Below are positions 1 through 64,000 of a stretch of DNA of 64,000 bases, piece after piece. A program made the translations under genes and the position numbers. The stretch spans positions 620,001 through 684,000 of the forward strand of contig NZ_JAUOTO010000001.1 of NCBI RefSeq assembly GCF_030546645.1. Reading direction: 5' to 3'. The notes under the pieces were generated by a model. That model made no database searches and had not been told where the DNA came from. It saw only the letters and a list, made by a program, of their open reading frames with translations. Numbering within the stretch: the stretch's first letter is position 1; every line of letters begins with the position of its first letter. The stretch comes from Flavitalea plasmicola. GTDB lineage: Bacteria; Bacteroidota; Bacteroidia; Chitinophagales; Chitinophagaceae.

Positions 1-224
1 GCCTGAACAAGGAATTCGTCCATCTGACCCCTATACAGGTGCAGGTCATCAGGCTGCTATATATCGAAGGCTTGTCCATTGCTGAAACGGCCGAAAAGCT
101 GGGTACCACGGCAACGAATGTCAGAACCCATAAATTCAGGGCCATTGAAAGGCTGACAAAAGGCATGAAGGACCAGTTTTTTTCCAGTTTCATCTTTTTT
201 TTAATTTTTTTTGATTTGCTGTAA
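1..224 (+). CDS. ECF RNA polymerase sigma-70 factor, C-terminal part (gene starts before window)
   Basis: Only the sigma region 4 end is present. The frame is open from base 3 and holds the helix-turn-helix core LSIAETAEKLGTTATNVRTH, the usual region 4.2 of ECF sigma factors that contacts the -35 element. It lies 31 bp before a FecR-type anti-sigma gene and upstream of a SusC/SusD pair, the standard Bacteroidota arrangement in which an outer-membrane receptor signals through FecR to this sigma factor. The last ~16 residues are very hydrophobic (Phe, Ile, Leu) and are encoded by three runs of seven to eight T. They may be a real tail or the result of run-length drift. The family call is secure; the exact natural C-terminus is less so. 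Confidence 0.88.
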   Translation, partial: LNKEFVHLTPIQVQVIRLLYIEGLSIAETAEKLGTTATNVRTHKFRAIERLTKGMKDQFFSSFIFFLIFFDLL

Positions 225-255
225 TAAAACGGCATCCTCAACTGTACATACTTAA

Positions 256-1506
256 ATGACGAACATTCCGCCACATATTTTCGACATGCTGAAAAAACGA
301 CTGGCCGGCTTGCCTGTGACCGAACAGGAACAGGCTCAGCTGAGGGAATGGCATCGGCAGGGGGAATTGAACAACGACCTATTCGGGGAAAAGGACCTGG
401 AGCAGGCCGTGCTTACCTATCTTGCAGCGGTAACAGATAAGGAAAACAATGATAAGGCCCTCCGGCGATTTATGGCCAGCGCCAACTTCAAGGATCGGTC
501 TGTTCCTGGATATAATTCGATGCCGACCATTCACCGCATTCATTTCCTGCGCAGGTGGGGAAGTGCTGCTGCTGCCATTTTGATCCTGGCCGTTGGCATT
601 GTAACCATCGTTATAAGGTCTTCCGACAGGCAACCAAAGCCTTCCAACACGCCCAAGGTAAGCGTTGCCTCCCCTGACATTCTTCCGGGTACCAATAAGG
701 CGCTGCTTACCTTATCGGATGGAACGACCTTAAACCTTGACAGTACCGCCAATGGCGCCATCGCTCAACAGGGTAACTCGTCGATAGTCAAGCTGCCCAA
801 TGGACGGATCGTCTACGATCTCAAAGGGACATCGCAGGGACAGGTAATGATGAATACCATGAGAACACCCCGCGGCGGACAGTACCAGTTAGTGCTTCCG
901 GACGGAACAAGGGTCTGGCTAAATGCCGCCAGTTCGATCATCTATCCGGCTGTGTTCGTCGGCAATGACCGAAAGGTGAAGGTATCGGGTGAAGTATATA
1001 TGGAAGTGGCAAAGGATAAAGCCAGACCCTTCCTGGTAGATGTTGACGGAAAGTCCGTGGTCCAGGTATTGGGAACGGGTTTCAATATCAATTCTTATCC
1101 GGATGAAGGAAATATAAAGACCACCCTGGTGGAAGGAAGTGTCAGGGTCTTACCCTCGCATACATTTCCGGGAATGGGTCGCGGCGTGGTCTTGAAGCCG
1201 GGTCAGCAGGCGGTTATCTCCGACAATGATCCGGCCACTACGAAAGTTCTATCCGCCAATATCGGGCAGGCCCTGGCCTGGAAGAACGGCATATTCGATT
1301 TTGATGACGCCGATCTTCAGACCGTCATGAAGCAGTTAGAGCGATGGTACGACATCGACGTTAAATTCGAACATGGGCTGCCCGGGTTTAAGACCGAAGG
1401 GCAGGTGGATCGTGGAGTAAAGTTATCAGGAATAGTTCGTTTTTTAAACAATTTTGGGGTCAACACACGGCTTGAAGGCAGAACTTTGATCATCAGTGAA
1501 AAGTAG
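256..1506 (+). CDS. FecR family anti-sigma factor
   Basis: A 416-residue inner-membrane regulator expected to hold the neighbouring sigma factor until the outer-membrane receptor signals. There is a ~95-residue cytosolic N-terminal part, one membrane segment around residues 98-116 (AAAAILILAVGIVTIVI), then a periplasmic FecR domain including TPRGGQYQLVLPDGTRVWLN and GEVYMEVAKD. A C-terminal DUF4974-like domain follows (FDFDDADLQTVMKQLERWYDI), as is usual in Bacteroidota. It follows the sigma gene closely and precedes a SusC with an STN domain, the partner domain that touches FecR in this pathway. Length and order match the family. The function is known for the family; the inducing substrate cannot be read from the sequence. 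Confidence 0.93.
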   Translation: MTNIPPHIFDMLKKRLAGLPVTEQEQAQLREWHRQGELNNDLFGEKDLEQAVLTYLAAVTDKENNDKALRRFMASANFKDRSVPGYNSMPTIHRIHFLRRWGSAAAAILILAVGIVTIVIRSSDRQPKPSNTPKVSVASPDILPGTNKALLTLSDGTTLNLDSTANGAIAQQGNSSIVKLPNGRIVYDLKGTSQGQVMMNTMRTPRGGQYQLVLPDGTRVWLNAASSIIYPAVFVGNDRKVKVSGEVYMEVAKDKARPFLVDVDGKSVVQVLGTGFNINSYPDEGNIKTTLVEGSVRVLPSHTFPGMGRGVVLKPGQQAVISDNDPATTKVLSANIGQALAWKNGIFDFDDADLQTVMKQLERWYDIDVKFEHGLPGFKTEGQVDRGVKLSGIVRFLNNFGVNTRLEGRTLIISEK

Positions 1507-1690
1507 AACAGGAATAATAAAACTCATAACCCACAGGTATTTCATTTATAACCAAAACAGATAAACTTCTTACCCGTAACAAAAAGCCAACGATGCTCGA
1601 AACATCATTGGCCGGAACGTTTCAGGTAACATTCAAAGACAAAGTCTGGCCAGACTGCTTATTCAATCACTTAAAACGGTAAACTAAGTT

Positions 1691-4600
1691 ATGAAAATAA
1701 CTGCTAATCCGCGATGGCCTTTCCGCGCGGGTACCCATGCCTGCACCAAACCCCTGCTTGTTATGAAGCTACCTGCTTTTTTTCTGGGAGTATTTCTTTT
1801 CAACGTGTCTGCCACGGGATTTTCCCAAAACGTTACTTTTTCAGGAAAAAATGTTTCCTTGAAAGAGGTCTTTTCAGCCGTTAAGCAACAAACAGGATAC
1901 CTTTTCTGGTACAAGAAAACGGACCTGGCCCTGGGAAGACCCGTTACAATTGATGCGCACAATCTTCCGCTGGTTTCGTTCCTTGACGAATTATTTAAAA
2001 CACAGCCGCTGAAATACGTCATCGAGAGTAAGACCATCAATATCTATCCTGCACTCGCCGGGCCTTCGGAGCGGCCTGAACGACCCGCAGCATCTGTATC
2101 GAATAGTCCACTTCCTTCCCCCGTCCGGGGCCGTGTGGTGGATGCTGACGGCAATCCGCTGGTGGGTGCGTCGGTGGTTATCAAAGGATCAAAAAAATCT
2201 ACGGTAACTGGCCTTGATGGTGTATTTAGCCTAAATGTCAGTTCCGGCGATCTCTTAATGGTAACCTATGTTGGCTACCAGCCCACAGAGTATAAGATAA
2301 CGAGCGCAATTCTCGCGTCTGCCGATCGGACATCTGGCTCCGGAATAGCTTTCACGATAAGCCTGGCACGTTCTCTATCAAAGCTGGATGAGATCGTGCT
2401 CGTTGGCTACGGAACTGAAAGCAGGCGCTTCGGTGTTGGAGCAGTGAGCACCGTTTCCTCTGCTGCGATAGAAAATCAACCCGTGAGTAATCCGCTCGCG
2501 GCGCTGGAAGGCCTGGTCCCAGGTTTGAACATTACCCCTACATCAGGAGCGCCCGGTGCTGCGATCAAGGTTCAGGTGAGAGGCCAGAATTCATTGTCAC
2601 AGATTGGTTTTGGAGAAAAACCATACGACCAGCCATTGTTTATCATCGATGGGGTGCCTGCTGCGGCGCAAAACATCAATATTAATTCATTAAGCTCCTT
2701 TGGAAGCGGTGATATAACCACGAGTTTCGCCGGAATGAGTCCATTCAGTAGCCTGAATCCTGCCGATATTGAAAGTATCACCATATTAAAGGACATTTCT
2801 GCAACATCCATCTATGGGACGCAAGGGGCGAATGGAGTGATATTGATCACTACGAAGAAGGGAAGGGCCGGTAAAACGAGGGTGCAGGCGACTTTCAATA
2901 CAGCGGTTAATTCACCTTCCAGGAAGTACAAATTGATGAACCTGGAACAGTATTTAGCTTACAGACGCGAAGCCTTGCAGAATGACGGAATAAACCTGTC
3001 TACCGCTTCACCCCTGGCCTATCCGGATCTGTTGCTTTTTGATCAAAACAAGCGTACGGATTGGGCAGATTATTACCTTTCGCACACAGCCAGAAATACG
3101 GATGCCCATGTAAGTTTGTCCGGGGGGTCTGATAGGATCACTTTCCTCCTTTCACCGGGATATACGAATTCAGGATATAATTTCAATGGCAACTTTTCTG
3201 ACAAGCGCTTTACGCTTCATTCTAATCTGAATTATGCTTCGACAGACAATCGGCTTACGGTTCAGTTTGGATTCGATTACGCCTATGAACGAAATTACTC
3301 CGCGGCCTCGCCGTCCCTGATATCGGGCATTTTAACGCCTCCGAATTTTCCGGATCTGTACAACGCCGACGGCAATCCGGCCTGGAGATATAAAGGATAT
3401 AATACCTCCCAATTTGTTCAGTATCCGGCAGCGTTGAAACAGCCAAGCCTGTTGAATGTATACAACATGAACAATTCACTCTCATTAGGGTATCGTATAT
3501 TCACAGGCCTCCGGTGTAACGTAAATATGGGGTACAACAGGATACTTAGCAATGAAGATCAGCGGCTACCTGCGAGCACGATCAACCCAAGCAACAATCC
3601 CACTTCAAGAGCTTCTTTTACAAATAATACCTTCGAGACCATCAACATCGAGCCTCAGCTTAATTATCAGCGCAATTTTGGAAGAGGGACGTTCACAGCG
3701 CTGGTAGGTGGCACATATAAGAAGAATACGATATCCCGCGTTCAGCTGAATGGCTCCGATTATAGCGATGAAGCGCTGCTGGGCTCGATCGCATCGGCAG
3801 CTACCATCACCGCCACAGATTCGTATAACCCCTACAAATATGTCGGGGCCTTTGCCAGGCTGGGTTATACGCATGATATGAAATACATTGTCCAGGTTTC
3901 CGGGAGAAGGGACGGGTCCAGTAATTTTGGTCCTGGCAGGCAATTCGCGGCATTTGGTTCGGTTGGACTGGGGTGGATCTTCTCGGAAGAGAAGTTCTTC
4001 AGAGGCGCAAACAAACTGATCTCTTACGGAAAACTGACGGCAAGCTATGGAAGCGTAGGCACCGATGCTACGAATCCCTATCAATATCAGCAGTTGTTTG
4101 CGAATGACGGCTCCTTGCCGAACTTCCAGGGAATACGGCCTTTATTTGTTCAGAATCCTTATAATCCAAACTACGGATGGGATACAAAGAAGTCGATGAA
4201 TGCCGGGCTTGATCTTGGATTCATTAACGATCGTATCCTGTTGAACGTAAATTACTACCGGGACAGGACCAGCGACCAGTTGATCAGCTATACGCTGCCG
4301 TCTCAGACCGGCTTTCCTTCTGTATTGTCGAACTTTGCCGCAACAGTACAGAATCAGGGGATAGAATTCAATGTAACTTCAAAGAATATGGCAGGGGGGA
4401 ATTTCACCTGGAATACGAGCTTCAATATTTCAGCCAATCGGAATAAATTGATCTCATTCCCTGGCCTGGCACAATCTTCTTACGCCGCCATCTACACGCT
4501 AGGCGAATCCGTGAATATTGAAAAGGGCTATGGTCTTAAAGGCGTAAATCCGAAGACTGGTTCTTTTGAGTTTTATAAAAGTGACGGTTCAGCAACGACT

Positions 4601-5137
4601 GATCCTGTATATGGTATTCCGGCTCAGGGAGGCGATTTTCAAACAATTGCCAATACGGCCCCTAAGTTTATCGGGGGACTCGGAAATACTATCTCCTATA
4701 AACACGTTAGTCTCTATTTCCAGTTCCAGTTTCAGAAGAAACAACAGGCAAACTATTTGAAGAACCTGTACCTGAACACAAGACCTGGCGAGATGTACAA
4801 TCAGCCGGTGGAGATCCTGGACCGCTGGAGAGAACCAGGCGATATGGCGACTGTCCAAAAACTGTCAACGCGCTTCAGTCTTCCCGGATATTATTTTACA
4901 ACCTCATCCGGGGCATATAGTGATGGTTCATATATAAGGTTGAGAACAGTGGCGCTTTCTTATATGCTTCCTGCTGGACTATGTAAAAAGCTGGGAATAA
5001 CAGACGGAAAGTTTTATGTAAATGGCCAGAACCTATTCTTGTTGACCAATTTTAAAGTGGGCGATCCTGAATTGACGGACATTTTTACCTTCCCTATTCA
5101 ACGCACCATCAACTTTGGTCTTACGATAAATTTATAG
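1691..5137 (+). CDS. SusC/RagA TonB-linked outer-membrane receptor with STN signalling domain
   Basis: A 1148-residue TonB-dependent importer forming the barrel of a SusCD pump. The order is a signal peptide, an STN domain at about 48-118 (VSLKEVFSAVKQQTGYLFWY), a CarboxypepD_reg-like domain at about 144-235 (VRGRVVDADGNPLVGASVVI), a plug at about 238-372 (GVGAVSTVSSAAIENQPV, SATSIYGTQGANGVILITTK) and a 22-strand type barrel to the end. The STN domain and the upstream sigma/FecR genes indicate substrate-induced transcription. An internal ATG at 1763 (MKLPAFFLGVFLF) begins a textbook signal peptide. The longer start adds 24 residues, as many Chitinophaga SusC models do, and either start is possible. 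The stop is 3 bp before the SusD start, so the two are cotranscribed. Confidence 0.95.
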   Translation: MKITANPRWPFRAGTHACTKPLLVMKLPAFFLGVFLFNVSATGFSQNVTFSGKNVSLKEVFSAVKQQTGYLFWYKKTDLALGRPVTIDAHNLPLVSFLDELFKTQPLKYVIESKTINIYPALAGPSERPERPAASVSNSPLPSPVRGRVVDADGNPLVGASVVIKGSKKSTVTGLDGVFSLNVSSGDLLMVTYVGYQPTEYKITSAILASADRTSGSGIAFTISLARSLSKLDEIVLVGYGTESRRFGVGAVSTVSSAAIENQPVSNPLAALEGLVPGLNITPTSGAPGAAIKVQVRGQNSLSQIGFGEKPYDQPLFIIDGVPAAAQNININSLSSFGSGDITTSFAGMSPFSSLNPADIESITILKDISATSIYGTQGANGVILITTKKGRAGKTRVQATFNTAVNSPSRKYKLMNLEQYLAYRREALQNDGINLSTASPLAYPDLLLFDQNKRTDWADYYLSHTARNTDAHVSLSGGSDRITFLLSPGYTNSGYNFNGNFSDKRFTLHSNLNYASTDNRLTVQFGFDYAYERNYSAASPSLISGILTPPNFPDLYNADGNPAWRYKGYNTSQFVQYPAALKQPSLLNVYNMNNSLSLGYRIFTGLRCNVNMGYNRILSNEDQRLPASTINPSNNPTSRASFTNNTFETINIEPQLNYQRNFGRGTFTALVGGTYKKNTISRVQLNGSDYSDEALLGSIASAATITATDSYNPYKYVGAFARLGYTHDMKYIVQVSGRRDGSSNFGPGRQFAAFGSVGLGWIFSEEKFFRGANKLISYGKLTASYGSVGTDATNPYQYQQLFANDGSLPNFQGIRPLFVQNPYNPNYGWDTKKSMNAGLDLGFINDRILLNVNYYRDRTSDQLISYTLPSQTGFPSVLSNFAATVQNQGIEFNVTSKNMAGGNFTWNTSFNISANRNKLISFPGLAQSSYAAIYTLGESVNIEKGYGLKGVNPKTGSFEFYKSDGSATTDPVYGIPAQGGDFQTIANTAPKFIGGLGNTISYKHVSLYFQFQFQKKQQANYLKNLYLNTRPGEMYNQPVEILDRWREPGDMATVQKLSTRFSLPGYYFTTSSGAYSDGSYIRLRTVALSYMLPAGLCKKLGITDGKFYVNGQNLFLLTNFKVGDPELTDIFTFPIQRTINFGLTINL

Positions 5138-5140
5138 ATT

Positions 5141-6529
5141 ATGAAACTGACTACGCTTCTCAATAGGCCACATTTTTATACCATCGTATTGTTGGGGTTA
5201 ATATTGACTTCGTGCAGGAAATTGATAGAGATCCCGTCGAATCCTACCAACCAATTGTCGGTCGGACGTGTATTTGCAGATAGCAGCGATATCATCGCTG
5301 CAGTGGCGGGAGTATACAGCAATTTTGCGACAGCCGCATCTTATGCCCAATTTGCCAGCGGCTTGATCACCATAAATACTGCATTGGCCGGTGATGAGCT
5401 GGTGGTCGGACCGAATGCTTATGGCGCCGTCGATTTCTATAATAATATGGTGTTGCCGGATAATTCAAGCATCCGTAGCATGTGGTCAGATGCCTATAAG
5501 AACATTTTTCAGATGAATCTCTGTATTGAGCGTATTGCCGGTACGAGTGCAATCAGCGTTAAATTGAAACGCCAGCTCCTGGGGGAATTGAAAGTAGATC
5601 GGGCGCTTTACTACTACCATATGATCAATCTCTGGGGTGCCGTTCCAATTATTACCTCCACCGATTATAAGCGCACGCAAAGCACGCCTAGATCTCCTGT
5701 ATCTGATGTTTTGAGTTTCATATTATCGGATTTGACGGATGCTCAACAGGACCTGACAGGTGATTATCCCTCGGAAGGCCGGAAGAGACCTAATCTGTAT
5801 GTTGCGCAGGCATTACTGTCGAAAGTCTATTTATACCTGGGGAAATACCAGGAGGCGATAGACGCGGCCAGCAGTGTCATTGCCTCAACGCTTTACCAAT
5901 TGGAAACTTTGGACGCCGTATTTTTAAGCGGTAGCAAAGAAGCTATTTGGCAATTGCCAGCCAATGGTACCTATCAGCAAACACCGGAAGCCGCAACTTT
6001 CGTTCCTTATCGTTCGGACTATCAGCCGGACTATATGATGAGCCCGCAGTTGCTCGATGCCTTCGAACCCGGTGATCCGCGGCTGACGAATTGGGCGGGA
6101 ATCAACACCGTTCAAGGTGAGAACTATTATTATCCTTATAAGTACAAGAACACTTCATCCGATCAGACTCCTGCGGAGGACTATATGGTCCTGAGGTTAG
6201 CCGACATTTATCTGGTTCGTTCGGAGGCATTTGCGCAGTTGGAAAAATACCCGGAGGCGATGGCGGATTTGAATAAGATAAGAGACAGGGCGGCAGATCG
6301 GATTGATATCAACACGAATGTAAAAGCCGACGCTTTAACTGCAATATGGCATGAACGTCAGGTGGAATTGTTTTGTGAGTGGGGAAATCGTTGGATCGAC
6401 TTAAAGCGGACGAAGACGATAGATGCCGTGTTAGGTGCCGCAAAACCGTCGTGGAAATCCTCAGCTGCACTATTCCCAATTCCTATTAATGAGATTCAGG
6501 CGAATCCATTCCTGGATCAGAATCCCTGA
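5141..6529 (+). CDS. SusD/RagB family nutrient-binding lipoprotein
   Basis: A 462-residue surface lipoprotein that forms the lid of the SusC barrel and binds the substrate. It has a lipoprotein signal with lipobox LILTSC near residue 25, TPR-like helices typical of SusD (QALLSKVYLYLGKYQEAIDAASSVI), the late motif RLADIYLVRSEAFAQLEKYPEAMADLNKIRDRA (shown here in two overlapping parts: RLADIYLVRSEAFAQ and AMADLNKIRDRA), WHERQVELFCEWGNRWIDLKR, and the familiar ending NPFLDQNP. The length is slightly under the usual 480-600. It is directly downstream of its SusC and 15 bp before the thioredoxin gene, so it lies within one operon. The ligand is unknown. Confidence 0.94.
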   Translation: MKLTTLLNRPHFYTIVLLGLILTSCRKLIEIPSNPTNQLSVGRVFADSSDIIAAVAGVYSNFATAASYAQFASGLITINTALAGDELVVGPNAYGAVDFYNNMVLPDNSSIRSMWSDAYKNIFQMNLCIERIAGTSAISVKLKRQLLGELKVDRALYYYHMINLWGAVPIITSTDYKRTQSTPRSPVSDVLSFILSDLTDAQQDLTGDYPSEGRKRPNLYVAQALLSKVYLYLGKYQEAIDAASSVIASTLYQLETLDAVFLSGSKEAIWQLPANGTYQQTPEAATFVPYRSDYQPDYMMSPQLLDAFEPGDPRLTNWAGINTVQGENYYYPYKYKNTSSDQTPAEDYMVLRLADIYLVRSEAFAQLEKYPEAMADLNKIRDRAADRIDINTNVKADALTAIWHERQVELFCEWGNRWIDLKRTKTIDAVLGAAKPSWKSSAALFPIPINEIQANPFLDQNP

Positions 6530-6544
6530 TTAAAATTTTAAAAA

Positions 6545-8887
6545 ATGTTGTCGATGAATTATAATAAGTTATCGGGTGTTTTCTTATTTACGGTTGTTTT
6601 AACTTCTTTGACCTTCGCGCAGGATCAAAAGTATTTGATTGCTGGAAAGATTGGCCATTTGAGTGCGCCTGCAAAAACATATTTGTTCTATGATGGAACT
6701 ATAGACTCGGCGGTGATAAAGGATGGTTATTTTCAGTTCGCCGGAATAACCCATCAGCCTATGTCTGCTCACATAGTTGTTAACGAACAGGGGACAGGCC
6801 CCTCGTCGGTCCAGATTGGCTACATCCCGTTTAAGCTGATGTTTTACATCGAACAGGGGAAAATATCCATCACGAGTCCGGACACCATTTCTAATGCCAC
6901 GGTCATCGGCGGGCCTTTGAATGCGGACTATACCAGGTTCAGGGCACTGTTAAAGCCGGTGGATGAGGAATTCAGGCGCTGCACCGACGATAGGCAGATG
7001 AATGCGATTGGAGCAAAGCAGAAGCAGCTCTACCTGCAGTTCATAAAGGATAATCCAGACTCTTACATGAGCCTTTTCATATTGAGGACTTATGCGGGAT
7101 TCAGTTCCTTACTAATACCTACCGTAATTTCGGAGCAGCCTGGCTATGCAGAGATCGATTCATTGTATAGTTCGCTCGACAAGCGTATTGTGACAAGTAG
7201 GGTTGGTGTTGAGATCGGGGATGCGTTAGCCAGGAAAAAAGGCGTAGCGATAGGCGCTATGGCCCCGGATTTTTCGCAAACGGATACAGCTGGTAAATGG
7301 GTGTCACTGCGTGACTTCAAAGGGAAGTATCTGTTGATCGATTTCTGGGCGAGCTGGTGTTCTCCGTGCCGGTCTGAGAATCCTAACCTGGTTAAAGCCT
7401 ACAATAAATACAAGTCAAAAGGTTTTGCCATACTGGGGGTATCGCTCAATTCTTCGAATGAAAGGGAGCAGTGGCTGAAGGCCATCCGCACGGATGGTTT
7501 GACATGGCCGCAGATTTCCGACCTGAAAGGCTGGAAGAATGAAGTAGCAAAGCTGTATTCGGTTAGGTATGCTCCTCAGAGCTTCCTCATCGATCCGGCC
7601 GGAAAAATTATCGCCGTAGATTTTATGGGTGACGCTTTGGAGAATAAGCTGCGTGAGATATTCCCTGATAATGCCGGGAAAAAAGCGTCCACTGCCGATT
7701 CATTGCTTAGGCGGGAGGAATTACGGGCGATCTATAATGAAAAGGATGCCGGAAAAAAAGAAAGGCTGTTCCAGGTTTGGGTGCAGCGTTTCCCACCGGA
7801 AGAATTCGATTCCAACGACAGGATACAGTATGATTATGCCCGCCATTCCGTCGCCATTGCTTATGCGCAGGCGAATAATATCGGCAAGGCATTAAAGTAC
7901 GCGAATATGCTGGAGAGTCCTTTTTGGAAGGGCGACGGTTGGGCGCGGGTTGCGGAAGCATTCGTTAAGACGGGGCATTTCACCGAAGCCGCTGAGTTAT
8001 ACAGGAGGGCCAGGGCCAATGCTTATACCTATTTTACGACAACCAGCAGTGATCCCGCCGTCTTAATAGCCGCGTCAGGGTATCCAATATATTCTATGGC
8101 TTTAAGTAAGGTGTATATAAAGCAAAACAAGCTCGATGAAGCGCGGTCAATCCTTAAAGAGATGTATGAGGGATCGGAAACTGCAGAAGCAGACGTATGC
8201 GAGGTATACGCCTCAGTGCTGATGCGGCTTGGCCGGCGCAGGGAGGCTTTCCAGGTCCTGGATAAAGCAGCAAGGTTTGGCGTGGCAAGTGACTTGATGA
8301 AGTCCGATCTGAAAAAAATGTATACAAAGGTCAAGGGAAGCGCTGCTGGTTACGTAGATTATCTCGCTGACATCAGGAGAGCGATGATAGAGAGGATCAA
8401 GGCCGAAGTCTCTAAGACAATCATCGATACTCCCGCCGCAAACTTTACCTTACAGGATGTGGATGGACATACTGTATCATTATCCGATCTGAGAGGGAAA
8501 ACAGTCGTGCTTGATTTCTGGGCCACCTGGTGCGGTCCTTGCAAAGCTTCTTTCCCTATCATGCAGACGGCTTTGCAGCGGTTTAAAGACGATCCGAATG
8601 TCAGGTTTTTATTTATTCATACCTGGGAGAAAGGTGCCGATGCTTCAAATGTTGCAAAAAAGTATATGATGGACAACCATTATCCATTTGAAGTATTGAT
8701 GGATGTAAAGAATGCGGAAGGCGTCAACCGTGTTGCTGAAGACTACAAACTCGGAGGAATCCCCACCAAGTTGGTGATCGACGGAAGGGGGAACATCCGT
8801 TTTTGGGTGACGGGTTTTTCAGGAGGGCAGGATGCCGCCGTGGAGGAGATAGCTGCGATGATCGAGCTTTCGAGGAAGCCTGTTTGA
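6545..8887 (+). CDS. Secreted two-thioredoxin (TlpA-like) protein with DUF4369 and TPR-like middle
   Basis: A 780-residue periplasmic protein. After a signal peptide (cleavage near TFAQ) comes a DUF4369-like beta domain (GKIGHLSAPAKTYLFYDG, residues ~25-130). A first TlpA/AhpC-type thioredoxin fold follows with active site WASWCSPC near residue 268, then a helical TPR-like stretch (~430-600) and a second thioredoxin fold with WATWCGPC near residue 659. Both Cys pairs are intact, so two disulfide reductase centres are expected. Single TlpA-DUF4369 proteins are common behind SusCD genes; carrying two complete domains is less usual. It ends the first SusCD operon, and a role in keeping exported partners reduced is an inference. 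ATG at 6554 is an alternative start. Confidence 0.88.
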   Translation: MLSMNYNKLSGVFLFTVVLTSLTFAQDQKYLIAGKIGHLSAPAKTYLFYDGTIDSAVIKDGYFQFAGITHQPMSAHIVVNEQGTGPSSVQIGYIPFKLMFYIEQGKISITSPDTISNATVIGGPLNADYTRFRALLKPVDEEFRRCTDDRQMNAIGAKQKQLYLQFIKDNPDSYMSLFILRTYAGFSSLLIPTVISEQPGYAEIDSLYSSLDKRIVTSRVGVEIGDALARKKGVAIGAMAPDFSQTDTAGKWVSLRDFKGKYLLIDFWASWCSPCRSENPNLVKAYNKYKSKGFAILGVSLNSSNEREQWLKAIRTDGLTWPQISDLKGWKNEVAKLYSVRYAPQSFLIDPAGKIIAVDFMGDALENKLREIFPDNAGKKASTADSLLRREELRAIYNEKDAGKKERLFQVWVQRFPPEEFDSNDRIQYDYARHSVAIAYAQANNIGKALKYANMLESPFWKGDGWARVAEAFVKTGHFTEAAELYRRARANAYTYFTTTSSDPAVLIAASGYPIYSMALSKVYIKQNKLDEARSILKEMYEGSETAEADVCEVYASVLMRLGRRREAFQVLDKAARFGVASDLMKSDLKKMYTKVKGSAAGYVDYLADIRRAMIERIKAEVSKTIIDTPAANFTLQDVDGHTVSLSDLRGKTVVLDFWATWCGPCKASFPIMQTALQRFKDDPNVRFLFIHTWEKGADASNVAKKYMMDNHYPFEVLMDVKNAEGVNRVAEDYKLGGIPTKLVIDGRGNIRFWVTGFSGGQDAAVEEIAAMIELSRKPV

Positions 8888-8892
8888 TGGAA

Positions 8893-8934
8893 GTTGCCCG
8901 ACCTGGATTACCCCGTCACCCTTCGGGATGCCGG
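8893..8934. repeat. tRNA-Gln 3'-end fragment, copy A
   Basis: GTTGCCCGACCTGGATTA here is identical over 17 bp to the 3' end (plus-strand reading) of the tRNA-Gln gene at 13550-13619. It continues as CCCCGTCACCCTTCGGGATG, which is repeated after copy C at 13388. It sits just after the thioredoxin gene stop and marks the left edge of the AT-rich patch. It reads like an attachment-site remnant or a dispersed tRNA-derived repeat. Confidence 0.75.
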
Positions 8935-8968
8935 AAAACTCCGTAGATCACTCAATTGTTAAACAAAT

Positions 8969-9457
8969 TTATATCGGTTTATTGATTCTCTTTTGCTTCC
9001 TGAATTGCAAAACAGAACCGATAATAAACAGGATGAAAAATAAAAGAAGTGTTTTCCCAATTAATGGATCTTTTGGTCCACTTGCCCAGGGATGTCCCAC
9101 AGGAACACGGCTAAGAGTTTCATTAACGGTGGGAATCAACGACAGGAAAAAGCTGAAGGTAAGAGAAAAATTCTCGATAAAACGATAGCGGTTGCTCCCC
9201 TGCTTATTTGCATAAAGAAAATAAGCTGCCAAAATCAGAAGTACAACTAACAGAGCAAGAATATGTCCCGGATTGACACCTTTAACACTGGATAAGCCTA
9301 AGGCGGTTAACGAGGTGATCAACGTACAATAAAAATATATCTTGCCGGTCAACTTGCTCAGATCTATTTTACCGTTTTTTATTAATGATATAACTGCTGC
9401 AACAATGGCTGCAACACCTATAATGGTATGAAAAATACCTAAATGTGATAATCTCAT
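8969..9457 (-). CDS. Small predicted membrane protein, unknown function
   Basis: A 162-residue protein with four likely membrane helices (IIGVAAIVAAVISLI, FYCTLITSLTALGL, HILALLVVLLILAAYFLY and LLLFFILFIIGSVLQF near the C-terminus), a fifth hydrophobic stretch around ENFSLTFSFFLSLI, and a basic C-terminal tail. I do not recognise a named family. It is divergent from the osmC gene, sharing a 297-bp control region, and is visibly AT-rich compared with the host genes to its left. The stop lies only 34 bp from repeat copy A. It is probably part of the acquired patch with osmC and the AraC regulator. Confidence 0.7.
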   Translation of the reverse strand: MRLSHLGIFHTIIGVAAIVAAVISLIKNGKIDLSKLTGKIYFYCTLITSLTALGLSSVKGVNPGHILALLVVLLILAAYFLYANKQGSNRYRFIENFSLTFSFFLSLIPTVNETLSRVPVGHPWASGPKDPLIGKTLLLFFILFIIGSVLQFRKQKRINKPI

Positions 9458-9754
9458 CGCTTTAATTTTTAAAATTTGAATGTTTAATTAATAATGCAAA
9501 GATGCAAAACAAAAAAAATGATGAGTTTGCCATTCAGGCCAATTATTTGTCAATATAGCCCGGCAAAAAGGACCAGCTCGATCTCGCTGAATCTGTTGAT
9601 GAAGCTAAATATTTTCATTGCCATGCATCACGCTAAGTAACTATTGGTTGGCCCAAATTGCCAAATAATTGACCTGATATAAAAAGTAGTTCTACTTTTT
9701 GTATTACAATTTTGCATTGTCGATTGTGACAATATAATTTTAAATAATACAAAA
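9458..9754. promoter_or_regulatory. Divergent control region between membrane protein and osmC
   Basis: AT-rich and without a gene. Two opposed copies of CAATTATTTG occur: 9540-9549 on plus, and within 9660-9673 on minus, each followed by a TGAC/TCAA-like flank. A perfect 9-bp inverted repeat AAAAAGTAG/CTACTTTTT with a 2-bp centre lies at 9681-9700, 55 bp before the osmC start. It is a likely operator for a regulator of the osmC gene; the regulator is not known. Confidence 0.5.
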
Positions 9755-10171
9755 ATGAAACGTACAGCAAAAGCACATTGGGCAGGTAGTGTAAAGGAAG
9801 GAAAAGGAGAGTTAACCACACAAAGCGAAATTTTGAGCAAAACAAATTACAGTTTTAGAACACGTTTCGTAGGAGATGAAAAAGGAACTAATCCGGAAGA
9901 ATTGTTGGCCGCAGCACACGCCGGATGTTTTACAATGGCGGTCAGTTTTGCATTGACAGAAAAAGGATTAAACCCGGTTTCGTTGGATACAGAAGCAACT
10001 GTATCAATGGATAGTACGGGAATTACCGGAATTCACCTTTCCATATCCGGAAATGTACCCGGCATTAGTGCGGAGGTTTTTGAAGCTATTACCCAAGGGG
10101 CAGAACAGAACTGTTTAATTTCTAAAGTGTTGAATTTGCCCATCAGTTCCGAAGCTTATCTTGTTTCATAG
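9755..10171 (+). CDS. OsmC/Ohr family peroxidase-type protein
   Basis: A 138-residue cytosolic protein of the OsmC fold, which reduces organic hydroperoxides with a pair of cysteines. The two expected cysteines are present, at about residue 58 (AAAHAGCFTMAVSFAL) and residue 120 (GAEQNCLISKVL), with the GTNPEELLAAAHAGC motif typical of the OsmC branch rather than Ohr proper. Length is right for the family. It is AT-rich. An AraC regulator follows 179 bp downstream on the same strand, and a perfect dyad precedes the gene. Antioxidant defence is the family role; the substrate is inferred. Confidence 0.92.
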   Translation: MKRTAKAHWAGSVKEGKGELTTQSEILSKTNYSFRTRFVGDEKGTNPEELLAAAHAGCFTMAVSFALTEKGLNPVSLDTEATVSMDSTGITGIHLSISGNVPGISAEVFEAITQGAEQNCLISKVLNLPISSEAYLVS

Positions 10172-10349
10172 CAATTGAGTTCAAGGTGGGTCCATATAGT
10201 AGGATAACAATGTCTCGTCAAGGTTTTTGCCTGGGTTTGGCTTAGCTTTGGACGAGCATTGTGTATTCAATCGCATCTCACGCAGATATCACATCGACTT
10301 AAATCAATAGGAATGAAACGATGATGTGGTATTGTCAAATATTGATTAA

Positions 10350-11210
10350 ATGGTTACAGGCTATAAAAAATTTGATTTGTTTGGAAAAACATTTATTCAA
10401 AAAATGGATTTAAAACCACCTTTTGAATTTGCTTTTCCTGTAGCGGAACGGGCGTGCTTTTTATATATGTTGAATGGTGAGACGCAATTTCAATTCGACG
10501 ATGAGCGTCTCCATATCCCTGCTAAACATGCATTATTACTGAACTGCCTGAACTCAGGAAAGCAGATCAACAATGCAAATAACAGCCATGGCGAAATTGT
10601 AATCGTTACTTTCCATCCGGACATTCTAAAGAAGATCTACGACAGAGAGCTTCCGTTGATATTTCAGAAAAACGACAAAATCACCAACCAGTCAAACCAA
10701 AAGATCAACAACGATTTCTTAATTCAAAAATATATTGAAGGACTCCTTTTTTATTTTGAAAACCCATCTTTGGTAAACGATGAAATTTTGATTTTAAAAC
10801 TGAGGGAAATCATTCTTTTATTATCACAGACACAGGATGCTGAAACCATTCAAGTCATACTGTCCCAACTTTTTTCGCCAGCAACCTATACGTTCAAACA
10901 AATTATAGAAGCTAACCTGTTTTCCCAGGTTAACATCGATGAATTGGCACAAAAAACTAATTTAAGCGTTTCTTCGTTTAAAAGGGAATTTAAAAAATTG
11001 TATAACGACTCCCCTGCGAATTATATTAAAAACAAAGGGTTGGAGAGAGCTGCGGAACTGCTTTTAGTTTCCGATGAGCGTATCACAGACATAGCCTTTA
11101 ATTGTGGGTTTAATGACCTGGCCAATTTTACCAGAAGTTTCAGTAATAAGTATAATACTTCGCCTTCAAATTACCGTTTAAAGCTAGGGAAGAAGAAAGA
11201 GGAAAGGTAG
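10350..11210 (+). CDS. AraC/XylS family transcriptional regulator
   Basis: 286 residues. The N-terminal ~150 residues look like a cupin-type sensing domain (RACFLYMLNGETQFQFDDER), and the C-terminal ~95 residues carry the two helix-turn-helix motifs of AraC proteins: VNIDELAQKTNLSVSSFKRE, then ITDIAFNCGFNDLANFTRSF and the closing NTSPSNYRLK. It is very AT-rich in base use. It lies downstream of osmC and could regulate it or the divergent membrane gene; the CAATTATTTG pair in that control region is a candidate target. That link is inferred from position only. Confidence 0.92.
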   Translation: MVTGYKKFDLFGKTFIQKMDLKPPFEFAFPVAERACFLYMLNGETQFQFDDERLHIPAKHALLLNCLNSGKQINNANNSHGEIVIVTFHPDILKKIYDRELPLIFQKNDKITNQSNQKINNDFLIQKYIEGLLFYFENPSLVNDEILILKLREIILLLSQTQDAETIQVILSQLFSPATYTFKQIIEANLFSQVNIDELAQKTNLSVSSFKREFKKLYNDSPANYIKNKGLERAAELLLVSDERITDIAFNCGFNDLANFTRSFSNKYNTSPSNYRLKLGKKKEER

Positions 11211-11300
11211 AAAGCATTCTGGCAAATTGATTTTAGGTAAATAAGGTAGTTCGCTGCAGCGTAAGATTTGAGTCGCCGGGTAGATAGCCGTCATGCATGA

Positions 11301-12196
11301 ATTTACGTAGCGGCGGGTTTTGGGAATCCAGGTTGCCCGCTTTTCCGCTCCCCCGAGCAAGTTCGCCTGTACGAGACTGAAACCAAGGCGCTTAACGTTG
11401 CTGTAAAGCGTAATTTAAAGCGATTCCCAGTCGATTTCATGTTCCAGCTTTTACAGCAGCCCAATCTGGAAAGAAGTAAAAAGGTCGCCCTCTGGATAGC
11501 TATTGCTGAAAATCGGCTGGGCGAGGCATTCAAGCGGATCGCTGAGGATCCGGCAGCAAAGAGAAGCGGCATTTGGCCCTTTGGAAAAGCGAAAACTGCA
11601 TACCCTACTTCGGATCTGGTCCTGAAGGCGGCATGGATGATCATGTCAGATAAGGCAGCGGATGACCTGGAACTCCCCGGAATCAATTTGAAGACTGCCG
11701 GCGATGATTTTCCGGAATGGATTCGCATGTGCTGGGTCCTACAGAGAACGGGCATTTTGAGGGTATGATGGACACGCTGCTGCAGAAAACGTTGAGTTGG
11801 CTGGAACAACTGGCCGAAGAAGTCCAGCAAGATAAAGCGAAAACACTGCACCTAAAATGCAAAGTGACCAGTTCCATCATGTCCCACTATCCGAACATCC
11901 TAGGACCTGATATGATTGAGGCGGCTGCCGCTTTCGAAGCGATCGGGGAGACGGCTACTTGCAGACGCTACTTTGACGCCATCCTGGCCGATTTTCAACC
12001 CATGATGCAGCTGCTACAGGAGCATCCGGACGAACAGGTCAACGAAGAAGATATCCTGTCCATGAGTGCGCTGTTGGCAGCTTATGAAGGCCTGAACCGG
12101 TTGAGCAACGCCGAAAACTATGGAGCAGAAAGAGCCTGGCTGGGGGCGTTTATCGTTAAAGGTGTTACGCGGGATCAGGAAAGGGAAATGAAGTAG
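11301..12196 (+). pseudogene. Broken gene: ORF6N-domain scrap fused to a frameshifted hypothetical protein
   Basis: From 11367 the frame reads LYETETKALNVAVKRNLKRF-PVDFMFQL, almost the same as residues ~29-56 of the intact ORF6N protein at 12738. Without a stop it then runs into an unrelated helical sequence (LERSKKVALWIAIAENRLGEAF ...). That frame stops at 11768, while homologous-looking helical coding continues in another frame from about 11717 to 12196 (LLQKTLSWLEQLAEEVQQDK, LSMSALLAAYEGLNRLSNAE). The simplest reading is a helical gene that lost its 5' end to an ORF6N fragment and then suffered a frameshift near 11720-11770. No start with a good ribosome site is evident for the first part. 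I do not recognise the helical protein. Confidence 0.6.
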
Positions 12197-12422
12197 GGAA
12201 GCGCCATACTGATTTACTACAGAAACCCATTTGGTTTTCTCTTTGGGTAGTCTGTTTCGTGTTGGTCAGAATGGATCGGAATCTCCAGAATGTCGGTGGC
12301 GGGTTAATGATGGAAGGCATTCCCGGGGGAATTGGCGGATCGCAATGTGCTTATGCCCATGATCCAACTGTTCATCCGTAGTCCAGCCATTGATACGCGG
12401 TCAGCAAAGCTGAGGGATACTT
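12197..12422. other. Gene-free spacer
   Basis: No convincing gene is present. Short open frames overlap the repeat that begins at 12423 and have no coding character. No clear promoter or terminator was recognised. Confidence 0.5.
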
Positions 12423-12608
12423 GTTGCCCGACCTGGATTACCTCCGGTCTTCGGCCTCCGGTGATCCGCCCGCTTTGCATTACCCAAAGGCCCCCCGACC
12501 GCTTCGCGGTCGAAGCTTTTTCATTTGTCCGCTCTTGAAAGCTGCGCTCTCACCGCTCCCAAACCAAAAAGCCCCTCGCTATCGCGAGAGGCCTTCGTTG
12601 ACTGGAAT
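12423..12608. repeat. tRNA-derived composite repeat, copy B
   Basis: It begins with the same GTTGCCCGACCTGGATTA as copy A. It then carries short palindromes (GACCGC TTC GCGGTC at ~12496), the block CCCGCTTTGCATTACCCAAA shared with copy C, and a terminator-like GC hairpin near 12570-12590 ending in GGCCTTCGTTG, the same ending that precedes the tRNA gene in copy C. Inner palindromes differ in sequence between copies while the frame of the element is kept. Confidence 0.7.
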
Positions 12609-12737
12609 GGACGAATGTCGAACCCCTTCCAGGAAGATCTCCGGAGATTTGCCCAAGCATTATGTTAGGAATTGTCCCCATTTTCTTTTTTTGAGATAAA
12701 TACAGGGAGTTATATTTGAACTAATAAATTTAGTTCT
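12609..12737 (+). promoter_or_regulatory. Upstream region of the ORF6N gene
   Basis: The base content changes from GC-rich repeat to AT-rich just before the gene. The run TTTTCTTTTTTTGAGATAAA at about 12679-12699 and the AT-rich stretch before 12738 probably include the promoter, but no Bacteroidota -33/-7 pair stands out clearly. Confidence 0.3.
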
Positions 12738-13295
12738 ATGGAAATAATTCGAAGTATTCAAAACCGTATATACGAGATAAGGGGCGAAAGAGTAATGTTA
12801 GACAGAGATTTGGCCGACTTATACGAGACAGAAACCAAGGCTTTGAACCTGGCTGTAAAGCGTAATACAAAGCGATTTCCCCCGGATTTCATGTTTCAGC
12901 TTACTAAAGAAGAATTTGATGGTTTGAGGTTTCAAATTGAAACCTCAGAAAAAGGGCGCCCTTTGAGGTTGCAGAATGAAACCTCAAAAGGTAGAGGTGG
13001 AACCAGGTACATGCCATACGCATTTACAGAACAAGGGGTGGCAATGCTAAGTGGAGTCCTGAACTCTGATAAGGCAATATCAATGAACATTGCTATTATG
13101 AGGGCTTTTGTCGAAATCAGGCGGATTGTATTCAAGCAAAGTGATTTAAAAGAGCAACTTCGGGAGATCAAAGAAAGATTGGGCGAACATGATGTGCAAT
13201 TGAACCATATTTATGATGCGATGGAAAACCTACTGGATGAAAAGGCGGCTGAAAAAAAATGGGACGATCGGGAAAGAATAGGATTTAAAAAGTAA
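12738..13295 (+). CDS. ORF6N domain-containing DNA-binding protein
   Basis: 185 residues. The N-terminal ORF6N domain is typical: IYEIRGERVMLDRDLADLY, LNLAVKRNTKRFPPDFMFQL, then YAFTEQGVAMLSGVLNSDKA. The C-terminal third is a coiled helix (KEQLREIKERLGEHDVQLNH). ORF6N proteins are found in phages and in many Bacteroidota accessory regions, with DNA binding presumed and roles unclear. Residues ~62-82 carry a doubled motif (LRFQIETS ... LRLQNETS) encoded by DNA with strong inverted repeats at 12925-12947 and ~12961-12990. It is flanked on both sides by tRNA-derived repeats and followed by a terminator. Confidence 0.9.
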   Translation: MEIIRSIQNRIYEIRGERVMLDRDLADLYETETKALNLAVKRNTKRFPPDFMFQLTKEEFDGLRFQIETSEKGRPLRLQNETSKGRGGTRYMPYAFTEQGVAMLSGVLNSDKAISMNIAIMRAFVEIRRIVFKQSDLKEQLREIKERLGEHDVQLNHIYDAMENLLDEKAAEKKWDDRERIGFKK

Positions 13296-13341
13296 CGGCT
13301 GGATAGCTCGTAGTCGCAATTTGATTAAATTAAATAATAAA

Positions 13342-13362
13342 CCCCTTGACATTCAAGGGGTT
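13342..13362 (+). terminator. Rho-independent terminator after ORF6N gene
   Basis: An 8-bp perfect stem CCCCTTGA / TCAAGGGG with a CAT loop, followed by TTT, 46 bp after the ORF6N stop codon. Confidence 0.8.
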
Positions 13363-13370
13363 TGCTGTGT

Positions 13371-13548
13371 GTTGCCCGACTGGATTATCCCCGTCACCCT
13401 TCGGGATGCCGGGATTGATCCACCCGCTTTGCATTACCCAAAGGCCCCGATTCGCTCCGCTCATCGGTTTTTGCATTCATCCGCTTAGCCAAGCTCGCTT
13501 GGCTCGCTCCTGAAATGCAAAAACCCCGCACGATGTGCGGGGCCTTCG
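13371..13548. repeat. tRNA-derived composite repeat, copy C
   Basis: It starts GTTGCCCGACTGGATTA, lacking one C compared with copies A and B. It continues with the CCCCGTCACCCTTCGGGATG block shared with copy A and the CCCGCTTTGCATTACCCAAA block shared with copy B, then a palindrome (AGCCAAGCTCGCTTGGCT, ~13488-13505). It ends in the tRNA terminator hairpin and runs directly into the 3' end of the intact tRNA-Gln gene, so the unit is bounded by tRNA 3'-end sequence on both sides. Confidence 0.75.
13518..13542 (-). terminator. Terminator of the tRNA-Gln gene
   Basis: On the minus strand, just after the tRNA, a perfect 8-bp stem CCCCGCAC / GTGCGGGG with a 3-nt loop (plus positions 13524-13542) is followed by five T. 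A classic rho-independent terminator. Confidence 0.85.
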
Positions 13549-13549
13549 T

Positions 13550-13619
13550 TGCCCGACCTGGATTCGAACCAAGACAAACAGAACCAAAATCTGTCGTACT
13601 ACCATTATACTATCGGGCA
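13550..13619 (-). tRNA. tRNA-Gln (anticodon UUG)
   Basis: The minus strand folds as a normal cloverleaf. The acceptor stem is TGCCCGA / TCGGGCA, and there is a D arm with AATGGTAG. The anticodon stem is ACAGA / TCTGT with loop TTTTGGT giving anticodon TTG. The T arm is CTTGG TTCGAAT CCAGG. The 3' CCA is not encoded. It is 70 nt long and is followed by a strong terminator. Confidence 0.96.
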
Positions 13620-14095
13620 ATCCGACCTCTTACCATTCCGTAAAAGGGAGTGCAAATGTACATCCTGTAAAACCATGTTCCAAAAGATTTTGCAAGCTTT
13701 CAACCCCTCCTGCAACATATCCTCCGGACCAACGACCTTAAAGAACACCGGAACCTCCCCATAACGGTATTCCGGGCCATACATTGTTCGTATCCTGCCG
13801 TACCTACCCGACCCTTCCATCTGTACCTACCCAACCCTTCCACCCGTACCTACCCAACCCTGAAATCCAAAACCGTCCATTCAATTGTATCAAAACCGGT
13901 CAGTCCGTCACCTGATAAAACCATAAACAGCTAAAAACCAGTAATTTAAAAAATCAGCACACTATTCGCACCTAATGGAACCAACAATCTGATCGAACCA
14001 ACAACCTTATCCAACCAAAGGCACCACACCAAACCAACCCGTCCGGCACCTGAGCCAACCCTCAACCCGGACAAAAACAACCAAAAAATCGAAAG
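13620..14095. other. Gene-free spacer with 23-bp tandem repeats
   Basis: No gene was recognised. From 13799 to about 13862 there are three tandem copies of a 23-bp unit of the form GTACCTACCCAACCCTTCCA, with the third copy diverging at its end. The rest is rich in CCA/ACC triplets up to the start of the permease gene. The tRNA promoter should lie at the left end, read on the minus strand. Confidence 0.6.
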
Positions 14096-16483
14096 ATGAT
14101 CAAAAACTATCTCAAGATCGCCTTCCGCAACCTCTGGCGCCACCGCGTCTTCTCCTTCATCAATATCCTGGGACTCACCGTCGGAATGACCGCCTTCTTC
14201 CTGATCTTCCTCTACGTTCAATTCGAACTGGGTTATGACGGCAGCCATACCAAAGGGGACAGGATCTACCGGGTAGTCTGCGACATCAAGACCCCCACGG
14301 AGACCATCAATGCCAGCGGTCCTTCCTGGGCCGTCGGCGCCCATGTACAAAAGGAATTCCCCGACCAGATAGAAGAAGCCGTCCGGATCAGTGGCACCAG
14401 CTTGCTGATAAGAAAAGAAGACATAAAATTCCAGGAGGACAACACACTATATGCCGATTCAGGCTTTTTCCGGGTATTTGATTTCCCCTTAATAAAAGGC
14501 AATCCGCAGACAGCTCTAAGGGATCAGCTCACCATCGTACTCACCGAAACCGCGGCTAAGAAATATTTCGGGAAGGAAGATCCGCTGGGAAAGACGGTAC
14601 AGCTCACCAGCGATGGACACAATGCCACGGTCACGGGAGTCATGAAGGACATGCCCGAAAACTCCACGATCAAGGCGGACGTGCTGGTCTCCATGACCAC
14701 GCGTACCCTGAAGTTCAATCCCAAATTGGATGATCAGTGGGGCAACTATGGCAATAATACTTATGTCATGCTCAAGCCGGGCATCAATGCGAAGACCCTG
14801 GAAGCCAGACTGCCCAAATTCCTGGACAAAATGAACGGAACAGAGATGAAGCAGATGCAGATGTTTCCCACCTTATTCCTGGAGCCCCTGAAGGCTGTCT
14901 ATCTCTATTCCACCAGGGATGGCAGCAAGACCGGTAACATAAAGAATGTATATACCTTTATCATCATTGCGGTGTTCATCCTGCTCATCGCCTGTTTCAA
15001 TTTCGTCAATCTCACCACGGCACGGTCGGCGGAAAGGGCGAAGGAAGTAGGGGTACGGAAGGTAGTAGGGGCGGCCAGGAGCCAGCTGGCCAGGCAGTTC
15101 ATCGGAGAGAGCGTCATCCTTTGCCTGATAGCGTTCATATTGTCCGTGGCCCTCTCGGCGCTGCTGTTCCATCTCTTCAATCAGCTGTCAGGAAAGATCA
15201 TCGGCCACAACATTTTCGAGCATGGCAGCTACCTGCTGATGCTGTTTGGCGTTGCCATCGCCATAGGAATACTCGCCGGTGCGTACCCGGCCCTGGTACT
15301 GTCCTCCTTCCAGCCCATCACGGTGCTGAAAGGCCGCTTCACCACGGGAACAAAAGGCATCCTGTTGCGAAAAGGGCTGGTCGTGGCGCAGTTTACGATC
15401 TCCATCTCGCTCATCATCGGCACCATCATCGTATACTCGCAGATGAAATACATGCGCACGGAAGACCTGGGATTCACAAAGGATCAGAAGCTGATCCTCG
15501 ATACGCATGGCGACAAAGGCAGGGACCCGCTTAAGCAGGCGATTGCCGGATTGCCCGGGGTAAAGTCGGTGTCGATGGCAGGTTCCGTGCCCGGAGGAGG
15601 GAACCCCGGCGCTTATTCGCAGATAGAGAATGTGAAAGGAGATATGCAGATCGCCAACCTGGACCTGTATTTCGTGGATTTCGATTACATACCCCAGTTT
15701 AAAATGAAGATCCTGGCAGGGAGAGCCTTTTCCAGGGATTTCATGACGGATACCACCCAGGCGATGATCGTCAACGAGGCGGCTATGAAGATGTTCGGAT
15801 ACAGCAAACCCGGGCAGATCATAGGCAGGAAGTTCGACCAGTGGGGGAGGAAAGGCACCATCATCGGGGTGCTGAAAGACTTTCATTTCCGGAGCTTACA
15901 GGAAGTGATCAAGCCGCTCAGTATCAGGATAGAGCCTGATGGCTGTAGCCTGATCTCGGTAGAGCTCACCGGAGGCAGGGACATACCCGCTACCATCGCA
16001 TCGATAGAATCGAAATGGAAGAGCCTGATTCCCAACAGACCTTTCAGCTATTATTTCCTCGATGAATTCTTTGACAAGCAGTACCGGAGTGAGGACAGGT
16101 TTGGAAGACTGTTCCTGAACTTCGCTATCCTGGCCATCTTTATCTCCTGCCTGGGATTGCTGGGGCTGGCATCCTACAGCACCATGCAGCGGACAAAGGA
16201 GATAGGCATAAGGAAGGTATTGGGCGCCAGCGTGGGCACGATCGTAAACCTTTTATCCAGGGAGTTCATGGCACTGGTAGTCATCTCATTTTTGGTGGCG
16301 GCGCCCCTCGCCTGGTATTTTATGGATAAATGGTTGTCGGGATTTGCCTATAGAACGAACATAGGCTGGTGGGTCTTTGCGACGGCGGGTTTCCTGGCAG
16401 TATGTATAGCCCTGTTCACCGTGAGTTTCCAGGCCGTGAAGGCTGCGGTCACTAATCCAGTGAAAAGCCTGAGAACGGAGTGA
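14096..16483 (+). CDS. MacB/FtsX-type ABC transporter permease
   Basis: A 795-residue inner-membrane permease with the two-half layout common in Bacteroidota. The N-terminal start MIKNYLKIAFRNLWRHRVFS leads to a first membrane helix, a MacB periplasmic core domain, three helices with the FtsX signature (ARSAERAKEVGVRKVVGAAR), then a second helix, a second periplasmic domain and a second FtsX triplet (STMQRTKEIGIRKVLGASVG). It ends NPVKSLRTE, the usual family ending. No ATPase gene is adjacent, which is common for these orphan permeases. The probable role is lipoprotein or small-molecule export or envelope signalling; the substrate is unknown. Confidence 0.93.
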   Translation: MIKNYLKIAFRNLWRHRVFSFINILGLTVGMTAFFLIFLYVQFELGYDGSHTKGDRIYRVVCDIKTPTETINASGPSWAVGAHVQKEFPDQIEEAVRISGTSLLIRKEDIKFQEDNTLYADSGFFRVFDFPLIKGNPQTALRDQLTIVLTETAAKKYFGKEDPLGKTVQLTSDGHNATVTGVMKDMPENSTIKADVLVSMTTRTLKFNPKLDDQWGNYGNNTYVMLKPGINAKTLEARLPKFLDKMNGTEMKQMQMFPTLFLEPLKAVYLYSTRDGSKTGNIKNVYTFIIIAVFILLIACFNFVNLTTARSAERAKEVGVRKVVGAARSQLARQFIGESVILCLIAFILSVALSALLFHLFNQLSGKIIGHNIFEHGSYLLMLFGVAIAIGILAGAYPALVLSSFQPITVLKGRFTTGTKGILLRKGLVVAQFTISISLIIGTIIVYSQMKYMRTEDLGFTKDQKLILDTHGDKGRDPLKQAIAGLPGVKSVSMAGSVPGGGNPGAYSQIENVKGDMQIANLDLYFVDFDYIPQFKMKILAGRAFSRDFMTDTTQAMIVNEAAMKMFGYSKPGQIIGRKFDQWGRKGTIIGVLKDFHFRSLQEVIKPLSIRIEPDGCSLISVELTGGRDIPATIASIESKWKSLIPNRPFSYYFLDEFFDKQYRSEDRFGRLFLNFAILAIFISCLGLLGLASYSTMQRTKEIGIRKVLGASVGTIVNLLSREFMALVVISFLVAAPLAWYFMDKWLSGFAYRTNIGWWVFATAGFLAVCIALFTVSFQAVKAAVTNPVKSLRTE

Positions 16484-16518
16484 TCAGGCTTTTCGGCCGA
16501 CAGGCCAATTATTAGCCG

Positions 16519-16590
16519 TTTTGCGGGGAGGGCTAAATTTGAATAAAGACCGACCCCGCAAAATAAAAAGCCTGAGAACCGAGTGATCTG
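16519..16590 (+). repeat. Inverted repeat plus duplicated permease gene end
   Basis: TTTTGCGGGG (16519-16528) and CCCCGCAAAA (16554-16563) form a perfect 10-bp inverted repeat with a 25-nt loop. Directly after it, AAAAGCCTGAGAACCGAGTG repeats the end of the permease gene (16464-16483) and reads KIKSLRTE-stop. It looks like the last codons of a second, deleted permease gene. Confidence 0.6.
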
Positions 16591-16597
16591 CCCTTCC

Positions 16598-16900
16598 TTA
16601 AACAAACTTAAATAACAATGCCAGTATCGCATAGATCAGTGTCGCGGCAAAGATCCCCTTGGCCGTCTGATCCCGGTGAGAATTGATATAATAGGTGAAT
16701 AGCGCAATATTCAGCAGCAGACAAGGCACCGACACCGCCGTGATCTGGTCCCGGTGCGAGTGCAGGAAGGAAAAAAACTCCCGGATAGTCACGGACGAGA
16801 ACTTCACATAATAATAGATGATAAGGCTGATGATTGGAGCCACCAGCCCAAGCAGGACGCCCAACCGGAGATTGTCTTTTTTGAAGATCACGATTTCCAC
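16598..16900 (-). CDS. Small predicted membrane protein downstream of surE
   Basis: 100 residues with three likely membrane helices (GVLLGLVAPIISLIIYYYV, VSVPCLLLNIALFTYYIN, IFAATLIYAILALLFKFV). Its start overlaps the end of surE by 13 bp on the same strand, so translational coupling is likely. Conserved small proteins of this kind are common downstream of surE/lpxB-type genes in Bacteroidota, but I cannot name the family. The function is unknown. Confidence 0.72.
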   Translation of the reverse strand: MEIVIFKKDNLRLGVLLGLVAPIISLIIYYYVKFSSVTIREFFSFLHSHRDQITAVSVPCLLLNIALFTYYINSHRDQTAKGIFAATLIYAILALLFKFV

Positions 16901-17919
16901 GTTTTTTCGAGTTTGCCTTTTAGAACGTAATTAGTCATATCAAATTGCACGGGAACCACGCTTACATAATTGTGTTCCAGCGCCCAGACATCCGTATCCC
17001 GTCCTTTATCGAAATTGACGAATTTACCCGTCAGCCAATAGTATTTCTTGCCCGTAGGATCGTGGCGTTCCAGGAAGTCCTCCTCATATTTCGCATAGGC
17101 CTGGCGGCAAACCTTGATCCCCTTGATGAGCGAATCCGGTATGGCAGGGAAATTTACATTGAGTATCAGGTGTTTATCCAACGGGTGCGCCAGTATTTCT
17201 TCTACGATGATCCGCACATATTTGCGGGCGGCGGTGAAATCCGCCTCCACGCTGTAGTCCAGGAGGGAAAAACCCACCGAAGGAATGCTTTCAATGGCCG
17301 CCTCTACGGCCGCCGACATAGTGCCCGAATAGATGACATTGATGGAGTGATTGCTGCCATGGTTGATCCCGCTGAGACAAAGGTCCGGTTTGCGACGCAG
17401 CACTTTATCCACGGCCAGCTTGACGCAGTCCACCGGGGTTCCGGAACATTGCCAGGCTTCCACGCCTTCAAAAAGATGGTGCATAGGGTGGAGGCGCAGG
17501 GGATTGCCGATGGTAATGGCATGACCCATACCCGATTGTGGCTTATCGGGCGCCACCACGACTATTTTCCCCAGACCCCGCACGGCATCGACCAGGTTGC
17601 GGATACCGGGGGCGCTGATGCCGTCGTCATTGGTGATAAGAATGACGGGCAGTTTTTTGCGCCCGTTCGGGGAGGGCGTTCCATTGCTGGTCGCCTTGAC
17701 AGTCTTCATGGCGGATTTTTTGGCAGGCTTGCCGTCGGCTTGTTCCCTGGCGCTCTTAAGGTCCACCATGCCGTTTTGCCCCGTGTCCCGGATGATGCCC
17801 GTTGCACCCGTCTTGCCGCTGCGCGCCGTCGTACCCAATTTCTCGTTTACGGAAGTCTTTGGCTTTCTGTCCGGCTGCTTCACCGCCTTGCTCTCGTTAG
17901 TATTTTTTTTCTTTGTCAT
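16888..17919 (-). CDS. surE: 5'/3'-nucleotidase SurE with basic N-terminal extension
   Basis: A 343-residue protein. The SurE domain (about residues 91-343) has the metal site LITNDDGISAPGI, the SGMGHAIT loop, the CSGTPVDCVKLA motif and the LCLSGINHGSN site, and it hydrolyses nucleoside monophosphates in a divalent-metal-dependent way. The ~90 residues before it are lysine-, serine- and glycine-rich and probably disordered; SurE proteins are normally ~250 residues, so this is an extra segment. I chose ATG at 17919 (MTKKKNTNESK) rather than the upstream in-frame start at 17943, which lies in the AT-rich spacer. It is divergent from atpG and coupled to a small membrane protein downstream. Confidence 0.93.
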   Translation of the reverse strand: MTKKKNTNESKAVKQPDRKPKTSVNEKLGTTARSGKTGATGIIRDTGQNGMVDLKSAREQADGKPAKKSAMKTVKATSNGTPSPNGRKKLPVILITNDDGISAPGIRNLVDAVRGLGKIVVVAPDKPQSGMGHAITIGNPLRLHPMHHLFEGVEAWQCSGTPVDCVKLAVDKVLRRKPDLCLSGINHGSNHSINVIYSGTMSAAVEAAIESIPSVGFSLLDYSVEADFTAARKYVRIIVEEILAHPLDKHLILNVNFPAIPDSLIKGIKVCRQAYAKYEEDFLERHDPTGKKYYWLTGKFVNFDKGRDTDVWALEHNYVSVVPVQFDMTNYVLKGKLEKTWKS

Positions 17920-18075
17920 AGGTTGAACTACAAAAATCCACATTATTTTCTACTTTTCCTCGAATACCCGATTTTCCCACCGTTTTCCCACCAAAACTGG
18001 AATTTTCAGCTGTTTGCAGTACCTTCGCAGCCGATTTTAAGCGGGTAAAACCCGTGTGCAAAAAAAACTCCTTGT

Positions 18076-18957
18076 ATGGCAGGACAACTTAAAGAGGTAC
18101 GTAACAGGATAAAATCCATCCAGAACTCCCAGCAGATCACCAAAGCGATGAAAATGGTCAGTGCGGCCAAGCTCCGCCGCGCCCAGGACGCCATTATCCA
18201 GATGCGCCCCTATGCTCAAAAGCTCCAGGAGCTGCTCAGCAACATCGTCAGCAGCAGTGAAGGGGATCTGGGTTCCAGCCTCGCCGTAGAACGTCCCGTG
18301 GAAAAGGTCCTGCTGATCGTCATCACCAGCGACCGCGGACTGGCAGGCGCCTACAATGCCAACCTGATCAAGCTGGCAAAAGCCACCATTCGTGAAAAAT
18401 ACCCCACCCAATCGGCGAAAGGTAATGTCACCATCTGGAGCATCGGCAAGAAAGGGTACGAACATTTCGCGAAAAATAACTTTAAGGTTTCAGACACCTA
18501 TAAGGATATATTCCTCCATCTGAGCTTCGAAGGGGTGCAAGCAGCTGCCCAGGCAGCCGTCAAAGCCTTCGAAAACAGGGAGTTTGATGCCGTAGAGATC
18601 GTCTATAGCCAATTCAGGAACGCCGCCACCCAGACCTTCGTGGTGGAAAAATTCCTCCCCATCCCCAAAGTGGAAAAGAAGGCCGGCGCCGCCAATAACG
18701 ACTTTATCTTCGAACCCGGCAAGGAAGAGCTCATCGCAGAGCTGATGCCCAAGATCCTGAACACACAGCTCTTCAAGGCCGTTCTCGATGCCAACGCATC
18801 CGAACATGGCGCCCGCATGACCGCCATGGACAAGGCCAGCGACAACGCCAACGAGCTGCTGAAAGCATTGCGCCTTTCTTACAACCGCGCTCGCCAGGCT
18901 GCTATCACCACCGAGCTGACCGAGATCGTCAGCGGTGCTGCCGCCCTTCAGGGGTAG
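18076..18957 (+). CDS. atpG: ATP synthase F1 gamma subunit
   Basis: A 293-residue central-stalk subunit. Start motif KEVRNRIKSIQNSQQITKAM and end motif ALRLSYNRARQAAITTELTE are the conserved coiled-coil ends that rotate inside the alpha3beta3 head. Middle motif ITSDRGLAGAYNANLIK is also typical. Length and start fit the family. No other ATP synthase gene is adjacent: upstream is the divergent surE and downstream are scpB and lysA. The gamma gene is therefore separated from the rest of the atp cluster, which must lie elsewhere. Confidence 0.97.
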   Translation: MAGQLKEVRNRIKSIQNSQQITKAMKMVSAAKLRRAQDAIIQMRPYAQKLQELLSNIVSSSEGDLGSSLAVERPVEKVLLIVITSDRGLAGAYNANLIKLAKATIREKYPTQSAKGNVTIWSIGKKGYEHFAKNNFKVSDTYKDIFLHLSFEGVQAAAQAAVKAFENREFDAVEIVYSQFRNAATQTFVVEKFLPIPKVEKKAGAANNDFIFEPGKEELIAELMPKILNTQLFKAVLDANASEHGARMTAMDKASDNANELLKALRLSYNRARQAAITTELTEIVSGAAALQG

Positions 18958-18964
18958 CAGTATT

Positions 18965-19063
18965 TAGCTACAAGCTACAAGCTGATAGCTACAAGCTCTT
19001 AAATAGATTCGTTTAACCTAAAAAAGCTCAGGCTTGCAGCTTGAAGCTTGCAGCTTGCAGCTC
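18965..19063. repeat. Heptanucleotide repeat hairpin between atpG and scpB
   Basis: Two opposed arrays of a 7-bp unit: AGCTACA-type units at ~18965-18996 and GCTTGCA-type units at ~19031-19062. Because the first unit is close to the reverse complement of the second, the two arrays could pair as a long imperfect hairpin. The same unit recurs near 55275-55392 and at 61239-61301. It reads across all three frames with a 21-bp repeat, giving LQAAS-like peptide if translated. Confidence 0.8.
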
Positions 19064-19070
19064 AAAAGTT

Positions 19071-19997
19071 ATGGAAATCGGAAACATCATCCCGCATATC
19101 GAAGCGCTGATCTTTGCCAGCGACAAGCCGCTTACCTCCATGGAGATCACCGAGCTGATCAACAATGCCTTTGGCTTTATGGAGGAAAAGCTGACGCTGG
19201 AGCAGATCCAGACTTCCATCGATGGCATCCGGGAAAAATATGCATCCGAATTCTATCCCTTCGAAGTGAGAGAAAGCGGCGGCGGCTGGCAGTTCCTAAC
19301 CAAAAAGGACTTTCACAAGACGGTGGCCCAGCTCAACGGAGAGAAGTTCCTCAAGCGGCTGTCTTCGGCAGCCCTGGAAACCCTGGCCATTGTCGCCTAC
19401 AAACAACCCATTACCAAAGGGGAGATAGAAGCCATCCGCGGCGTCAGCAGCGACTACTCCATCCAGAAGCTGCTGGAAAAAGAACTGATCATCATTTCGG
19501 GTCGCAATGAAGATATGCCGGGCAAACCCCTGGTCTATTCCACTTCCAAGACCTTTATGGATTATTTCGGGATCAATTCCGCGGCCGACCTGCCCAAGTT
19601 GAAAGAAGTTTTCGCAGAAACCCTGGTAGAACCTACCCTGATCAACCATACGCCCAAGGAGCTGTTGCCCATGGAAGAAGCCGCGTCCGAAGAACTTACG
19701 GAAGACGAGAAGGCGCAGCTGATCGTCACGGAGAATGGCGAGCTGCTGATACATGAAGAAATTATCGAAGAAGTCACGGTCACGGATGAGACCCCTGACC
19801 ATGCTGAGCCTGACGAACCCTCCGACATCGAACCCTCCGACATCGAACCCGAAGACACTGAATCCGAGGACACTCAATCTGAAGACTCCGGATCCCAAGG
19901 CACGGAACCCGAAGACGGCTATGACGACAGCGACGACTCCGATACCCCGGAAGATCAGGACGAAGACCATCCCGACGACGATCCCAAGAAGAAATAA
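19071..19997 (+). CDS. scpB: Segregation and condensation protein B
   Basis: ScpB forms the SMC-ScpA-ScpB condensin that organises and segregates chromosomes. Residues ~1-185 form the two winged-helix domains (IIPHIEALIFASDKPLTSME, LSSAALETLAIVAYKQPITK, EIEAIRGVSSDYSIQKLLEK, GRNEDMPGKPLVYSTSKTF). The remaining ~120 residues are very acidic and repetitive (EPSDIEPSDIEPEDTESEDT), ending in DDDPKKK, and are probably disordered. ATG at 19071 (MEIGNIIPHIEA) is chosen because the upstream in-frame TTG start would be encoded by the heptanucleotide repeat. lysA follows 21 bp downstream. Confidence 0.95.
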   Translation: MEIGNIIPHIEALIFASDKPLTSMEITELINNAFGFMEEKLTLEQIQTSIDGIREKYASEFYPFEVRESGGGWQFLTKKDFHKTVAQLNGEKFLKRLSSAALETLAIVAYKQPITKGEIEAIRGVSSDYSIQKLLEKELIIISGRNEDMPGKPLVYSTSKTFMDYFGINSAADLPKLKEVFAETLVEPTLINHTPKELLPMEEAASEELTEDEKAQLIVTENGELLIHEEIIEEVTVTDETPDHAEPDEPSDIEPSDIEPEDTESEDTQSEDSGSQGTEPEDGYDDSDDSDTPEDQDEDHPDDDPKKK

Positions 19998-20018
19998 ACA
20001 CCCTCATCAGACCTGTAC

Positions 20019-21230
20019 ATGTCAGAACATTTATCACCGGAATACCTCGTTAGCCTCGGACAGCAATTCGGCACTCCCTTATACGTCTACCACGCAGAGA
20101 AGATCAAAGAGCAATACAACAAGCTGACCACCGCTTTCAGCCGCAGCAGGCCCAGGTTCTTTTACGCCTGCAAAGCCCTCACCAATATCAACATCCTCAA
20201 ATATATCTGCAGCCTCGGCGCCAATGTCGACTGCAGTTCCATCAATGAAGTAAAACTGGCCATCCAGGCCGGCTTTTCCCCGGGTAACATCCTCTACACC
20301 TCCAATGGCATCGCCTTCGAAGAGATCATCGAAGCGCAAAGCCTGGGTGTGATCATCAACATAGACAGCCTGTCCAACCTGGAGAAATTCGGCCGGCATT
20401 ATGGGCATAGCTATCCGGTGGGTATCCGCCTTCGCCCCAATATCATGGCAGGCGGAAATTTGAAGATCTCCACCGGTCATGACAAGAGCAAGTTCGGCAT
20501 CCCTGTCGACCAGATCGATAAAGTCCTGAACATCGTACAACAATACAATCTTCACATCGCCGATCTCCATATCCACACGGGCAGCGAGATCAAGGACGTG
20601 GACGTATTTGTAAAAGGCATAGAGATACTGTTCGACATCATACCGAAGTTCAGCGAGCTGCAGTTCATCGATCTGGGCGGAGGCTTTAAAGTACCTTACA
20701 AAGACGGTGACGTAGAGACGGATATGCAGCTGCTGGCCGCCAAAGTGGAAGAAGCGTTCGCCAGCCATCCTAACCCCGGCGGCCGTCCCCTGGAAGTCTG
20801 GTTCGAGCCGGGCAAGTTCATGGTCAGCGAATGCGGCTATTTCATTACCAAAGTCAATGTAATGAAGGAGACGAACGCCGCCACCTTCGTCAGCGTGGAC
20901 AGCGGCTTCAACCATCTCATCCGCCCCATGTTCTATGACGCCTACCACAGGATAGAGAACATCAGCAACCCCAACGGCACGCCTAAAAGATATTCGGTGG
21001 TCGGAAATATCTGCGAGACCGATACCTTCGCCTGGGACCGCACCATCAACGAAGTGCACGAAGGCGATTACCTCGTCTTCCATAACGCCGGCGCCTATGG
21101 GTTCGAAATGTCCTCCAACTTCAACTCCCGCTACAAGCCCGCTGAAGTGATGGTGAAAGAAGGGGAGGCCCATCTCATCCGTCGAAGGGATACTTTTGAC
21201 GACCTCCTGCGCAACCAGATCATCCTTTAA
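20019..21230 (+). CDS. lysA: Diaminopimelate decarboxylase
   Basis: A 403-residue PLP enzyme making L-lysine from meso-diaminopimelate, the last step of lysine synthesis. The PLP lysine is in RFFYACKALTNINILK (about residue 51). Further motifs are DLHIHTGSEIKD, the glycine loop IDLGGGFKVPY, EPGKFMVSECGYF, and the late active-site motifs VGNICETDTFAWDR and HNAGAYGFEMSSNFNSR. It is slightly shorter than the ~420 typical length. It is cotranscribed with scpB, with which it has no functional tie. The convergent VOC gene overlaps its stop codon by four bases. Confidence 0.95.
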   Translation: MSEHLSPEYLVSLGQQFGTPLYVYHAEKIKEQYNKLTTAFSRSRPRFFYACKALTNINILKYICSLGANVDCSSINEVKLAIQAGFSPGNILYTSNGIAFEEIIEAQSLGVIINIDSLSNLEKFGRHYGHSYPVGIRLRPNIMAGGNLKISTGHDKSKFGIPVDQIDKVLNIVQQYNLHIADLHIHTGSEIKDVDVFVKGIEILFDIIPKFSELQFIDLGGGFKVPYKDGDVETDMQLLAAKVEEAFASHPNPGGRPLEVWFEPGKFMVSECGYFITKVNVMKETNAATFVSVDSGFNHLIRPMFYDAYHRIENISNPNGTPKRYSVVGNICETDTFAWDRTINEVHEGDYLVFHNAGAYGFEMSSNFNSRYKPAEVMVKEGEAHLIRRRDTFDDLLRNQIIL

Positions 21231-21655
21231 CGCTGGTGTCCCTTGTCAAAGTTTACCATCCAGTGAATACCGAATTTATCGGTGAACATGCCGAAATAGG
21301 CGCCCCAGAAAGTATCGCCCAACGGCATAGTTACCTGTCCGCCCGCTGAAAGCCCATTGAACAGCTTGTCGGCTTCCTCTTTGCTGTTGGGGTGAATGGC
21401 AATAGACACGTTATTCCCTACATTTACAGGACCCATGGCATCGGGCGTATCGCTGCCTAACAGGATCGTCTTCTCGCCAATGGGCAGGGAAACGTGCATG
21501 ACCTTTTTCTTCTCGCTTGCTGCGCCCTGGTATTCGGCCGGAGAGTCGCCAAAACGCATCAATGTATGGAACTCGCCTCCGAATACGGACTTATAAAAAT
21601 TGAAGGCTTCTTCACAGTTGTCCGCAAAAGTGAGATAAGTGCTTATTTCAGCCAT
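21227..21655 (-). CDS. VOC (glyoxalase/PhnB-like) family protein
   Basis: A 142-residue vicinal-oxygen-chelate protein of the PhnB-like branch. The start is AEISTYLTFADNCEEAFNFYKSVFGGEFH, given here as TYLTFADNCEEAFNFYKSVF; then MHVSLPIGEKTILLGSD, and the closing WGAYFGMFTDKFGIHWMVNF, which is characteristic of the family. I used ATG at 21655 (MAEISTYL); the upstream in-frame extension to 21715 has no domain content. Such proteins act as dimers with a metal or small-ligand pocket, but the substrate cannot be predicted. Confidence 0.9.
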   Translation of the reverse strand: MAEISTYLTFADNCEEAFNFYKSVFGGEFHTLMRFGDSPAEYQGAASEKKKVMHVSLPIGEKTILLGSDTPDAMGPVNVGNNVSIAIHPNSKEEADKLFNGLSAGGQVTMPLGDTFWGAYFGMFTDKFGIHWMVNFDKGHQR

Positions 21656-21804
21656 GGCGTAGTTTTTAAAATGATAGAATGGTCCAAATCTACTACACCC
21701 ATGCCTGAAGGACACGGGGTGTTCTCGACAACCTCAGGGGGCGATCGTGACTTTGTGCAATACATCGAAATTTCATTACATTTAAGCAATCAAATTGTAT
21801 CCAT

Positions 21805-23442
21805 ATGCCAATCAGGATGGTAGACGACCCCCAGGACCCGGATCAGGATAGCGGTGATGACGGCGGAGGTAGTGGAGGGGGCGGCGGCTTCCCCGGCGGA
21901 GGGGGCGGTGGCGGTGGAATATTTGGGATCCTTTTTCTCTTACTGGGCCTGTTCCGGGGCCGCGGTCTTATCCTCCTGGTCATCATTCTGGGAGGGGGGT
22001 ATTTCCTGCTAAGCCGTGGGGGCTGCAATGGCGGGAGCGGCGGCGGCATCCTGCACGATGTGGCGCAACAGCTGTCCACCGGCGGCTATCTCGATCCCCG
22101 GCAATTCGAAAGGGCCAATATCTACGAATCCCTCTCAGACGACTCGACAAAAAACCCGCTGCCGGAACATGCCGATCTACAGCAATTTGCGCCCGGAGTA
22201 GGGGACCAGGGACACCAGGGCAGCTGTGTGGCCTGGAGCAGCGCTTATGGCGCCCGCACCATCGCCGAGGCGGCCCGCACAGGGCAGGACCCCAACAGCC
22301 TCCGCTATAGTCCGGCATTTCTCTACAACCAGATAGGATTGGAAGGCTGCGAAGGCTCCTATATCATCCGGGCCATGGAGTATATGACGAACAATGGAGC
22401 CGTAGCATACGATCAGTTTCCCTACACCGATAAGGATTGCACCCGTCAGCCTGATGACCGCCTGCTGGAAGAGGCGCGGCAGCACCGCATGCGCGGCTTC
22501 AATCGCCTTACACCCGGTGACAGGAACAATGTGGTCGATCTGCGGGCCATCAAAGAGAACCTGAACCAGGGCGCGCCCGTCGTCATCGGCATGATGGTCG
22601 GCGGCACTTATATGCAGGATATGATGGGGAAGGACCTTTGGGAACCCACCGATGAAGACCTCAGCATGATGGGCTTTGGCGGTCATGCGCAGTGCGTGGT
22701 GGGTTACGACGACACAAAATATGGCGGCGCCTTCCATATCATGAACAGCTGGGGCCCCTCCTGGGGCAGGAACGGCTTTGCCTGGGTGCGTTATCGTGAC
22801 TTCCGCCGGTTTGTACGCGAAGCCTATGGGCTGGAGCCGATGGACAAGGTGGGCGCCGCCGCAAACACCCCCTTTGCCTGCGAGATCGGTCTCGTACAGG
22901 TGACTTACCAGGGAAAGAAAACGGTCCCCGGAGATTATATACCCCTGCAGACGAGGGATGGCAATATCTTCGAGACCGTCGCGCCCGTAAAGAAAGGAAC
23001 GCGCTTCAAGATGGAAGTGCACAATTCCACCGAATGTTATGTCTATGTTTTCGGGAAAGAGACAGACGGCACCAGCTATACCCTGTTTCCCTATCCCCGT
23101 AACGATAATCCTGCTAAAACAAAATATTCGCCCTTCTGTGGCATCACAGGGTACAGGCTTTTTCCAAAAGACAAGAGCATGATGCCCGATAGCATCGGCA
23201 CCCGCGATGAGATGGCTGTTGTCGTGAGCCGGCGCCCCCTGGACTGGTATCAGTTGAATAAAAAGATCAGCGCCAACCCCAACCAGGACTATGGCGCCCG
23301 GGTAAACGCGGCCCTCGGCGGCAAAGTGCTCCGGGATATCAGGTTCCTGAGCTCTGCCAAGGGTAATATGCAGTTCTCCGTGAAAGGAGGAATAGATACA
23401 GCCGCGGTGGTTGCCACGGTGGTGGAGATCAGTAAACAATAA
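21805..23442 (+). CDS. Papain-like (C1) cysteine peptidase with glycine-rich membrane-anchored N-terminus
   Basis: 545 residues. Residues ~20-45 are almost pure glycine, followed by two adjacent hydrophobic segments (IFGILFLLLGLF and LILLVIILGGGYFLL) that probably anchor it in the membrane. The catalytic domain has Cys about residue 141 in GHQGSCVAWSSAYG, His about 294 in GGHAQCVVGYDD and Asn about 314 in IMNSWGPSWGRNGFAW, so the C1 triad is complete. A ~190-residue C-terminal part contains a DUF4384-like beta region (KKGTRFKMEVHNSTECYVYV). It is probably exported and active in the envelope. The target is unknown. Confidence 0.88.
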   Translation: MPIRMVDDPQDPDQDSGDDGGGSGGGGGFPGGGGGGGGIFGILFLLLGLFRGRGLILLVIILGGGYFLLSRGGCNGGSGGGILHDVAQQLSTGGYLDPRQFERANIYESLSDDSTKNPLPEHADLQQFAPGVGDQGHQGSCVAWSSAYGARTIAEAARTGQDPNSLRYSPAFLYNQIGLEGCEGSYIIRAMEYMTNNGAVAYDQFPYTDKDCTRQPDDRLLEEARQHRMRGFNRLTPGDRNNVVDLRAIKENLNQGAPVVIGMMVGGTYMQDMMGKDLWEPTDEDLSMMGFGGHAQCVVGYDDTKYGGAFHIMNSWGPSWGRNGFAWVRYRDFRRFVREAYGLEPMDKVGAAANTPFACEIGLVQVTYQGKKTVPGDYIPLQTRDGNIFETVAPVKKGTRFKMEVHNSTECYVYVFGKETDGTSYTLFPYPRNDNPAKTKYSPFCGITGYRLFPKDKSMMPDSIGTRDEMAVVVSRRPLDWYQLNKKISANPNQDYGARVNAALGGKVLRDIRFLSSAKGNMQFSVKGGIDTAAVVATVVEISKQ

Positions 23443-23446
23443 TTAT

Positions 23447-23929
23447 ATGGAGCAGCAATCCTTTTTCCGGGTGGTGAACCATCCTGTAAAATTCAAGGCC
23501 TTCCTCCTTTCCCGGCTACCCAGCGCTTTTTTTGCAGGCCTCCGCATCCGGAATGCCGACCCTGACCGCTGCGCCGTCACCGTTCCCTATAAATGGTTCA
23601 CGAAAAACCCTTTTCGTTCCACCTATTTCGCCTGCCTGAGCATGGCGGCGGAAATGAGCACCGGTGTGCTGGCAATGGCCCATATCCAGGGCAGAAAGCC
23701 ATCCCTGTCCATGCTTGTCGTGGCAACGGAGGCCGCCTACTTCAAGAAAGCCGCAGGCCGCACGCTCTTTGTATGCAACGACGGATCGATGATACGAAAG
23801 GCGATCGAACAAGCGGTTGTCACCGGCGAAGCCGTCACCGTCCGGGCATGCTCCATAGGCTCTAACGAAGCCGGGGAAGTGATTGCCGAATTCTTTATCA
23901 CCTGGTCATTTAAAACGAGAGGAACCTGA
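23447..23929 (+). CDS. DUF4442 hot-dog-fold protein (thioesterase-like)
   Basis: 160 residues, with FRVVNHPVKFKAFLLSRLPS and the substrate-side region KNPFRSTYFACLSMAAEMST, which are typical of the DUF4442 branch of the PaaI/YiiD hot-dog superfamily. Members are presumed acyl-CoA-binding or thioesterase proteins, and none of the catalytic assignments can be verified here. I chose ATG at 23447 (MEQQSFFRVV), four bases after the peptidase stop, over an upstream start inside the peptidase gene. It is cotranscribed with the peptidase. Confidence 0.85.
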   Translation: MEQQSFFRVVNHPVKFKAFLLSRLPSAFFAGLRIRNADPDRCAVTVPYKWFTKNPFRSTYFACLSMAAEMSTGVLAMAHIQGRKPSLSMLVVATEAAYFKKAAGRTLFVCNDGSMIRKAIEQAVVTGEAVTVRACSIGSNEAGEVIAEFFITWSFKTRGT

Positions 23930-24230
23930 AGGAACACTTAGATTGATAAATAAAAACACCTACACTTCCGCGAGTAAACTCTTGAACGATTAGCACGACA
24001 ATTCCGTAAAGCTCCTGAACCAGGCCGGATGAACCTCAGGACCTCCCTGGCCTCTCTGTCACATCCATCAATAAATGTGCACATTACATATAATTGATTA
24101 TAGAGAATATTCATGGCCGTAGGACGCTTACTCGCCAGGGTTTTTTAGACTCCGCAACTGCCGGTGCCGGATAATCGCCAATTCGGTAACAGGCCGGCAC
24201 TACCAACTCCAGAAGAAATGTGATAGTTTT
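23930..24230. other. Spacer before the Ig-like T9SS protein
   Basis: No gene. It holds the presumed promoter of the next gene. The text ATTATAGAGAATATTCATGG near 24096-24115 resembles AT-rich blocks found upstream of the minus-strand adhesin genes (for example around 34022 and 31684), but the match is loose. Confidence 0.4.
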
Positions 24231-27044
24231 ATGCGTTGTAATCCCATAACCCATGTAAAACTTATACCCGTTCGTATGAAAAACCCCATGATATCCCCCA
24301 AGATGGCATCCTATGGTAGTTCGCTCAGAGGAGTGATCTTATGCTGCTGGATGCTTGCCGGTCTTACATTTCCCTATCACACGGCATTGGCTGCCGACCA
24401 TCCCATGACAGTGAGCATTGGCTCACATCCCTCGAATAAAAAGGTTTGTATCGGGGGTACGGCCACATTCTCCGTGACAGCTACAGGATCCGGTACACTT
24501 ATTTACCAGTGGCAGCTCAGCACCAATGGAGGGTCAACCTGGTCTACCCTGACCAATGGCAGCACGTACAGCGGCGTCGCTACCGCTACATTGACCGTTA
24601 CAGGGGCCACCGCTTCCTTCAATAATTATTACTACCGCTGCGGGGTAACTGACAATACCGCTATCACAGTCAACTCCAACCCGGGCGTCCTGACAGTCGG
24701 CCCCCTCGGCCAGCTTTTGAATGCCAGCTCGTCAATTTGCTCCGCCGGATCAGGAGGTCTTACCTCAGCCGATATCAATGCAGGGTATACCTATCAATGG
24801 CAGGTGAGCGCTGACAACGGCGGCTCATGGAACAACATCGCAGACAACACTACTTACACGGGATCTGCCACAGCCGCCTTGAATATCGGAGGCGACCCTT
24901 CGCTGAACGGCTACCTGTATCGCACCATCGTCACCGATGGAACTTCAGGATGCTCCGTCACCAGCGTCGGCGTGGATACCTTACATATTGTAAATAATCC
25001 TTCCGTTTTACAGCCTACGCCCACTTCGGCATTCATCTGTCCCGGCGCCAACGCTACCATTGCGATTACAGATAGCACCGGCGTCAGCTATCAATGGCGG
25101 GCAAGCACCGATGGTGGCAGCACCTGGAGCAACATATCCGACAATAGCCTGTATACCGGGACTTCCACTTATTCCCTTAATATCAACGCTCCTTCGACGA
25201 CTGCAAGCTACGATGTGGTAAGGTCTGTTACGGGATACTCGCTCACTTGTTCCACGCCTTCCTTAGCGGTGGCGCTGACTTTCAAAACGCTGCCGAACAT
25301 AGTTACCTCTCCTGTCAATAGTACCGTCTGCGCGAATTCCAATGCCTCCTTCCGTGTATCGGCCACCGGGAGCACCCTCGCTTATCAGTGGCAGTCGGAC
25401 AACGGCACCGGCGGCGCCACCTGGACTAATATTACACCCGGCGGAACATCAGTAACCCTTAGCCGCGCCTCCGTTACTACCTTAATGGAAGGCTATAAAT
25501 ACCGCGTGATCGTGACTGGCTGCGGATCACCCCTTACCTCCGGGGCTGCGATCCTGCATGTCAACAGCTCCGGCACCTGGCTGGGTACCACCGATACGGC
25601 CTGGGAACACAGCGGCAACTGGTGCGGAGGCGTACCGACCTCGGTTACGGATGTACTCGTGCCCGCTACGGCCCCCAGGATGCCATTGATCAGCGCTGGC
25701 ACCGTGACAGCTTATGCACATAGCCTCACCATTCAGAAGTTTGCTACGCTCAGCATCAGCGGAGGTACTACTTCTATGACCGCTCCGTTCAACATAGCCG
25801 GAACAGTAATATATATGGCCAATGGCAACCAGAATATCCTGCCGGCGGATCATGGCTCGCTGCAGATCGATAACGCCGGTAACAAACTCATGCAGAGTAA
25901 TGTTGCTATCACCGATACACTTACGCTGAAGGGCAGCGCCATGCTTGTCACAGGTAGCAATACCTTGTCAATGAAAGCAGGCAGCTATCCTATCAGGGGA
26001 GCCTCCTTCTCCGGATCGCAGACAAGTTGGGTCGTCACCGGGAATGGCGGCAGCGGTGCCGGTAACACCGGCACAGGAGGCCTTCAGATCGCACAGATAG
26101 CTTCTTCCAGCGGCGCCGTGCTCTTCCCCGTAGGACCGACCCCTGCCTCTTATAACCCGCTGCAATTGACCAATGGCGGAGCGACCAATGATTTCACGGT
26201 GGCCGCCAACGACCAGTATATTCCAGGCGCGCCTGCTGGGGCCGTCATCGATCGCACCTGGCTTGTTTCTGCCGCAAGTGCCGGCACCAGCAATATCTCC
26301 CTGGGTCTGCTCTGGAGATTGTCGGATGAACCCGGGACGTTCAACCGTGCCAATTCATCGATCGTACGTTCCAACGGGACGGCCATCGTGGAAGAGAGCA
26401 CTTCTGGTGCAGCAGCCGGCGGCAATCCCTATACGTTCTCTAAAGGCAGCTTTTCCACCCTTACGCAGTTCTCCGTCGCTACCAGCACGATGGTGGTCCT
26501 GGCTAATCCGCTCATGTCATTTTCCGGACAATGGATAGACAATACATCCTCCGGGTTGCAATGGAGCGCTGACCCCAATGTGCAGGTACGCTCGTATATT
26601 ATACAATGGTCGGCGGATGGCAACAGGTTTACAGACCTCGGTACAGTGGGCGGGGAGATCGGCAAGACCTCCTATAGCTTCCTCGACAGCCGCCCCGGTC
26701 AGCATAATTTCTACCGGCTGGAGCTCGTAGGTTCCAATGGCAATATCACTTTTAGCCGGGTGATAGAGCTGTCAGACGCCATATTGGTCAACCAGGCGGA
26801 CCTGGCCCCCTCGATTACAGGACAAGGCATCACCAGCCTGCGCCTGACTTTGGGTAAAGGGTCCGATATCGCCTACATGGTGACGGATATCTCGGGTCAT
26901 GTGATCCTGCGCAATGCAGTTCACCTGGTGAAAGGCTCACACTCTCTTCCCGTGGACATCAGCCGCATGCCCGGCGGTGTTTTCTTTGTACGTGTGACGG
27001 ACGGAAAGGGCTTCAATAAAGTACTGACGCTGGTGAAGAAATAA
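24231..27044 (+). CDS. Large secreted Ig-like repeat protein with T9SS sorting domain
   Basis: A 937-residue exported protein. The signal region runs to about ALAA (residue ~55 from this start); an internal ATG at 24276 gives a more usual signal peptide and is equally possible. Three to five Ig-like repeats follow, with the hallmark TYQWQVSADNGGSWNNIADN and closing NNYYYRCGVTDN-type strands. A beta-rich middle (~440-760) resembles the GEVED/'filamentous'-type region seen in Bacteroidota surface proteins. The end has a second beta domain and a type A T9SS sorting domain (LPVDISRMPGGVFFVRVTDG, then KVLTLVKK). Surface attachment or adhesion is likely. It is convergent with the adhesin array and shares a terminator with it. 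Confidence 0.82.
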   Translation: MRCNPITHVKLIPVRMKNPMISPKMASYGSSLRGVILCCWMLAGLTFPYHTALAADHPMTVSIGSHPSNKKVCIGGTATFSVTATGSGTLIYQWQLSTNGGSTWSTLTNGSTYSGVATATLTVTGATASFNNYYYRCGVTDNTAITVNSNPGVLTVGPLGQLLNASSSICSAGSGGLTSADINAGYTYQWQVSADNGGSWNNIADNTTYTGSATAALNIGGDPSLNGYLYRTIVTDGTSGCSVTSVGVDTLHIVNNPSVLQPTPTSAFICPGANATIAITDSTGVSYQWRASTDGGSTWSNISDNSLYTGTSTYSLNINAPSTTASYDVVRSVTGYSLTCSTPSLAVALTFKTLPNIVTSPVNSTVCANSNASFRVSATGSTLAYQWQSDNGTGGATWTNITPGGTSVTLSRASVTTLMEGYKYRVIVTGCGSPLTSGAAILHVNSSGTWLGTTDTAWEHSGNWCGGVPTSVTDVLVPATAPRMPLISAGTVTAYAHSLTIQKFATLSISGGTTSMTAPFNIAGTVIYMANGNQNILPADHGSLQIDNAGNKLMQSNVAITDTLTLKGSAMLVTGSNTLSMKAGSYPIRGASFSGSQTSWVVTGNGGSGAGNTGTGGLQIAQIASSSGAVLFPVGPTPASYNPLQLTNGGATNDFTVAANDQYIPGAPAGAVIDRTWLVSAASAGTSNISLGLLWRLSDEPGTFNRANSSIVRSNGTAIVEESTSGAAAGGNPYTFSKGSFSTLTQFSVATSTMVVLANPLMSFSGQWIDNTSSGLQWSADPNVQVRSYIIQWSADGNRFTDLGTVGGEIGKTSYSFLDSRPGQHNFYRLELVGSNGNITFSRVIELSDAILVNQADLAPSITGQGITSLRLTLGKGSDIAYMVTDISGHVILRNAVHLVKGSHSLPVDISRMPGGVFFVRVTDGKGFNKVLTLVKK

Positions 27045-27049
27045 CCCAA

Positions 27050-27079
27050 AAGAGGGCGTTCCAACCAGAACGCCCTCTT
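27050..27079. terminator. Bidirectional terminator between convergent surface-protein genes
   Basis: A perfect 11-bp stem AAGAGGGCGTT / AACGCCCTCTT with an 8-nt loop, lying between the stop of the plus-strand Ig protein and the end of the minus-strand fragment. Confidence 0.88.
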
Positions 27080-27083
27080 ACTA

Positions 27084-27820
27084 TTATAAGGACAACAATT
27101 TCGCCGTATACACTTTATTATTGGTCCTGATGAGGCAATAGTGCACGCCTGAGGTTAGCCGGCTGGCATCCAATGACCATTGGTAAGGTATCCCCGCCTG
27201 CATAATCCCGTCAAAGAGGATCTTTTCCCGTATACCCACGCTATTATAAACTTCTACGGTGACTTGCGCATCCACAGGCGAGCGCAGATCTACATAAACC
27301 GTCGTGCTGGCAGGATTGGGGTAGAGCCTATAGGAAAAGCCGGTAGCCCCTGTATTGCCAGCGGTCCCCCCGAGGCTGGCGGCATGGCCAATGGTCGTGG
27401 AGTTGCCGGTAAGCGTTACAGGGGTGTTATTACAGGACAGCCTGTCCGATACGCTGGCAGAGACAGCCCCCGGTACGGTGGTATTCCGGAAGACGGTGGC
27501 AGCGGTCACGGTGCTGAAGCAGCCATTGTTGGGGTTGGTGACGGTGACTGTATAGTTGCCCGCGGCGGTCACAGCGGCCGTAGCGCCGGAGGCGGTGTGC
27601 CGGCTACAGCATTTACAGTGCTTTGAACAACCCCAGCTACCTTAACATTGTCAAAATAATAGAACTCACTGGTTGCCGTTGCCTTGGCCCTGATGATAAG
27701 CTGGAGCGTCGAGCCGCTGGGCGCCCCCCTGTCGGCCGTTAAACCACCTGCGCTTCTCACATCGACAGAGATGTTGATATTGGTTTTTCCCGCGATATTG
27801 ATGATGCCCGAGATCAGATA
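27084..27820 (-). pseudogene. Truncated, frameshifted fourth copy of the Ig-repeat T9SS protein
   Basis: The minus strand encodes pieces of the neighbouring paralogues. First comes the end of a jelly-roll domain (SGIINIAGKTNINISVDVRS, then EFYYFDNVKVAG); then, after a frame change near 27590, part of one Ig repeat (AGNYTVTVTNPNNGC) and a T9SS sorting domain (YRLYPNPASTTVYVDLRS ... ASRLTSGVHYCLIRTNNKVY). There is no signal peptide or start, most Ig repeats are missing, and an in-frame stop lies just upstream. It is a decayed remnant rather than a working gene, but it keeps a complete sorting domain that could act as a recombination donor. Confidence 0.8.
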
Positions 27821-27868
27821 CAGCCGGAGACAGACTTCATATCATATTTGATTTAATGGTAAGGAGAA

Positions 27869-27899
27869 AAAAAGCCGCCTCAAACGGAGGCAGCTTTTT
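27869..27899 (-). terminator. Terminator of the 1190-residue adhesin gene
   Basis: A stem AAAAAGC C GCCTC / GAGGC A GCTTTTT with one mismatch, 28 bp after the stop codon, with a U-rich end on the minus strand. Confidence 0.85.
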
Positions 27900-27927
27900 G
27901 ATATATTATCTATTCATCCATAACTAA

Positions 27928-30900
27928 CTAAGGTTTCCCTGTTGCAACCAGCAGCTTGCTGGTATATACCTTATTATGCGTCCGGATAATGCAATAATGA
28001 ATGCCCGTAGCCAGTCGGCCGGCATCCAGGGTCCATTGATAATTGACCCCAGCTTCGACAACCCCGTCGAACAACACTTGCTCACGAACCCCCAGGCCGT
28101 TGTAAACGGCTACGGATACATGCCCTTTTTGCGGAGCATTCAGGTTGACATAAGCCGCACCGCTCACAGGGTTGGGATATACCTTATAGGTAAGGCCCGA
28201 TACCCCTGCTGTATTTGCAGCTGCTCCATCCTGTAAAGAGGCAGCATGCCCGGTAGCTGTCTTGGGAGCTATCATGGAGCAGCCGGTGAAATCTGCTGCC
28301 ACGTGGGTGGAAGCAACGGTATTACAGAAGTTGCTGGGATTGGTGACCGTGAGGAAATACGTACCGGAATCGGTTACACTGGTGATCTGCTCAGGATCGA
28401 AGAACCCATTGGGCCCTGTCCAGGTGTAGGAAACGCCCCCGGTGGAAGAACTGCCCGTAAGGGTCACACTTCCGACATCGCAAGTGAGCGATCCATCAGC
28501 GGAGATGTTTACACCGGTGGGATGCACCTGGTCAGCCACGACAGTGATCTGCCTGCTGAATGAACAGCCATTGGTAGGGTCTGTGGCGGTAAGCGTATAA
28601 ACTCCTCCGGCCGTGACGTTGGTAACGCTGTCAGACGCAGTGAATCCATTAGGCCCTACCCATGCATAGGTGACACCGGCTGTAGTGGAGCTGCCGGTGA
28701 GCTTGACACGGGTGGTGTTGCAGGTCAGCTTGTCGGAGACACTGGTAGACACCGCGCCTGGGACATTCGTATTCTGGGTAACAGTGGGTGCAGTCACCGA
28801 AACAAAACATCCATTGCTGGGATTGGTCACGGTGAGGGTATAGTTACCTGGTACGGTGACAGTGGCCAAAGGATTCGTGCTGGTAAAGCCACTGGGCCCT
28901 GTCCACGCGTAAGTGACACCGGTAGTGCTGGAACTGCCCGTCAGGCGCACGCTGGTATTGGAGCAGGTCAGCAAGCCATTGGCAGGTACACTGCTGGTGG
29001 CAACGCCTTGGGGCGCTGTGATATCCTGCGTCACGACAGCCGATGAAGTGGAAGTACAGCCGTTGGTTGGGTCGGTAGCCGTTACCGAATAGGTACCAGG
29101 CGTGTTTACGACCGTAGTTTGGCCGGTGAACGTGAATCCACTTGGCCCCGCCCAATTATAGACTGCGCCGGAGACAGAAGAGTTGGCATTGAACGCAATG
29201 CTGGTTGTCGAGCAGGTGAGCACTGCAACAGTAGGATTGCTCGTCATCAGCAGGTTGTTCGGTGGCGTGATGTTCTGCGTGACATTGGCGGAGCTATTGG
29301 AAGCACAACCATTCGATGGGTCGGTGGCAGTAACCAGGTAGGTACCCGGGGTGGTCACGGTGACGGAGGGCGAGGATAGGGAGAGCCCATTGGGGCCGCT
29401 CCAGTGGAAGCCAACCCCTGATGTAGACGAGCTGGCCGTCAGGGTGATGCTGGTATTGGTACAGGTCAGCAAGGTAGCGCCCGTGCTGCTGCCTATAGAC
29501 AGCCCGCCAGGGGCGGAGATATTCTGAGCGACGACAGTATTAGTGAGGGTCGTACAACCGTTGGCGGGATTGGTTACCGTAAGCGTGTACGTGCCGGCTA
29601 CACTGGTAGTGGCGTTTGCACCGGAAGCGGTGAAGCCACCAGGCCCTGTCCATGCATAGGTGACACCGGTCGTAGAAGAGCTGCCCGTGAGTGCCACACT
29701 GGTCGTAGTACAGGTGAGGCTGCCCGATGCGCTGCTTGTGGCGCCGGGGGCGGTGGTATTTTGCACTACCAGGGCCGTGTCGGTGGATGTGCATCCCCCC
29801 GCAGTGACCGTCAGGGTATAGACACCTGCAGTGCTCACCGTTGGATTTTGCACCGTGGAAGTAAAGCTGTTGGGCCCCGTCCAGCTATAAGTGGCGCCTG
29901 TGGCGGAGGTACTGCCGGACAGCGTCACGGAGGTCTTTGTACAGGTGATCGTTCCGCCGGTGGCGACAGCATTCCCACCCGTTGGGGTCCCTGTCAGCTT
30001 CACATTATCGAAATAATACCTTTCGGTGGGATCTGAATTGCTGGTCTTGATGATCACCCGGACAGAATCTCCATTAAAGGCCCCTGAGGTCAGGGTCATG
30101 GAGGCTGTGCCCGATGTGCTGGTGCCGATGCCCGCCAGGTCCTCATATATCAGGCTGTCGGCCCTGTTGTTTATCCTGAGGTATACTCTTATAAAATCGG
30201 CAGTTTCAAAGAGGTCTCCGCTGGAAGCCGTTTCGCTGCGGAGGTCCACCGACAACGTCGTATTGGTCTTTCCCGCAAGACTGATGGGGCCGGAGATCCA
30301 TGTCCCCACATGCTGACCGGTGAATGTTGTCTTGAATTCATTGTTCTGCACGGAATAGGTATAGGTGCCGGTGCCGTCAGACGATGAGGTCCAGGGTGTA
30401 GTACCCGCGTCGGAAGTGGTGCCGTTGGCTAATGTAAAATCTTCCAGCCAGAAGACGGAGGCCGCGGCCCCTGTCGTGACAGTTGCCGATGTGGAGGCTG
30501 TGCAGCCCGTGCTGGGATTGGTGACCGTAACTGTGTAAGTGCCTGAGGCGGTCACCGAGGGACTTTGTGACGTGCTGGTGAACCCATTGGGTCCCGTCCA
30601 GCTATAAGTGACGCCGGATACGGAAGAATTGGCGCTGATGATTGTACTGGAAGCACAGCCAAGGGCGCCTCCTGTCGCTGTTACGTCCGGAGCTGTATTG
30701 TTAGCCGTGACCGTTACACTGGCGCTGCCCGTTCCCGCAGAATTGGTGCCTGTCACCGTATAGGTCCCTGCCGTGCTGACGGATACGCTGCTCCCGTTGG
30801 CGGTATAGCCGTTGGGTCCTGTCCAGGCATAAGTGGTAGTGCCGGTAGCTGTTGTGCTGGCCGTGAGGGTCGTCGATGGATTGGTGCAGGTCAATACGCC

Positions 30901-31500
30901 GGAATTGGTCGCACCGGCGCTGACAGAGATGCCGGTGACCGTACAAGGCCCCGTCTCTTTAAAGACATCGTACTTTTCAATGTAGTAGTCGTTGTTCCCG
31001 GCACTGAAATTGTAGATCCGGATGACGATCTGGACCGTGCTGCCGGTCATCATCGGCGATGTGACGGTAGGAGTGCCGAAACTGCCAAACTGGGCGCTGA
31101 TCAAAGTTTCAGGGCCGTTATCCAGCTTATAATACACTTTCACATACTCCGAAGAGGTAAAAGTGCCTTCTGAAGACACCTTGGCATCCACCTGGATATT
31201 GGTATAACCCGCTATGGAAAATACCTGGGAATACCAAACTCCTTCCCCACCCAGCGCCTGGGCTTTGATACGATGGGATTGCACGGAAAAAACGGCGGCG
31301 GCATTGGTTACGTTGGTCCTGTCCAGGTACCATCCTGTGGCACTGGGGTCGGATATATCTCCGTTCGCCGAGTTTTGGAAAGTCTGGGAGACGATCGGAC
31401 AGGCCGGCGTAGCCTGCACGACATCACTATACAACAATAATAGTAGAAGAAGAGGTATAATAAGGACATTATACCTTTTTCGAAGTAACGATACGTTCAT
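27928..31500 (-). CDS. Ig-repeat T9SS surface protein, paralogue 1 (1190 residues)
   Basis: A signal peptide (PLLLLLLLYSDVVQATPACP) is followed by an N-terminal beta jelly-roll (SAQ/VQSHRIKAQALGGEGVWY), two Ig-like repeats and a second jelly-roll (FWLEDFTLANGTTSDAGTTP ... RYYFDNVKLTG). About nine more Ig-like repeats of ~75-80 residues follow, each with YxWTGPNGFT and YTVTVTNPxNGC cores, and a type A T9SS sorting domain (YKVYPNPVSGAAYVNLNAPQ) closes the protein. Cysteine pairs sit at the same place in each repeat. It is expected to be surface-anchored through type IX secretion and to act in adhesion or gliding-type contacts. It lies in tandem with two paralogues; parts of the repeat DNA are almost identical to paralogue 2. 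Confidence 0.88.
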   Translation of the reverse strand: MNVSLLRKRYNVLIIPLLLLLLLYSDVVQATPACPIVSQTFQNSANGDISDPSATGWYLDRTNVTNAAAVFSVQSHRIKAQALGGEGVWYSQVFSIAGYTNIQVDAKVSSEGTFTSSEYVKVYYKLDNGPETLISAQFGSFGTPTVTSPMMTGSTVQIVIRIYNFSAGNNDYYIEKYDVFKETGPCTVTGISVSAGATNSGVLTCTNPSTTLTASTTATGTTTYAWTGPNGYTANGSSVSVSTAGTYTVTGTNSAGTGSASVTVTANNTAPDVTATGGALGCASSTIISANSSVSGVTYSWTGPNGFTSTSQSPSVTASGTYTVTVTNPSTGCTASTSATVTTGAAASVFWLEDFTLANGTTSDAGTTPWTSSSDGTGTYTYSVQNNEFKTTFTGQHVGTWISGPISLAGKTNTTLSVDLRSETASSGDLFETADFIRVYLRINNRADSLIYEDLAGIGTSTSGTASMTLTSGAFNGDSVRVIIKTSNSDPTERYYFDNVKLTGTPTGGNAVATGGTITCTKTSVTLSGSTSATGATYSWTGPNSFTSTVQNPTVSTAGVYTLTVTAGGCTSTDTALVVQNTTAPGATSSASGSLTCTTTSVALTGSSSTTGVTYAWTGPGGFTASGANATTSVAGTYTLTVTNPANGCTTLTNTVVAQNISAPGGLSIGSSTGATLLTCTNTSITLTASSSTSGVGFHWSGPNGLSLSSPSVTVTTPGTYLVTATDPSNGCASNSSANVTQNITPPNNLLMTSNPTVAVLTCSTTSIAFNANSSVSGAVYNWAGPSGFTFTGQTTVVNTPGTYSVTATDPTNGCTSTSSAVVTQDITAPQGVATSSVPANGLLTCSNTSVRLTGSSSTTGVTYAWTGPSGFTSTNPLATVTVPGNYTLTVTNPSNGCFVSVTAPTVTQNTNVPGAVSTSVSDKLTCNTTRVKLTGSSTTAGVTYAWVGPNGFTASDSVTNVTAGGVYTLTATDPTNGCSFSRQITVVADQVHPTGVNISADGSLTCDVGSVTLTGSSSTGGVSYTWTGPNGFFDPEQITSVTDSGTYFLTVTNPSNFCNTVASTHVAADFTGCSMIAPKTATGHAASLQDGAAANTAGVSGLTYKVYPNPVSGAAYVNLNAPQKGHVSVAVYNGLGVREQVLFDGVVEAGVNYQWTLDAGRLATGIHYCIIRTHNKVYTSKLLVATGKP

Positions 31501-31807
31501 ATGTATTGGTTTGGTTTACGGGTGTGTGCAGACAAAAAGCCTGGGCGGCCTGTAATGGCCGCATTTCTTACATAGAATAAGGGTAACTATGTACCATAAC
31601 CGATGAGGCAAAATACCGATTTTTATATCTGCCAGACACGGCGGCAGCCACCCCTTAGCCAATTAGTTTTGATATGTAGAAATAGAGAATATATAATAGG
31701 GGTATATTCACTCCAGTCGCCTCATTATGTATAGGAAATTAGTAGTAAAGAAATGAACGATTTATAAATAAATCTTTACCTCCTTTCAAGGGGCTGCCCC
31801 GTACATG
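31501..31807 (-). promoter_or_regulatory. Conserved upstream region of adhesin paralogue 1
   Basis: This region shares two blocks with the upstream regions of the other two paralogues. One is a near block around 31585-31620 (plus reading CCGATGAGGCAAAATACCGA). The other is a far block around 31741-31780 (plus reading AGTAAAGAAATGAACGATTT, ending in CTTTACC). The start codon is preceded by the same leader as paralogue 2 (plus reading CATATGTATTGGTTTGGTTT). It is probably the promoter and a regulator site. Confidence 0.6.
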
Positions 31808-31839
31808 AAAAAGCCGCCTCTATGCTGAGGCGGCTTTTT
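31808..31839 (-). terminator. Terminator of the 663-residue adhesin gene
   Basis: A perfect 13-bp stem AAAAAGCCGCCTC / GAGGCGGCTTTTT with a 6-nt loop, 20 bp after the stop codon. Confidence 0.92.
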
Positions 31840-31859
31840 ATTATTGGATGTTCGTTGTC

Positions 31860-33851
31860 CTATGGTCGCCCTGCTGCGATCAGCAGCTTGCTCGTATACA
31901 CCTTATGATTGGTCCGGACAATGCAATAATGGATGCCTGCGGGCAGACGGCTTGCATCCAGTACCCATTGGTAGGCCGTGCCTGCTTCAACGTTGCCGTC
32001 AAAGAGGATCTTTTCACGAACCCCTGCACCATTGTAGACCTCCACTGACACATGCCCTTTTTGCGGAGCATTCAGGTTGACATAAGCCGAACCGCTCGCA
32101 GGATTGGGATATACCTTACAGGTAAGACCCGAAATTACTGCTGCACTTCCGTCTGATACATCGAGGGTGGCTGCATGTCCGTTGATCGCCTTACGGTTTA
32201 TAGCAGAGCACTCTGTGAAATCAGCCGTCACAGTGATGGTAGCCGTCGTGTTACAACCATTGACTGGATTGTTGACCGTGAGGAGATAAGTGCCGGAATC
32301 CACGACACTGGTGATCTGCTCGGGATCAAAGAACCCGTTGGGTCCTGACCAGGTATAGCCAACATTCGGCGTAGTGGAGCCACCGGTGAGGGTGACGCTT
32401 CCGACGGTGCAGCTGAGCGACCCGTCACTGGAGATGGTTACCCCTGTCGGGTGCACCTGATCGGCCTGGACGGTGATTGGCCTGCTGAATGAACAGCCAT
32501 TGGTAGGGTCTGTGGCGGTAAGCGTATAAACCCCTCCGGCCGTGACGTTGGTAACGCTGTCAGACGCAGTGAATCCATTAGGCCCTATCCATGCATAGGT
32601 GACACCGGCTGTAGTAGAACTGCCGGAAAGCTTGACACGGGTGTGGTTGCAGGTCAGCTTGTCGGAGACACTGACAGACACAGCCTCCGGAACAGTCGTG
32701 TTCTGTGTGACAGTAGGAGCGGTCATGGACACCGAACAACCATTGCTGGAATTGGTGATGGTGACAGTATAGTTGCCGGCAACGCTGACGGGAGTTGCCT
32801 GCAGGGTGGAACTAAATCCATTGGGCCCGGTCCAGCTGAAGAGGGCTTTTGCTGTCTGGCTACTTGCAAACAGGACCACATTGGCATTGGAACAGGTCAA
32901 TTGCGCATTGTCAGGGATACTCCTTATGGTGACGGCAGTAGGTCTCGCCGTATCCTGCGTCACAATAGTCGATGAAGTGGACGTACAGCCATTGGAGGAG
33001 TTGGTAGCTGTTACCTGGTAAGTTCCCGGGCTGGTTGCGTTGATCGAGGCGGCAGAAGACGTAGGACTGTTTGGTCCCGCCCAGTTGAAGCTGATGCCAC
33101 TGGTTGTAGTAGAGCTGGCCGTCAGAATAATGCTGGGGTTGGTACAGGTCAGGAGTGTGGCCCCGGTGTTGCTGGCTATCGATACCGCGGGCGCGTTGAT
33201 ATCCTGCACTACAATGGTAGGATTCAATGTGGAACATCCGGTGGCCGTATAGGTAACCACTAGATAATAGGTGCCGGGTACACTGACGGCGGGAAATGCA
33301 TCCGTTGAGGTGAAGCCATTGGGACCTGCCCAGCTGACTGTGATACCCGTTGCAGAACCAAAAGGCATGACGAGCGTGCTGCTGGGGTTCGAGCAGGTCA
33401 ATGGCCCTGTATTGCCGGGCTCCATACTGGGCGGGGCTGCCGTATTCGAAGTGACCGTTACACTTGCACTGCCGGTTTTCCCGGAGTTGGTGCCCGTCAC
33501 CGTGTACGTGCCAGCCGTGCTTACCGTCACACTGGCGCCAGTAGCCGTAAAGCCGTTAGGCCCCGTCCAACTGTAAGTAGTAGTGCCCGAGGCTGACGTG
33601 CTGGCCGTGATGGTCGTCGACGGATGGGTACAGGTCAACACCCCCGAATTAGTGGCCGTTGCAGTGACAGTGATTTTGGTCCAACGCCAGTGATCAATCG
33701 TTCCGGTCCCGGGAGCCTGCGCATGATTTCGGACAGGATGATGCTCCTGTCCCCCCGGCGAGGCGAGCAGCGGTTTCCCTATCAAAGAAGAAAGCAAAAT
33801 AAAAGATATAATGACTGGATTATACCTTCCCTGAAGTAATGATAACTTCAT
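31860..33851 (-). CDS. Ig-repeat T9SS surface protein, paralogue 2 (663 residues)
   Basis: The shortest intact member. Its signal peptide is followed by a short unique linker (GGQEHHPVRNHAQAPG), where the other members carry the jelly-roll domain, then about six Ig-like repeats and the same C-terminal T9SS sorting domain (CKVYPNPASGSAYVNLNAPQ). The missing N-terminal domain suggests a deletion or a different display head. Repeats near its C-terminus share a 136-bp tract with paralogue 1 that has only two differences. It is transcribed from its own promoter region and ended by its own terminator. Confidence 0.86.
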   Translation of the reverse strand: MKLSLLQGRYNPVIISFILLSSLIGKPLLASPGGQEHHPVRNHAQAPGTGTIDHWRWTKITVTATATNSGVLTCTHPSTTITASTSASGTTTYSWTGPNGFTATGASVTVSTAGTYTVTGTNSGKTGSASVTVTSNTAAPPSMEPGNTGPLTCSNPSSTLVMPFGSATGITVSWAGPNGFTSTDAFPAVSVPGTYYLVVTYTATGCSTLNPTIVVQDINAPAVSIASNTGATLLTCTNPSIILTASSTTTSGISFNWAGPNSPTSSAASINATSPGTYQVTATNSSNGCTSTSSTIVTQDTARPTAVTIRSIPDNAQLTCSNANVVLFASSQTAKALFSWTGPNGFSSTLQATPVSVAGNYTVTITNSSNGCSVSMTAPTVTQNTTVPEAVSVSVSDKLTCNHTRVKLSGSSTTAGVTYAWIGPNGFTASDSVTNVTAGGVYTLTATDPTNGCSFSRPITVQADQVHPTGVTISSDGSLSCTVGSVTLTGGSTTPNVGYTWSGPNGFFDPEQITSVVDSGTYLLTVNNPVNGCNTTATITVTADFTECSAINRKAINGHAATLDVSDGSAAVISGLTCKVYPNPASGSAYVNLNAPQKGHVSVEVYNGAGVREKILFDGNVEAGTAYQWVLDASRLPAGIHYCIVRTNHKVYTSKLLIAAGRP

Positions 33852-34120
33852 ATGTATTGGTTTGGTTTAGCAGCGAGGTTGGGGCAATGATAACTATGTG
33901 CCATAAACGATGAGGCAAAATTCAGATTTTTATATCAGGCGATAATGACCGTGGCGTGTTTTATACGCAACCTCTTTTGGTATGTAAGAATGGAGTATAT
34001 GTAATCAGGGAATATTCATTGCTGTGTCGCAGGACACTATAGGATGATTGTAGTAAAGAAATGTATAGTTTATGAATAAACCTTTACCTACCGTCCTCAG
34101 GGTAAGTCATCCAATAAATA
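33852..34120 (-). promoter_or_regulatory. Conserved upstream region of adhesin paralogue 2
   Basis: The near block at 33891-33927 (plus reading AACGATGAGGCAAAATTCAG) and far block at 34051-34088 (plus reading TAGTAAAGAAATGTATAGTT, ending CTTTACC) match those of paralogues 1 and 3. Spacing between near block and start codon is ~40 bp here and in paralogue 3, but ~85 bp in paralogue 1. Confidence 0.6.
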
Positions 34121-34148
34121 TGAGCCGCCCCCGGAAGGAGACGGCTCA
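34121..34148 (-). terminator. Terminator of the 1829-residue adhesin gene
   Basis: A 7-bp stem TGAGCCG / CGGCTCA with a 14-nt G/C-rich loop, 19 bp after the stop codon. It has a weaker U-tail than the other three. Confidence 0.65.
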
Positions 34149-34166
34149 TACATTCAGCGTGTTTAT

Positions 34167-37100
34167 TTAGCGTGCTATGAGCAGCTTGCTCACATACACT
34201 TTATTATTCGTTCGTATCATACAATAGTGCATGCCTGTAGCGAGGCTGCCGGCATCCAGGGTCCATCGGTAAGGTGTGCCTGCTTCAACGTTGCCGTCAA
34301 AGAGGACCTTTTCACGAACCCCTACACCATTATAGACTTCCACCGACACATGTCCTTTTCCGGGTGCATTCAGCTCGACGATAGCCGTACTGTTTGCAGG
34401 GTTGGGATATACCTTATAGGTAAGACCCGGGATTACCGGTGTGCTTCCGTCTGCTGCACCCAGCGTGGTGGCATGTCCTGTGGCTACCTTCGGAGCTGCC
34501 ATAGAGCATTCGGTGAAATCCGCCGTCACCGGTATAGAGGCGATGGTGGTACAACCATTGCCTCCATTTCTGACCGTTAGGAAATAAGTGCCGGAATCGG
34601 TTACACTCGTGATCTGTTCGGGATCGAAGAACCCATTGGGCCCTGTCCAGGTGTAGCTGACGCCCGCGGTGCTGGATCCGCCGGTCAGGTTTACACTTCC
34701 GACAGTACAGCTGAGCGATCCGTCACTGGTAATCGTTACGCCTTGAGGATGCACCTGGTCAGCCTGGACAGTGATCTGCCTGCTGAATGAGCAGCCATTG
34801 GAAGGATCAGTGGCCGTGAGGGTATAGAGTCCTCCTGCGGTGACCATGGTCTCCTTGGAAGAGGAGGTAAATCCGCTGGGGCCCGTCCAGGCAAAAGTGA
34901 CACCTGTCGTATTGGAGCTGCCGGAGATCTTGACACTGGTGGTGTTACAGGTCAGCTTGTCGTTGACACTGGCCGAGACGGCTTCCGGCACATGGGTATT
35001 TTGTGTGACGGGAGCAGCCGTCGCAGAGGTGGAACAGCCGTTGTTGGGATTGGTGACAGTGACGGTATAGTTGCCTGGAATGGTCACAGTGGCCGAACTG
35101 CCGGAAGCTACAAACCCCGAAGGCCCTGTCCAGCTGTAGATGACGCCTGAGGAAGACGAGCTACCCGTGAGGACCACATTGGTATTGGAGCAGGTCAACA
35201 AGCCATTGGCAGGAACACTGCTGGTCGCGACGGCCGTGGGCCTCACCGTATCCTGTGTTACAATCGCCGATGACGTGGAGATACAGCCATTGACTGGGTC
35301 GGTTGCCGTTACCGTGTAGGTGCCAGGGGCAGTTACTACCGTAGACATACCGGTAGTCGAGAATCCGCCAGGTCCTGACCATGTATAGTTTGCTCCTGCG
35401 GCGGAAGAGCTGGCATTGAAACCAATGTTGCTGGTAGAGCAGGTCAATCGGGCATTGACGGGATTGCTCACCATGGCAAGGTTGGCCGGCGGCGTGATAT
35501 TCTGAGCCACATTGGCGGAGTTATTGGAAGAGCAGCCATTCGAAGGGTCGGTCGCAGTAACCAGGTAGGTGCCCGGGTTGCCAACGGTGATAGAAGCCGA
35601 GGATGCGGTGAACCCGTTGGGGCCGCTCCAGCTAAAGCTGAGCCCTGTCGTGGAAGAACTGGCAGTGAGGCTAATGCTGGGAGTAGTACAGGTCAGCAGG
35701 TTGGCGCCCGTGCTGCTGGCTACCGACAAGTTGCCCGGCGCCGAAATGCTCTGCGCAACGACGGTGTTCGTGATGGCCGTACAGCCGTTGACAGGATTGG
35801 TTACAGTGAGCGTATACGTACCAGCTGCACTGGTAGTGGCAGTGATCGTGGAGGCTGTAAACCCATTCGGCCCGGTCCATGAATAGGTCACTCCTGGCGT
35901 GGAAGAATTACCTGTAATGGTGACACTGGTGACAGCACAGGTGAGCGGCCCGTTATTATAGGCTATCACCCCCGCCGGCGCCGTAAAGTTCTGACCGACA
36001 GTTGCAGTAGTGGTGTTCGTACAGCCATTTGAAGGGTCAGTCACTGTAAGGATATAAGCACCCTGTGAAGTAGCGACTGCAGTAGTGCCGGAAGCAGTAA
36101 AGCTATTGGGCCCGCTCCAGGTGTAAGATACTCCCCCGGTGGAAGAAACGCCCGTCAAAGTAACGCTGGGATTGGCGCAGGTCAGCGTGGCCGTAGAAGG
36201 AGCTATCGGCGCCAGGTTTGGCGGTGTGATATTTTGTGTCACTACCACCGCAGTCGAAGCCGTACAGCCATTGGCCGGGTTGGTGGCCGTCAATGTATAG
36301 GTTCCGGCATTGAATACATTGGTCTGGGATGAGGCAACATTAAAGTTGTTCGGCCCGGTCCATGTATAGGTCACTCCGGCAGTAGTAGAGCCGCCGGACA
36401 GGTTGACAACATTCGTGGCACAGGTTAACTTCGCACTGGCCGGGTTGGCGCTGGTAGTCGGCGTTGCCGGGGCCGTGGTACTGCCCAGGACATTTGCTGT
36501 ATCCGTGGCCGTACAGCCATTGGCAGGATTGGTGACCGTCAGCGTATAGACACCCGCTGTGCTCACCGTGGGGTTCTGCGTGGTAGATGTAAAATTGCCG
36601 GGCCCCGTCCACGCATAGGTCACGCCAGTGGTGGAAGAAGCGCCCGTCAATGCAACGCTGCTGGAAGTACAGGTGAGGCTGCCGTTAGCGCTTGCTGTCA
36701 CGCCCGTCGGAGCGGTGGTATTGGCCAGGACATTCGCCGTATCCGAACTGGTACATCCATTGACAGGATTAGTGACCGTCAGCGTATAGACACCCGCTGT
36801 GCTTACCGTGGGATTCTGCGTGGCAGATGTAAAGTTGCCAGGCCCCGCCCACGCATAGGTCACACCACTGGTGGAAGAAGCACCCGACAGCGCCACACTG
36901 CTCCTGGTACACGAGAGGGAAGAAGCCGCGCTTCCCGTAGCGCCGGGAGCCGTCGTGTTTGCCACTACAAGGGCCGTATCAGAGGCCGAACATCCATTTG
37001 CGGAGACGGTCAGGGTATAAATACCGCCTGCGGTGACAGTGGGGTTCTGGACCGTGGAACTGAAGCCGTTCGGCCCCGTCCATGCATAGGTGACCCCCGG

Positions 37101-39656
37101 CACAGAGGCATTGCCGCTCAGCGCTACAGATGTATTGGTACAGGTGATCGTCGCGCCCGAAGAAGCAGTGGCGCTGATATTACCTCCGGATATGGCAGAC
37201 ACCTGCACATTGTCGAAGTAATAGAACTCATCCGATCCCGTGGCCCTTGCCCGCACGATGATCTGCAGGTTGGTGCCACTGAGCGAACCCACCGATATGG
37301 TCGTGTTGGTCGTACTATGGTTGTTGACGGCTGCCAGCGTTTCGCTGAACAGGACCTCGCTGCCTCCATTGATCTTGTAGTAGAAGCGCAGATAGTCCAT
37401 GGTAGACCCGCTGGTGTTCATAGCGGCATTGTTCGTGACCGAGCTTCTGATACCAGCCGATATACTGACATTGGTCTTGCCGGAGATATCGATGGTGCCG
37501 GAAGCCCACACGCTCTCGGTACCCGTGCCGGTCCCCGTATTGCTGACCCTGAACTCATTGTTCTGTACGGAGAACACACTGCCGGAAGGCGTGCTTTGCA
37601 CCGACCAGGGCGTGGTGCCGGCATCGGAGATGGTGCCGTTGGCAAAAGTGAAGTTCTCCAGCCACAACGAGGTAATGCCGGAAGAAACCGTCACGGATTG
37701 CGATGCGGTACAGCCGTTGGCAGGATTGGTGACAGTGGCCGTATACGTACCCGCCGCGCTGACCACCGGGTTCTGCGCCGTGCTGGTGAAGCTATTGGGC
37801 CCGGACCAGCTATAAGTGGCGCCGGATACGGAAGAACTGGCGCTGAGCGTGATAGTAGACAGACAGGTCAGCGAACCGCCGATCGCCGTGATGTCAGGCG
37901 CTGTTTTATTTTCAGTCACCGTTACAGGCGCAGACACCGTACATCCTCCTGATAGAGTGGCGGTAACAGTATATACTCCTCCGGCGCTTACCACAGGGTT
38001 TTGAGCCGTGGAAGTAAAGCTGTTGGGCCCCGTCCAGGAATATCCGGTGACCGTGCCGCTGGCAGTGGCAGATAGCTGCGCCGTATTGGTACAGGTGACG
38101 ATCCCGGTGACAGAGGCTATGACAGAGGCCGCGGCAGATGTGCCCGTTAGCTTCACGTTGTCAAAATAATATATTTCCGAGGCATCTGAGTTACTGGTCT
38201 TGATGATCACCCGCACCGAGTCCCCGTTGAAGGTCCCCGATGTCAGGGTCATGGATGCTGTTCCCGTCGTGCTGCTGCCAATGCCGGCCAGGTCCTGGTA
38301 TATCAAACTGTCGGCCCTGTTGTTGATCCTGAGGTATACCTTTATATAATCCTCATTCTCCAGGCTCTTTCCACTGGCAACCTCGCTCCGGAGATCCACC
38401 GACATCTTGATATTGGTCTTCCCGGCAAGGCTGATCTTACCCGAGGTCCACGTCCCCACAAACTGATCGGGGAAAGAAGTCTTGAATTCATTGTTTTGTA
38501 CAGAGTACGTATAGGAGCCGCTGGTGACGTTATGCGTCGCCGTCCAGGGCGTAGATCCCGCATCAGAGGTAGTACCATTAGCCAGCGTAAAATCCTCCAG
38601 CCAGAAAGTTGTGGCCGTCGCCGTTCCTGCTGTCACCGTTGCCGATGTGGAAGCCGTACAGCCCGTGGCAGGATTCCTTACCGTGACCGTATAAGTCCCG
38701 GCAGCCGTCACCGTGGGGTTCTGCGCCGTGGAAGTAAACCCATTAGGCCCTGTCCAACTGTAAGTGGCGCCGGACACCGAAGAGCTGGCGCTGATTGTGA
38801 TACTGGACGCACAAGCCATATTGCCCCCCGTTGCCGCCAGGTCCGGAGCGCTGTTGTTGGCCGTGACCGTTACACTGGCGCTTCCCGTTCCGGCCGAATT
38901 GGTCCCCGTTACGGTATAGTTCCCGGCCGTGCTGACAGATACACTGCTGCCGGTGGCGGCATAACCATTGGGGCCCGTCCAGGCATAAGTGGTGGTGCCG
39001 GAGGCCGTCGTGCTGGCCGATAAGGTCGTGGACGGATTGTTGCAGGTCAGCACACCTGAATTGCTGGCGGATGCGCTGACAGAGATCCCGGACACCGTGC
39101 AAGGCCCCGTCTCTTTGAAGACATCGTATTTTTCAATGTAATAGTCGTTGTTGCCGGCGCTTACATTGTAGATCCGGATGACTATCTGCACCGTACTGCC
39201 CGTAAGCATCGGCGATGTGACGGTAGGAGTCCCGAAACTGCCAAAATATGCATTGATCAACGTCTCAGGCCCGTTATTCAGCTTGTAATACACCTTGACA
39301 TACTCGGAGGACGTAAAGCTGCCCTCGGAGGAGATCTTGGCGTCCACCTGGACATTGGTATAGCCAGCTATGGAAAATACCTGGGAATACCACACCCCTT
39401 CTCCGCCCAGCGTCTGGGCTTTGATACGATGGGATTGCGCTGAAAAAACGACGGCATTGGTTACGTTGGTCCTATCCAGGTACCATCCTGTGGCACTGGG
39501 ATCGGATAAATCTCCGTTCGCCGAATTTTGGAAAGTCTGGGTGACGATCGGACAGGCCGGCGTGGCCCGCACGACATCACTGAACAATAATAAAAGCAAG
39601 AGAAGCGAAGGTATAATAGGGATACTATACCTTTTTTGGGGTAACGATACTTTCAT
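34167..39656 (-). CDS. Ig-repeat T9SS surface protein, paralogue 3 (1829 residues)
   Basis: The largest member. It has a signal peptide and an N-terminal jelly-roll (TGWYLDRTNVTNAVVFSAQS), two Ig repeats, a second jelly-roll (~350-520, FWLEDFTLANGTTSDAGSTP), two further Ig repeats and a third jelly-roll (~660-830, LWLENFTFANGTISDAGTTP). About eleven Ig repeats with GVTYAWTGPGNFTSTTQNPT-type cores follow, and a T9SS sorting domain (YKVYPNPANSTAIVELNAPG) ends the protein. The extra jelly-roll and repeats suggest growth by internal duplication of the paralogue 1 plan. Expected at the cell surface; the binding target is unknown. The 5.5-kb length and repeats make assembly error possible, though the frame is intact throughout. 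Confidence 0.87.
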   Translation of the reverse strand: MKVSLPQKRYSIPIIPSLLLLLLLFSDVVRATPACPIVTQTFQNSANGDLSDPSATGWYLDRTNVTNAVVFSAQSHRIKAQTLGGEGVWYSQVFSIAGYTNVQVDAKISSEGSFTSSEYVKVYYKLNNGPETLINAYFGSFGTPTVTSPMLTGSTVQIVIRIYNVSAGNNDYYIEKYDVFKETGPCTVSGISVSASASNSGVLTCNNPSTTLSASTTASGTTTYAWTGPNGYAATGSSVSVSTAGNYTVTGTNSAGTGSASVTVTANNSAPDLAATGGNMACASSITISASSSVSGATYSWTGPNGFTSTAQNPTVTAAGTYTVTVRNPATGCTASTSATVTAGTATATTFWLEDFTLANGTTSDAGSTPWTATHNVTSGSYTYSVQNNEFKTSFPDQFVGTWTSGKISLAGKTNIKMSVDLRSEVASGKSLENEDYIKVYLRINNRADSLIYQDLAGIGSSTTGTASMTLTSGTFNGDSVRVIIKTSNSDASEIYYFDNVKLTGTSAAASVIASVTGIVTCTNTAQLSATASGTVTGYSWTGPNSFTSTAQNPVVSAGGVYTVTATLSGGCTVSAPVTVTENKTAPDITAIGGSLTCLSTITLSASSSVSGATYSWSGPNSFTSTAQNPVVSAAGTYTATVTNPANGCTASQSVTVSSGITSLWLENFTFANGTISDAGTTPWSVQSTPSGSVFSVQNNEFRVSNTGTGTGTESVWASGTIDISGKTNVSISAGIRSSVTNNAAMNTSGSTMDYLRFYYKINGGSEVLFSETLAAVNNHSTTNTTISVGSLSGTNLQIIVRARATGSDEFYYFDNVQVSAISGGNISATASSGATITCTNTSVALSGNASVPGVTYAWTGPNGFSSTVQNPTVTAGGIYTLTVSANGCSASDTALVVANTTAPGATGSAASSLSCTRSSVALSGASSTSGVTYAWAGPGNFTSATQNPTVSTAGVYTLTVTNPVNGCTSSDTANVLANTTAPTGVTASANGSLTCTSSSVALTGASSTTGVTYAWTGPGNFTSTTQNPTVSTAGVYTLTVTNPANGCTATDTANVLGSTTAPATPTTSANPASAKLTCATNVVNLSGGSTTAGVTYTWTGPNNFNVASSQTNVFNAGTYTLTATNPANGCTASTAVVVTQNITPPNLAPIAPSTATLTCANPSVTLTGVSSTGGVSYTWSGPNSFTASGTTAVATSQGAYILTVTDPSNGCTNTTTATVGQNFTAPAGVIAYNNGPLTCAVTSVTITGNSSTPGVTYSWTGPNGFTASTITATTSAAGTYTLTVTNPVNGCTAITNTVVAQSISAPGNLSVASSTGANLLTCTTPSISLTASSSTTGLSFSWSGPNGFTASSASITVGNPGTYLVTATDPSNGCSSNNSANVAQNITPPANLAMVSNPVNARLTCSTSNIGFNASSSAAGANYTWSGPGGFSTTGMSTVVTAPGTYTVTATDPVNGCISTSSAIVTQDTVRPTAVATSSVPANGLLTCSNTNVVLTGSSSSSGVIYSWTGPSGFVASGSSATVTIPGNYTVTVTNPNNGCSTSATAAPVTQNTHVPEAVSASVNDKLTCNTTSVKISGSSNTTGVTFAWTGPSGFTSSSKETMVTAGGLYTLTATDPSNGCSFSRQITVQADQVHPQGVTITSDGSLSCTVGSVNLTGGSSTAGVSYTWTGPNGFFDPEQITSVTDSGTYFLTVRNGGNGCTTIASIPVTADFTECSMAAPKVATGHATTLGAADGSTPVIPGLTYKVYPNPANSTAIVELNAPGKGHVSVEVYNGVGVREKVLFDGNVEAGTPYRWTLDAGSLATGMHYCMIRTNNKVYVSKLLIAR

Positions 39657-40013
39657 ATCTGGTGATTAGGTTTTCAGGGTATCAGGATAAGGGCAACTAT
39701 ATACTATAGCCGATGAGGCAAAGTACTAACTTTTAGATGAGCGAAGAATGCGTTTCAGCAATTAAGAAGCACTGATCAGGTCACTGATCTTGATATATGG
39801 GAATAGGGAATGTATAACGCTGGAAAGGTCACTTCTATCATGCCGGCATTTACCGAAAACATTAGTAAAGAAATGAACGTTTTATAAATGCGCCGGCTAG
39901 GGGCTTCCAGCAGCTTTTTTATCTTCTTTTTCACTACATTTACGCCCGGCGCCTCCAACGGGCCTCCCATATTTAAATTCCTTACCTTCAACCATTCATG
40001 TTAAATCAAACAT
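39657..40013. promoter_or_regulatory. Divergent region between adhesin paralogue 3 and the beta-CASP gene
   Basis: No gene. It contains the near block (39693-39730, plus reading AGCCGATGAGGCAAAGTACT) and the far block (39862-39890, plus reading TTAGTAAAGAAATGAACGTT) shared with the other adhesin genes. The far block here loses its CTTTACC end. The right part must hold the promoter of the beta-CASP gene. Confidence 0.55.
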
Positions 40014-41423
40014 ATGAAGATCGCTTTTCACGGAGCAGCGCGCGTCGTCACCGGATCCAAACATCTGATCACCTTAAAGAATGGGAAGAAATATCTGCTC
40101 GACTGCGGCATGTTCCAGGGAATGGGCGCCCAGACGGATGCACTCAACCGTAACTGGGGCTTCGTCCCCGGGGAAGTGGATACCCTCATCCTCTCCCATG
40201 CGCATATCGATCACAGCGGTCTTATACCTAAGCTGGTAAAGGACGGCTTTCAAGGCAGGATCTTCTGCACGCCCGCCACAAAGGAACTGACCGGCCTGTT
40301 GCTGGAAGATTCCGCCGGCATCCAGGAAGACGAAGTAAAATACACCAATAAGAAAAGAGCCCAGGAAGGACTGCCCTACCTGCAGCCGCTGTATACCGAG
40401 CAGGACGCCGTCCAATCCATGGATCACTTCATCTCCGTGGAATATGATACATGGCATGCCATCGATGAGGACGTGCAGGTATTGTACACCGATGCCGGTC
40501 ATATCATCGGCAGCGCCGCCGTAAGCCTGCGGATAAAAGAAGATGGAAAGGAAATACACCTGACCTTCAGCGGTGACGTAGGCCGCTACCGGGACGTGAT
40601 CCTGAAATCCCCGGCAGTATTTCCCCAGGCGGATTATATACTGATCGAGTCCACATATGGCAATAGCCTGCACGATCCCGCTGACACCACGCCGGACCTG
40701 CTGTTGAAATGGATCGAACACACCTGCTTGGAAAAAAAGGGTAAGCTCATCATCCCCGCATTCAGCGTGGGCCGCACGCAGGAGATCCTTTTTGCGCTGA
40801 ATACCCTGGAAGAGGAGCGCCGTCTGCCGGCACTGGAATACTTCGTAGACAGCCCGCTGAGCATTTCAGCTACGGAGGTGGTGAAAAAATACCCGCATCT
40901 CTTCAATAAGACCATCCAGAAAGTGCTGGAGAATGACAATGACCCTTTTGCCTTCAAAGGTTTGAAATATATCAAGACAGTGGCGGAATCCAAGCTGCTG
41001 AACTATCGAAGCGAACCCTGCGTCATCATCTCCGCCAGCGGCATGGCCGACGCAGGACGGGTGAAGCACCATATCAGCAATAACATAGAGAACTCCCGTA
41101 ACACCGTCTTGCTGGTGGGCTATTGCGAACCCCGTTCCCTGGGTGGCCGCCTGATGGCCGGCGCTAAAGAAGTGCATATTTTTGGAGCGCTCAAAGAAGT
41201 GAATGCCGAGATCGGCAGCATCCGCAGCATGAGTGCCCATGGAGACTTCGATGACCTCAGCCAGTTCCTCGCCTGCCAGGACCCGAAACAGGTGAAAAAG
41301 TTGTTCATCGTCCATGGCGAATACGATGTCCAGCAGGCTTTCAGGGACAGGTTGATCCGTAAAGGCTTCGCCGACATAGAGATTCCCGACCTGCATTATG
41401 AGACGGGACTACCATTGTCCTGA
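40014..41423 (+). CDS. Beta-CASP metallo-beta-lactamase-fold RNase-like protein
   Basis: A 469-residue cytosolic protein of the CPSF73/YSH1-like group. The zinc motif HAHIDHSG is near residue 60, with DAGHIIGSA near 160, FSGDVGR near 185, the beta-CASP motif ESTYGN and IIPAFSVGRTQEILFAL, and the RNA-metabolism C-terminal domain (ISASGMADAGRVKHH, LLVGYCEPRSLGGRLMAG, HIFGALKEVNAEIGSIRSMS-AHGD). The family comprises metal-dependent RNA endonucleases or exonucleases; a role in RNA turnover is expected. It stands alone between the adhesin array and the LytS/LytTR pair. Confidence 0.93.
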   Translation: MKIAFHGAARVVTGSKHLITLKNGKKYLLDCGMFQGMGAQTDALNRNWGFVPGEVDTLILSHAHIDHSGLIPKLVKDGFQGRIFCTPATKELTGLLLEDSAGIQEDEVKYTNKKRAQEGLPYLQPLYTEQDAVQSMDHFISVEYDTWHAIDEDVQVLYTDAGHIIGSAAVSLRIKEDGKEIHLTFSGDVGRYRDVILKSPAVFPQADYILIESTYGNSLHDPADTTPDLLLKWIEHTCLEKKGKLIIPAFSVGRTQEILFALNTLEEERRLPALEYFVDSPLSISATEVVKKYPHLFNKTIQKVLENDNDPFAFKGLKYIKTVAESKLLNYRSEPCVIISASGMADAGRVKHHISNNIENSRNTVLLVGYCEPRSLGGRLMAGAKEVHIFGALKEVNAEIGSIRSMSAHGDFDDLSQFLACQDPKQVKKLFIVHGEYDVQQAFRDRLIRKGFADIEIPDLHYETGLPLS

Positions 41424-41460
41424 TACAATGCAAAACAGCATTTTGGTCCCTACATTCCTG

Positions 41461-41499
41461 CTTTTCATGGATAATTATTGCCCGTTAGTCCATGAAAAG
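41461..41499. promoter_or_regulatory. Perfect 11-bp inverted repeat before the histidine kinase gene
   Basis: CTTTTCATGGA (41461-41471) and TCCATGAAAAG (41489-41499) are exact reverse complements separated by 17 bp, 25 bp before the kinase start codon. No T-run follows, so an operator is more likely than a terminator. Confidence 0.6.
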
Positions 41500-41523
41500 A
41501 TAACTTGCGCCAAAAGTTGACCA

Positions 41524-42549
41524 ATGACACGCCTGCTTTCCAGGTATAAATGGCACTTCCTTTTTTGGATTGCCTATTTTGTATTCTGGGTCTTTTTTTC
41601 TGCCTACCAGTATGGCAACACCTACGGGAAAGCCTTGCTGTATACCACGGCATGGTTCACCGGCCAGGCCAGCAGCGCCTATCTGACTGTCTATTGGCTG
41701 ATGCCGCGTTACTTCAACAGACGGCGTTATCTGTTGTTCTCCCTTTTTTACCTGCTGATGCTGGCAGCTTCTGCCGGTCTCATTCTAAGCTGCATGCTGG
41801 CGATCCACCATTACCTGCACCAGCCGCTCCCGGTGCCTGTCAGGACCGAATTCTTCTACCTGCTGATGGGGAATTTCTATACCAGCTTTCTTACCGTGGC
41901 CGTAAAGGCCATCCGGGATAAGATCCGAAGTGACAGAAGGACGGCGCTCCTGGAAAAAGAAAAGACAGACAGTGAGCTGCGATTCCTTAAATCCCAGATG
42001 AACCCCCATTTCCTGTTCAACGCAATCAATAGCATCTACGTCCTCATAAAAAAAGACCCCGATTTCGCCGGCCACACGCTGGTGAAATTTGCCGATATGC
42101 TGCGTTATCAGCTGTACGAATGCAATTCAGACGTCATACCCATAGAAAAGGAGATAGGCTATCTCGATAACTATATCCAATTGGAAAAGCTCCGTAAGGG
42201 AGATTTGATCCAAACCGATTATAATGTCAGCGCTTCCACCGGTAAATTTTCCATTGCCCCCCTGCTGCTGATCCCCTTTGTTGAAAATGCCTTTAAATAC
42301 GTATCTAATTGTCCGGATAAGAATAACTTTGTGACAGTGGACCTTAACTTCCAGGACAATATCTTTGAGCTCAGCGTCGAAAACTCCATAGACGAAGACG
42401 CAATGCTGCCGAAGGAAAAGACCTGGGGTGGTATAGGATTGGAGAACGTCAGACGAAGGCTGCAGCTGATCTATGATGGCCGCCACGCCCTGGACATCAG
42501 CACCACGGACGACGTCTTCTCTGTTCTGCTCACAATAAAGATAGAATGA
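41524..42549 (+). CDS. LytS/YehU-type sensor histidine kinase
   Basis: A 341-residue membrane kinase. Four N-terminal membrane helices (WHFLFWIAYFVFWVFFSAYQ first) occupy residues ~1-130, then a short coiled linker. The His_kinase region follows with the phospho-acceptor His about residue 162 in LKSQMNPHFLFNAINSIYVL, and the ATP-binding N-box LLLIPFVENAFKY and G-box WGGIGLENVRRRLQ. It overlaps the following LytTR regulator gene by four bases (ATGA), so they form a two-component operon. The signal is unknown. It neighbours amino-sugar genes, but that is only positional. Confidence 0.94.
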   Translation: MTRLLSRYKWHFLFWIAYFVFWVFFSAYQYGNTYGKALLYTTAWFTGQASSAYLTVYWLMPRYFNRRRYLLFSLFYLLMLAASAGLILSCMLAIHHYLHQPLPVPVRTEFFYLLMGNFYTSFLTVAVKAIRDKIRSDRRTALLEKEKTDSELRFLKSQMNPHFLFNAINSIYVLIKKDPDFAGHTLVKFADMLRYQLYECNSDVIPIEKEIGYLDNYIQLEKLRKGDLIQTDYNVSASTGKFSIAPLLLIPFVENAFKYVSNCPDKNNFVTVDLNFQDNIFELSVENSIDEDAMLPKEKTWGGIGLENVRRRLQLIYDGRHALDISTTDDVFSVLLTIKIE

Positions 42550-43229
42550 AGATACGCTGCATAATAGTGGATGACGAGCCCCTGGCAAGGGAAGGCATGG
42601 AGCTGCTGGTGAAAGAGGCCGGATTCCTGGAATTACGCGCCACCTGTAGCAATGCCATCGAAGCCAACAGGGTGCTGGCAGAACAGGAAATAGACCTCAT
42701 TTTTCTGGATATTCAGATGCCCAGGATCAGGGGCATTGATTTTCTGAAAAGCCTGGCTGTCCGCCCCCTGGTCATCATCACCACCGCCTTTCCCCATTAT
42801 GCCCTGGAAGGATTTGAGCTGAATGTGCTGGATTATTTATTGAAACCCATCACCCTGGAAAGGTTCCTGAAGGCGGTCAACCGCGCCCGCGAAGCTATTC
42901 TTCCGGAGAATTACTTTTTTATCAAGACCAGCAATGGATATGAGAAGATCCTCCACGAGGAGATCCTCTTCATCGAAGCCAATCAGAACTACAGCTTTAT
43001 CCATACGCCCCGGGGAAAATTTATAACATTGACGGCATTGGGTACGATCGAAGAGCAGCTGCCGCCTGCCAAATTTCTCCGCGTGCATAAATCATATGTG
43101 GTGTCTGTACAACAGATCCAGGGCCTCTCCGGCAACGAGATCACCATCGACAAACATAGGGTCCCGCTCAGCAAGAACTATAGGGAAGCCCTGATGCGGA
43201 TCATCGACAGCAGGCTGATCAGGAAATGA
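42546..43229 (+). CDS. LytTR family response regulator
   Basis: 227 residues: a receiver domain with the phospho-acceptor Asp about residue 55 (DLIFLDIQMPRIRGIDFL), the conserved Thr/Lys positions (VIITTAFPHYALEGFELNVL, DYLLKPI), and a C-terminal LytTR DNA-binding domain (EEILFIEANQNYSFIHTPRG, LRVHKSYVVSVQQI). It is coupled to the upstream kinase. LytTR proteins bind paired direct repeats; no obvious pair was found in front of the next gene. It may control the GH20 gene or its own operon. Confidence 0.95.
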   Translation: MKIRCIIVDDEPLAREGMELLVKEAGFLELRATCSNAIEANRVLAEQEIDLIFLDIQMPRIRGIDFLKSLAVRPLVIITTAFPHYALEGFELNVLDYLLKPITLERFLKAVNRAREAILPENYFFIKTSNGYEKILHEEILFIEANQNYSFIHTPRGKFITLTALGTIEEQLPPAKFLRVHKSYVVSVQQIQGLSGNEITIDKHRVPLSKNYREALMRIIDSRLIRK

Positions 43230-43234
43230 TAATC

Positions 43235-43250
43235 TTACGCAAACGTTTGC
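43235..43250 (+). promoter_or_regulatory. LacI-type operator before the GH20 gene
   Basis: TTACGCAAACGTTTGC contains the perfect 12-bp palindrome GCAAACGTTTGC, centred 45 bp before the GH20 start. Fifteen bases are identical to the site before the acetyltransferase gene (50725-50739). Palindromes of this form are typical of LacI/PurR family operators. Confidence 0.75.
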
Positions 43251-43289
43251 CCCCGTCCCGGTAAGAAATTTATAGCATCTTAGAGTCCT

Positions 43290-44882
43290 ATGAGACTATT
43301 TCAACGCATAAGCATACTGGCATTATCCCTCATCACCATCGGCCGCCTCTCTGCCCAGCACATTATTCCCTATCCCTTAAAGGTGGAAACCAAACCTGGC
43401 AAATTCACCCTGAACCCATCGACCTCCATCCTGTACACCAGCACCTGCCGGCAGGAAGCCAGTTTCCTCCATGACCTCCTGGACCAGGACTATCACCTCC
43501 GGATCGCAACAGCGCCCATATCATCAAAAGCAAGATCAAACGCCATCTCCCTCAGCCTCGATGCGAGCCTCGCCGCCAGCCTGGGGAATGAAGGCTATGA
43601 CCTGACAGTCGACGAAGGCAGGATCCAGGCCCGGGCCGCCACCTCCGCAGGTATCTTCTACGCCATCCAGACCCTAAGACAGCTGATCACCTCCGGCGCG
43701 ACCATTCCCGCCTGCCACATCTCCGACAAACCCCGCTTCGCCTGGCGCTCCTTTATGCTGGACGAAGGCCGCTATTTTAAAGGAGAAGCAGTGGTAAAAC
43801 AGCTGCTGGACGAAATGGCTTACCTGAAGATGAATATATTCCACTGGCATCTGACGGATGACCATGGATGGCGCATAGAAATAAAGAAATACCCGCTGCT
43901 CACTGCCATCGGGTCCAAACGGGATTCTTCCCAGATGGGCGTATGGCCTTCCGGTTGGGGCAGCAAGGTCTATGACGGCATTCCCCACCAGGGATACTAC
44001 ACCCAGCAACAGATAAAGGACATCCTCCGTTATGCCGCCGCAAGGCATATCACCGTGGTGCCGGAGATAGAAATGCCCGGCCATGCCAGCGCGGCCATTG
44101 CCGCTTATCCTTTTCTGGGTGCGGAAGGCAAACAAATAAAAGTACCCGTGAAATTCGGCGTACAGGATGACATATACAATGTGGCGGATACTAAGGTCCT
44201 GGCCTTCATCCACGACGTATTGGGAGAGGTCATGGCCCTTTTTCCCTCGCGTGTGATCCACATCGGCGGTGATGAAGTAAGATATGGGCAATGGAAGAAC
44301 GCCCCGCAGGTGATGGACTATATCCGGCAGCAGGGGTTGGCATCTCCGGCCGACCTGCAGATCAGCTTTACCAACGGCATTTCGAATTTCCTGGAGGGGC
44401 ATCACAGGAGAATGATGGGATGGAACGAGATCCTGGGTGGAAAGGTCCATGAGTTCAACGATCTCCGGGATACTGCCGCCAGCCAACAACTTTCCCGTCA
44501 GGCGATCATTCAATTCTGGAAAGGTGACGTCAGCCTCATCACAAAGGCCGCCGCTGCAGGTTATGACATCGTCAACTCCTGGTCAGACTATACCTACCTG
44601 GATTATGATGCCAAAGGCATCAGCCTGGAAAAAGCGTATGGTTTCGAACCCGTACCTGCCGATCTGCCGCAACGCGACACGGCCAGGATCCTGGGGCTGG
44701 GCTGCCAGATGTGGGGCGAATGGATACCCTCCGTGGAAAGGATGAATGAAAAAGTATATCCCCGGCTGGCTGCTTACGCCGAGGTAGGATGGACCAGCCG
44801 GCTCAATAAAGACCTTCAAAGGTTTACAGCGACAATACCCGCCCTGGAAGCCCGTTGGACAAGCAAAGGGTACATGCATTGA
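43290..44882 (+). CDS. GH20 beta-N-acetylhexosaminidase
   Basis: A 530-residue secreted glycosidase. After a signal peptide (IGRLSAQ), an N-terminal GH20b domain runs to about residue 145, and the catalytic TIM barrel begins at FAWRSFMLDEGRYFKGEAVV. The catalytic pair Asp-Glu is at about residues 328-329 in IHIGGDEVRYGQW; NIFHWHLTDDHGWRIEIKKY and EIEMPGHASAAIAAYPFLG are also diagnostic. It releases terminal GlcNAc or GalNAc from chitin oligomers, peptidoglycan fragments or glycans by substrate-assisted catalysis. A LacI-type operator precedes it, shared with the transporter/mutase operon and the acetyltransferase gene. Confidence 0.95.
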   Translation: MRLFQRISILALSLITIGRLSAQHIIPYPLKVETKPGKFTLNPSTSILYTSTCRQEASFLHDLLDQDYHLRIATAPISSKARSNAISLSLDASLAASLGNEGYDLTVDEGRIQARAATSAGIFYAIQTLRQLITSGATIPACHISDKPRFAWRSFMLDEGRYFKGEAVVKQLLDEMAYLKMNIFHWHLTDDHGWRIEIKKYPLLTAIGSKRDSSQMGVWPSGWGSKVYDGIPHQGYYTQQQIKDILRYAAARHITVVPEIEMPGHASAAIAAYPFLGAEGKQIKVPVKFGVQDDIYNVADTKVLAFIHDVLGEVMALFPSRVIHIGGDEVRYGQWKNAPQVMDYIRQQGLASPADLQISFTNGISNFLEGHHRRMMGWNEILGGKVHEFNDLRDTAASQQLSRQAIIQFWKGDVSLITKAAAAGYDIVNSWSDYTYLDYDAKGISLEKAYGFEPVPADLPQRDTARILGLGCQMWGEWIPSVERMNEKVYPRLAAYAEVGWTSRLNKDLQRFTATIPALEARWTSKGYMH

Positions 44883-44896
44883 ATTTGCATGTACCC
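44868..44896. terminator. Hairpin across the GH20 stop codon
   Basis: A perfect 11-bp stem GGGTACATGCA / TGCATGTACCC with a 7-nt loop that includes the stop codon region. Only a weak T-rich stretch follows. A terminator or mRNA-stabilising end is likely. Confidence 0.6.
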
Positions 44897-44941
44897 CTCC
44901 TCATTTTATCATCTGATGCAACATGTGATTCATCATCTGAT

Positions 44942-46324
44942 TCATCGGATGATCTCTTCCACCTCTTTCATCACGCCGGCAGCCAGGTTCCGGGCTGCAT
45001 CCTCTGACTCGCCCTCCGAATAGACCCGGATGATGGGCTCGGTATTGGAACCCCGCAAATGCACCCAGCCCCTCTCAAATTCTATCTTCAGCCCATCCTC
45101 TGTATTGACCTCCTGCCCGTCATACCTTTCCTTCATCTTTTCCAGCAACAAAGGAATATTCATACCCGGTGTGAGAGCGATCTTGTTCTTCGACATATAG
45201 TAGTTGGGGAACTGGGCCCGGTAAGCAGACATGCGCACTTTTTTTTCAGCCAGTCCGCTGAGGAATAGCCCGATCCCGATCAGCGCGTCCCGGCCATAAT
45301 GAAAGTCCGGCACGATAATGCCCCCGTTGCCTTCACCCCCGATGACCGCATTCACCGCCTTCATCTTCGTCACCACATTCACTTCCCCTACCGCAGAAGG
45401 GTAGTATTGCCCTCCATGAGCCGTCGTAATGTCCTTCAACGCACGCGTGGATGACATATTGGACACCGTGTTCCCTTTCCGGCGGCTCAATATATAGTCG
45501 GCCACCGCCACCAGCGTATATTCCTCTCCGAACAGCGTACCATCCTCACAAACAAAGCAAAGGCGGTCCACATCAGGGTCGACGGCAATGCCCAGGTCGG
45601 CGCCCTGGCGTTTGACTTCCGTGCTCAGACCCACCAGGTTTTCCGGCAATGGCTCCGGATCATGAGCGAATTCCCCGTTGACTTCCCCGTTGAGCACCGT
45701 TACTTCGGTTACACCCAATGCTTTTAACAACGCAGGCACGAAAAGGGAGCCGGTAGAGTTGATGCCATCCACCACCACCTTGAAACGCCGGCTGCCAATA
45801 GCCGCCGTATCCACCAGGGGATAGTCCAGGATAGCCTGGATATGTTTTTCCATCGTTCCCGTCGGCTGCCGGTAGGTTCCTGCTTTTTCCACAGTGGCAA
45901 ACTGGAAAGCCGCTTTCTCGGCTTTATCCAACACAGCAGCCCCGTCTGCACCGCTGATGAATTCCCCGTCCGCATTCAGCAGCTTCAGGGCATTCCACTG
46001 CCGGGGGTTATGACTGGCAGTGATGATGATGCCGCCCCCCGCCTTTTCCCAGCGCACCGCCATCTCGACGGTAGGAGTGGTGGACAGTCCCAGATCCACC
46101 ACGTCGAGACCCAGGCCCAGTAAGGTCTGAATGACCAGCGTGCTCACCATCTCCCCGCTGATGCGGCCGTCACGACCAATGACGACGACAGGACGGGCAT
46201 TTTTTTCTTTCAGCCAGCTGCCATAGGCAGCTGCAAACTTTACAATATCCGGAGGGGTTAAATTATCCCCCGGCGTTCCACCAATTGTTCCACGGATACC
46301 GGAAATACTTTTTATCAATGTCAT
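44942..46324 (-). CDS. glmM: Phosphoglucosamine mutase (phosphohexomutase family)
   Basis: A 460-residue enzyme expected to interconvert glucosamine-6-phosphate and glucosamine-1-phosphate for UDP-GlcNAc synthesis. The phospho-serine is residue 104 in ITASHNPRQWNALK; the metal loop is DPDVDRLCF, the sugar-binding loop GGEGNGGII and the phosphate loop RGSNTEPIIR. The start ISGIRGTIGG is typical. The GEGNGG loop is the form common in Bacteroidota and archaeal members, so phosphomannomutase activity cannot be excluded. It overlaps the upstream transporter stop by four bases, so it is tied to sugar import, and the operon carries the shared operator. Confidence 0.9.
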   Translation of the reverse strand: MTLIKSISGIRGTIGGTPGDNLTPPDIVKFAAAYGSWLKEKNARPVVVIGRDGRISGEMVSTLVIQTLLGLGLDVVDLGLSTTPTVEMAVRWEKAGGGIIITASHNPRQWNALKLLNADGEFISGADGAAVLDKAEKAAFQFATVEKAGTYRQPTGTMEKHIQAILDYPLVDTAAIGSRRFKVVVDGINSTGSLFVPALLKALGVTEVTVLNGEVNGEFAHDPEPLPENLVGLSTEVKRQGADLGIAVDPDVDRLCFVCEDGTLFGEEYTLVAVADYILSRRKGNTVSNMSSTRALKDITTAHGGQYYPSAVGEVNVVTKMKAVNAVIGGEGNGGIIVPDFHYGRDALIGIGLFLSGLAEKKVRMSAYRAQFPNYYMSKNKIALTPGMNIPLLLEKMKERYDGQEVNTEDGLKIEFERGWVHLRGSNTEPIIRVYSEGESEDAARNLAAGVMKEVEEIIR

Positions 46325-47616
46325 AGTGTAGACCTCCCAACTTTATGGCCAAATATAGAATAATACAGGATATATAAATAACAAGGTAGCATACAAATAA
46401 AAAAGGCAAGGCTGTTACCAATGGCCGGCTTGGCCTTCAACGTACCGTACAGCAGGGGGATCAGCGCACCTCCGGCGATACCCATGACCAGCAGTCCCGA
46501 TCCTGTCTTGGTAAATTTTCCCAGCCCGTCGATGGCCAGTGGGAAGATCGCCGGCCACATCAGCGCATTGGCCAGTCCCAGCAGTGCAATAAAGCTGATC
46601 GATACATAGCCGGTCGACAGCTGTGCGCAGACAGTGAAGATGATCCCCGCGATGGCGGAAATTTTCAGCCCATTCTGTTGGGAAAGATATTTCGGGATAG
46701 CAAAAATGCCTATAATATACCCCGCCAGCATGGCCGCCAGGGTACAACTACCAAAATAACGGGTGGTATCCAGGCTCATACCCATCGACCGGCCATAGAT
46801 GCCGATGGCATCCCCCGCCATTACCTCTACACCTACATACAGGAATAAACAAATGAACCCGAGCACCAGGTGCGGATACTGCAAGACGCTGGTCCGGCCC
46901 GAGTGCGTCTCTGAAGCGTTGCTTTCTCCACCCATCTCGATCTCCGGTAAAGAGCTGCGCTTTATCATCCAGGACAACAGGAACAGCGCCACTGCCATAA
47001 TAATATAGGGGAGAATGATCTTCGATCCCATCTCGTTCAACAGTTGCTCTTTTTCGGCCACGCTCGCTGCCGCCTTGACCTTGTTTTCCAGCTCGGTTGC
47101 CCCTTCCAGCACGATGGCGCCGAGGATCAGGGGACTGAGCGCTCCTGCTACCTTATTACAAACGCCCATAATACTGATACGCCTTGCCGCACTCTCGATG
47201 GGTCCCAGGATACTGATATAAGGATTGGACGCCGTCTGCAGTAAGGTAAGCCCCGCCCCCTGCACAAACAGCCCAACCAGGAATAGGGGAAAGCTTCTCG
47301 ATTGGGCCGCAGGTACAAAGATCAGCGATCCTATCGCCATCACCAGCAGACCCAGCGCCATGCCATTCTTGAACCCGGTTCTTTTCAGGATATAGGAAGA
47401 AGGCAGCCCCAGACAGAAATAGGACATGTAAAAGGCAAAGGTCACAAAGAACGCCTGTACGTCACTGCTCAGCTCGCAGGTGAGCTTCAGGAAGGGTATC
47501 AGTACGCTGTTGAGCCAGGTAATAAACCCAAAAATGAAGAAGAGGACGCCTATAATAAAGATGGCGCTCATGCCGCGGCGACTGACTGGCGCAGGGGTGG
47601 TCAGGGATTGATTCAT
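46321..47616 (-). CDS. FucP-type MFS sugar transporter (probable GlcNAc importer)
   Basis: About 431 residues, 12 membrane helices. The start MNQSLTTPAPVSRRGMSAIF at 47616 is preferred because the longer in-frame extension to 47673 would run through the operator. Typical FucP-branch features are FITWLNSVLIPFLKLTCELS, QTASNPYISILGP and LGLANALMWPAIFPLAIDGL. Members import fucose, glucose/galactose or GlcNAc (NagP). The latter fits here, since it is coupled to a phosphoglucosamine mutase and shares an operator with the hexosaminidase gene. Substrate choice is inference. Confidence 0.9.
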   Translation of the reverse strand: MNQSLTTPAPVSRRGMSAIFIIGVLFFIFGFITWLNSVLIPFLKLTCELSSDVQAFFVTFAFYMSYFCLGLPSSYILKRTGFKNGMALGLLVMAIGSLIFVPAAQSRSFPLFLVGLFVQGAGLTLLQTASNPYISILGPIESAARRISIMGVCNKVAGALSPLILGAIVLEGATELENKVKAAASVAEKEQLLNEMGSKIILPYIIMAVALFLLSWMIKRSSLPEIEMGGESNASETHSGRTSVLQYPHLVLGFICLFLYVGVEVMAGDAIGIYGRSMGMSLDTTRYFGSCTLAAMLAGYIIGIFAIPKYLSQQNGLKISAIAGIIFTVCAQLSTGYVSISFIALLGLANALMWPAIFPLAIDGLGKFTKTGSGLLVMGIAGGALIPLLYGTLKAKPAIGNSLAFFICMLPCYLYILYYSIFGHKVGRSTL

Positions 47617-47669
47617 ATTGTAGAATTGCTTGAGCCACAAAATACCGAAAAGCTGCGCATCATCCCCGG

Positions 47670-47684
47670 ACAAACGGTTGCGTT
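47670..47684 (-). promoter_or_regulatory. LacI-type operator variant before the transporter/mutase operon
   Basis: Minus-strand reading AACGCAACCGTTTGT, matching the ACGCAAACGTTTG sites at 43235 and 50724 with one change. It is centred ~59 bp before the transporter start at 47616, similar to the other two sites. Confidence 0.6.
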
Positions 47685-47792
47685 ATTTTACGGATTTTGC
47701 CCATAATGACACGGAAACAGGCTATTTCGACACACTTATGAAATGGTGCTGGCAGGATTGTACGTAAATCCCTTTCTTTACAAAAAACCTTC

Positions 47793-49553
47793 ATGAGACC
47801 GCCAATAACCTTCATCCTGCTTGTCCTGCTATTTGCATCCTGTGCGAAAACGAAATTCAGCGACAAGAATGGAACACTCTTGACCGCCTCCAGCTTGCCC
47901 CGGGCGGCGACTCCCGGCGGCGTTAATGTCAACGATGCCACTTCCGCCAAAATATGGGGCGTCAACGGGCATCCCGACAACCAATCGGCATATTGGGCCA
48001 ATATAGATACCCAACTCGATCTGATACAGGAAATGGGAATGACCCAATACCGTGTGGACATGGGAACCATCCGCACAGGAGAATTGACAGGCGCGAATCT
48101 TACGAGGTTCAACGAACTGATGACCAAATGCCAGCAACGGGGGATCACCGTGCTACCTGTGGTGATCAACAATGAATGGTGGGCTTCCAATTATACACGC
48201 GATGATGCCTATTACGTAGGAGCTCTGTTAGGCAACGGGTTTGCCAGCAGGTATGGGGCAAATTTTCATACCTATGAGCTGGGCAACGAGGAAGAAGGAT
48301 ATTCTTTAAAGTATAATCTCATGCCCAATGGTTCGAAACAATACTTTGCAGGCGAGGTTGTAAGTGATTATGATCCCGCCCTTCTTGAAAAGACCATCTA
48401 TTACCTGAACGGAATGATCGAAGGTATACGGGCGGTGGATCCGACGGCAAAAATGGTCATCAATGCCGGTGCGCATCACTATGGCTTCTTCCAGGCCCTG
48501 CAGAATAGCAATGTTCAATATAATATTGTCGGTTATCACTGGTATTTCGAGCCGCTGTCTGCGTTTCAAAATATATTGGATCACCTGGCCAACTTCCATA
48601 AGGATGTATGGTTCACTGAGTTCAATCGATGGTATGGCTCCTGGGGACAAGACGGACTAAACCAGCAGAGTGATTATGTGTATAGTTATCTCAACGAGCT
48701 GGAGACTCGTCCTTTTGTAAAAGGGATATTCGCCTACGAATTATTCAATCAGGACGAGGCAGATTCCACTCAAAATAGCTATGGCCTCATTTACTGGAAT
48801 ACACGCTATAATTACACAGCCTATACGAAAAAACCTGTAGTGGCCACACTGAAATACGAGATAGAAGAAAACAAATATGGCAACGAAGACTTCATCTATT
48901 CCATGTTCCTTTACTGCAACGATAGGGTGCCGGATCCCGGAGGGTTACAATATTGGACTAATCGCCTCACCGCCAGCCCCGACCGCCAGGCGATTCTCAA
49001 CGAAGCCCTGCCACAGGAAGCCTATGGCAGGTGGGCGGAAGAACAATACAAATGGCTGCTGGATGCTCCTTCCATGAGCACTGACCTCTGGAATTACTGG
49101 CTGGGCAGGATGCAGAGTGGTACGACTAGAGAACAGATGATCTGTGAGTTCTGTGCCTCCGGTGATTTTTATACCAGTAGCGGTTCTACCACGGACGGGT
49201 ATGTGGAAAGATTATTCAATAAATTACTGGGACGGCCCTCCGACCCCACCGGTAAGGCTTACTGGGTCAATGTAATGAATGGAGGCGCTACCCGGAGCCA
49301 GCTAGCCAATAAATTTATCCATGGTCAGGAATATTACAACAAATTCGTCGACGCCCAATTCCACAAATTGCTGCGCAGGACAGGCCCTGTAGAACAAAGC
49401 GCCATCGACTATTACACTTCCAAAATGACGGACGTGCTGAACAGCTGGAGCCAGGCTACTGTGATCAACTCCCTGCTCATGTCCGATGAATACTGGTACC
49501 GCGGCATTAATGAAGGGTATGTAAGAAGACACCCGGGGTATCCCCTGAACTGA
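47793..49553 (+). CDS. Lipoprotein with glycosidase-like TIM barrel and C-terminal DUF4214
   Basis: 586 residues. Lipobox LLFASC near residue 17. Residues ~50-370 look like a clan-A glycoside hydrolase: a barrel with a likely acid/base Glu in YELGNEEEGY (about residue 163) and a likely nucleophile in VWFTEFNRWYGSWG (about residue 272). I cannot assign a GH family number. Residues ~375-570 carry DUF4214 repeats (NDRVPDPGGLQYWTNRL, RPSDPTGKAYWVNVMNGGAT), modules usually seen in secreted or phycobilisome-linker-like proteins. It lies divergent from the transporter operon, so it may share its operator. Surface polysaccharide hydrolysis is inferred. Confidence 0.75.
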   Translation: MRPPITFILLVLLFASCAKTKFSDKNGTLLTASSLPRAATPGGVNVNDATSAKIWGVNGHPDNQSAYWANIDTQLDLIQEMGMTQYRVDMGTIRTGELTGANLTRFNELMTKCQQRGITVLPVVINNEWWASNYTRDDAYYVGALLGNGFASRYGANFHTYELGNEEEGYSLKYNLMPNGSKQYFAGEVVSDYDPALLEKTIYYLNGMIEGIRAVDPTAKMVINAGAHHYGFFQALQNSNVQYNIVGYHWYFEPLSAFQNILDHLANFHKDVWFTEFNRWYGSWGQDGLNQQSDYVYSYLNELETRPFVKGIFAYELFNQDEADSTQNSYGLIYWNTRYNYTAYTKKPVVATLKYEIEENKYGNEDFIYSMFLYCNDRVPDPGGLQYWTNRLTASPDRQAILNEALPQEAYGRWAEEQYKWLLDAPSMSTDLWNYWLGRMQSGTTREQMICEFCASGDFYTSSGSTTDGYVERLFNKLLGRPSDPTGKAYWVNVMNGGATRSQLANKFIHGQEYYNKFVDAQFHKLLRRTGPVEQSAIDYYTSKMTDVLNSWSQATVINSLLMSDEYWYRGINEGYVRRHPGYPLN

Positions 49554-49556
49554 CCA

Positions 49557-50675
49557 TTATAGCTTAAAGAATATCTTTCTCTTATACAGAAAGTAACACA
49601 ACCCCCATTCCAGGCCGAAAATGCAGAGGGAAGAGACGATAGCCTGTACGAATACGGGCGTGCCCGCTATTTGCAGCAATCCCGTCGCGAGGCTGGTGAC
49701 GTAGCCGTTGAACCATCTGTCGCCAACGATCTCGAAGAAAAGATAGATAAAGATGGAATTCATCCCCACTACCTGGAAGAACGTCAGCCGCTGCCGGTGC
49801 TGCCGCAGGTCGATCCACCAGTAGCACAAGGCCAGCAATAAAAGTGCATAGCCGCCGGAAGCCAGCGTAAACGAGCTGGTTGCTATCCGCTTGATGATCG
49901 GTGTGATATGCGCGAAGTCCAGGCCGTACCCAAGCGCCAGACAAGCCAATCCTCCAAGGACCATATATCGCACCTTGACCATACCCCGTTGATCGCTCAG
50001 CAACAGCTTGCCCGCCACAGCCCCCCAGATGGTATGCGCTGCCGTGGGTATACAGTTGATGGCCACCCATCCTCCGGGATTGATCTTATGCATGAGGATA
50101 CTGTCTATGTAGTTGCCGAAATTATGCTGGTCGGTAAAAGGTTGATCAAAACCGGGGACCCGCACCCCGCGGTAAAGGATCTCCGTCAGCACCAACAGTC
50201 CGATGCTGAACAGGATCTGGGCGGTGATCGACCACCGAAAGATAAGAAAGGCCACCAGCAAGGTGAAGGACAGCTGTGTCAGCACATCCCACAGCTCGAA
50301 GGACAACCCCGCCGGCCGGACCGCATAATCCAACACGCCCCAGAAGAACAGCCAGCCGCTGCGCTTCAACGCCTTCCGGAATGACTGGCTCCAGCGCACG
50401 CCCTTTTTCCACTGCTTGTCCAGCGACAGGGCCAATGCCGTCCCCGCCATGAACATAAAACCCGGCTGCACGAGGTCCCATGCCCGCAATCCGTGCCACG
50501 GATGATGCTCCAGCTGGATGGTGAGAAAATACAGCGGCCCGCCCTGTGCATACTCATTCAGGTGGGTATACAGTCCCGTGCTTTCCAGCATGAGTAGTAC
50601 CATAATGAGGCCCCGCATAAAATCCAGCGACAACAGTCTGCTGGCAGAAACACTGGTGGAGAGATCGTTTTGCAT
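49557..50675 (-). CDS. HGSNAT/NagX-type membrane acetyltransferase (DUF5009-like)
   Basis: About 372 residues with ten or so membrane helices. The N-terminal signature RLLSLDFMRGLIMVLLMLES, the following HHPWHGLRAWDLVQPGFMFM and the QHNFGNY loop match the heparan-alpha-glucosaminide N-acetyltransferase superfamily, where a histidine accepts acetyl from cytosolic acetyl-CoA. Bacterial members (NagX) sit in GlcNAc/chitin gene sets. I placed the start at 50675 (MQNDLSTS) because the leader before it repeats AGCATCTTAGA found before the GH20 start; a start at 50702 is possible. It is preceded by a LacI-type operator. The acceptor sugar is inferred. Confidence 0.82.
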   Translation of the reverse strand: MQNDLSTSVSASRLLSLDFMRGLIMVLLMLESTGLYTHLNEYAQGGPLYFLTIQLEHHPWHGLRAWDLVQPGFMFMAGTALALSLDKQWKKGVRWSQSFRKALKRSGWLFFWGVLDYAVRPAGLSFELWDVLTQLSFTLLVAFLIFRWSITAQILFSIGLLVLTEILYRGVRVPGFDQPFTDQHNFGNYIDSILMHKINPGGWVAINCIPTAAHTIWGAVAGKLLLSDQRGMVKVRYMVLGGLACLALGYGLDFAHITPIIKRIATSSFTLASGGYALLLLALCYWWIDLRQHRQRLTFFQVVGMNSIFIYLFFEIVGDRWFNGYVTSLATGLLQIAGTPVFVQAIVSSLCIFGLEWGLCYFLYKRKIFFKL

Positions 50676-50723
50676 GAGTCTAAGATGCTGATTTTTTTTC
50701 ACTTAACAAGTGCACCAGCCGGC

Positions 50724-50739
50724 ACAAACGTTTGCGTAA
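50724..50739 (-). promoter_or_regulatory. LacI-type operator between acetyltransferase and metalloprotease genes
   Basis: Minus-strand reading TTACGCAAACGTTTGT; 15 of 16 bases equal the site before the GH20 gene. Centre 55 bp from the acetyltransferase start at 50675. The divergent metalloprotease starts 87 bp away, so it could be affected too. Confidence 0.72.
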
Positions 50740-50825
50740 TCAAATGAAAAAGTTACTGCGTGTATTGCTCATTGCCGGGCCCATTTCTATTTCTTATATA
50801 TTTGCAGTGCACCAAAAGACTGCAC

Positions 50826-53255
50826 ATGAGACCAACCTTCTTCCTTTTCATCATTTGTATGATCGCCGCCCGGCTGCAAGCCCAATTCCCCACGATAGAG
50901 GAAAAGACCAAAGGGCTTAAAGCCTATCCCGGCTTCTTCAATTTTTACTGGGATGCACATACTGGGAAAATATGGCTGGAAATAAGCCGTCTGGACTCCG
51001 AAGTCCTTTATCAGCCCTCTCTGCCAGCCGGACTGGGCTCCAATGATGTGGGCCTCGACAGAGGATTGCTGGGCGCCGGCAGCATCGTCAGATTCAGCCG
51101 CATAGGCAATAAAGTACTGATGATCCAGCCGAACTATGACTTCCGGGCAGTCTCGAAAGACCAGGCGGAAAGACGGGCCGTCGAGCAGTCCTTTGCCCAG
51201 TCCACGCTTTGGGGCTTCACGGTAGAGGCTGAAAGCAGGAACGCCGTCCTTGTCGACGCCACTGGTTTCCTGCTCAGCGATGTGATGCAGATAGGCAACC
51301 GGCTTCGTGGCTCCCACCAGGGCAGCTATTCCCTGGATGCTTCACGCAGCGCCCTCTATCTCCCCGCCACAAAGAATTTTCCGCTGAATACAGAGATCGA
51401 ATCCACCCTCAGCTTTGTCAACAACGACGGACAGCCAGGAGAATTCGTTCGCGCGGTGACCCCGTCTCCGGGGGCCATTACCCTGCGTATTCATCATTCC
51501 TTCGTGCAACTGCCCGATAACAATTACCAACCCCGTGTTTTCGACCCTCGCGCAGGCTTTTTCACCATCTCGTATTTCGACTATAGCACGCCGGTGTATG
51601 AGCAGATAGAAAAACAATTCATCTGCCGCCACCGCCTGCAGAAGCAGGACCCGGGCGCCGCATTGAGCCTGCCCGTCAAGCCCATTGTATACTACCTTGA
51701 CAATGGAACCCCGGAACCCATTCGCAGCGCCTTGCTGACAGGCGCCGGCTGGTGGACAAAGGCTTTCGAGGCGGCAGGTTTTAAGGACGCTTTCCAGGTA
51801 AAGATCCTTCCCGACTCCGCCGATCCCAGGGATATCCGGTACAATATGATCAACTGGGTACACCGCTCCACCCGCGGCTGGTCCTATGGCGCCTCAGTCG
51901 TGGACCCACGGACGGGAGAGATCATCAAAGGCAATGTGACGCTGGGCTCCCTGCGCGTCCGCCAGGATTATCTCATCGCCACGGCATTGCTGGCCCCCTT
52001 TGAAAAGGGCGTTACCGTAGACACGGCCACCCCCATGATGAGAATGGCGCTCCACCGCCTCCGGCATCTGGCAGCCCACGAAGTAGGTCATACCCTTGGC
52101 CTGCTGCACAATTACATCGCCAGCGCACAGGGCCGGGCCAGCGTGATGGATTATCCTCATCCGCTCGTCAGCCTGGACAGCAAAGGCAACATCGATCTGT
52201 CGGATGCCTACACCGATGAGATAGGGGACTGGGACAAAGTGAGCATCACCTGGGGCTACCAGGAGATCCCGCAGGGCGCGGATGTTTCCACCACCCTGGA
52301 CAAGGTGATAATGGACGCAGCCGCCAGGGGGCTCACATTTATTTCGGATAGAGATGCCCGTGATCCGGGCGGACTGCACCCCAACGCCCATCTGTGGGAC
52401 AACGGCAAAGATCCCGTCACTGGACTACGGGAGCTGATGAAAGTAAGGGCCAAGGCACTCTCCCGTTTTGGAGAGAACAATATCCGCCCCGGCACACCCA
52501 TGGCTATGCTGGAAGACGTGCTGGTACCCGTCTACCTGATGCATCGGTATCAGCTGGAGGCCGTGACAAAGGAAGTGGGAGGATTGTATTATTCGTATGC
52601 GCTGAGGGGCGACGGCCAGGTGGTCACCCGTCCCCTGACAAAAGATATTCAAATGGGTGCGCTGTCGGCAGTGGCCGATTGCATGTCCCCGGAAGTACTG
52701 GCATTGCCGGATAATATCATCCGTCTTATTCCCCCGCGTCCGGCGGGATATCGCTATACGCCCGAGCTGTTCACCCATCGCACCGGCCTGGGCTTCGACC
52801 CATTGGGTGCGGCGGAGTCGGCTGCCGACCTGGGATTATCCTTCCTGTTCAATACGGACAGGCTCAACAGGATGGTGCAATACCAGGCGGAGAACAATGG
52901 ATTGGGGGTGAAGGAAATGGTTGACCTGCTGGTCAGCCGTACCTGGAAGGCCCCTCGTCTGCAGGGACTCCCGGAGCTCATCCGCCAGCAGAACGGGCAG
53001 ATGCTCTTAACGTACCTGCTATCCGCCTCCGTAGATGAAAAGACTTCCTTCGCGGCCAAGGCACAGCTCAAATATAGCCTCGACAGGTTGAAACCCTTAT
53101 TGGAAGATCTCCGTACAAAAAGTAAAGACACACCCGAAGAAGGAAATATATCCCTGGCATTGGAAAGACTGAAAGACCCTTCTAAAGCCAAAACCACGGT
53201 GCATTCAGTTACCACACCTCCGGGAGCGCCCATCGGCTGCGAGGATGCCTTTTAA
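50826..53255 (+). CDS. Zinc-dependent metalloprotease (DUF5117/DUF4953 type)
   Basis: An 809-residue exported zincin. The signal peptide [20 protein letters not shown] begins at ATG 50826, preferred over an upstream in-frame start at 50760. A DUF5117-type N-terminal beta region (~100-300) is followed by the metalloprotease region with [13 protein letters not shown] at about residue 418, the extended HExxHxxGxxH site binding zinc with three histidines, and VMDYPHP, the methionine-turn. The C-terminal helical part matches DUF4953. Members are common in Bacteroidota; substrates are unknown. The last 51 bp overlap the end of the convergent aldolase gene. Confidence 0.92.
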
Positions 53256-53999
53256 TTTATTCGCCATATTCCTCGCCCCTTCCGAGACAAACGTGCCATC
53301 CGCGCCGCAGGCGATCAGTCGTATCCCTGTATCATGGTACTTTCTATAATCATCGGGATTTTGTAGCAGGATGCCGGCAGCCTTACCGGCCTTTCGGGCC
53401 GCGTTCACCGTCGCTTGCACTGCATCCTTAAAGAGAGGATGATCGAATTGGCCGAAGATGCCTAATTCCATTGAAAGATCGGAAGGCCCGATGAAAAGAA
53501 CATCGATACCTGCCAATGCTGCAATTGCGTCCAGGTGCCCGAGCACTTCCGCCGTTTCTATCTGTACGATGCCCAGGATATTTTCCTTTGCATTTTTGTA
53601 ATAGTCAGAAAAGTTTTGGCCAAACCCGCTGGCGCGGACCATTTTTGCTATTCCCCTGCTGCCATCCGGGGGATAATGCAGACCGCTTGCCACAGCCGCC
53701 GCCTCCATCGCGTTTCCGATCCGGGGGACCATAACGCCTTCCGCACCCATATCCAGCACGCGGTGTATCCTTTGGCGTTGGGAGCTTTCCACCCTTATCA
53801 CGGCCGCGGCAGGGGTATGCTCCAGGGCCTGTAGCTGGTGAAGCACATCCTTTTCCACTCCGGCTCCGTGCTCAAGGTCTATCAGTACCCAATCGAACCC
53901 GGACATGCCAACGATCTCCGCCGTGACGGAACTACCGAGGTTCAGCCAGCATCCATGCAGCGTTTCCCCTTTTTGAAGGCGTTTTTTTAAATTTTTCAT
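53205..53999 (-). CDS. HpcH/HpaI-type aldolase
   Basis: A 264-residue class II aldolase of the HpaI/RhmA/GarL group, cleaving 2-keto-3-deoxy acids to pyruvate and an aldehyde. The motifs are HGCWLNLGSSVTAEIVGMSG, FDWVLIDLEHGAG, VMVPRIGNAMEA, the metal-binding IVQIETAEVL, and FIGPSDLSMELGIFGQFDHP. The final ~12 residues ([10 protein letters not shown]) are encoded in the overlap with the metalloprotease gene. Substrate is not assignable. It stands between the metalloprotease and the sulfatase locus with no evident operon partner. Confidence 0.93.
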   Translation of the reverse strand: MKNLKKRLQKGETLHGCWLNLGSSVTAEIVGMSGFDWVLIDLEHGAGVEKDVLHQLQALEHTPAAAVIRVESSQRQRIHRVLDMGAEGVMVPRIGNAMEAAAVASGLHYPPDGSRGIAKMVRASGFGQNFSDYYKNAKENILGIVQIETAEVLGHLDAIAALAGIDVLFIGPSDLSMELGIFGQFDHPLFKDAVQATVNAARKAGKAAGILLQNPDDYRKYHDTGIRLIACGADGTFVSEGARNMANKLKGILAADGRSRRCGN

Positions 54000-54076
54000 A
54001 GCAGGTATGCAATGGTATATTTTTTTTAAAGCCCATGAGACTTTAAAATGCGCATTTTGCTATGCTAAATTGTCAA

Positions 54077-55243
54077 TTACTTGCCGCTGACACACCTGAA
54101 CCCCAAATGCTCCAGCCCGCTGTCTTCCGTTGTCTTCATCCGCCGGGATACGCGATATCCCGTACAGTAGCTCTCATTGCATAAAAAAGACCCGCCCCGG
54201 ATGACCCGCTTCTTTGCAAACGGCTCATCAGGATCATAGCTCTTTGCCGGTCCTTTTGGATTCGACGCTCCTTCCGATCCTTTGTAATAATTGTTATCAT
54301 AGTAGTCCGCACACCATTCCCAGGCATTGCCCGCCATATCAAAGAGGCCATATCCGTTAGGGGAGAAGGAGCCGACAGGCGCTGTAAAATAGAAGTGGTC
54401 GGCCTCCGTATTCTTATCCGGGAAATGCCCTTCCCAGAAATTACCTTTCTGGTGTCCCGTATTCACCGCCTCATTCCCCCAGGGATATACATTGTCTTTT
54501 AATCCGCCTCTTGCGGCATATTCCCATTCCGCTTCCGTAGGCAGCCGCTTGCCCGCCCAGCGACAATAGGCGATGGCGTCCAGCCAGGACACCTGCACCA
54601 CCGGGTAATGCTCCTTCCCTTTCAGATCGCTGCCGGCACCGTGCGGATGCCGCCAGCTGGCGCCCTGCTGCCAGGACCACCATTGGCTATAGTCATCCAA
54701 TGGCACTGCATGCGATGGAGGAGCGAACACCAGCGACGCAGGAACCAACAGGCTTTCATCCGGCTTGGGCGTGCCCGGAGGCAGATCTTTTTTCAGCTCC
54801 TCCCAATCGGGCTTCCGTTCAGCGGTGGTGATATAACCCGTCGCCTTAACAAAGGCGGCGAACTGTGCATTCGTCACTTCCGTCTTGTCCATCCAAAAGC
54901 CATTCACCGTGACCTTGTGCTTCGGGTATTCATCGGGTTGCGCCTGTCCATTGTCGCCCCCCATCCGGTAAGTACCGCCTTCGATCCATACCATGCCGGG
55001 ATGTTGGGGGTCGGTCTTGCCGGCAGCCACGGCCACTGCACCTGCTGCGCCCGGAGCAAACCTCGAAGGAAGATTCGACTCACACGACACCGCCTTTGCC
55101 TTCATCGCCACCACAGTATCTTTAGCCGCCGCCGGCTGCTTGACTTCCCCACAGGACATCATCACCATCCCCAATCCCCCCGCAAAAAACCATTTACTGC
55201 AAATCATACAAATATTTTTTTTCAACATAATCTTCCTCTTCAT
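54077..55243 (-). CDS. Formylglycine-generating enzyme (SUMF1 type), lipoprotein
   Basis: A ~388-residue enzyme expected to oxidise the sulfatase active-site Cys to formylglycine with O2 and copper. It has the FGE-sulfatase fold (EGGTYRMGGDNGQAQPDEYP, MDKTEVTNAQFAAFVKATGY, RLPTEAEWEYAARGG, NGYGLFDMAGNAWEWCADYY) and both catalytic cysteines, at about 355 and 360, in GGSFLCNESYCTGYRVSRR, which separates true FGE from non-catalytic relatives. The N-terminus is a lipoprotein signal (FFAGGLGMVMMSCGE), so it should be in the periplasm. Start ATG 55243 has GGAGG 6 bp ahead; upstream in-frame ATGs lie in the heptanucleotide repeat. Its 5' end overlaps the hydroxylase gene by 50 bp. Confidence 0.9.
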   Translation of the reverse strand: MKRKIMLKKNICMICSKWFFAGGLGMVMMSCGEVKQPAAAKDTVVAMKAKAVSCESNLPSRFAPGAAGAVAVAAGKTDPQHPGMVWIEGGTYRMGGDNGQAQPDEYPKHKVTVNGFWMDKTEVTNAQFAAFVKATGYITTAERKPDWEELKKDLPPGTPKPDESLLVPASLVFAPPSHAVPLDDYSQWWSWQQGASWRHPHGAGSDLKGKEHYPVVQVSWLDAIAYCRWAGKRLPTEAEWEYAARGGLKDNVYPWGNEAVNTGHQKGNFWEGHFPDKNTEADHFYFTAPVGSFSPNGYGLFDMAGNAWEWCADYYDNNYYKGSEGASNPKGPAKSYDPDEPFAKKRVIRGGSFLCNESYCTGYRVSRRMKTTEDSGLEHLGFRCVSGK

Positions 55244-56399
55244 ATCCAACCTCCGGCGCCTCACCCACCTCCGCTTGCAGCTTGTGGCTTGCAGCTTGCA
55301 GCTCTTCATATCCAACCTCCGGCACCTCACCCACCTCCGCTCGCAGCTTGTAGCTTGCAGCTTGAGGCTCTCCGCTCACAGCTCGCAGCTGTTCATCCCC
55401 CACTTCCGGCCCCCCGGCCGACAGCTCGCTGCCCGCCTTCCGGGACTTGAAAATCGGCCATAGGAACTGCGCATACCATTCCTCGCCCTGGTAATACGAC
55501 AACCCAAAAGTTGCAGGATATCGCCGCGTGATGATCCCCGTACCAAAGATAACATCCCATATAAAGAACATATTCCCGAAATTTCCTTTATAGTGACCCA
55601 CTCCGTCGTCATTGCTTGCCGCATGATGCGCATGATGCGTAGCCGGTGTGGAGATCAGCCGCTCTAATACCCAGGCGACGGGATGCAGCCATTTCCTGCT
55701 GTATAAAGGCTTGTCCCAGGGAATGCTGGAATGGGCGGCCATCGTGATCAGGGATTTTACGCCTGTCACCAGCAGGGCCGCATATCCCAGTCCAAGGTAC
55801 ACCAACGCCGCCGTAAGATAGATCTGGGAAAAAAAGATCGTGTATATGATATTCTGACGGCCGGCCATCGCCATTCCCATGTAAGGCGCCGAATGATGCG
55901 TCCGGTGGAACCGCCAGAGAAAAGGTACCTGGTGATGTAGCCGGTGATACCAGTATTGCGTGAGGTCATCCGCCACCGCCACGATGAGAAAACCCCAGAA
56001 CAAAGGCACCCAGGCAAATACATTCTTCAATCCCGGCAGCAATACAGGCAGCAGCCATAACGTGAAATATACCACGGCCGGCCGGATAAACACCTTGGGC
56101 CCGATGAAACAAACGATATCCAGTATCCTTTCATTCCGGCTCCACTTTTTCTCATAGAGCCCCAGCAGGAACTCGGCAATGCCCACGATCACCGTCAGCA
56201 CCGGTAGCCCCCAGGTACTGAGATTTTCGAAGATGGCTTTTACCACCGGGATAGAAGGCTTTACCGCAGGCCTTAACCAGGGCTTATCCCCCGTGATAGA
56301 CAAGTAAGCCGCCAGTAGCAGCACCGGCAATGCATACAGCAGTAGGCTGATGGACGCGTCCCGAAGGATCTTACGACCTGTTTCTTTTTTCAACGACAT
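55194..56399 (-). CDS. Fatty acid hydroxylase / sterol desaturase superfamily protein
   Basis: A 401-residue membrane di-iron oxygenase-like protein. Four or more membrane helices carry the histidine clusters YWYHRLHHQVPFLW, FHRTHHSAP and ATHHAHHAASNDD, the metal-binding pattern of the superfamily. The enzymatic part ends near residue 330 (AQFLWPIFKSRK). The remaining ~70 residues are low-complexity, made largely of the heptanucleotide and 66-bp repeats (LQAASYKLRAEVGEVPEVGY), and run on into the start of the FGE gene. Hydroxylation or desaturation of a membrane lipid is the family role; a link to sulfated lipid or polysaccharide use is speculative. Confidence 0.88.
   Translation of the reverse strand: MSLKKETGRKILRDASISLLLYALPVLLLAAYLSITGDKPWLRPAVKPSIPVVKAIFENLSTWGLPVLTVIVGIAEFLLGLYEKKWSRNERILDIVCFIGPKVFIRPAVVYFTLWLLPVLLPGLKNVFAWVPLFWGFLIVAVADDLTQYWYHRLHHQVPFLWRFHRTHHSAPYMGMAMAGRQNIIYTIFFSQIYLTAALVYLGLGYAALLVTGVKSLITMAAHSSIPWDKPLYSRKWLHPVAWVLERLISTPATHHAHHAASNDDGVGHYKGNFGNMFFIWDVIFGTGIITRRYPATFGLSYYQGEEWYAQFLWPIFKSRKAGSELSAGGPEVGDEQLRAVSGEPQAASYKLRAEVGEVPEVGYEELQAASHKLQAEVGEAPEVGYEEEDYVEKKYLYDLQ
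55236..55392. repeat. 66-bp tandem duplication with heptanucleotide core
   Basis: Two copies of a 66-bp unit start at 55236 and 55302 (CTCTTCATATCCAACCTCCG in both) and are followed by GCAGCTTG-type 7-bp units. The unit is in frame in the hydroxylase gene (22 residues: LQAASYKLRAEVGEVPEVGY, then EE, repeated) and includes the ribosome site and first codons of the FGE gene, so the FGE start region exists twice. Confidence 0.85.
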
Positions 56400-56409
56400 A
56401 AAAATGGTT

Positions 56410-56526
56410 TTAGAAATGTTGAATGAGCTTTAATCCGACAAAAAAGATGAGAAAAGGGATCACTGCGACAACAATGCCGACCAGGATCTTTTTGGCCAGT
56501 ATCACGGCATCATGGTAAGTCATCAT
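56410..56526 (-). CDS. 38-residue single-pass membrane protein
   Basis: A short open frame beginning MMTYHDAVILAKKILVGIVV and continuing with a hydrophobic stretch (AVIPFLIFFVGLKLIQHF) to its stop 10 bp before the hydroxylase gene. It has one clear membrane helix with lysines before it, sits on the same strand as its neighbours, and its start is preceded by the terminator of the sulfatase gene. No family is recognised. I rate it as probably real because it fills the gap neatly and has a coherent membrane-protein pattern. Confidence 0.55.
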   Translation of the reverse strand: MMTYHDAVILAKKILVGIVVAVIPFLIFFVGLKLIQHF

Positions 56527-56540
56527 AATTTTTTTTAAAA

Positions 56541-56570
56541 GGCCCCCTCTCCAAAATGAAAGAGAGGGCC
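56541..56570 (-). terminator. Terminator after the distal sulfatase gene
   Basis: Minus strand GGCCCTCTC stem against GAGAGGGGGCC with a two-base bulge, followed by TTTT, 14 bp after the sulfatase stop. It separates the sulfatase genes from the small membrane protein, hydroxylase and FGE genes, at least in part. Confidence 0.7.
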
Positions 56571-56583
56571 ATGGGTTAGAGAA

Positions 56584-58422
56584 TTATCTCGTTTGATGGA
56601 TCCTTCTGTGGAAAACATCATCCCAGTCGATGAAAGGGTAGATATTGTATTTCCGGGCATTTTCATCAAACAATGCCTTTAACGCTTCCAGCTTCTCCGG
56701 GTATTTTTTCGCCAGGTCGATGCGCTCGTTAAAGTCCTCGTTGAGATTATACAGCTCCCAGACGTCCTTGTCATATCCATGCTCGGAAGCGCCGGGGCCT
56801 CCAAAAGTTACCCCGCTGCGCAACAGGTCCAGTATATCGGGATGATGGAGCGTTTCAGCCTTCCAGCCATCTTTGTAGATGGAGCGCGCCCCGAAAATAT
56901 AATAGTACTGCTCGGTATGTCGCGAAGGGGCCTTGGCGTCCGCAAACGAATAGACCAGCGAAGTACCCTGGATGCTGTCCTGCGCAATACCCCGTATGGC
57001 GGTGGGCGCCTTGATCCCGACGAACTCCAGGGTGGTAGGCAGCAGATCGATGACATGCCCGTATTGCGTGCGGATCTCGCCCTTGAAGGGTATCCCTTTG
57101 GGATAGAACGCGATCAATGGGTTGCGTGTGCCTCCTTCGGAATTGGCATCCTGTTTCCAATATTTGAACGGCGTGTTGGCGGCCTGCGCCCAGCCCAGGG
57201 GATAATTGGTCTGTTTGCCATCCGGCGTTCCGATCTCGCCGATCTTATCTAAATTGTCTTTTACGGCCTGCTCATCAGGCGGAGCCTTGGCGAAGATCTC
57301 CTTGCTGATCACACCATGGAAAGTGCCTTCCTTGCTTGCGCCATTGTCGCCGATGATGACGAAGATCAAAGTATTGTCCAACTGCCCCGACTCCTTTAAG
57401 AAGTTCACCAGTCTGCCAACCTCGAAATCCGTATAGGTGAGATAGCCCGCATAGACTTCCATAAATCGGGCATAGAGCTTTTTCTGGTTGGCAGACAAAG
57501 TATTCCAGGCGGGGATGTTCTGATTGCGTTCCGGCAATTGTGCCGCCGCCGGTATGATGCCTTTCTTCTTTTGATTTAAAAAGACCTTTTCCCGGAAAGC
57601 ATCCCAGCCATCGTCAAACTGGCCTTTGTAGGCATCGCTCCAGGACTTTTCCACCTGGTGGGGCGCGTGTGTAGCGCCGGGCGAATAATAGAGGAAGAAG
57701 GGTTTGTTCGGCGCCGCTTTCTTCTGCCGCTGGATATAGCTGATGGCCTTGTCTGTGATCTGGGCGCTCAGATGCCTGCCATCGGGCGTCACATGCGCAT
57801 TGTCTTCCACCAGGTCCGGCACATACTGATCTGTCTGTGATCCGAGGAAGCCGAAGAAATGTTCGAATCCCTTGCCGCTGGGCCACCGGTCGAAAGGCCC
57901 GGCATCCGTGGCATCCTCATCCGGCGTCAGCCCGTATTTCCCTACGGCAAATGTGTTGTAGCCATTGTCCCGGAGGATCTCCGCCACCGTGCCGTCACGG
58001 GAGGGTATCCGGCCGTCGTATCCGGGAAATCCTGCCGAAAGTACCGTATGGGAAAAACCTCCTTCATGCACCGAATGATGATTGCGGCCCGTGAGCAAGG
58101 CTGATCGGGTAGGGGCGCAGATACCCGCCGTATGAAAGTTCGTATATCGCAATCCGTTGCCGGCCAGGCTATCGAACGTAGGGGTGCGGATGACACCGCC
58201 GAAAGTGCTGCTGGCGCCAAACCCTACGTCGTCCAGTATGACCCACACGACATTGGGCGCTCCTGCGGGCGGCTTGACGGATGGTGCCCACCATTCTTTT
58301 GATTCAGCCAGCGTCTTGCTCACCACTCCCTGGTAAGGTTGCTGCTCCTGCGCCGCTGCATCTGAAAAAGCCAGGCTTCCGCCCGCCAGTATCATCCAAC
58401 TAAAGATCCTCTTCTTATACAT
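56584..58422 (-). CDS. Cys-type arylsulfatase, distal copy
   Basis: A 612-residue type I sulfatase. Signal peptide (LAFSDAAAQ), then the metal motif WVILDDVGFGASSTFGG and the FGly motif ICAPTRSALLTGR, with Cys about residue 102 as the residue to be converted. Later motifs are GKYGLTPDEDATDAGPFDRW and IIGDNGASKEGT. Cysteine (not serine) in the motif fits the nearby FGE. It shares most of its sequence with the proximal sulfatase at 59352, and the two are separated by a binding-protein-like gene. Hydrolysis of a sulfate ester from a SusCD-imported substrate is expected; the substrate is unknown. Confidence 0.94.
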   Translation of the reverse strand: MYKKRIFSWMILAGGSLAFSDAAAQEQQPYQGVVSKTLAESKEWWAPSVKPPAGAPNVVWVILDDVGFGASSTFGGVIRTPTFDSLAGNGLRYTNFHTAGICAPTRSALLTGRNHHSVHEGGFSHTVLSAGFPGYDGRIPSRDGTVAEILRDNGYNTFAVGKYGLTPDEDATDAGPFDRWPSGKGFEHFFGFLGSQTDQYVPDLVEDNAHVTPDGRHLSAQITDKAISYIQRQKKAAPNKPFFLYYSPGATHAPHQVEKSWSDAYKGQFDDGWDAFREKVFLNQKKKGIIPAAAQLPERNQNIPAWNTLSANQKKLYARFMEVYAGYLTYTDFEVGRLVNFLKESGQLDNTLIFVIIGDNGASKEGTFHGVISKEIFAKAPPDEQAVKDNLDKIGEIGTPDGKQTNYPLGWAQAANTPFKYWKQDANSEGGTRNPLIAFYPKGIPFKGEIRTQYGHVIDLLPTTLEFVGIKAPTAIRGIAQDSIQGTSLVYSFADAKAPSRHTEQYYYIFGARSIYKDGWKAETLHHPDILDLLRSGVTFGGPGASEHGYDKDVWELYNLNEDFNERIDLAKKYPEKLEALKALFDENARKYNIYPFIDWDDVFHRRIHQTR

Positions 58423-58425
58423 TTT

Positions 58426-59328
58426 TTAATTTTTGTTGAGAACGGTCAGGGCGCGCGCTTCAGACTGGGCCACCGCACCGTCCAGGTTAATGAATCCGTA
58501 TGCATGATTGTACTGCTGTCCCGCGGAAAGCACCCATTGCAGAAATGAAGTGACATACCCCTCCCGGTCGCCCTTGCGGACCAGGACATTTACATTTTCC
58601 AGCGGTATCCGGGGATGATGGGTCCGCTCGATGAAGCCCAGCACTTCATCGAGCGATGCGTAAACGTTCTCGTCCGCATCGGTGCGCCCGTTCTCATTCA
58701 GGTCGATGGGTATGATGGCGATGCTATCCACGGGCTTCCTGGTAGCGAGGTCATACAGAAAGCCGAGGTTATTATACGAGATGCCGCTGGGATCTCTTTT
58801 CACGGCCTCCAGGAGGTCCCTGTCGTCTCCCGTGACGCCCCTGCCTTTTATGTCCTGCTGCCCGTTGCCGAAATGGTTGGCAAAAGCGATGCTGGCGCAG
58901 GCCGGCTGCTGCCGTTTGTAAACGGTGAAGGTATAGAGGGAGGGAATAGATTCCTGCCTGACGGAGAAATACACCTGCCGGAAAGCCGAGTCATTGAATC
59001 CCCTGGCCTGCAGGGCAGCCACGTCTGGCCGCCGGCTGCTCACCACCGGCAGCTGCGCATACCGGGTAACCGCGATGGCCGTCTGGTCCTCCTTCACGTC
59101 GGTGGACTGCAGGGTATGAGAGACGATCAGCACGTCCGCACTGTCCGCAGGCACCTTGCTGATCCGGAACTTCACTTCTGGATGCAGCTTCGTGTACTCA
59201 TCCGCCCATTTTTGAAAGAGCGGATAGGCAAGCCGGGTGCCCGTTATCCGGACGGTCCGGGAAGGCTGCGCCAGCGAGGACGCCAGGAGACCCAGCCAGC
59301 CAAGGAAAAAGAATGATAGTTTTTTCAT
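58426..59328 (-). CDS. Periplasmic substrate-binding-like protein (PstS-like fold)
   Basis: A 300-residue exported protein (signal WLGLLASSLAQ). RTVRITGTRLAYPLFQKWAD and the later VKRDPSGISYNNLGFLYDLA are the TGxxxxxPL and GISYNxxGF motifs of phosphate/sulfate-type PBP proteins (PstS-like). No ABC transporter gene is nearby. It is three bases from the distal sulfatase stop/start boundary and 23 bp after the proximal sulfatase, so the three are cotranscribed. Capture of phosphate, or of the sulfate released by the sulfatases, is possible but unproven. Confidence 0.83.
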   Translation of the reverse strand: MKKLSFFFLGWLGLLASSLAQPSRTVRITGTRLAYPLFQKWADEYTKLHPEVKFRISKVPADSADVLIVSHTLQSTDVKEDQTAIAVTRYAQLPVVSSRRPDVAALQARGFNDSAFRQVYFSVRQESIPSLYTFTVYKRQQPACASIAFANHFGNGQQDIKGRGVTGDDRDLLEAVKRDPSGISYNNLGFLYDLATRKPVDSIAIIPIDLNENGRTDADENVYASLDEVLGFIERTHHPRIPLENVNVLVRKGDREGYVTSFLQWVLSAGQQYNHAYGFINLDGAVAQSEARALTVLNKN

Positions 59329-59351
59329 AACATTGTTTTTTTAAGGATGAC

Positions 59352-61205
59352 TTATTTGATCAAAGCCTGTGTCTCGCTGCCATTGGGATGATGAATCCTT
59401 TTGTTATATACATCATACCAGGAGATCAGGGGGTAGAGATGGTTCTTCTCCGCCTGCTCGTCGAATTTCTTTTTCAGATCGGCTAATTTTTCCGGGAATT
59501 TCTTTGCCAGGTCGACCCGTTCGTTGAAATCTTCATTGAGATTATACAGCTCCCATACATCTTCATCGAAAGACTTGTCTGCGATGGTCTGCCCCGGCTT
59601 GAAATCGAAGTCTACATTGTCGGGATGATGCGCCGCCTCCGCCTTCCAGCCATTGTAGTAGATGCTGCGGGAGCCGAAGATATAATAGTGCTGTACCAGG
59701 TGACGGGAAGCGGCCCCTCCGTCATTGAAGGAATAGGCCAGCGAAGTCCCTTGCACGGAATCCTGCTTGATTCCCCTGATAAATTCAGGCTTAGCCAGGC
59801 CCACCAGCTCAAGCGTAGTTGGCAGCAGGTCGATGACATGCCCATATTGAGGACGGATACCGCCCTTGTCCCGGATACCCTTCGGATAAAAGGCGATGAG
59901 CGGATTGTGCGTGCCTCCTTCGGCATCCGCATCCTGCTTCCATTCGCGGAATGGCGTATTGGCGGCCTGCGCCCAACCCAGGGGGTAGTTGGTAAAGCCC
60001 TGAGCCGTGCCGATGGAATCGATGTCTGCCAGGTTCGACTGTAAATAATCCGCCTCCGTCTTCAGCCGCGCGGAATTTTTCTTTGGTTCGATAACGCCTT
60101 CCACGGTCCCTTCCTTGCTGGCCCCATTGTCTCCGATGATGACAAAGATCAGGGTGTTGTCCAGCTGCCCGGCTTCTTTCAGGAAGTTCACCAGCCTGCC
60201 GATCTGGTAGTCTGTATAGGTGAGGTATCCCGCATACACTTCCATAAATCGGGCGAATAGTTTGCGTTGGTCTGCCGTCAACGCGTTCCATGCCTGGATG
60301 CGCGCATTGCGGGCCGGCAGCTGTGCATACGCCGGTACGATTCCCAGCTTCTTCTGGTTCGCCAGCACTTTTTCCCGGAAAATATCCCAACCCTCGTCGA
60401 ACTTCCCCTTGTATTGGTCGCTCCAGTATTTGTCCACCTGGTGAGGCGCGTGTGTCGCCCCTGGGGAATAATACAGGAAGAAAGGCTTTCCCGGCGCGAT
60501 CTTCTCATGACGGGTGAGATAGCTGATGGCCTTATCCGTTATCTGCTCATTGAGATGCCGCCCGTCAGGCGTGACATGGGCATTGTCCTCCACCAGGTCC
60601 GGCTTGTACTGATCCGTTTGAGAGCCGAGGAAGCCAAAGAAATGATCGAAACCCTTCCCCGTAGGCCAGCGATCAAAGGGGCCTACATCCGTGGCGTCCT
60701 CGTCCGGCGTCAGGCCATATTTGCCCACGGCATAGGTGTTATAGCCGTTTTGCCGCAGTATTTCCGCAATCGTTCCGTCATTGGAAGGGATACGGCCATC
60801 ATAACCCGGAAAGCCCGCCGATAGGGAGATATGTGAAAAGCCTCCTTCGTGGACAAAATGGCTGTTGCGGCCCGTGAGCAGCGCGGAGCGGGTAGGGGCG
60901 CAGATGGCGCAGGTGTGGAAGTTGGTATAACGCAGACCATTGTTCGCCAGGCTATCGAACGTAGGCGTCCGGATCACACCGCCGAAAGCGCTGCTCGCGC
61001 CGAATCCTACATCGTCCAGTATGATCCACACGACATTGGGCGCCCCCGCGGGAGGTTTGGCAGGCGATGCCCACCATTCTTTCGAGTCGGCCAATGTCTT
61101 GCCCACCACTCCCTGGTAGGCCGGCGCATCCTGCGCCCTTAATTCAACCACACATAAAGAGGCCGCAATAACTAGCAACACACCTAAAAAAAATTTTCTT
61201 TTCAT
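59352..61205 (-). CDS. Cys-type arylsulfatase, proximal copy
   Basis: A 617-residue paralogue of the distal sulfatase, with the same architecture: signal peptide, WIILDDVGFGASSAFGG, FGly motif CAICAPTRSALLTGR (Cys about residue 102), GKYGLTPDEDATDVGPFDRW and IIGDNGASKEGT. It differs mainly near the substrate side (KNSARLKTEADYLQSNLADI), which suggests a different position or sugar preference. It follows the SusD gene after a heptanucleotide repeat spacer. Same maturation route as the distal copy is expected. Confidence 0.94.
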   Translation of the reverse strand: MKRKFFLGVLLVIAASLCVVELRAQDAPAYQGVVGKTLADSKEWWASPAKPPAGAPNVVWIILDDVGFGASSAFGGVIRTPTFDSLANNGLRYTNFHTCAICAPTRSALLTGRNSHFVHEGGFSHISLSAGFPGYDGRIPSNDGTIAEILRQNGYNTYAVGKYGLTPDEDATDVGPFDRWPTGKGFDHFFGFLGSQTDQYKPDLVEDNAHVTPDGRHLNEQITDKAISYLTRHEKIAPGKPFFLYYSPGATHAPHQVDKYWSDQYKGKFDEGWDIFREKVLANQKKLGIVPAYAQLPARNARIQAWNALTADQRKLFARFMEVYAGYLTYTDYQIGRLVNFLKEAGQLDNTLIFVIIGDNGASKEGTVEGVIEPKKNSARLKTEADYLQSNLADIDSIGTAQGFTNYPLGWAQAANTPFREWKQDADAEGGTHNPLIAFYPKGIRDKGGIRPQYGHVIDLLPTTLELVGLAKPEFIRGIKQDSVQGTSLAYSFNDGGAASRHLVQHYYIFGSRSIYYNGWKAEAAHHPDNVDFDFKPGQTIADKSFDEDVWELYNLNEDFNERVDLAKKFPEKLADLKKKFDEQAEKNHLYPLISWYDVYNKRIHHPNGSETQALIK

Positions 61206-61238
61206 ATAAATCTATTTTATCACTTAATCAAACCCCTT

Positions 61239-61301
61239 GCAGCTTGCAGCTTGTAGCTTGCAGCTCGCAGCTCGCCGCTCACCGCTCGCCGCTCGCAACT
61301 C
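61239..61301. repeat. Heptanucleotide repeat between SusD and sulfatase
   Basis: Nine 7-bp units in tandem: GCAGCTT, GCAGCTT, GTAGCTT, GCAGCTC, GCAGCTC, GCCGCTC, ACCGCTC, GCCGCTC, GCAACTC. The array starts directly at the SusD stop codon and fills most of the gap to the sulfatase gene. Confidence 0.9.
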
Positions 61302-62883
61302 ACTCCCACCCGGGGTTTTGTTTAAAATTGGGATTACGTCCCCCATACAGGTCGATCTCCGTCTGGGGAATGGGAAATAAAGTGTCTTTTAAGGTGGCGG
61401 CAGCCTTGGGATTGCCCACCATGCTATGAACATTCTGTAAATAATACTGCCCGGGACCCAGGTCCGTCCTTCTCACCAGGTCGAACCAACGCTGGCTCTC
61501 CTGGATGAATTCCTTCCTTCTTTCTGTAAAGACAGCATCCCTGAAATCGGATGCGCTCAGGCCGGCCGGCAGATCATAAGTATGATCAGTATAGCCTCCA
61601 TTGGCCGTATAGGAGTTATAGGCCCTGGCGCGCACGATATTGATGGCGGCATAAGCATCCGCCGTAGGTGCGCCGTTGAGCTCATTCAATGCTTCTGCAT
61701 ACAGCAGCAATACTTCGGCATACCGGATCACAGGAAAATTCACCTTACTGTTGGCGCCTTGCGTGCCTTGCAACGCAGTGACGAAGCCTGAACTCTGATC
61801 GACGAACTTGAGGAAGTTGAAGAAAGGCCATTGCACCCATTTGCCGGTTGTCTGGTTGAACAGCGAATCATAAAAAGTGGCGCTTCTTCGCTGATCGGTG
61901 AGATCGAAGAGGTGCACCACGCTGCTGTCCGCGGGAATGTCGGCCGTATAGGCGGAATTGCTCCAGGTGAACGAGCTCAAAGTATTGGTGCTGGTAAAGC
62001 CGCCCGCCGTGCCGTTGAATTGCGCCGAGAAGACATGCTCTTTCCCATTCTTGGTACCCGGCTGAAAAGCGTCGGAAAATTTGACGAACAGATCATAGCC
62101 ATAATTGCCCGAAGTGGCATCCGACAGGCCCGCCGTACCGGCTGTGATGACCTTCTTCAGCTCGGTGACCGCGTTGCTCCAGTCCCGCCGCGTTACGTAC
62201 ACTTTAGCCAGCAAGGCATGCGCCGCACCGCTGGTGGCCCTTCCTACATTCACCCCTGTATAGCCGGCAGGCAGCGCAGTGGCCGAATCCAGGTCGACGA
62301 TGATCTGCTGGTAGACGGAATCCCGGGAAGTCCGGCTTACCAGCTCCCCGGCGTTGGCCACCGTACCCTGGTCGTGTAACACAAGCGGCACGGGCCCAAA
62401 AAGGCGGACAAGGTCGAAATACAGAAGCGCACGGATAAAACGGGCCTCCCTGACAAGGTTGGCGGCAGAATGGGAGGGATCCACAAACTGGGTGGCCGGT
62501 ATGGCCGGGATCCTGTCGATGGCGATATTCGCCCGGTTGATGCCCCAGTACAGCTGTGCGTAGATCTTATGCACCCTGTCATTGGTGGCGACATACGTAG
62601 CCGTACCCAATGCACGCACGTCCGGGTTGGTATTGGAAGGGCTATACACCTGGTTATCGCTGGTATTGTCCACGATCAGGTTGAGATTACGGCCATAAAC
62701 AGGAAAATCATTGTTGATGTCCGTGGTCAAAGTGCTGTATACGGCCGTCACTGCGGCAACAGCGTCGCTTTGTGTCTGATAAAAGTTTTCAGGGGTAAGA
62801 CTTCCTTGCGGATGCTCGCTCAGTTTCTTGCAGGAGAACAACAAGACCCCCAGGGAAAAGAAGAGTATTTTTTGCATGTTCAT
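61300..62883 (-). CDS. SusD/RagB family nutrient-binding lipoprotein, second locus
   Basis: A 527-residue surface lipoprotein (lipobox LLFSC at residue ~17). Helices include VREARFIRALLYFDLVRLFG, the classic SusD motif, and AHALLAKVYVTRRDWSNAV; the end is IDLYGGRNPNFKQNPGWE. It pairs with the SusC gene just upstream (11 bp gap) and is followed by sulfatases, so a sulfated glycan or glycolipid is a reasonable ligand. Either of the two first methionines may be the start. Confidence 0.94.
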   Translation of the reverse strand: MNMQKILFFSLGVLLFSCKKLSEHPQGSLTPENFYQTQSDAVAAVTAVYSTLTTDINNDFPVYGRNLNLIVDNTSDNQVYSPSNTNPDVRALGTATYVATNDRVHKIYAQLYWGINRANIAIDRIPAIPATQFVDPSHSAANLVREARFIRALLYFDLVRLFGPVPLVLHDQGTVANAGELVSRTSRDSVYQQIIVDLDSATALPAGYTGVNVGRATSGAAHALLAKVYVTRRDWSNAVTELKKVITAGTAGLSDATSGNYGYDLFVKFSDAFQPGTKNGKEHVFSAQFNGTAGGFTSTNTLSSFTWSNSAYTADIPADSSVVHLFDLTDQRRSATFYDSLFNQTTGKWVQWPFFNFLKFVDQSSGFVTALQGTQGANSKVNFPVIRYAEVLLLYAEALNELNGAPTADAYAAINIVRARAYNSYTANGGYTDHTYDLPAGLSASDFRDAVFTERRKEFIQESQRWFDLVRRTDLGPGQYYLQNVHSMVGNPKAAATLKDTLFPIPQTEIDLYGGRNPNFKQNPGWE

Positions 62884-62894
62884 ATCTTTAATGA

Positions 62895-64000
62895 TTAAAA
62901 GGTCACATTGAGACCCACCGTATAGGTCCTGTAATTCGGATAAACTCCATAATCAATGCCTGGCTGCAGGTTGTTCTGATCATAGAAATTGGCCTCGGGG
63001 TCGAGCCCTTTGTATTGGGTGATGGTCAGAAGGTTTTGCGCCGATACATAGACCCTCACTTGTTTGGCGCGTATCCGGGCAGCGACGTCCTTTGAAAGGT
63101 TATAGCCCAGGGTGATATTCTTCAGCCGTATATAGGTGCCGTCCTCGATGTAGATGTCGGCCACCTGGACCACGGGCGCATTGACCACTTTGGGAGATCT
63201 GCCCCGGGGATTGGCAACGGAGTCCCACCTGTCCAGCAGTGCCGTGGAGACATTCTGGGTAGTGGTGGTTTTTTCCAGCTGCTGCTGCAGCAGGTTGAAC
63301 AGCTTATTGCCGAAAGACCCCTGGAAAAAGACCGAAAGATCAAAGTTCTTATACGTCAAGTTATTATTCAGGCTGGCCGTGAACTTGGGCTGGGCATTGC
63401 CCAGGGGGTGCTTGTCCGCCGTCGTCACCGCGCCATCACCCGTTATGTCCACATATTTCCTGTCACCCGTCACCTGCGAAACGCCCGAAAGCTTAGGCGC
63501 CGTCTTGGAACCATAGACATCGCTCGTGGTCAAAAGCCCTGCCGTGCTGTACCCCCAGAAAGTACCCACCGGCAATCCCACCTTCACGATCACGGGAGAC
63601 ACCTGACCGGTGGGAGCGACGGGGAAGAAAGCGTTGCTGGGCCCCAGGTTCAGGATCTTGTTGCGATTGGCGGCATAAATGAGCGAGGATTTCCAGGTGA
63701 AGTCCCGTGCCCGGATATTTTCCGTATTGATGGTGATCTCTACCCCTTTGTTTTCCAGGCTTCCGATGTTCTCCGAGGCGGATGCATAGCCGGAAGATAA
63801 GGGGATCAGCCCGGCCCCGCTGATAAATAAGCTGGTTGTTTTTTTATAGTATACGTCGGCAGTCAGCTGGATACGGCGGCCCAGCAGGCTGGCGTCGACC
63901 CCCGCATTGTATTGTGTCGTGGTCTCCCAGCTGAGATCAGGGTTGGATAGTTGAGTAGGCGCGAGTCCATTCGTGCCGGCCAGGGGACTGCCCAGGTAAT
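62895..64000 (-). CDS. SusC/RagA TonB-linked receptor, C-terminal part (gene starts beyond window)
   Basis: The frame is open from the window end to 62895, giving ~368 residues of barrel: GVDASLLGRRIQLTADVYYK, SSGYASASENIGSLENKGVE, FTWKSSLIYAANRNKILNLG, then DITGDGAVTTADKHPLGNAQ and the final YTVGLNVTF. These are the standard late strands of SusC. The plug, any STN domain and the signal peptide lie outside. It heads the sulfatase locus operon. Confidence 0.95.
   Translation of the reverse strand, partial: YLGSPLAGTNGLAPTQLSNPDLSWETTTQYNAGVDASLLGRRIQLTADVYYKKTTSLFISGAGLIPLSSGYASASENIGSLENKGVEITINTENIRARDFTWKSSLIYAANRNKILNLGPSNAFFPVAPTGQVSPVIVKVGLPVGTFWGYSTAGLLTTSDVYGSKTAPKLSGVSQVTGDRKYVDITGDGAVTTADKHPLGNAQPKFTASLNNNLTYKNFDLSVFFQGSFGNKLFNLLQQQLEKTTTTQNVSTALLDRWDSVANPRGRSPKVVNAPVVQVADIYIEDGTYIRLKNITLGYNLSKDVAARIRAKQVRVYVSAQNLLTITQYKGLDPEANFYDQNNLQPGIDYGVYPNYRTYTVGLNVTF

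Follow-up and report, generated by a model that had tools for sequence, protein, structure and literature searches.

A predicted lipoprotein FGE encoded with two Cys-type sulfatases in Flavitalea plasmicola, a candidate for sulfatase maturation after export

A stretch of 64,000 nucleotides of the Flavitalea plasmicola genome, here called the window, carries a minus-strand group of genes in which two sulfatases and the sulfatase maturase FGE follow a SusC/SusD-like pair (Table 1). The order in the likely direction of transcription is SusC-like, SusD-like, sulfatase, PBP-like, sulfatase, fatty-acid-hydroxylase-like, FGE and HpcH/HpaI aldolase. Most intergenic gaps are 3 to 94 bp, with 184 bp before the hydroxylase gene and an overlap between the hydroxylase and FGE genes, and gaps this short make a single transcript plausible. 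Scans of the window for promoters and terminators gave about as many matches as shuffled sequence (12 versus 8.0, s.d. 2.5, and 13 versus 11.0, s.d. 3.8) and were not used. A preliminary description, made from the sequence alone, had put the FGE beside the two sulfatases; both are upstream on the same strand, but the hydroxylase-like gene separates them from the FGE. The sulfatase genes are themselves separated by the PBP-like gene. A similar order (FGE-sulfatase-sulfatase-SusD-SusC) is seen at locus L125, whose sulfatases are approximately 30% identical to those of the window.

Table 1 Features of the FGE-sulfatase locus (positions in the window).
Feature	Position	Strand	Evidence
HpcH/HpaI aldolase, last in order after FGE	53205-53999	-	
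FGE, lipoprotein form, start ATG 55243 or 55228	54077-55243	-	PF03781, PDB FGE, Foldseek
Catalytic motif GGSFLCNESYC, Cu(I)-binding C350 and C355	54164-54196	-	Alignment to T. curvata and human FGE
FGE signal peptide and lipobox MMSC (lipidated Cys codon 55151-55153), predicted	55151-55228	-	Sequence; SPII by rule
Fatty-acid-hydroxylase-like protein, overlapping FGE start	55194-56399	-	PF04116 4.2e-24
Cys-type sulfatase 2, signal peptide, CAPTR	56584-58422	-	PF00884 1.7e-58
CAPTR motif, sulfatase 2 (predicted FGly site)	58105-58119	-	
PBP-like protein between the sulfatases, signal-like N-terminus by eye	58426-59328	-	PF12849 3.3e-5, below cut-off
Cys-type sulfatase 1, signal peptide, CAPTR	59352-61205	-	PF00884 2.4e-63; arylsulfatase 1hdh 1.5e-64
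CAPTR motif, sulfatase 1 (predicted FGly site)	60888-60902	-	
SusD-like lipoprotein, upstream on same strand	61300-62883	-	PF07980 3.9e-35
SusC-like receptor, C-terminal part, runs off window	62895-63998	-	By eye, from position and sequence; ORF open where the window ends

The gene at 54077-55243 encodes a canonical FGE by sequence, active site and fold. In a profile search its product matches PF03781 with 287 bits (cut-off 23.3, E = 1.7e-85), and 33 distinct PDB sequences match it, the best being the T. curvata FGE (6s07, E = 4.8e-77). In alignments, the motif GGSFLCNESYC falls on GGSFLCHESYC in T. curvata and on GGSYMCHRSYC in human FGE, which confirms the pair of catalytic cysteines (CNESYC) reported in the preliminary description. 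Both are invariant in a 24-row alignment, for which rows were chosen with the motif already known. When related loci were scanned with the window protein, 56 of 80 had the pair, and 23 of the 24 pair-less loci align at <38% identity (the other, L090, at 41% over a part), a distribution indicating that the pair in the window FGE is not due to chance. The protein groups with Bacteroidota FGEs and is 72% identical to that of L125. An AlphaFold model based on 24 sequences has a mean pLDDT of 80.7. Its first 26 PDB structure matches are true FGEs, with T. curvata, human and S. coelicolor leading and PorK appearing from rank 30 (Foldseek, 6xtp at 2.9e-34 and 5nyy at a TM-score of 0.91 of target). 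Models of GldK, GldJ, EgtB and PvdO match far below their cut-offs, the GldK and GldJ equivalog models at 170 bits (cut-off 350) and 70 bits (cut-off 458).

Export signals were called with a home-made rule (h-region, charge, lipobox, AxA and twin-arginine) and not with SignalP. Tried on 2190 internal Met, the core of the rule gives a signal at 12 and never SPII, and the full rule, which tries several starts, is laxer and has a higher false rate. Both likely starts of the window FGE, ATG 55243 and ATG 55228, yield ...WFFAGGLGMVMMSC followed by G. The lipoprotein signal described earlier is thereby borne out, with the lipobox seen in the sequence and SPII called by the rule, and a cytosolic start is excluded, given that either ATG gives the lipobox signal; a cytosolic bacterial FGE would have no export signal. 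The FGE reading frame opened at GTG 55330 (417 aa) was rejected as too long. It runs on into a 66-bp tandem repeat (55236-55371) common to this over-long ORF and the end of the upstream gene, and the repeat is the reason why the two overlap. Residues 1-67 of the model have a pLDDT of <50, which fits a signal plus tether. In Bacteroidota, acidic motifs after the lipidated Cys serve surface export; the window FGE reads CGEVKQ at this point, and we would expect it on the periplasmic face.

The two window sulfatases are 72% identical to each other. Each has CAPTR and a Sec-type signal by the rule, as the preliminary description had stated for the signal peptides and the Cys in CAPTR, and neither has a twin-arginine motif. 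A PF00884 domain and CxPxR with Cys place them among the S1 (FGly) sulfatases. Of the catalytic and metal-site residues, DD, H.PH, GDNG and K are present, and GKYG stands in place of GKxH, a motif found in 86 of 133 neighbour sulfatases. Among the neighbour sulfatases collected, the closest relative is a Sphingomonas protein (L049, 62%) that adjoins a signal-less FGE of the other main FGE lineage. The next 14 relatives are at 38-46%, and 8 of them are signal-less Actinomycetota proteins. Within this subfamily (22 of 26 rows scored), Sec signals were called for 9 of 9 sulfatases beside an exported FGE and for 3 of 13 beside a cytosolic FGE. Relatives beside either FGE type show that the same sulfatase subfamily occurs with both kinds of maturase.

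The genome (8.7 Mb, rated 100% complete) holds six PF03781 matches, and only the window FGE has the Cys pair. By eye the others resemble GldK, GldJ, an EgtB-like protein and two more, the GldK/GldJ-type lipoproteins being L011 and L012. There are nine PF00884 matches, of which only the two window genes have CxPxR. Third in strength comes an LtaS-like membrane protein. Apart from the two sulfatases, [CS]x[PA]xR occurs in the set only as two Ser-type strings of L004, which is a membrane protein and aligns with part of the PF00884 profile. For anSME, the TIGR03942 model has no genome match at E ≤ 1e-5; the same search was positive in 11 of 14 control genomes, 2 of them over cut-off. The window FGE is the only maturase identified in the genome, and the check proposed earlier for a cytosolic anSME or FGE found neither in these PF03781 and TIGR03942 searches. 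TatC is present, and hence Tat export is possible in principle.

The exported form of FGE is widespread in the order to which the window belongs, where 71 of 79 FGEs with the Cys pair were scored exported by the rule. This sample consists of 80 loci from a longer match list (mostly full-length) plus the window, with 79 of 81 passing the motif rule; L199 failed with one motif Cys only and L201, which has a lipobox-like N-terminus, with a Cys pair of changed first residue (RSGSFLCNDSYC). By eye, the remaining eight include three exported (L129, L137 and L143), two cytosolic-looking (L197 and L198) and three unclear with non-ATG starts (L136, L156 and L178). A separate lipobox test was passed by 65 of 79 FGEs of the order compared with 0 of 19 in Actinomycetota. 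In other phyla, for which 20 of 25, 21 of 23 and 19 of 20 listed FGE matches were taken, the rule scored as exported 14 of 19 in Planctomycetota (the phylum of the L030 genome), 4 of 21 in Pseudomonadota (that of L049) and 0 of 19 in Actinomycetota (that of L040), and in the window-protein scan set 17 of 56. The scans covered 221 loci in all, and the counts leave out pair-less FGE matches as well as sulfatases whose motif could not be read or whose gene is open at the 5' end. That the signal-bearing FGE is kept throughout the order, and turns up again in Planctomycetota and some Verrucomicrobiota, shows that it does not arise from a wrongly chosen start codon. In a sulfatase-rich genus of the survey (f18 g85), a compact FGE with GGSFLCS[TV]SYC and a lipobox by eye was found in 13 of 14 genomes, and only a GldK-like protein in a low-threshold search of the other (G208). 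The apparent lack of FGE in this genus was a threshold effect, with 10 of the 13 FGE genomes missed at 1e-30. The structural disulfide Cys, at what we take to be the C218 position of human FGE, was rejected as a compartment marker because it does not discriminate (the Cys occurs in 33 of the 61 exported rows and in 24 of the 56 cytosolic ones).

Across phyla, 129 FGE-sulfatase neighbour pairs were compared for compartment. Sec-type signals are present in 56 of 61 sulfatases beside exported FGEs versus 17 of 68 beside cytosolic FGEs (Fisher p = 1.9e-15, kinship ignored), and the other 51 of the 68 have no signal (41) or Tat (10). Counted per locus after curation, a Sec-type sulfatase occurs at 41 of 43 exported-FGE loci versus 6 of 47 cytosolic-FGE loci (L039, L049, L228, L229, L231 and L234), and the sulfatases of two exported-FGE loci are all called signal-less. 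The best single contrasts are G197 and L031. Genome G197, from the family of the window, combines the two arrangements: at L190 an exported FGE adjoins two Sec-type sulfatases (CTPSR and CTAGR), and at L197 neither the FGE nor its two neighbouring sulfatases, both with CTAGR, have a signal. In L031, from a Phycisphaerales MAG, a single chain comprises a signal peptide, a sulfatase (CTPSR) and an FGE domain (GGSFLCAPGFC).

The compartment match is confounded by ancestry and is a consistent pattern, not phylogenetic proof. FGE location follows ancestry on the FGE tree (128 rows, 90 with both labels), with 3 changes under curated labels and 15 under uncurated ones; curation by eye replaced 21 FGE labels, 7 with exported and 14 with unclear, and 4 labels of sulfatases were assigned manually. 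Independent contrasts amount to two pairs on the FGE tree and three on the sulfatase tree, too few for a test. A single origin of the exported FGE, with all 61 exported rows as one side, was rejected (AU p = 3.9e-30) on a quick tree with labels curated after the signals were seen.

We surveyed 298 genomes of the order, scoring at most 6 or 7 candidates per genome, and found FGE in 111 (E ≤ 1e-30) and PF00884 in 239 (E ≤ 1e-35). TIGR03942 (E ≤ 1e-60) was found in 1 of 298, below its cut-off, at a threshold that may be too strict, given that a Bacteroides control was positive at 1e-5 and not at 1e-60. PF00884 is present in 109 of 111 FGE genomes versus 130 of 187 without detected FGE (matched by eye, Fisher p = 3e-11), and some matches in the latter may be LtaS-like. 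The two FGE genomes without a PF00884 match are G196, where the FGE is truncated and its frame runs out in sequence resembling a sulfatase, and G262, with an FGE-like protein that has a single motif Cys. In 29 genomes from the window-protein scan, TIGR03942 at 1e-40 matched 0 of 13 whose FGE is exported or, as in L015 and L028, unclear, versus 5 of 16 with cytosolic FGE, 3 of them over cut-off.

We consider it likely that a lipid-tethered FGE makes the formylglycine once the sulfatases have been translocated by Sec, and that the operon is a self-contained extracytoplasmic sulfatase maturation unit. Both sulfatases would leave the cytoplasm unfolded via Sec with the catalytic Cys unmodified. 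As predicted from its sequence, the FGE would be exported, carry its lipid on Cys26 and be held by a flexible tether of approximately 40-50 residues, probably at the periplasmic face of the outer membrane. The CAPTR segment of the emerging sulfatase would then bind the FGE groove, and its Cys would be converted to formylglycine with O2 at a bis-cysteine Cu(I) site, as is usual for the family. Loaded with copper, the FGE would work in an ER-like manner in a compartment where copper is handled. Activation after translocation had been suggested in the preliminary description, and the conservation of the exported form (71 of 79 FGEs of the order against none of 19 from Actinomycetota) argues for this reading.

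It is unlikely, in our judgement, that the FGE instead acts in the cytoplasm, with a fraction of the precursor folding before export and modifying the sulfatase precursors there. Maturation of Sec substrates before export does seem possible, as 6 of the 47 curated loci pair Sec-like sulfatases with signal-less FGEs. Nothing else in the data argues as strongly that Sec export can do without an exported FGE as the Sphingomonas pair of Sec-like sulfatase and cytosolic FGE. According to one report, FGly was detected in a Pedobacter sulfatase with a predicted Sec signal when it was produced in E. coli without that signal and together with M. tuberculosis FGE (PMC8746622). For a cytoplasmic enzyme, however, an export signal kept on 71 of 79 sampled FGEs would be poor design, and L031 puts both enzymes behind one signal peptide. 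Moreover, Sec substrates cross the membrane unfolded.

We give slightly less credence still to an exported FGE that is active on another exported protein, with the sulfatases matured by another enzyme or working unmodified. Genomes of the order with exported Cys-type sulfatases but no FGE at 1e-30 and no anSME at 1e-60 would fit such a scheme. Sulfatases were read from 16 such genomes, and 20 of 20 have a Cys-type motif and a signal-like N-terminus; 4 of these genomes (G095, G187, G027 and G053), re-searched at 1e-12, gave nine listed matches, none with a Cys pair. Against it, FGE and sulfatases are neighbours on the same strand both here and in L125, the two families co-occur (109 of 111 versus 130 of 187), and neighbour sulfatases are Cys-type in 131 of 141 cases (1 Ser, 1 Thr and 8 unreadable) in searches with a profile built from Cys-type seeds. 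That the window protein is a non-catalytic FGE-fold lipoprotein like GldK/PorK or GldJ is very improbable. In its favour, the GldK and GldJ models do match, at 170 and 70 bits, and such lipoproteins occur in the same genome. Against it, these matches stay below the cut-offs, PorK ranks only 30 and lower behind true FGEs, and both catalytic Cys are present, whereas PorK lacks them and is described in PMC12421860 as a repurposed FGE fold with a structural T9SS role.

Maturation by an exported FGE would have its nearest parallel in human SUMF1/FGE of the endoplasmic reticulum, which acts on newly made sulfatases after translocation and shares with the window FGE the fold (1y1e, TM-score 0.91 of target) and the Cys pair. 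Unlike the human enzyme, the window FGE is predicted to be lipid-anchored in a Gram-negative envelope and is encoded in an operon with its likely substrates. The FGEs of T. curvata, S. coelicolor and M. tuberculosis are cytosolic. Those of T. curvata and S. coelicolor share 44% identity (Foldseek alignment) and the Cu(I) motif with the window FGE, but the latter bears a signal, which the rule calls in none of the 19 sampled Actinomycetota FGEs. The anSME enzymes (AtsB/ChuR type) also serve exported sulfatases and, unlike FGE, are radical SAM and oxygen-independent; the genome has no TIGR03942 match at E ≤ 1e-5. GldK/PorK and GldJ are, like the window FGE, FGE-fold lipoproteins of Bacteroidota. 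Bacterial FGly is usually made before export, and in contrast to this scheme the bacterium appears to activate its exported sulfatases outside the cytoplasm, as in the animal ER.

In the literature, one review treats the cytosol as the typical place of Cys-type sulfatases (PMC3920027), Formosa sulfatases were co-expressed with Formosa FGE (PMC8511951), strict anaerobes have 20 and 11 PF03781 genes that the authors suppose to be inactive or of other function (PMC6388578), an FGE domain is fused to bufferin and cytochrome c (PMC12452194), and bacteria are thought to avoid cytosolic copper (PMC5171941). No description of an exported bacterial FGE was found in passages of open-licence PMC papers, which is weak evidence of absence; the available excerpts of PMC10154612, PMC9723792, PMC10880615, PMC11500405, PMC7279497, PMC9096561 and PMC5066984 contain no such statement.

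A broader proposal, for which we see the balance as tipping only just in favour, is that aerobic Bacteroidota and much of Planctomycetota have post-translocation maturation by an exported FGE as one standard mode for their exported Cys-type sulfatases, giving these bacteria an ER-style activation of their own. The location of FGE would have switched more than once, with partner sulfatases tending to the matching route (Sec with exported FGE, Tat or none with cytosolic FGE), even within G197. If true, an exported FGE shifts a copper- and oxygen-dependent protein modification into the envelope, explains sulfatase activation in aerobic Bacteroidota without anSME and prompts the question which electron donor would serve in an oxidising compartment. 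It also suggests a route to active sulfatases or aldehyde-tagged proteins in the bacterial periplasm. With one identified maturase and two substrates, the genome studied here is an unusually simple test case.

Both window sulfatases have GKYG where GKxH stands in 86 of 133 sulfatases (PF00884) encoded beside formylglycine-generating enzymes (FGEs) in the compared loci, a variant common to them and their Sphingomonas relative, the protein of locus L049. Because GKYG replaces GKxH, one usual active-site histidine seems, judging from the motif, to be missing from both window enzymes. The PBP/PstS-like protein encoded nearby may bind anions.

Features of the putative operon region (window positions)
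Feature	Position	Remark
Two sulfatases	56584-61205	GKYG
Tandem repeat, 66 bp, 2.1 copies	55236-55371	Covers the 3'-terminal part of the hydroxylase-like gene and the 5' part of the FGE gene
PBP/PstS-like protein	58426-59328	Gene between both sulfatases

Sulfatase and FGE domains also occur in one ORF. In a Phycisphaerales MAG (L031, ~6462-8970), a signal peptide and a sulfatase domain (CTPSR) precede a C-terminal FGE domain (GGSFLCAPGFC), making the predicted fusion protein a candidate self-activating sulfatase. In genome G196 (L266/L324), a truncated FGE continues in the same reading frame into sulfatase-like C-terminal sequence; G196 has no PF00884 match at 1e-35.

Cys-type sulfatases predicted to be exported were found in genomes G095, G187, G027 and G053 (loci L296-L303, L316-L320), in which neither an FGE with the Cys pair (1e-12) nor a match to the radical-SAM maturase anSME (1e-60) was detected. 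These genomes could possibly use an unknown maturase for such sulfatases.

Compact FGE lipoproteins with GGSFLCS[TV]SYC (L268-L280) come from one sulfatase-rich genus; a lipobox was seen by eye in 13/13, and the window query at E 1e-30 overlooked the compact FGE in 10 of the 13 genomes. Among signal-less FGEs (L033-L066; Actinomycetota, Bacillota and others), a CC[ATGSV]P-like motif is frequent at the N-terminus.
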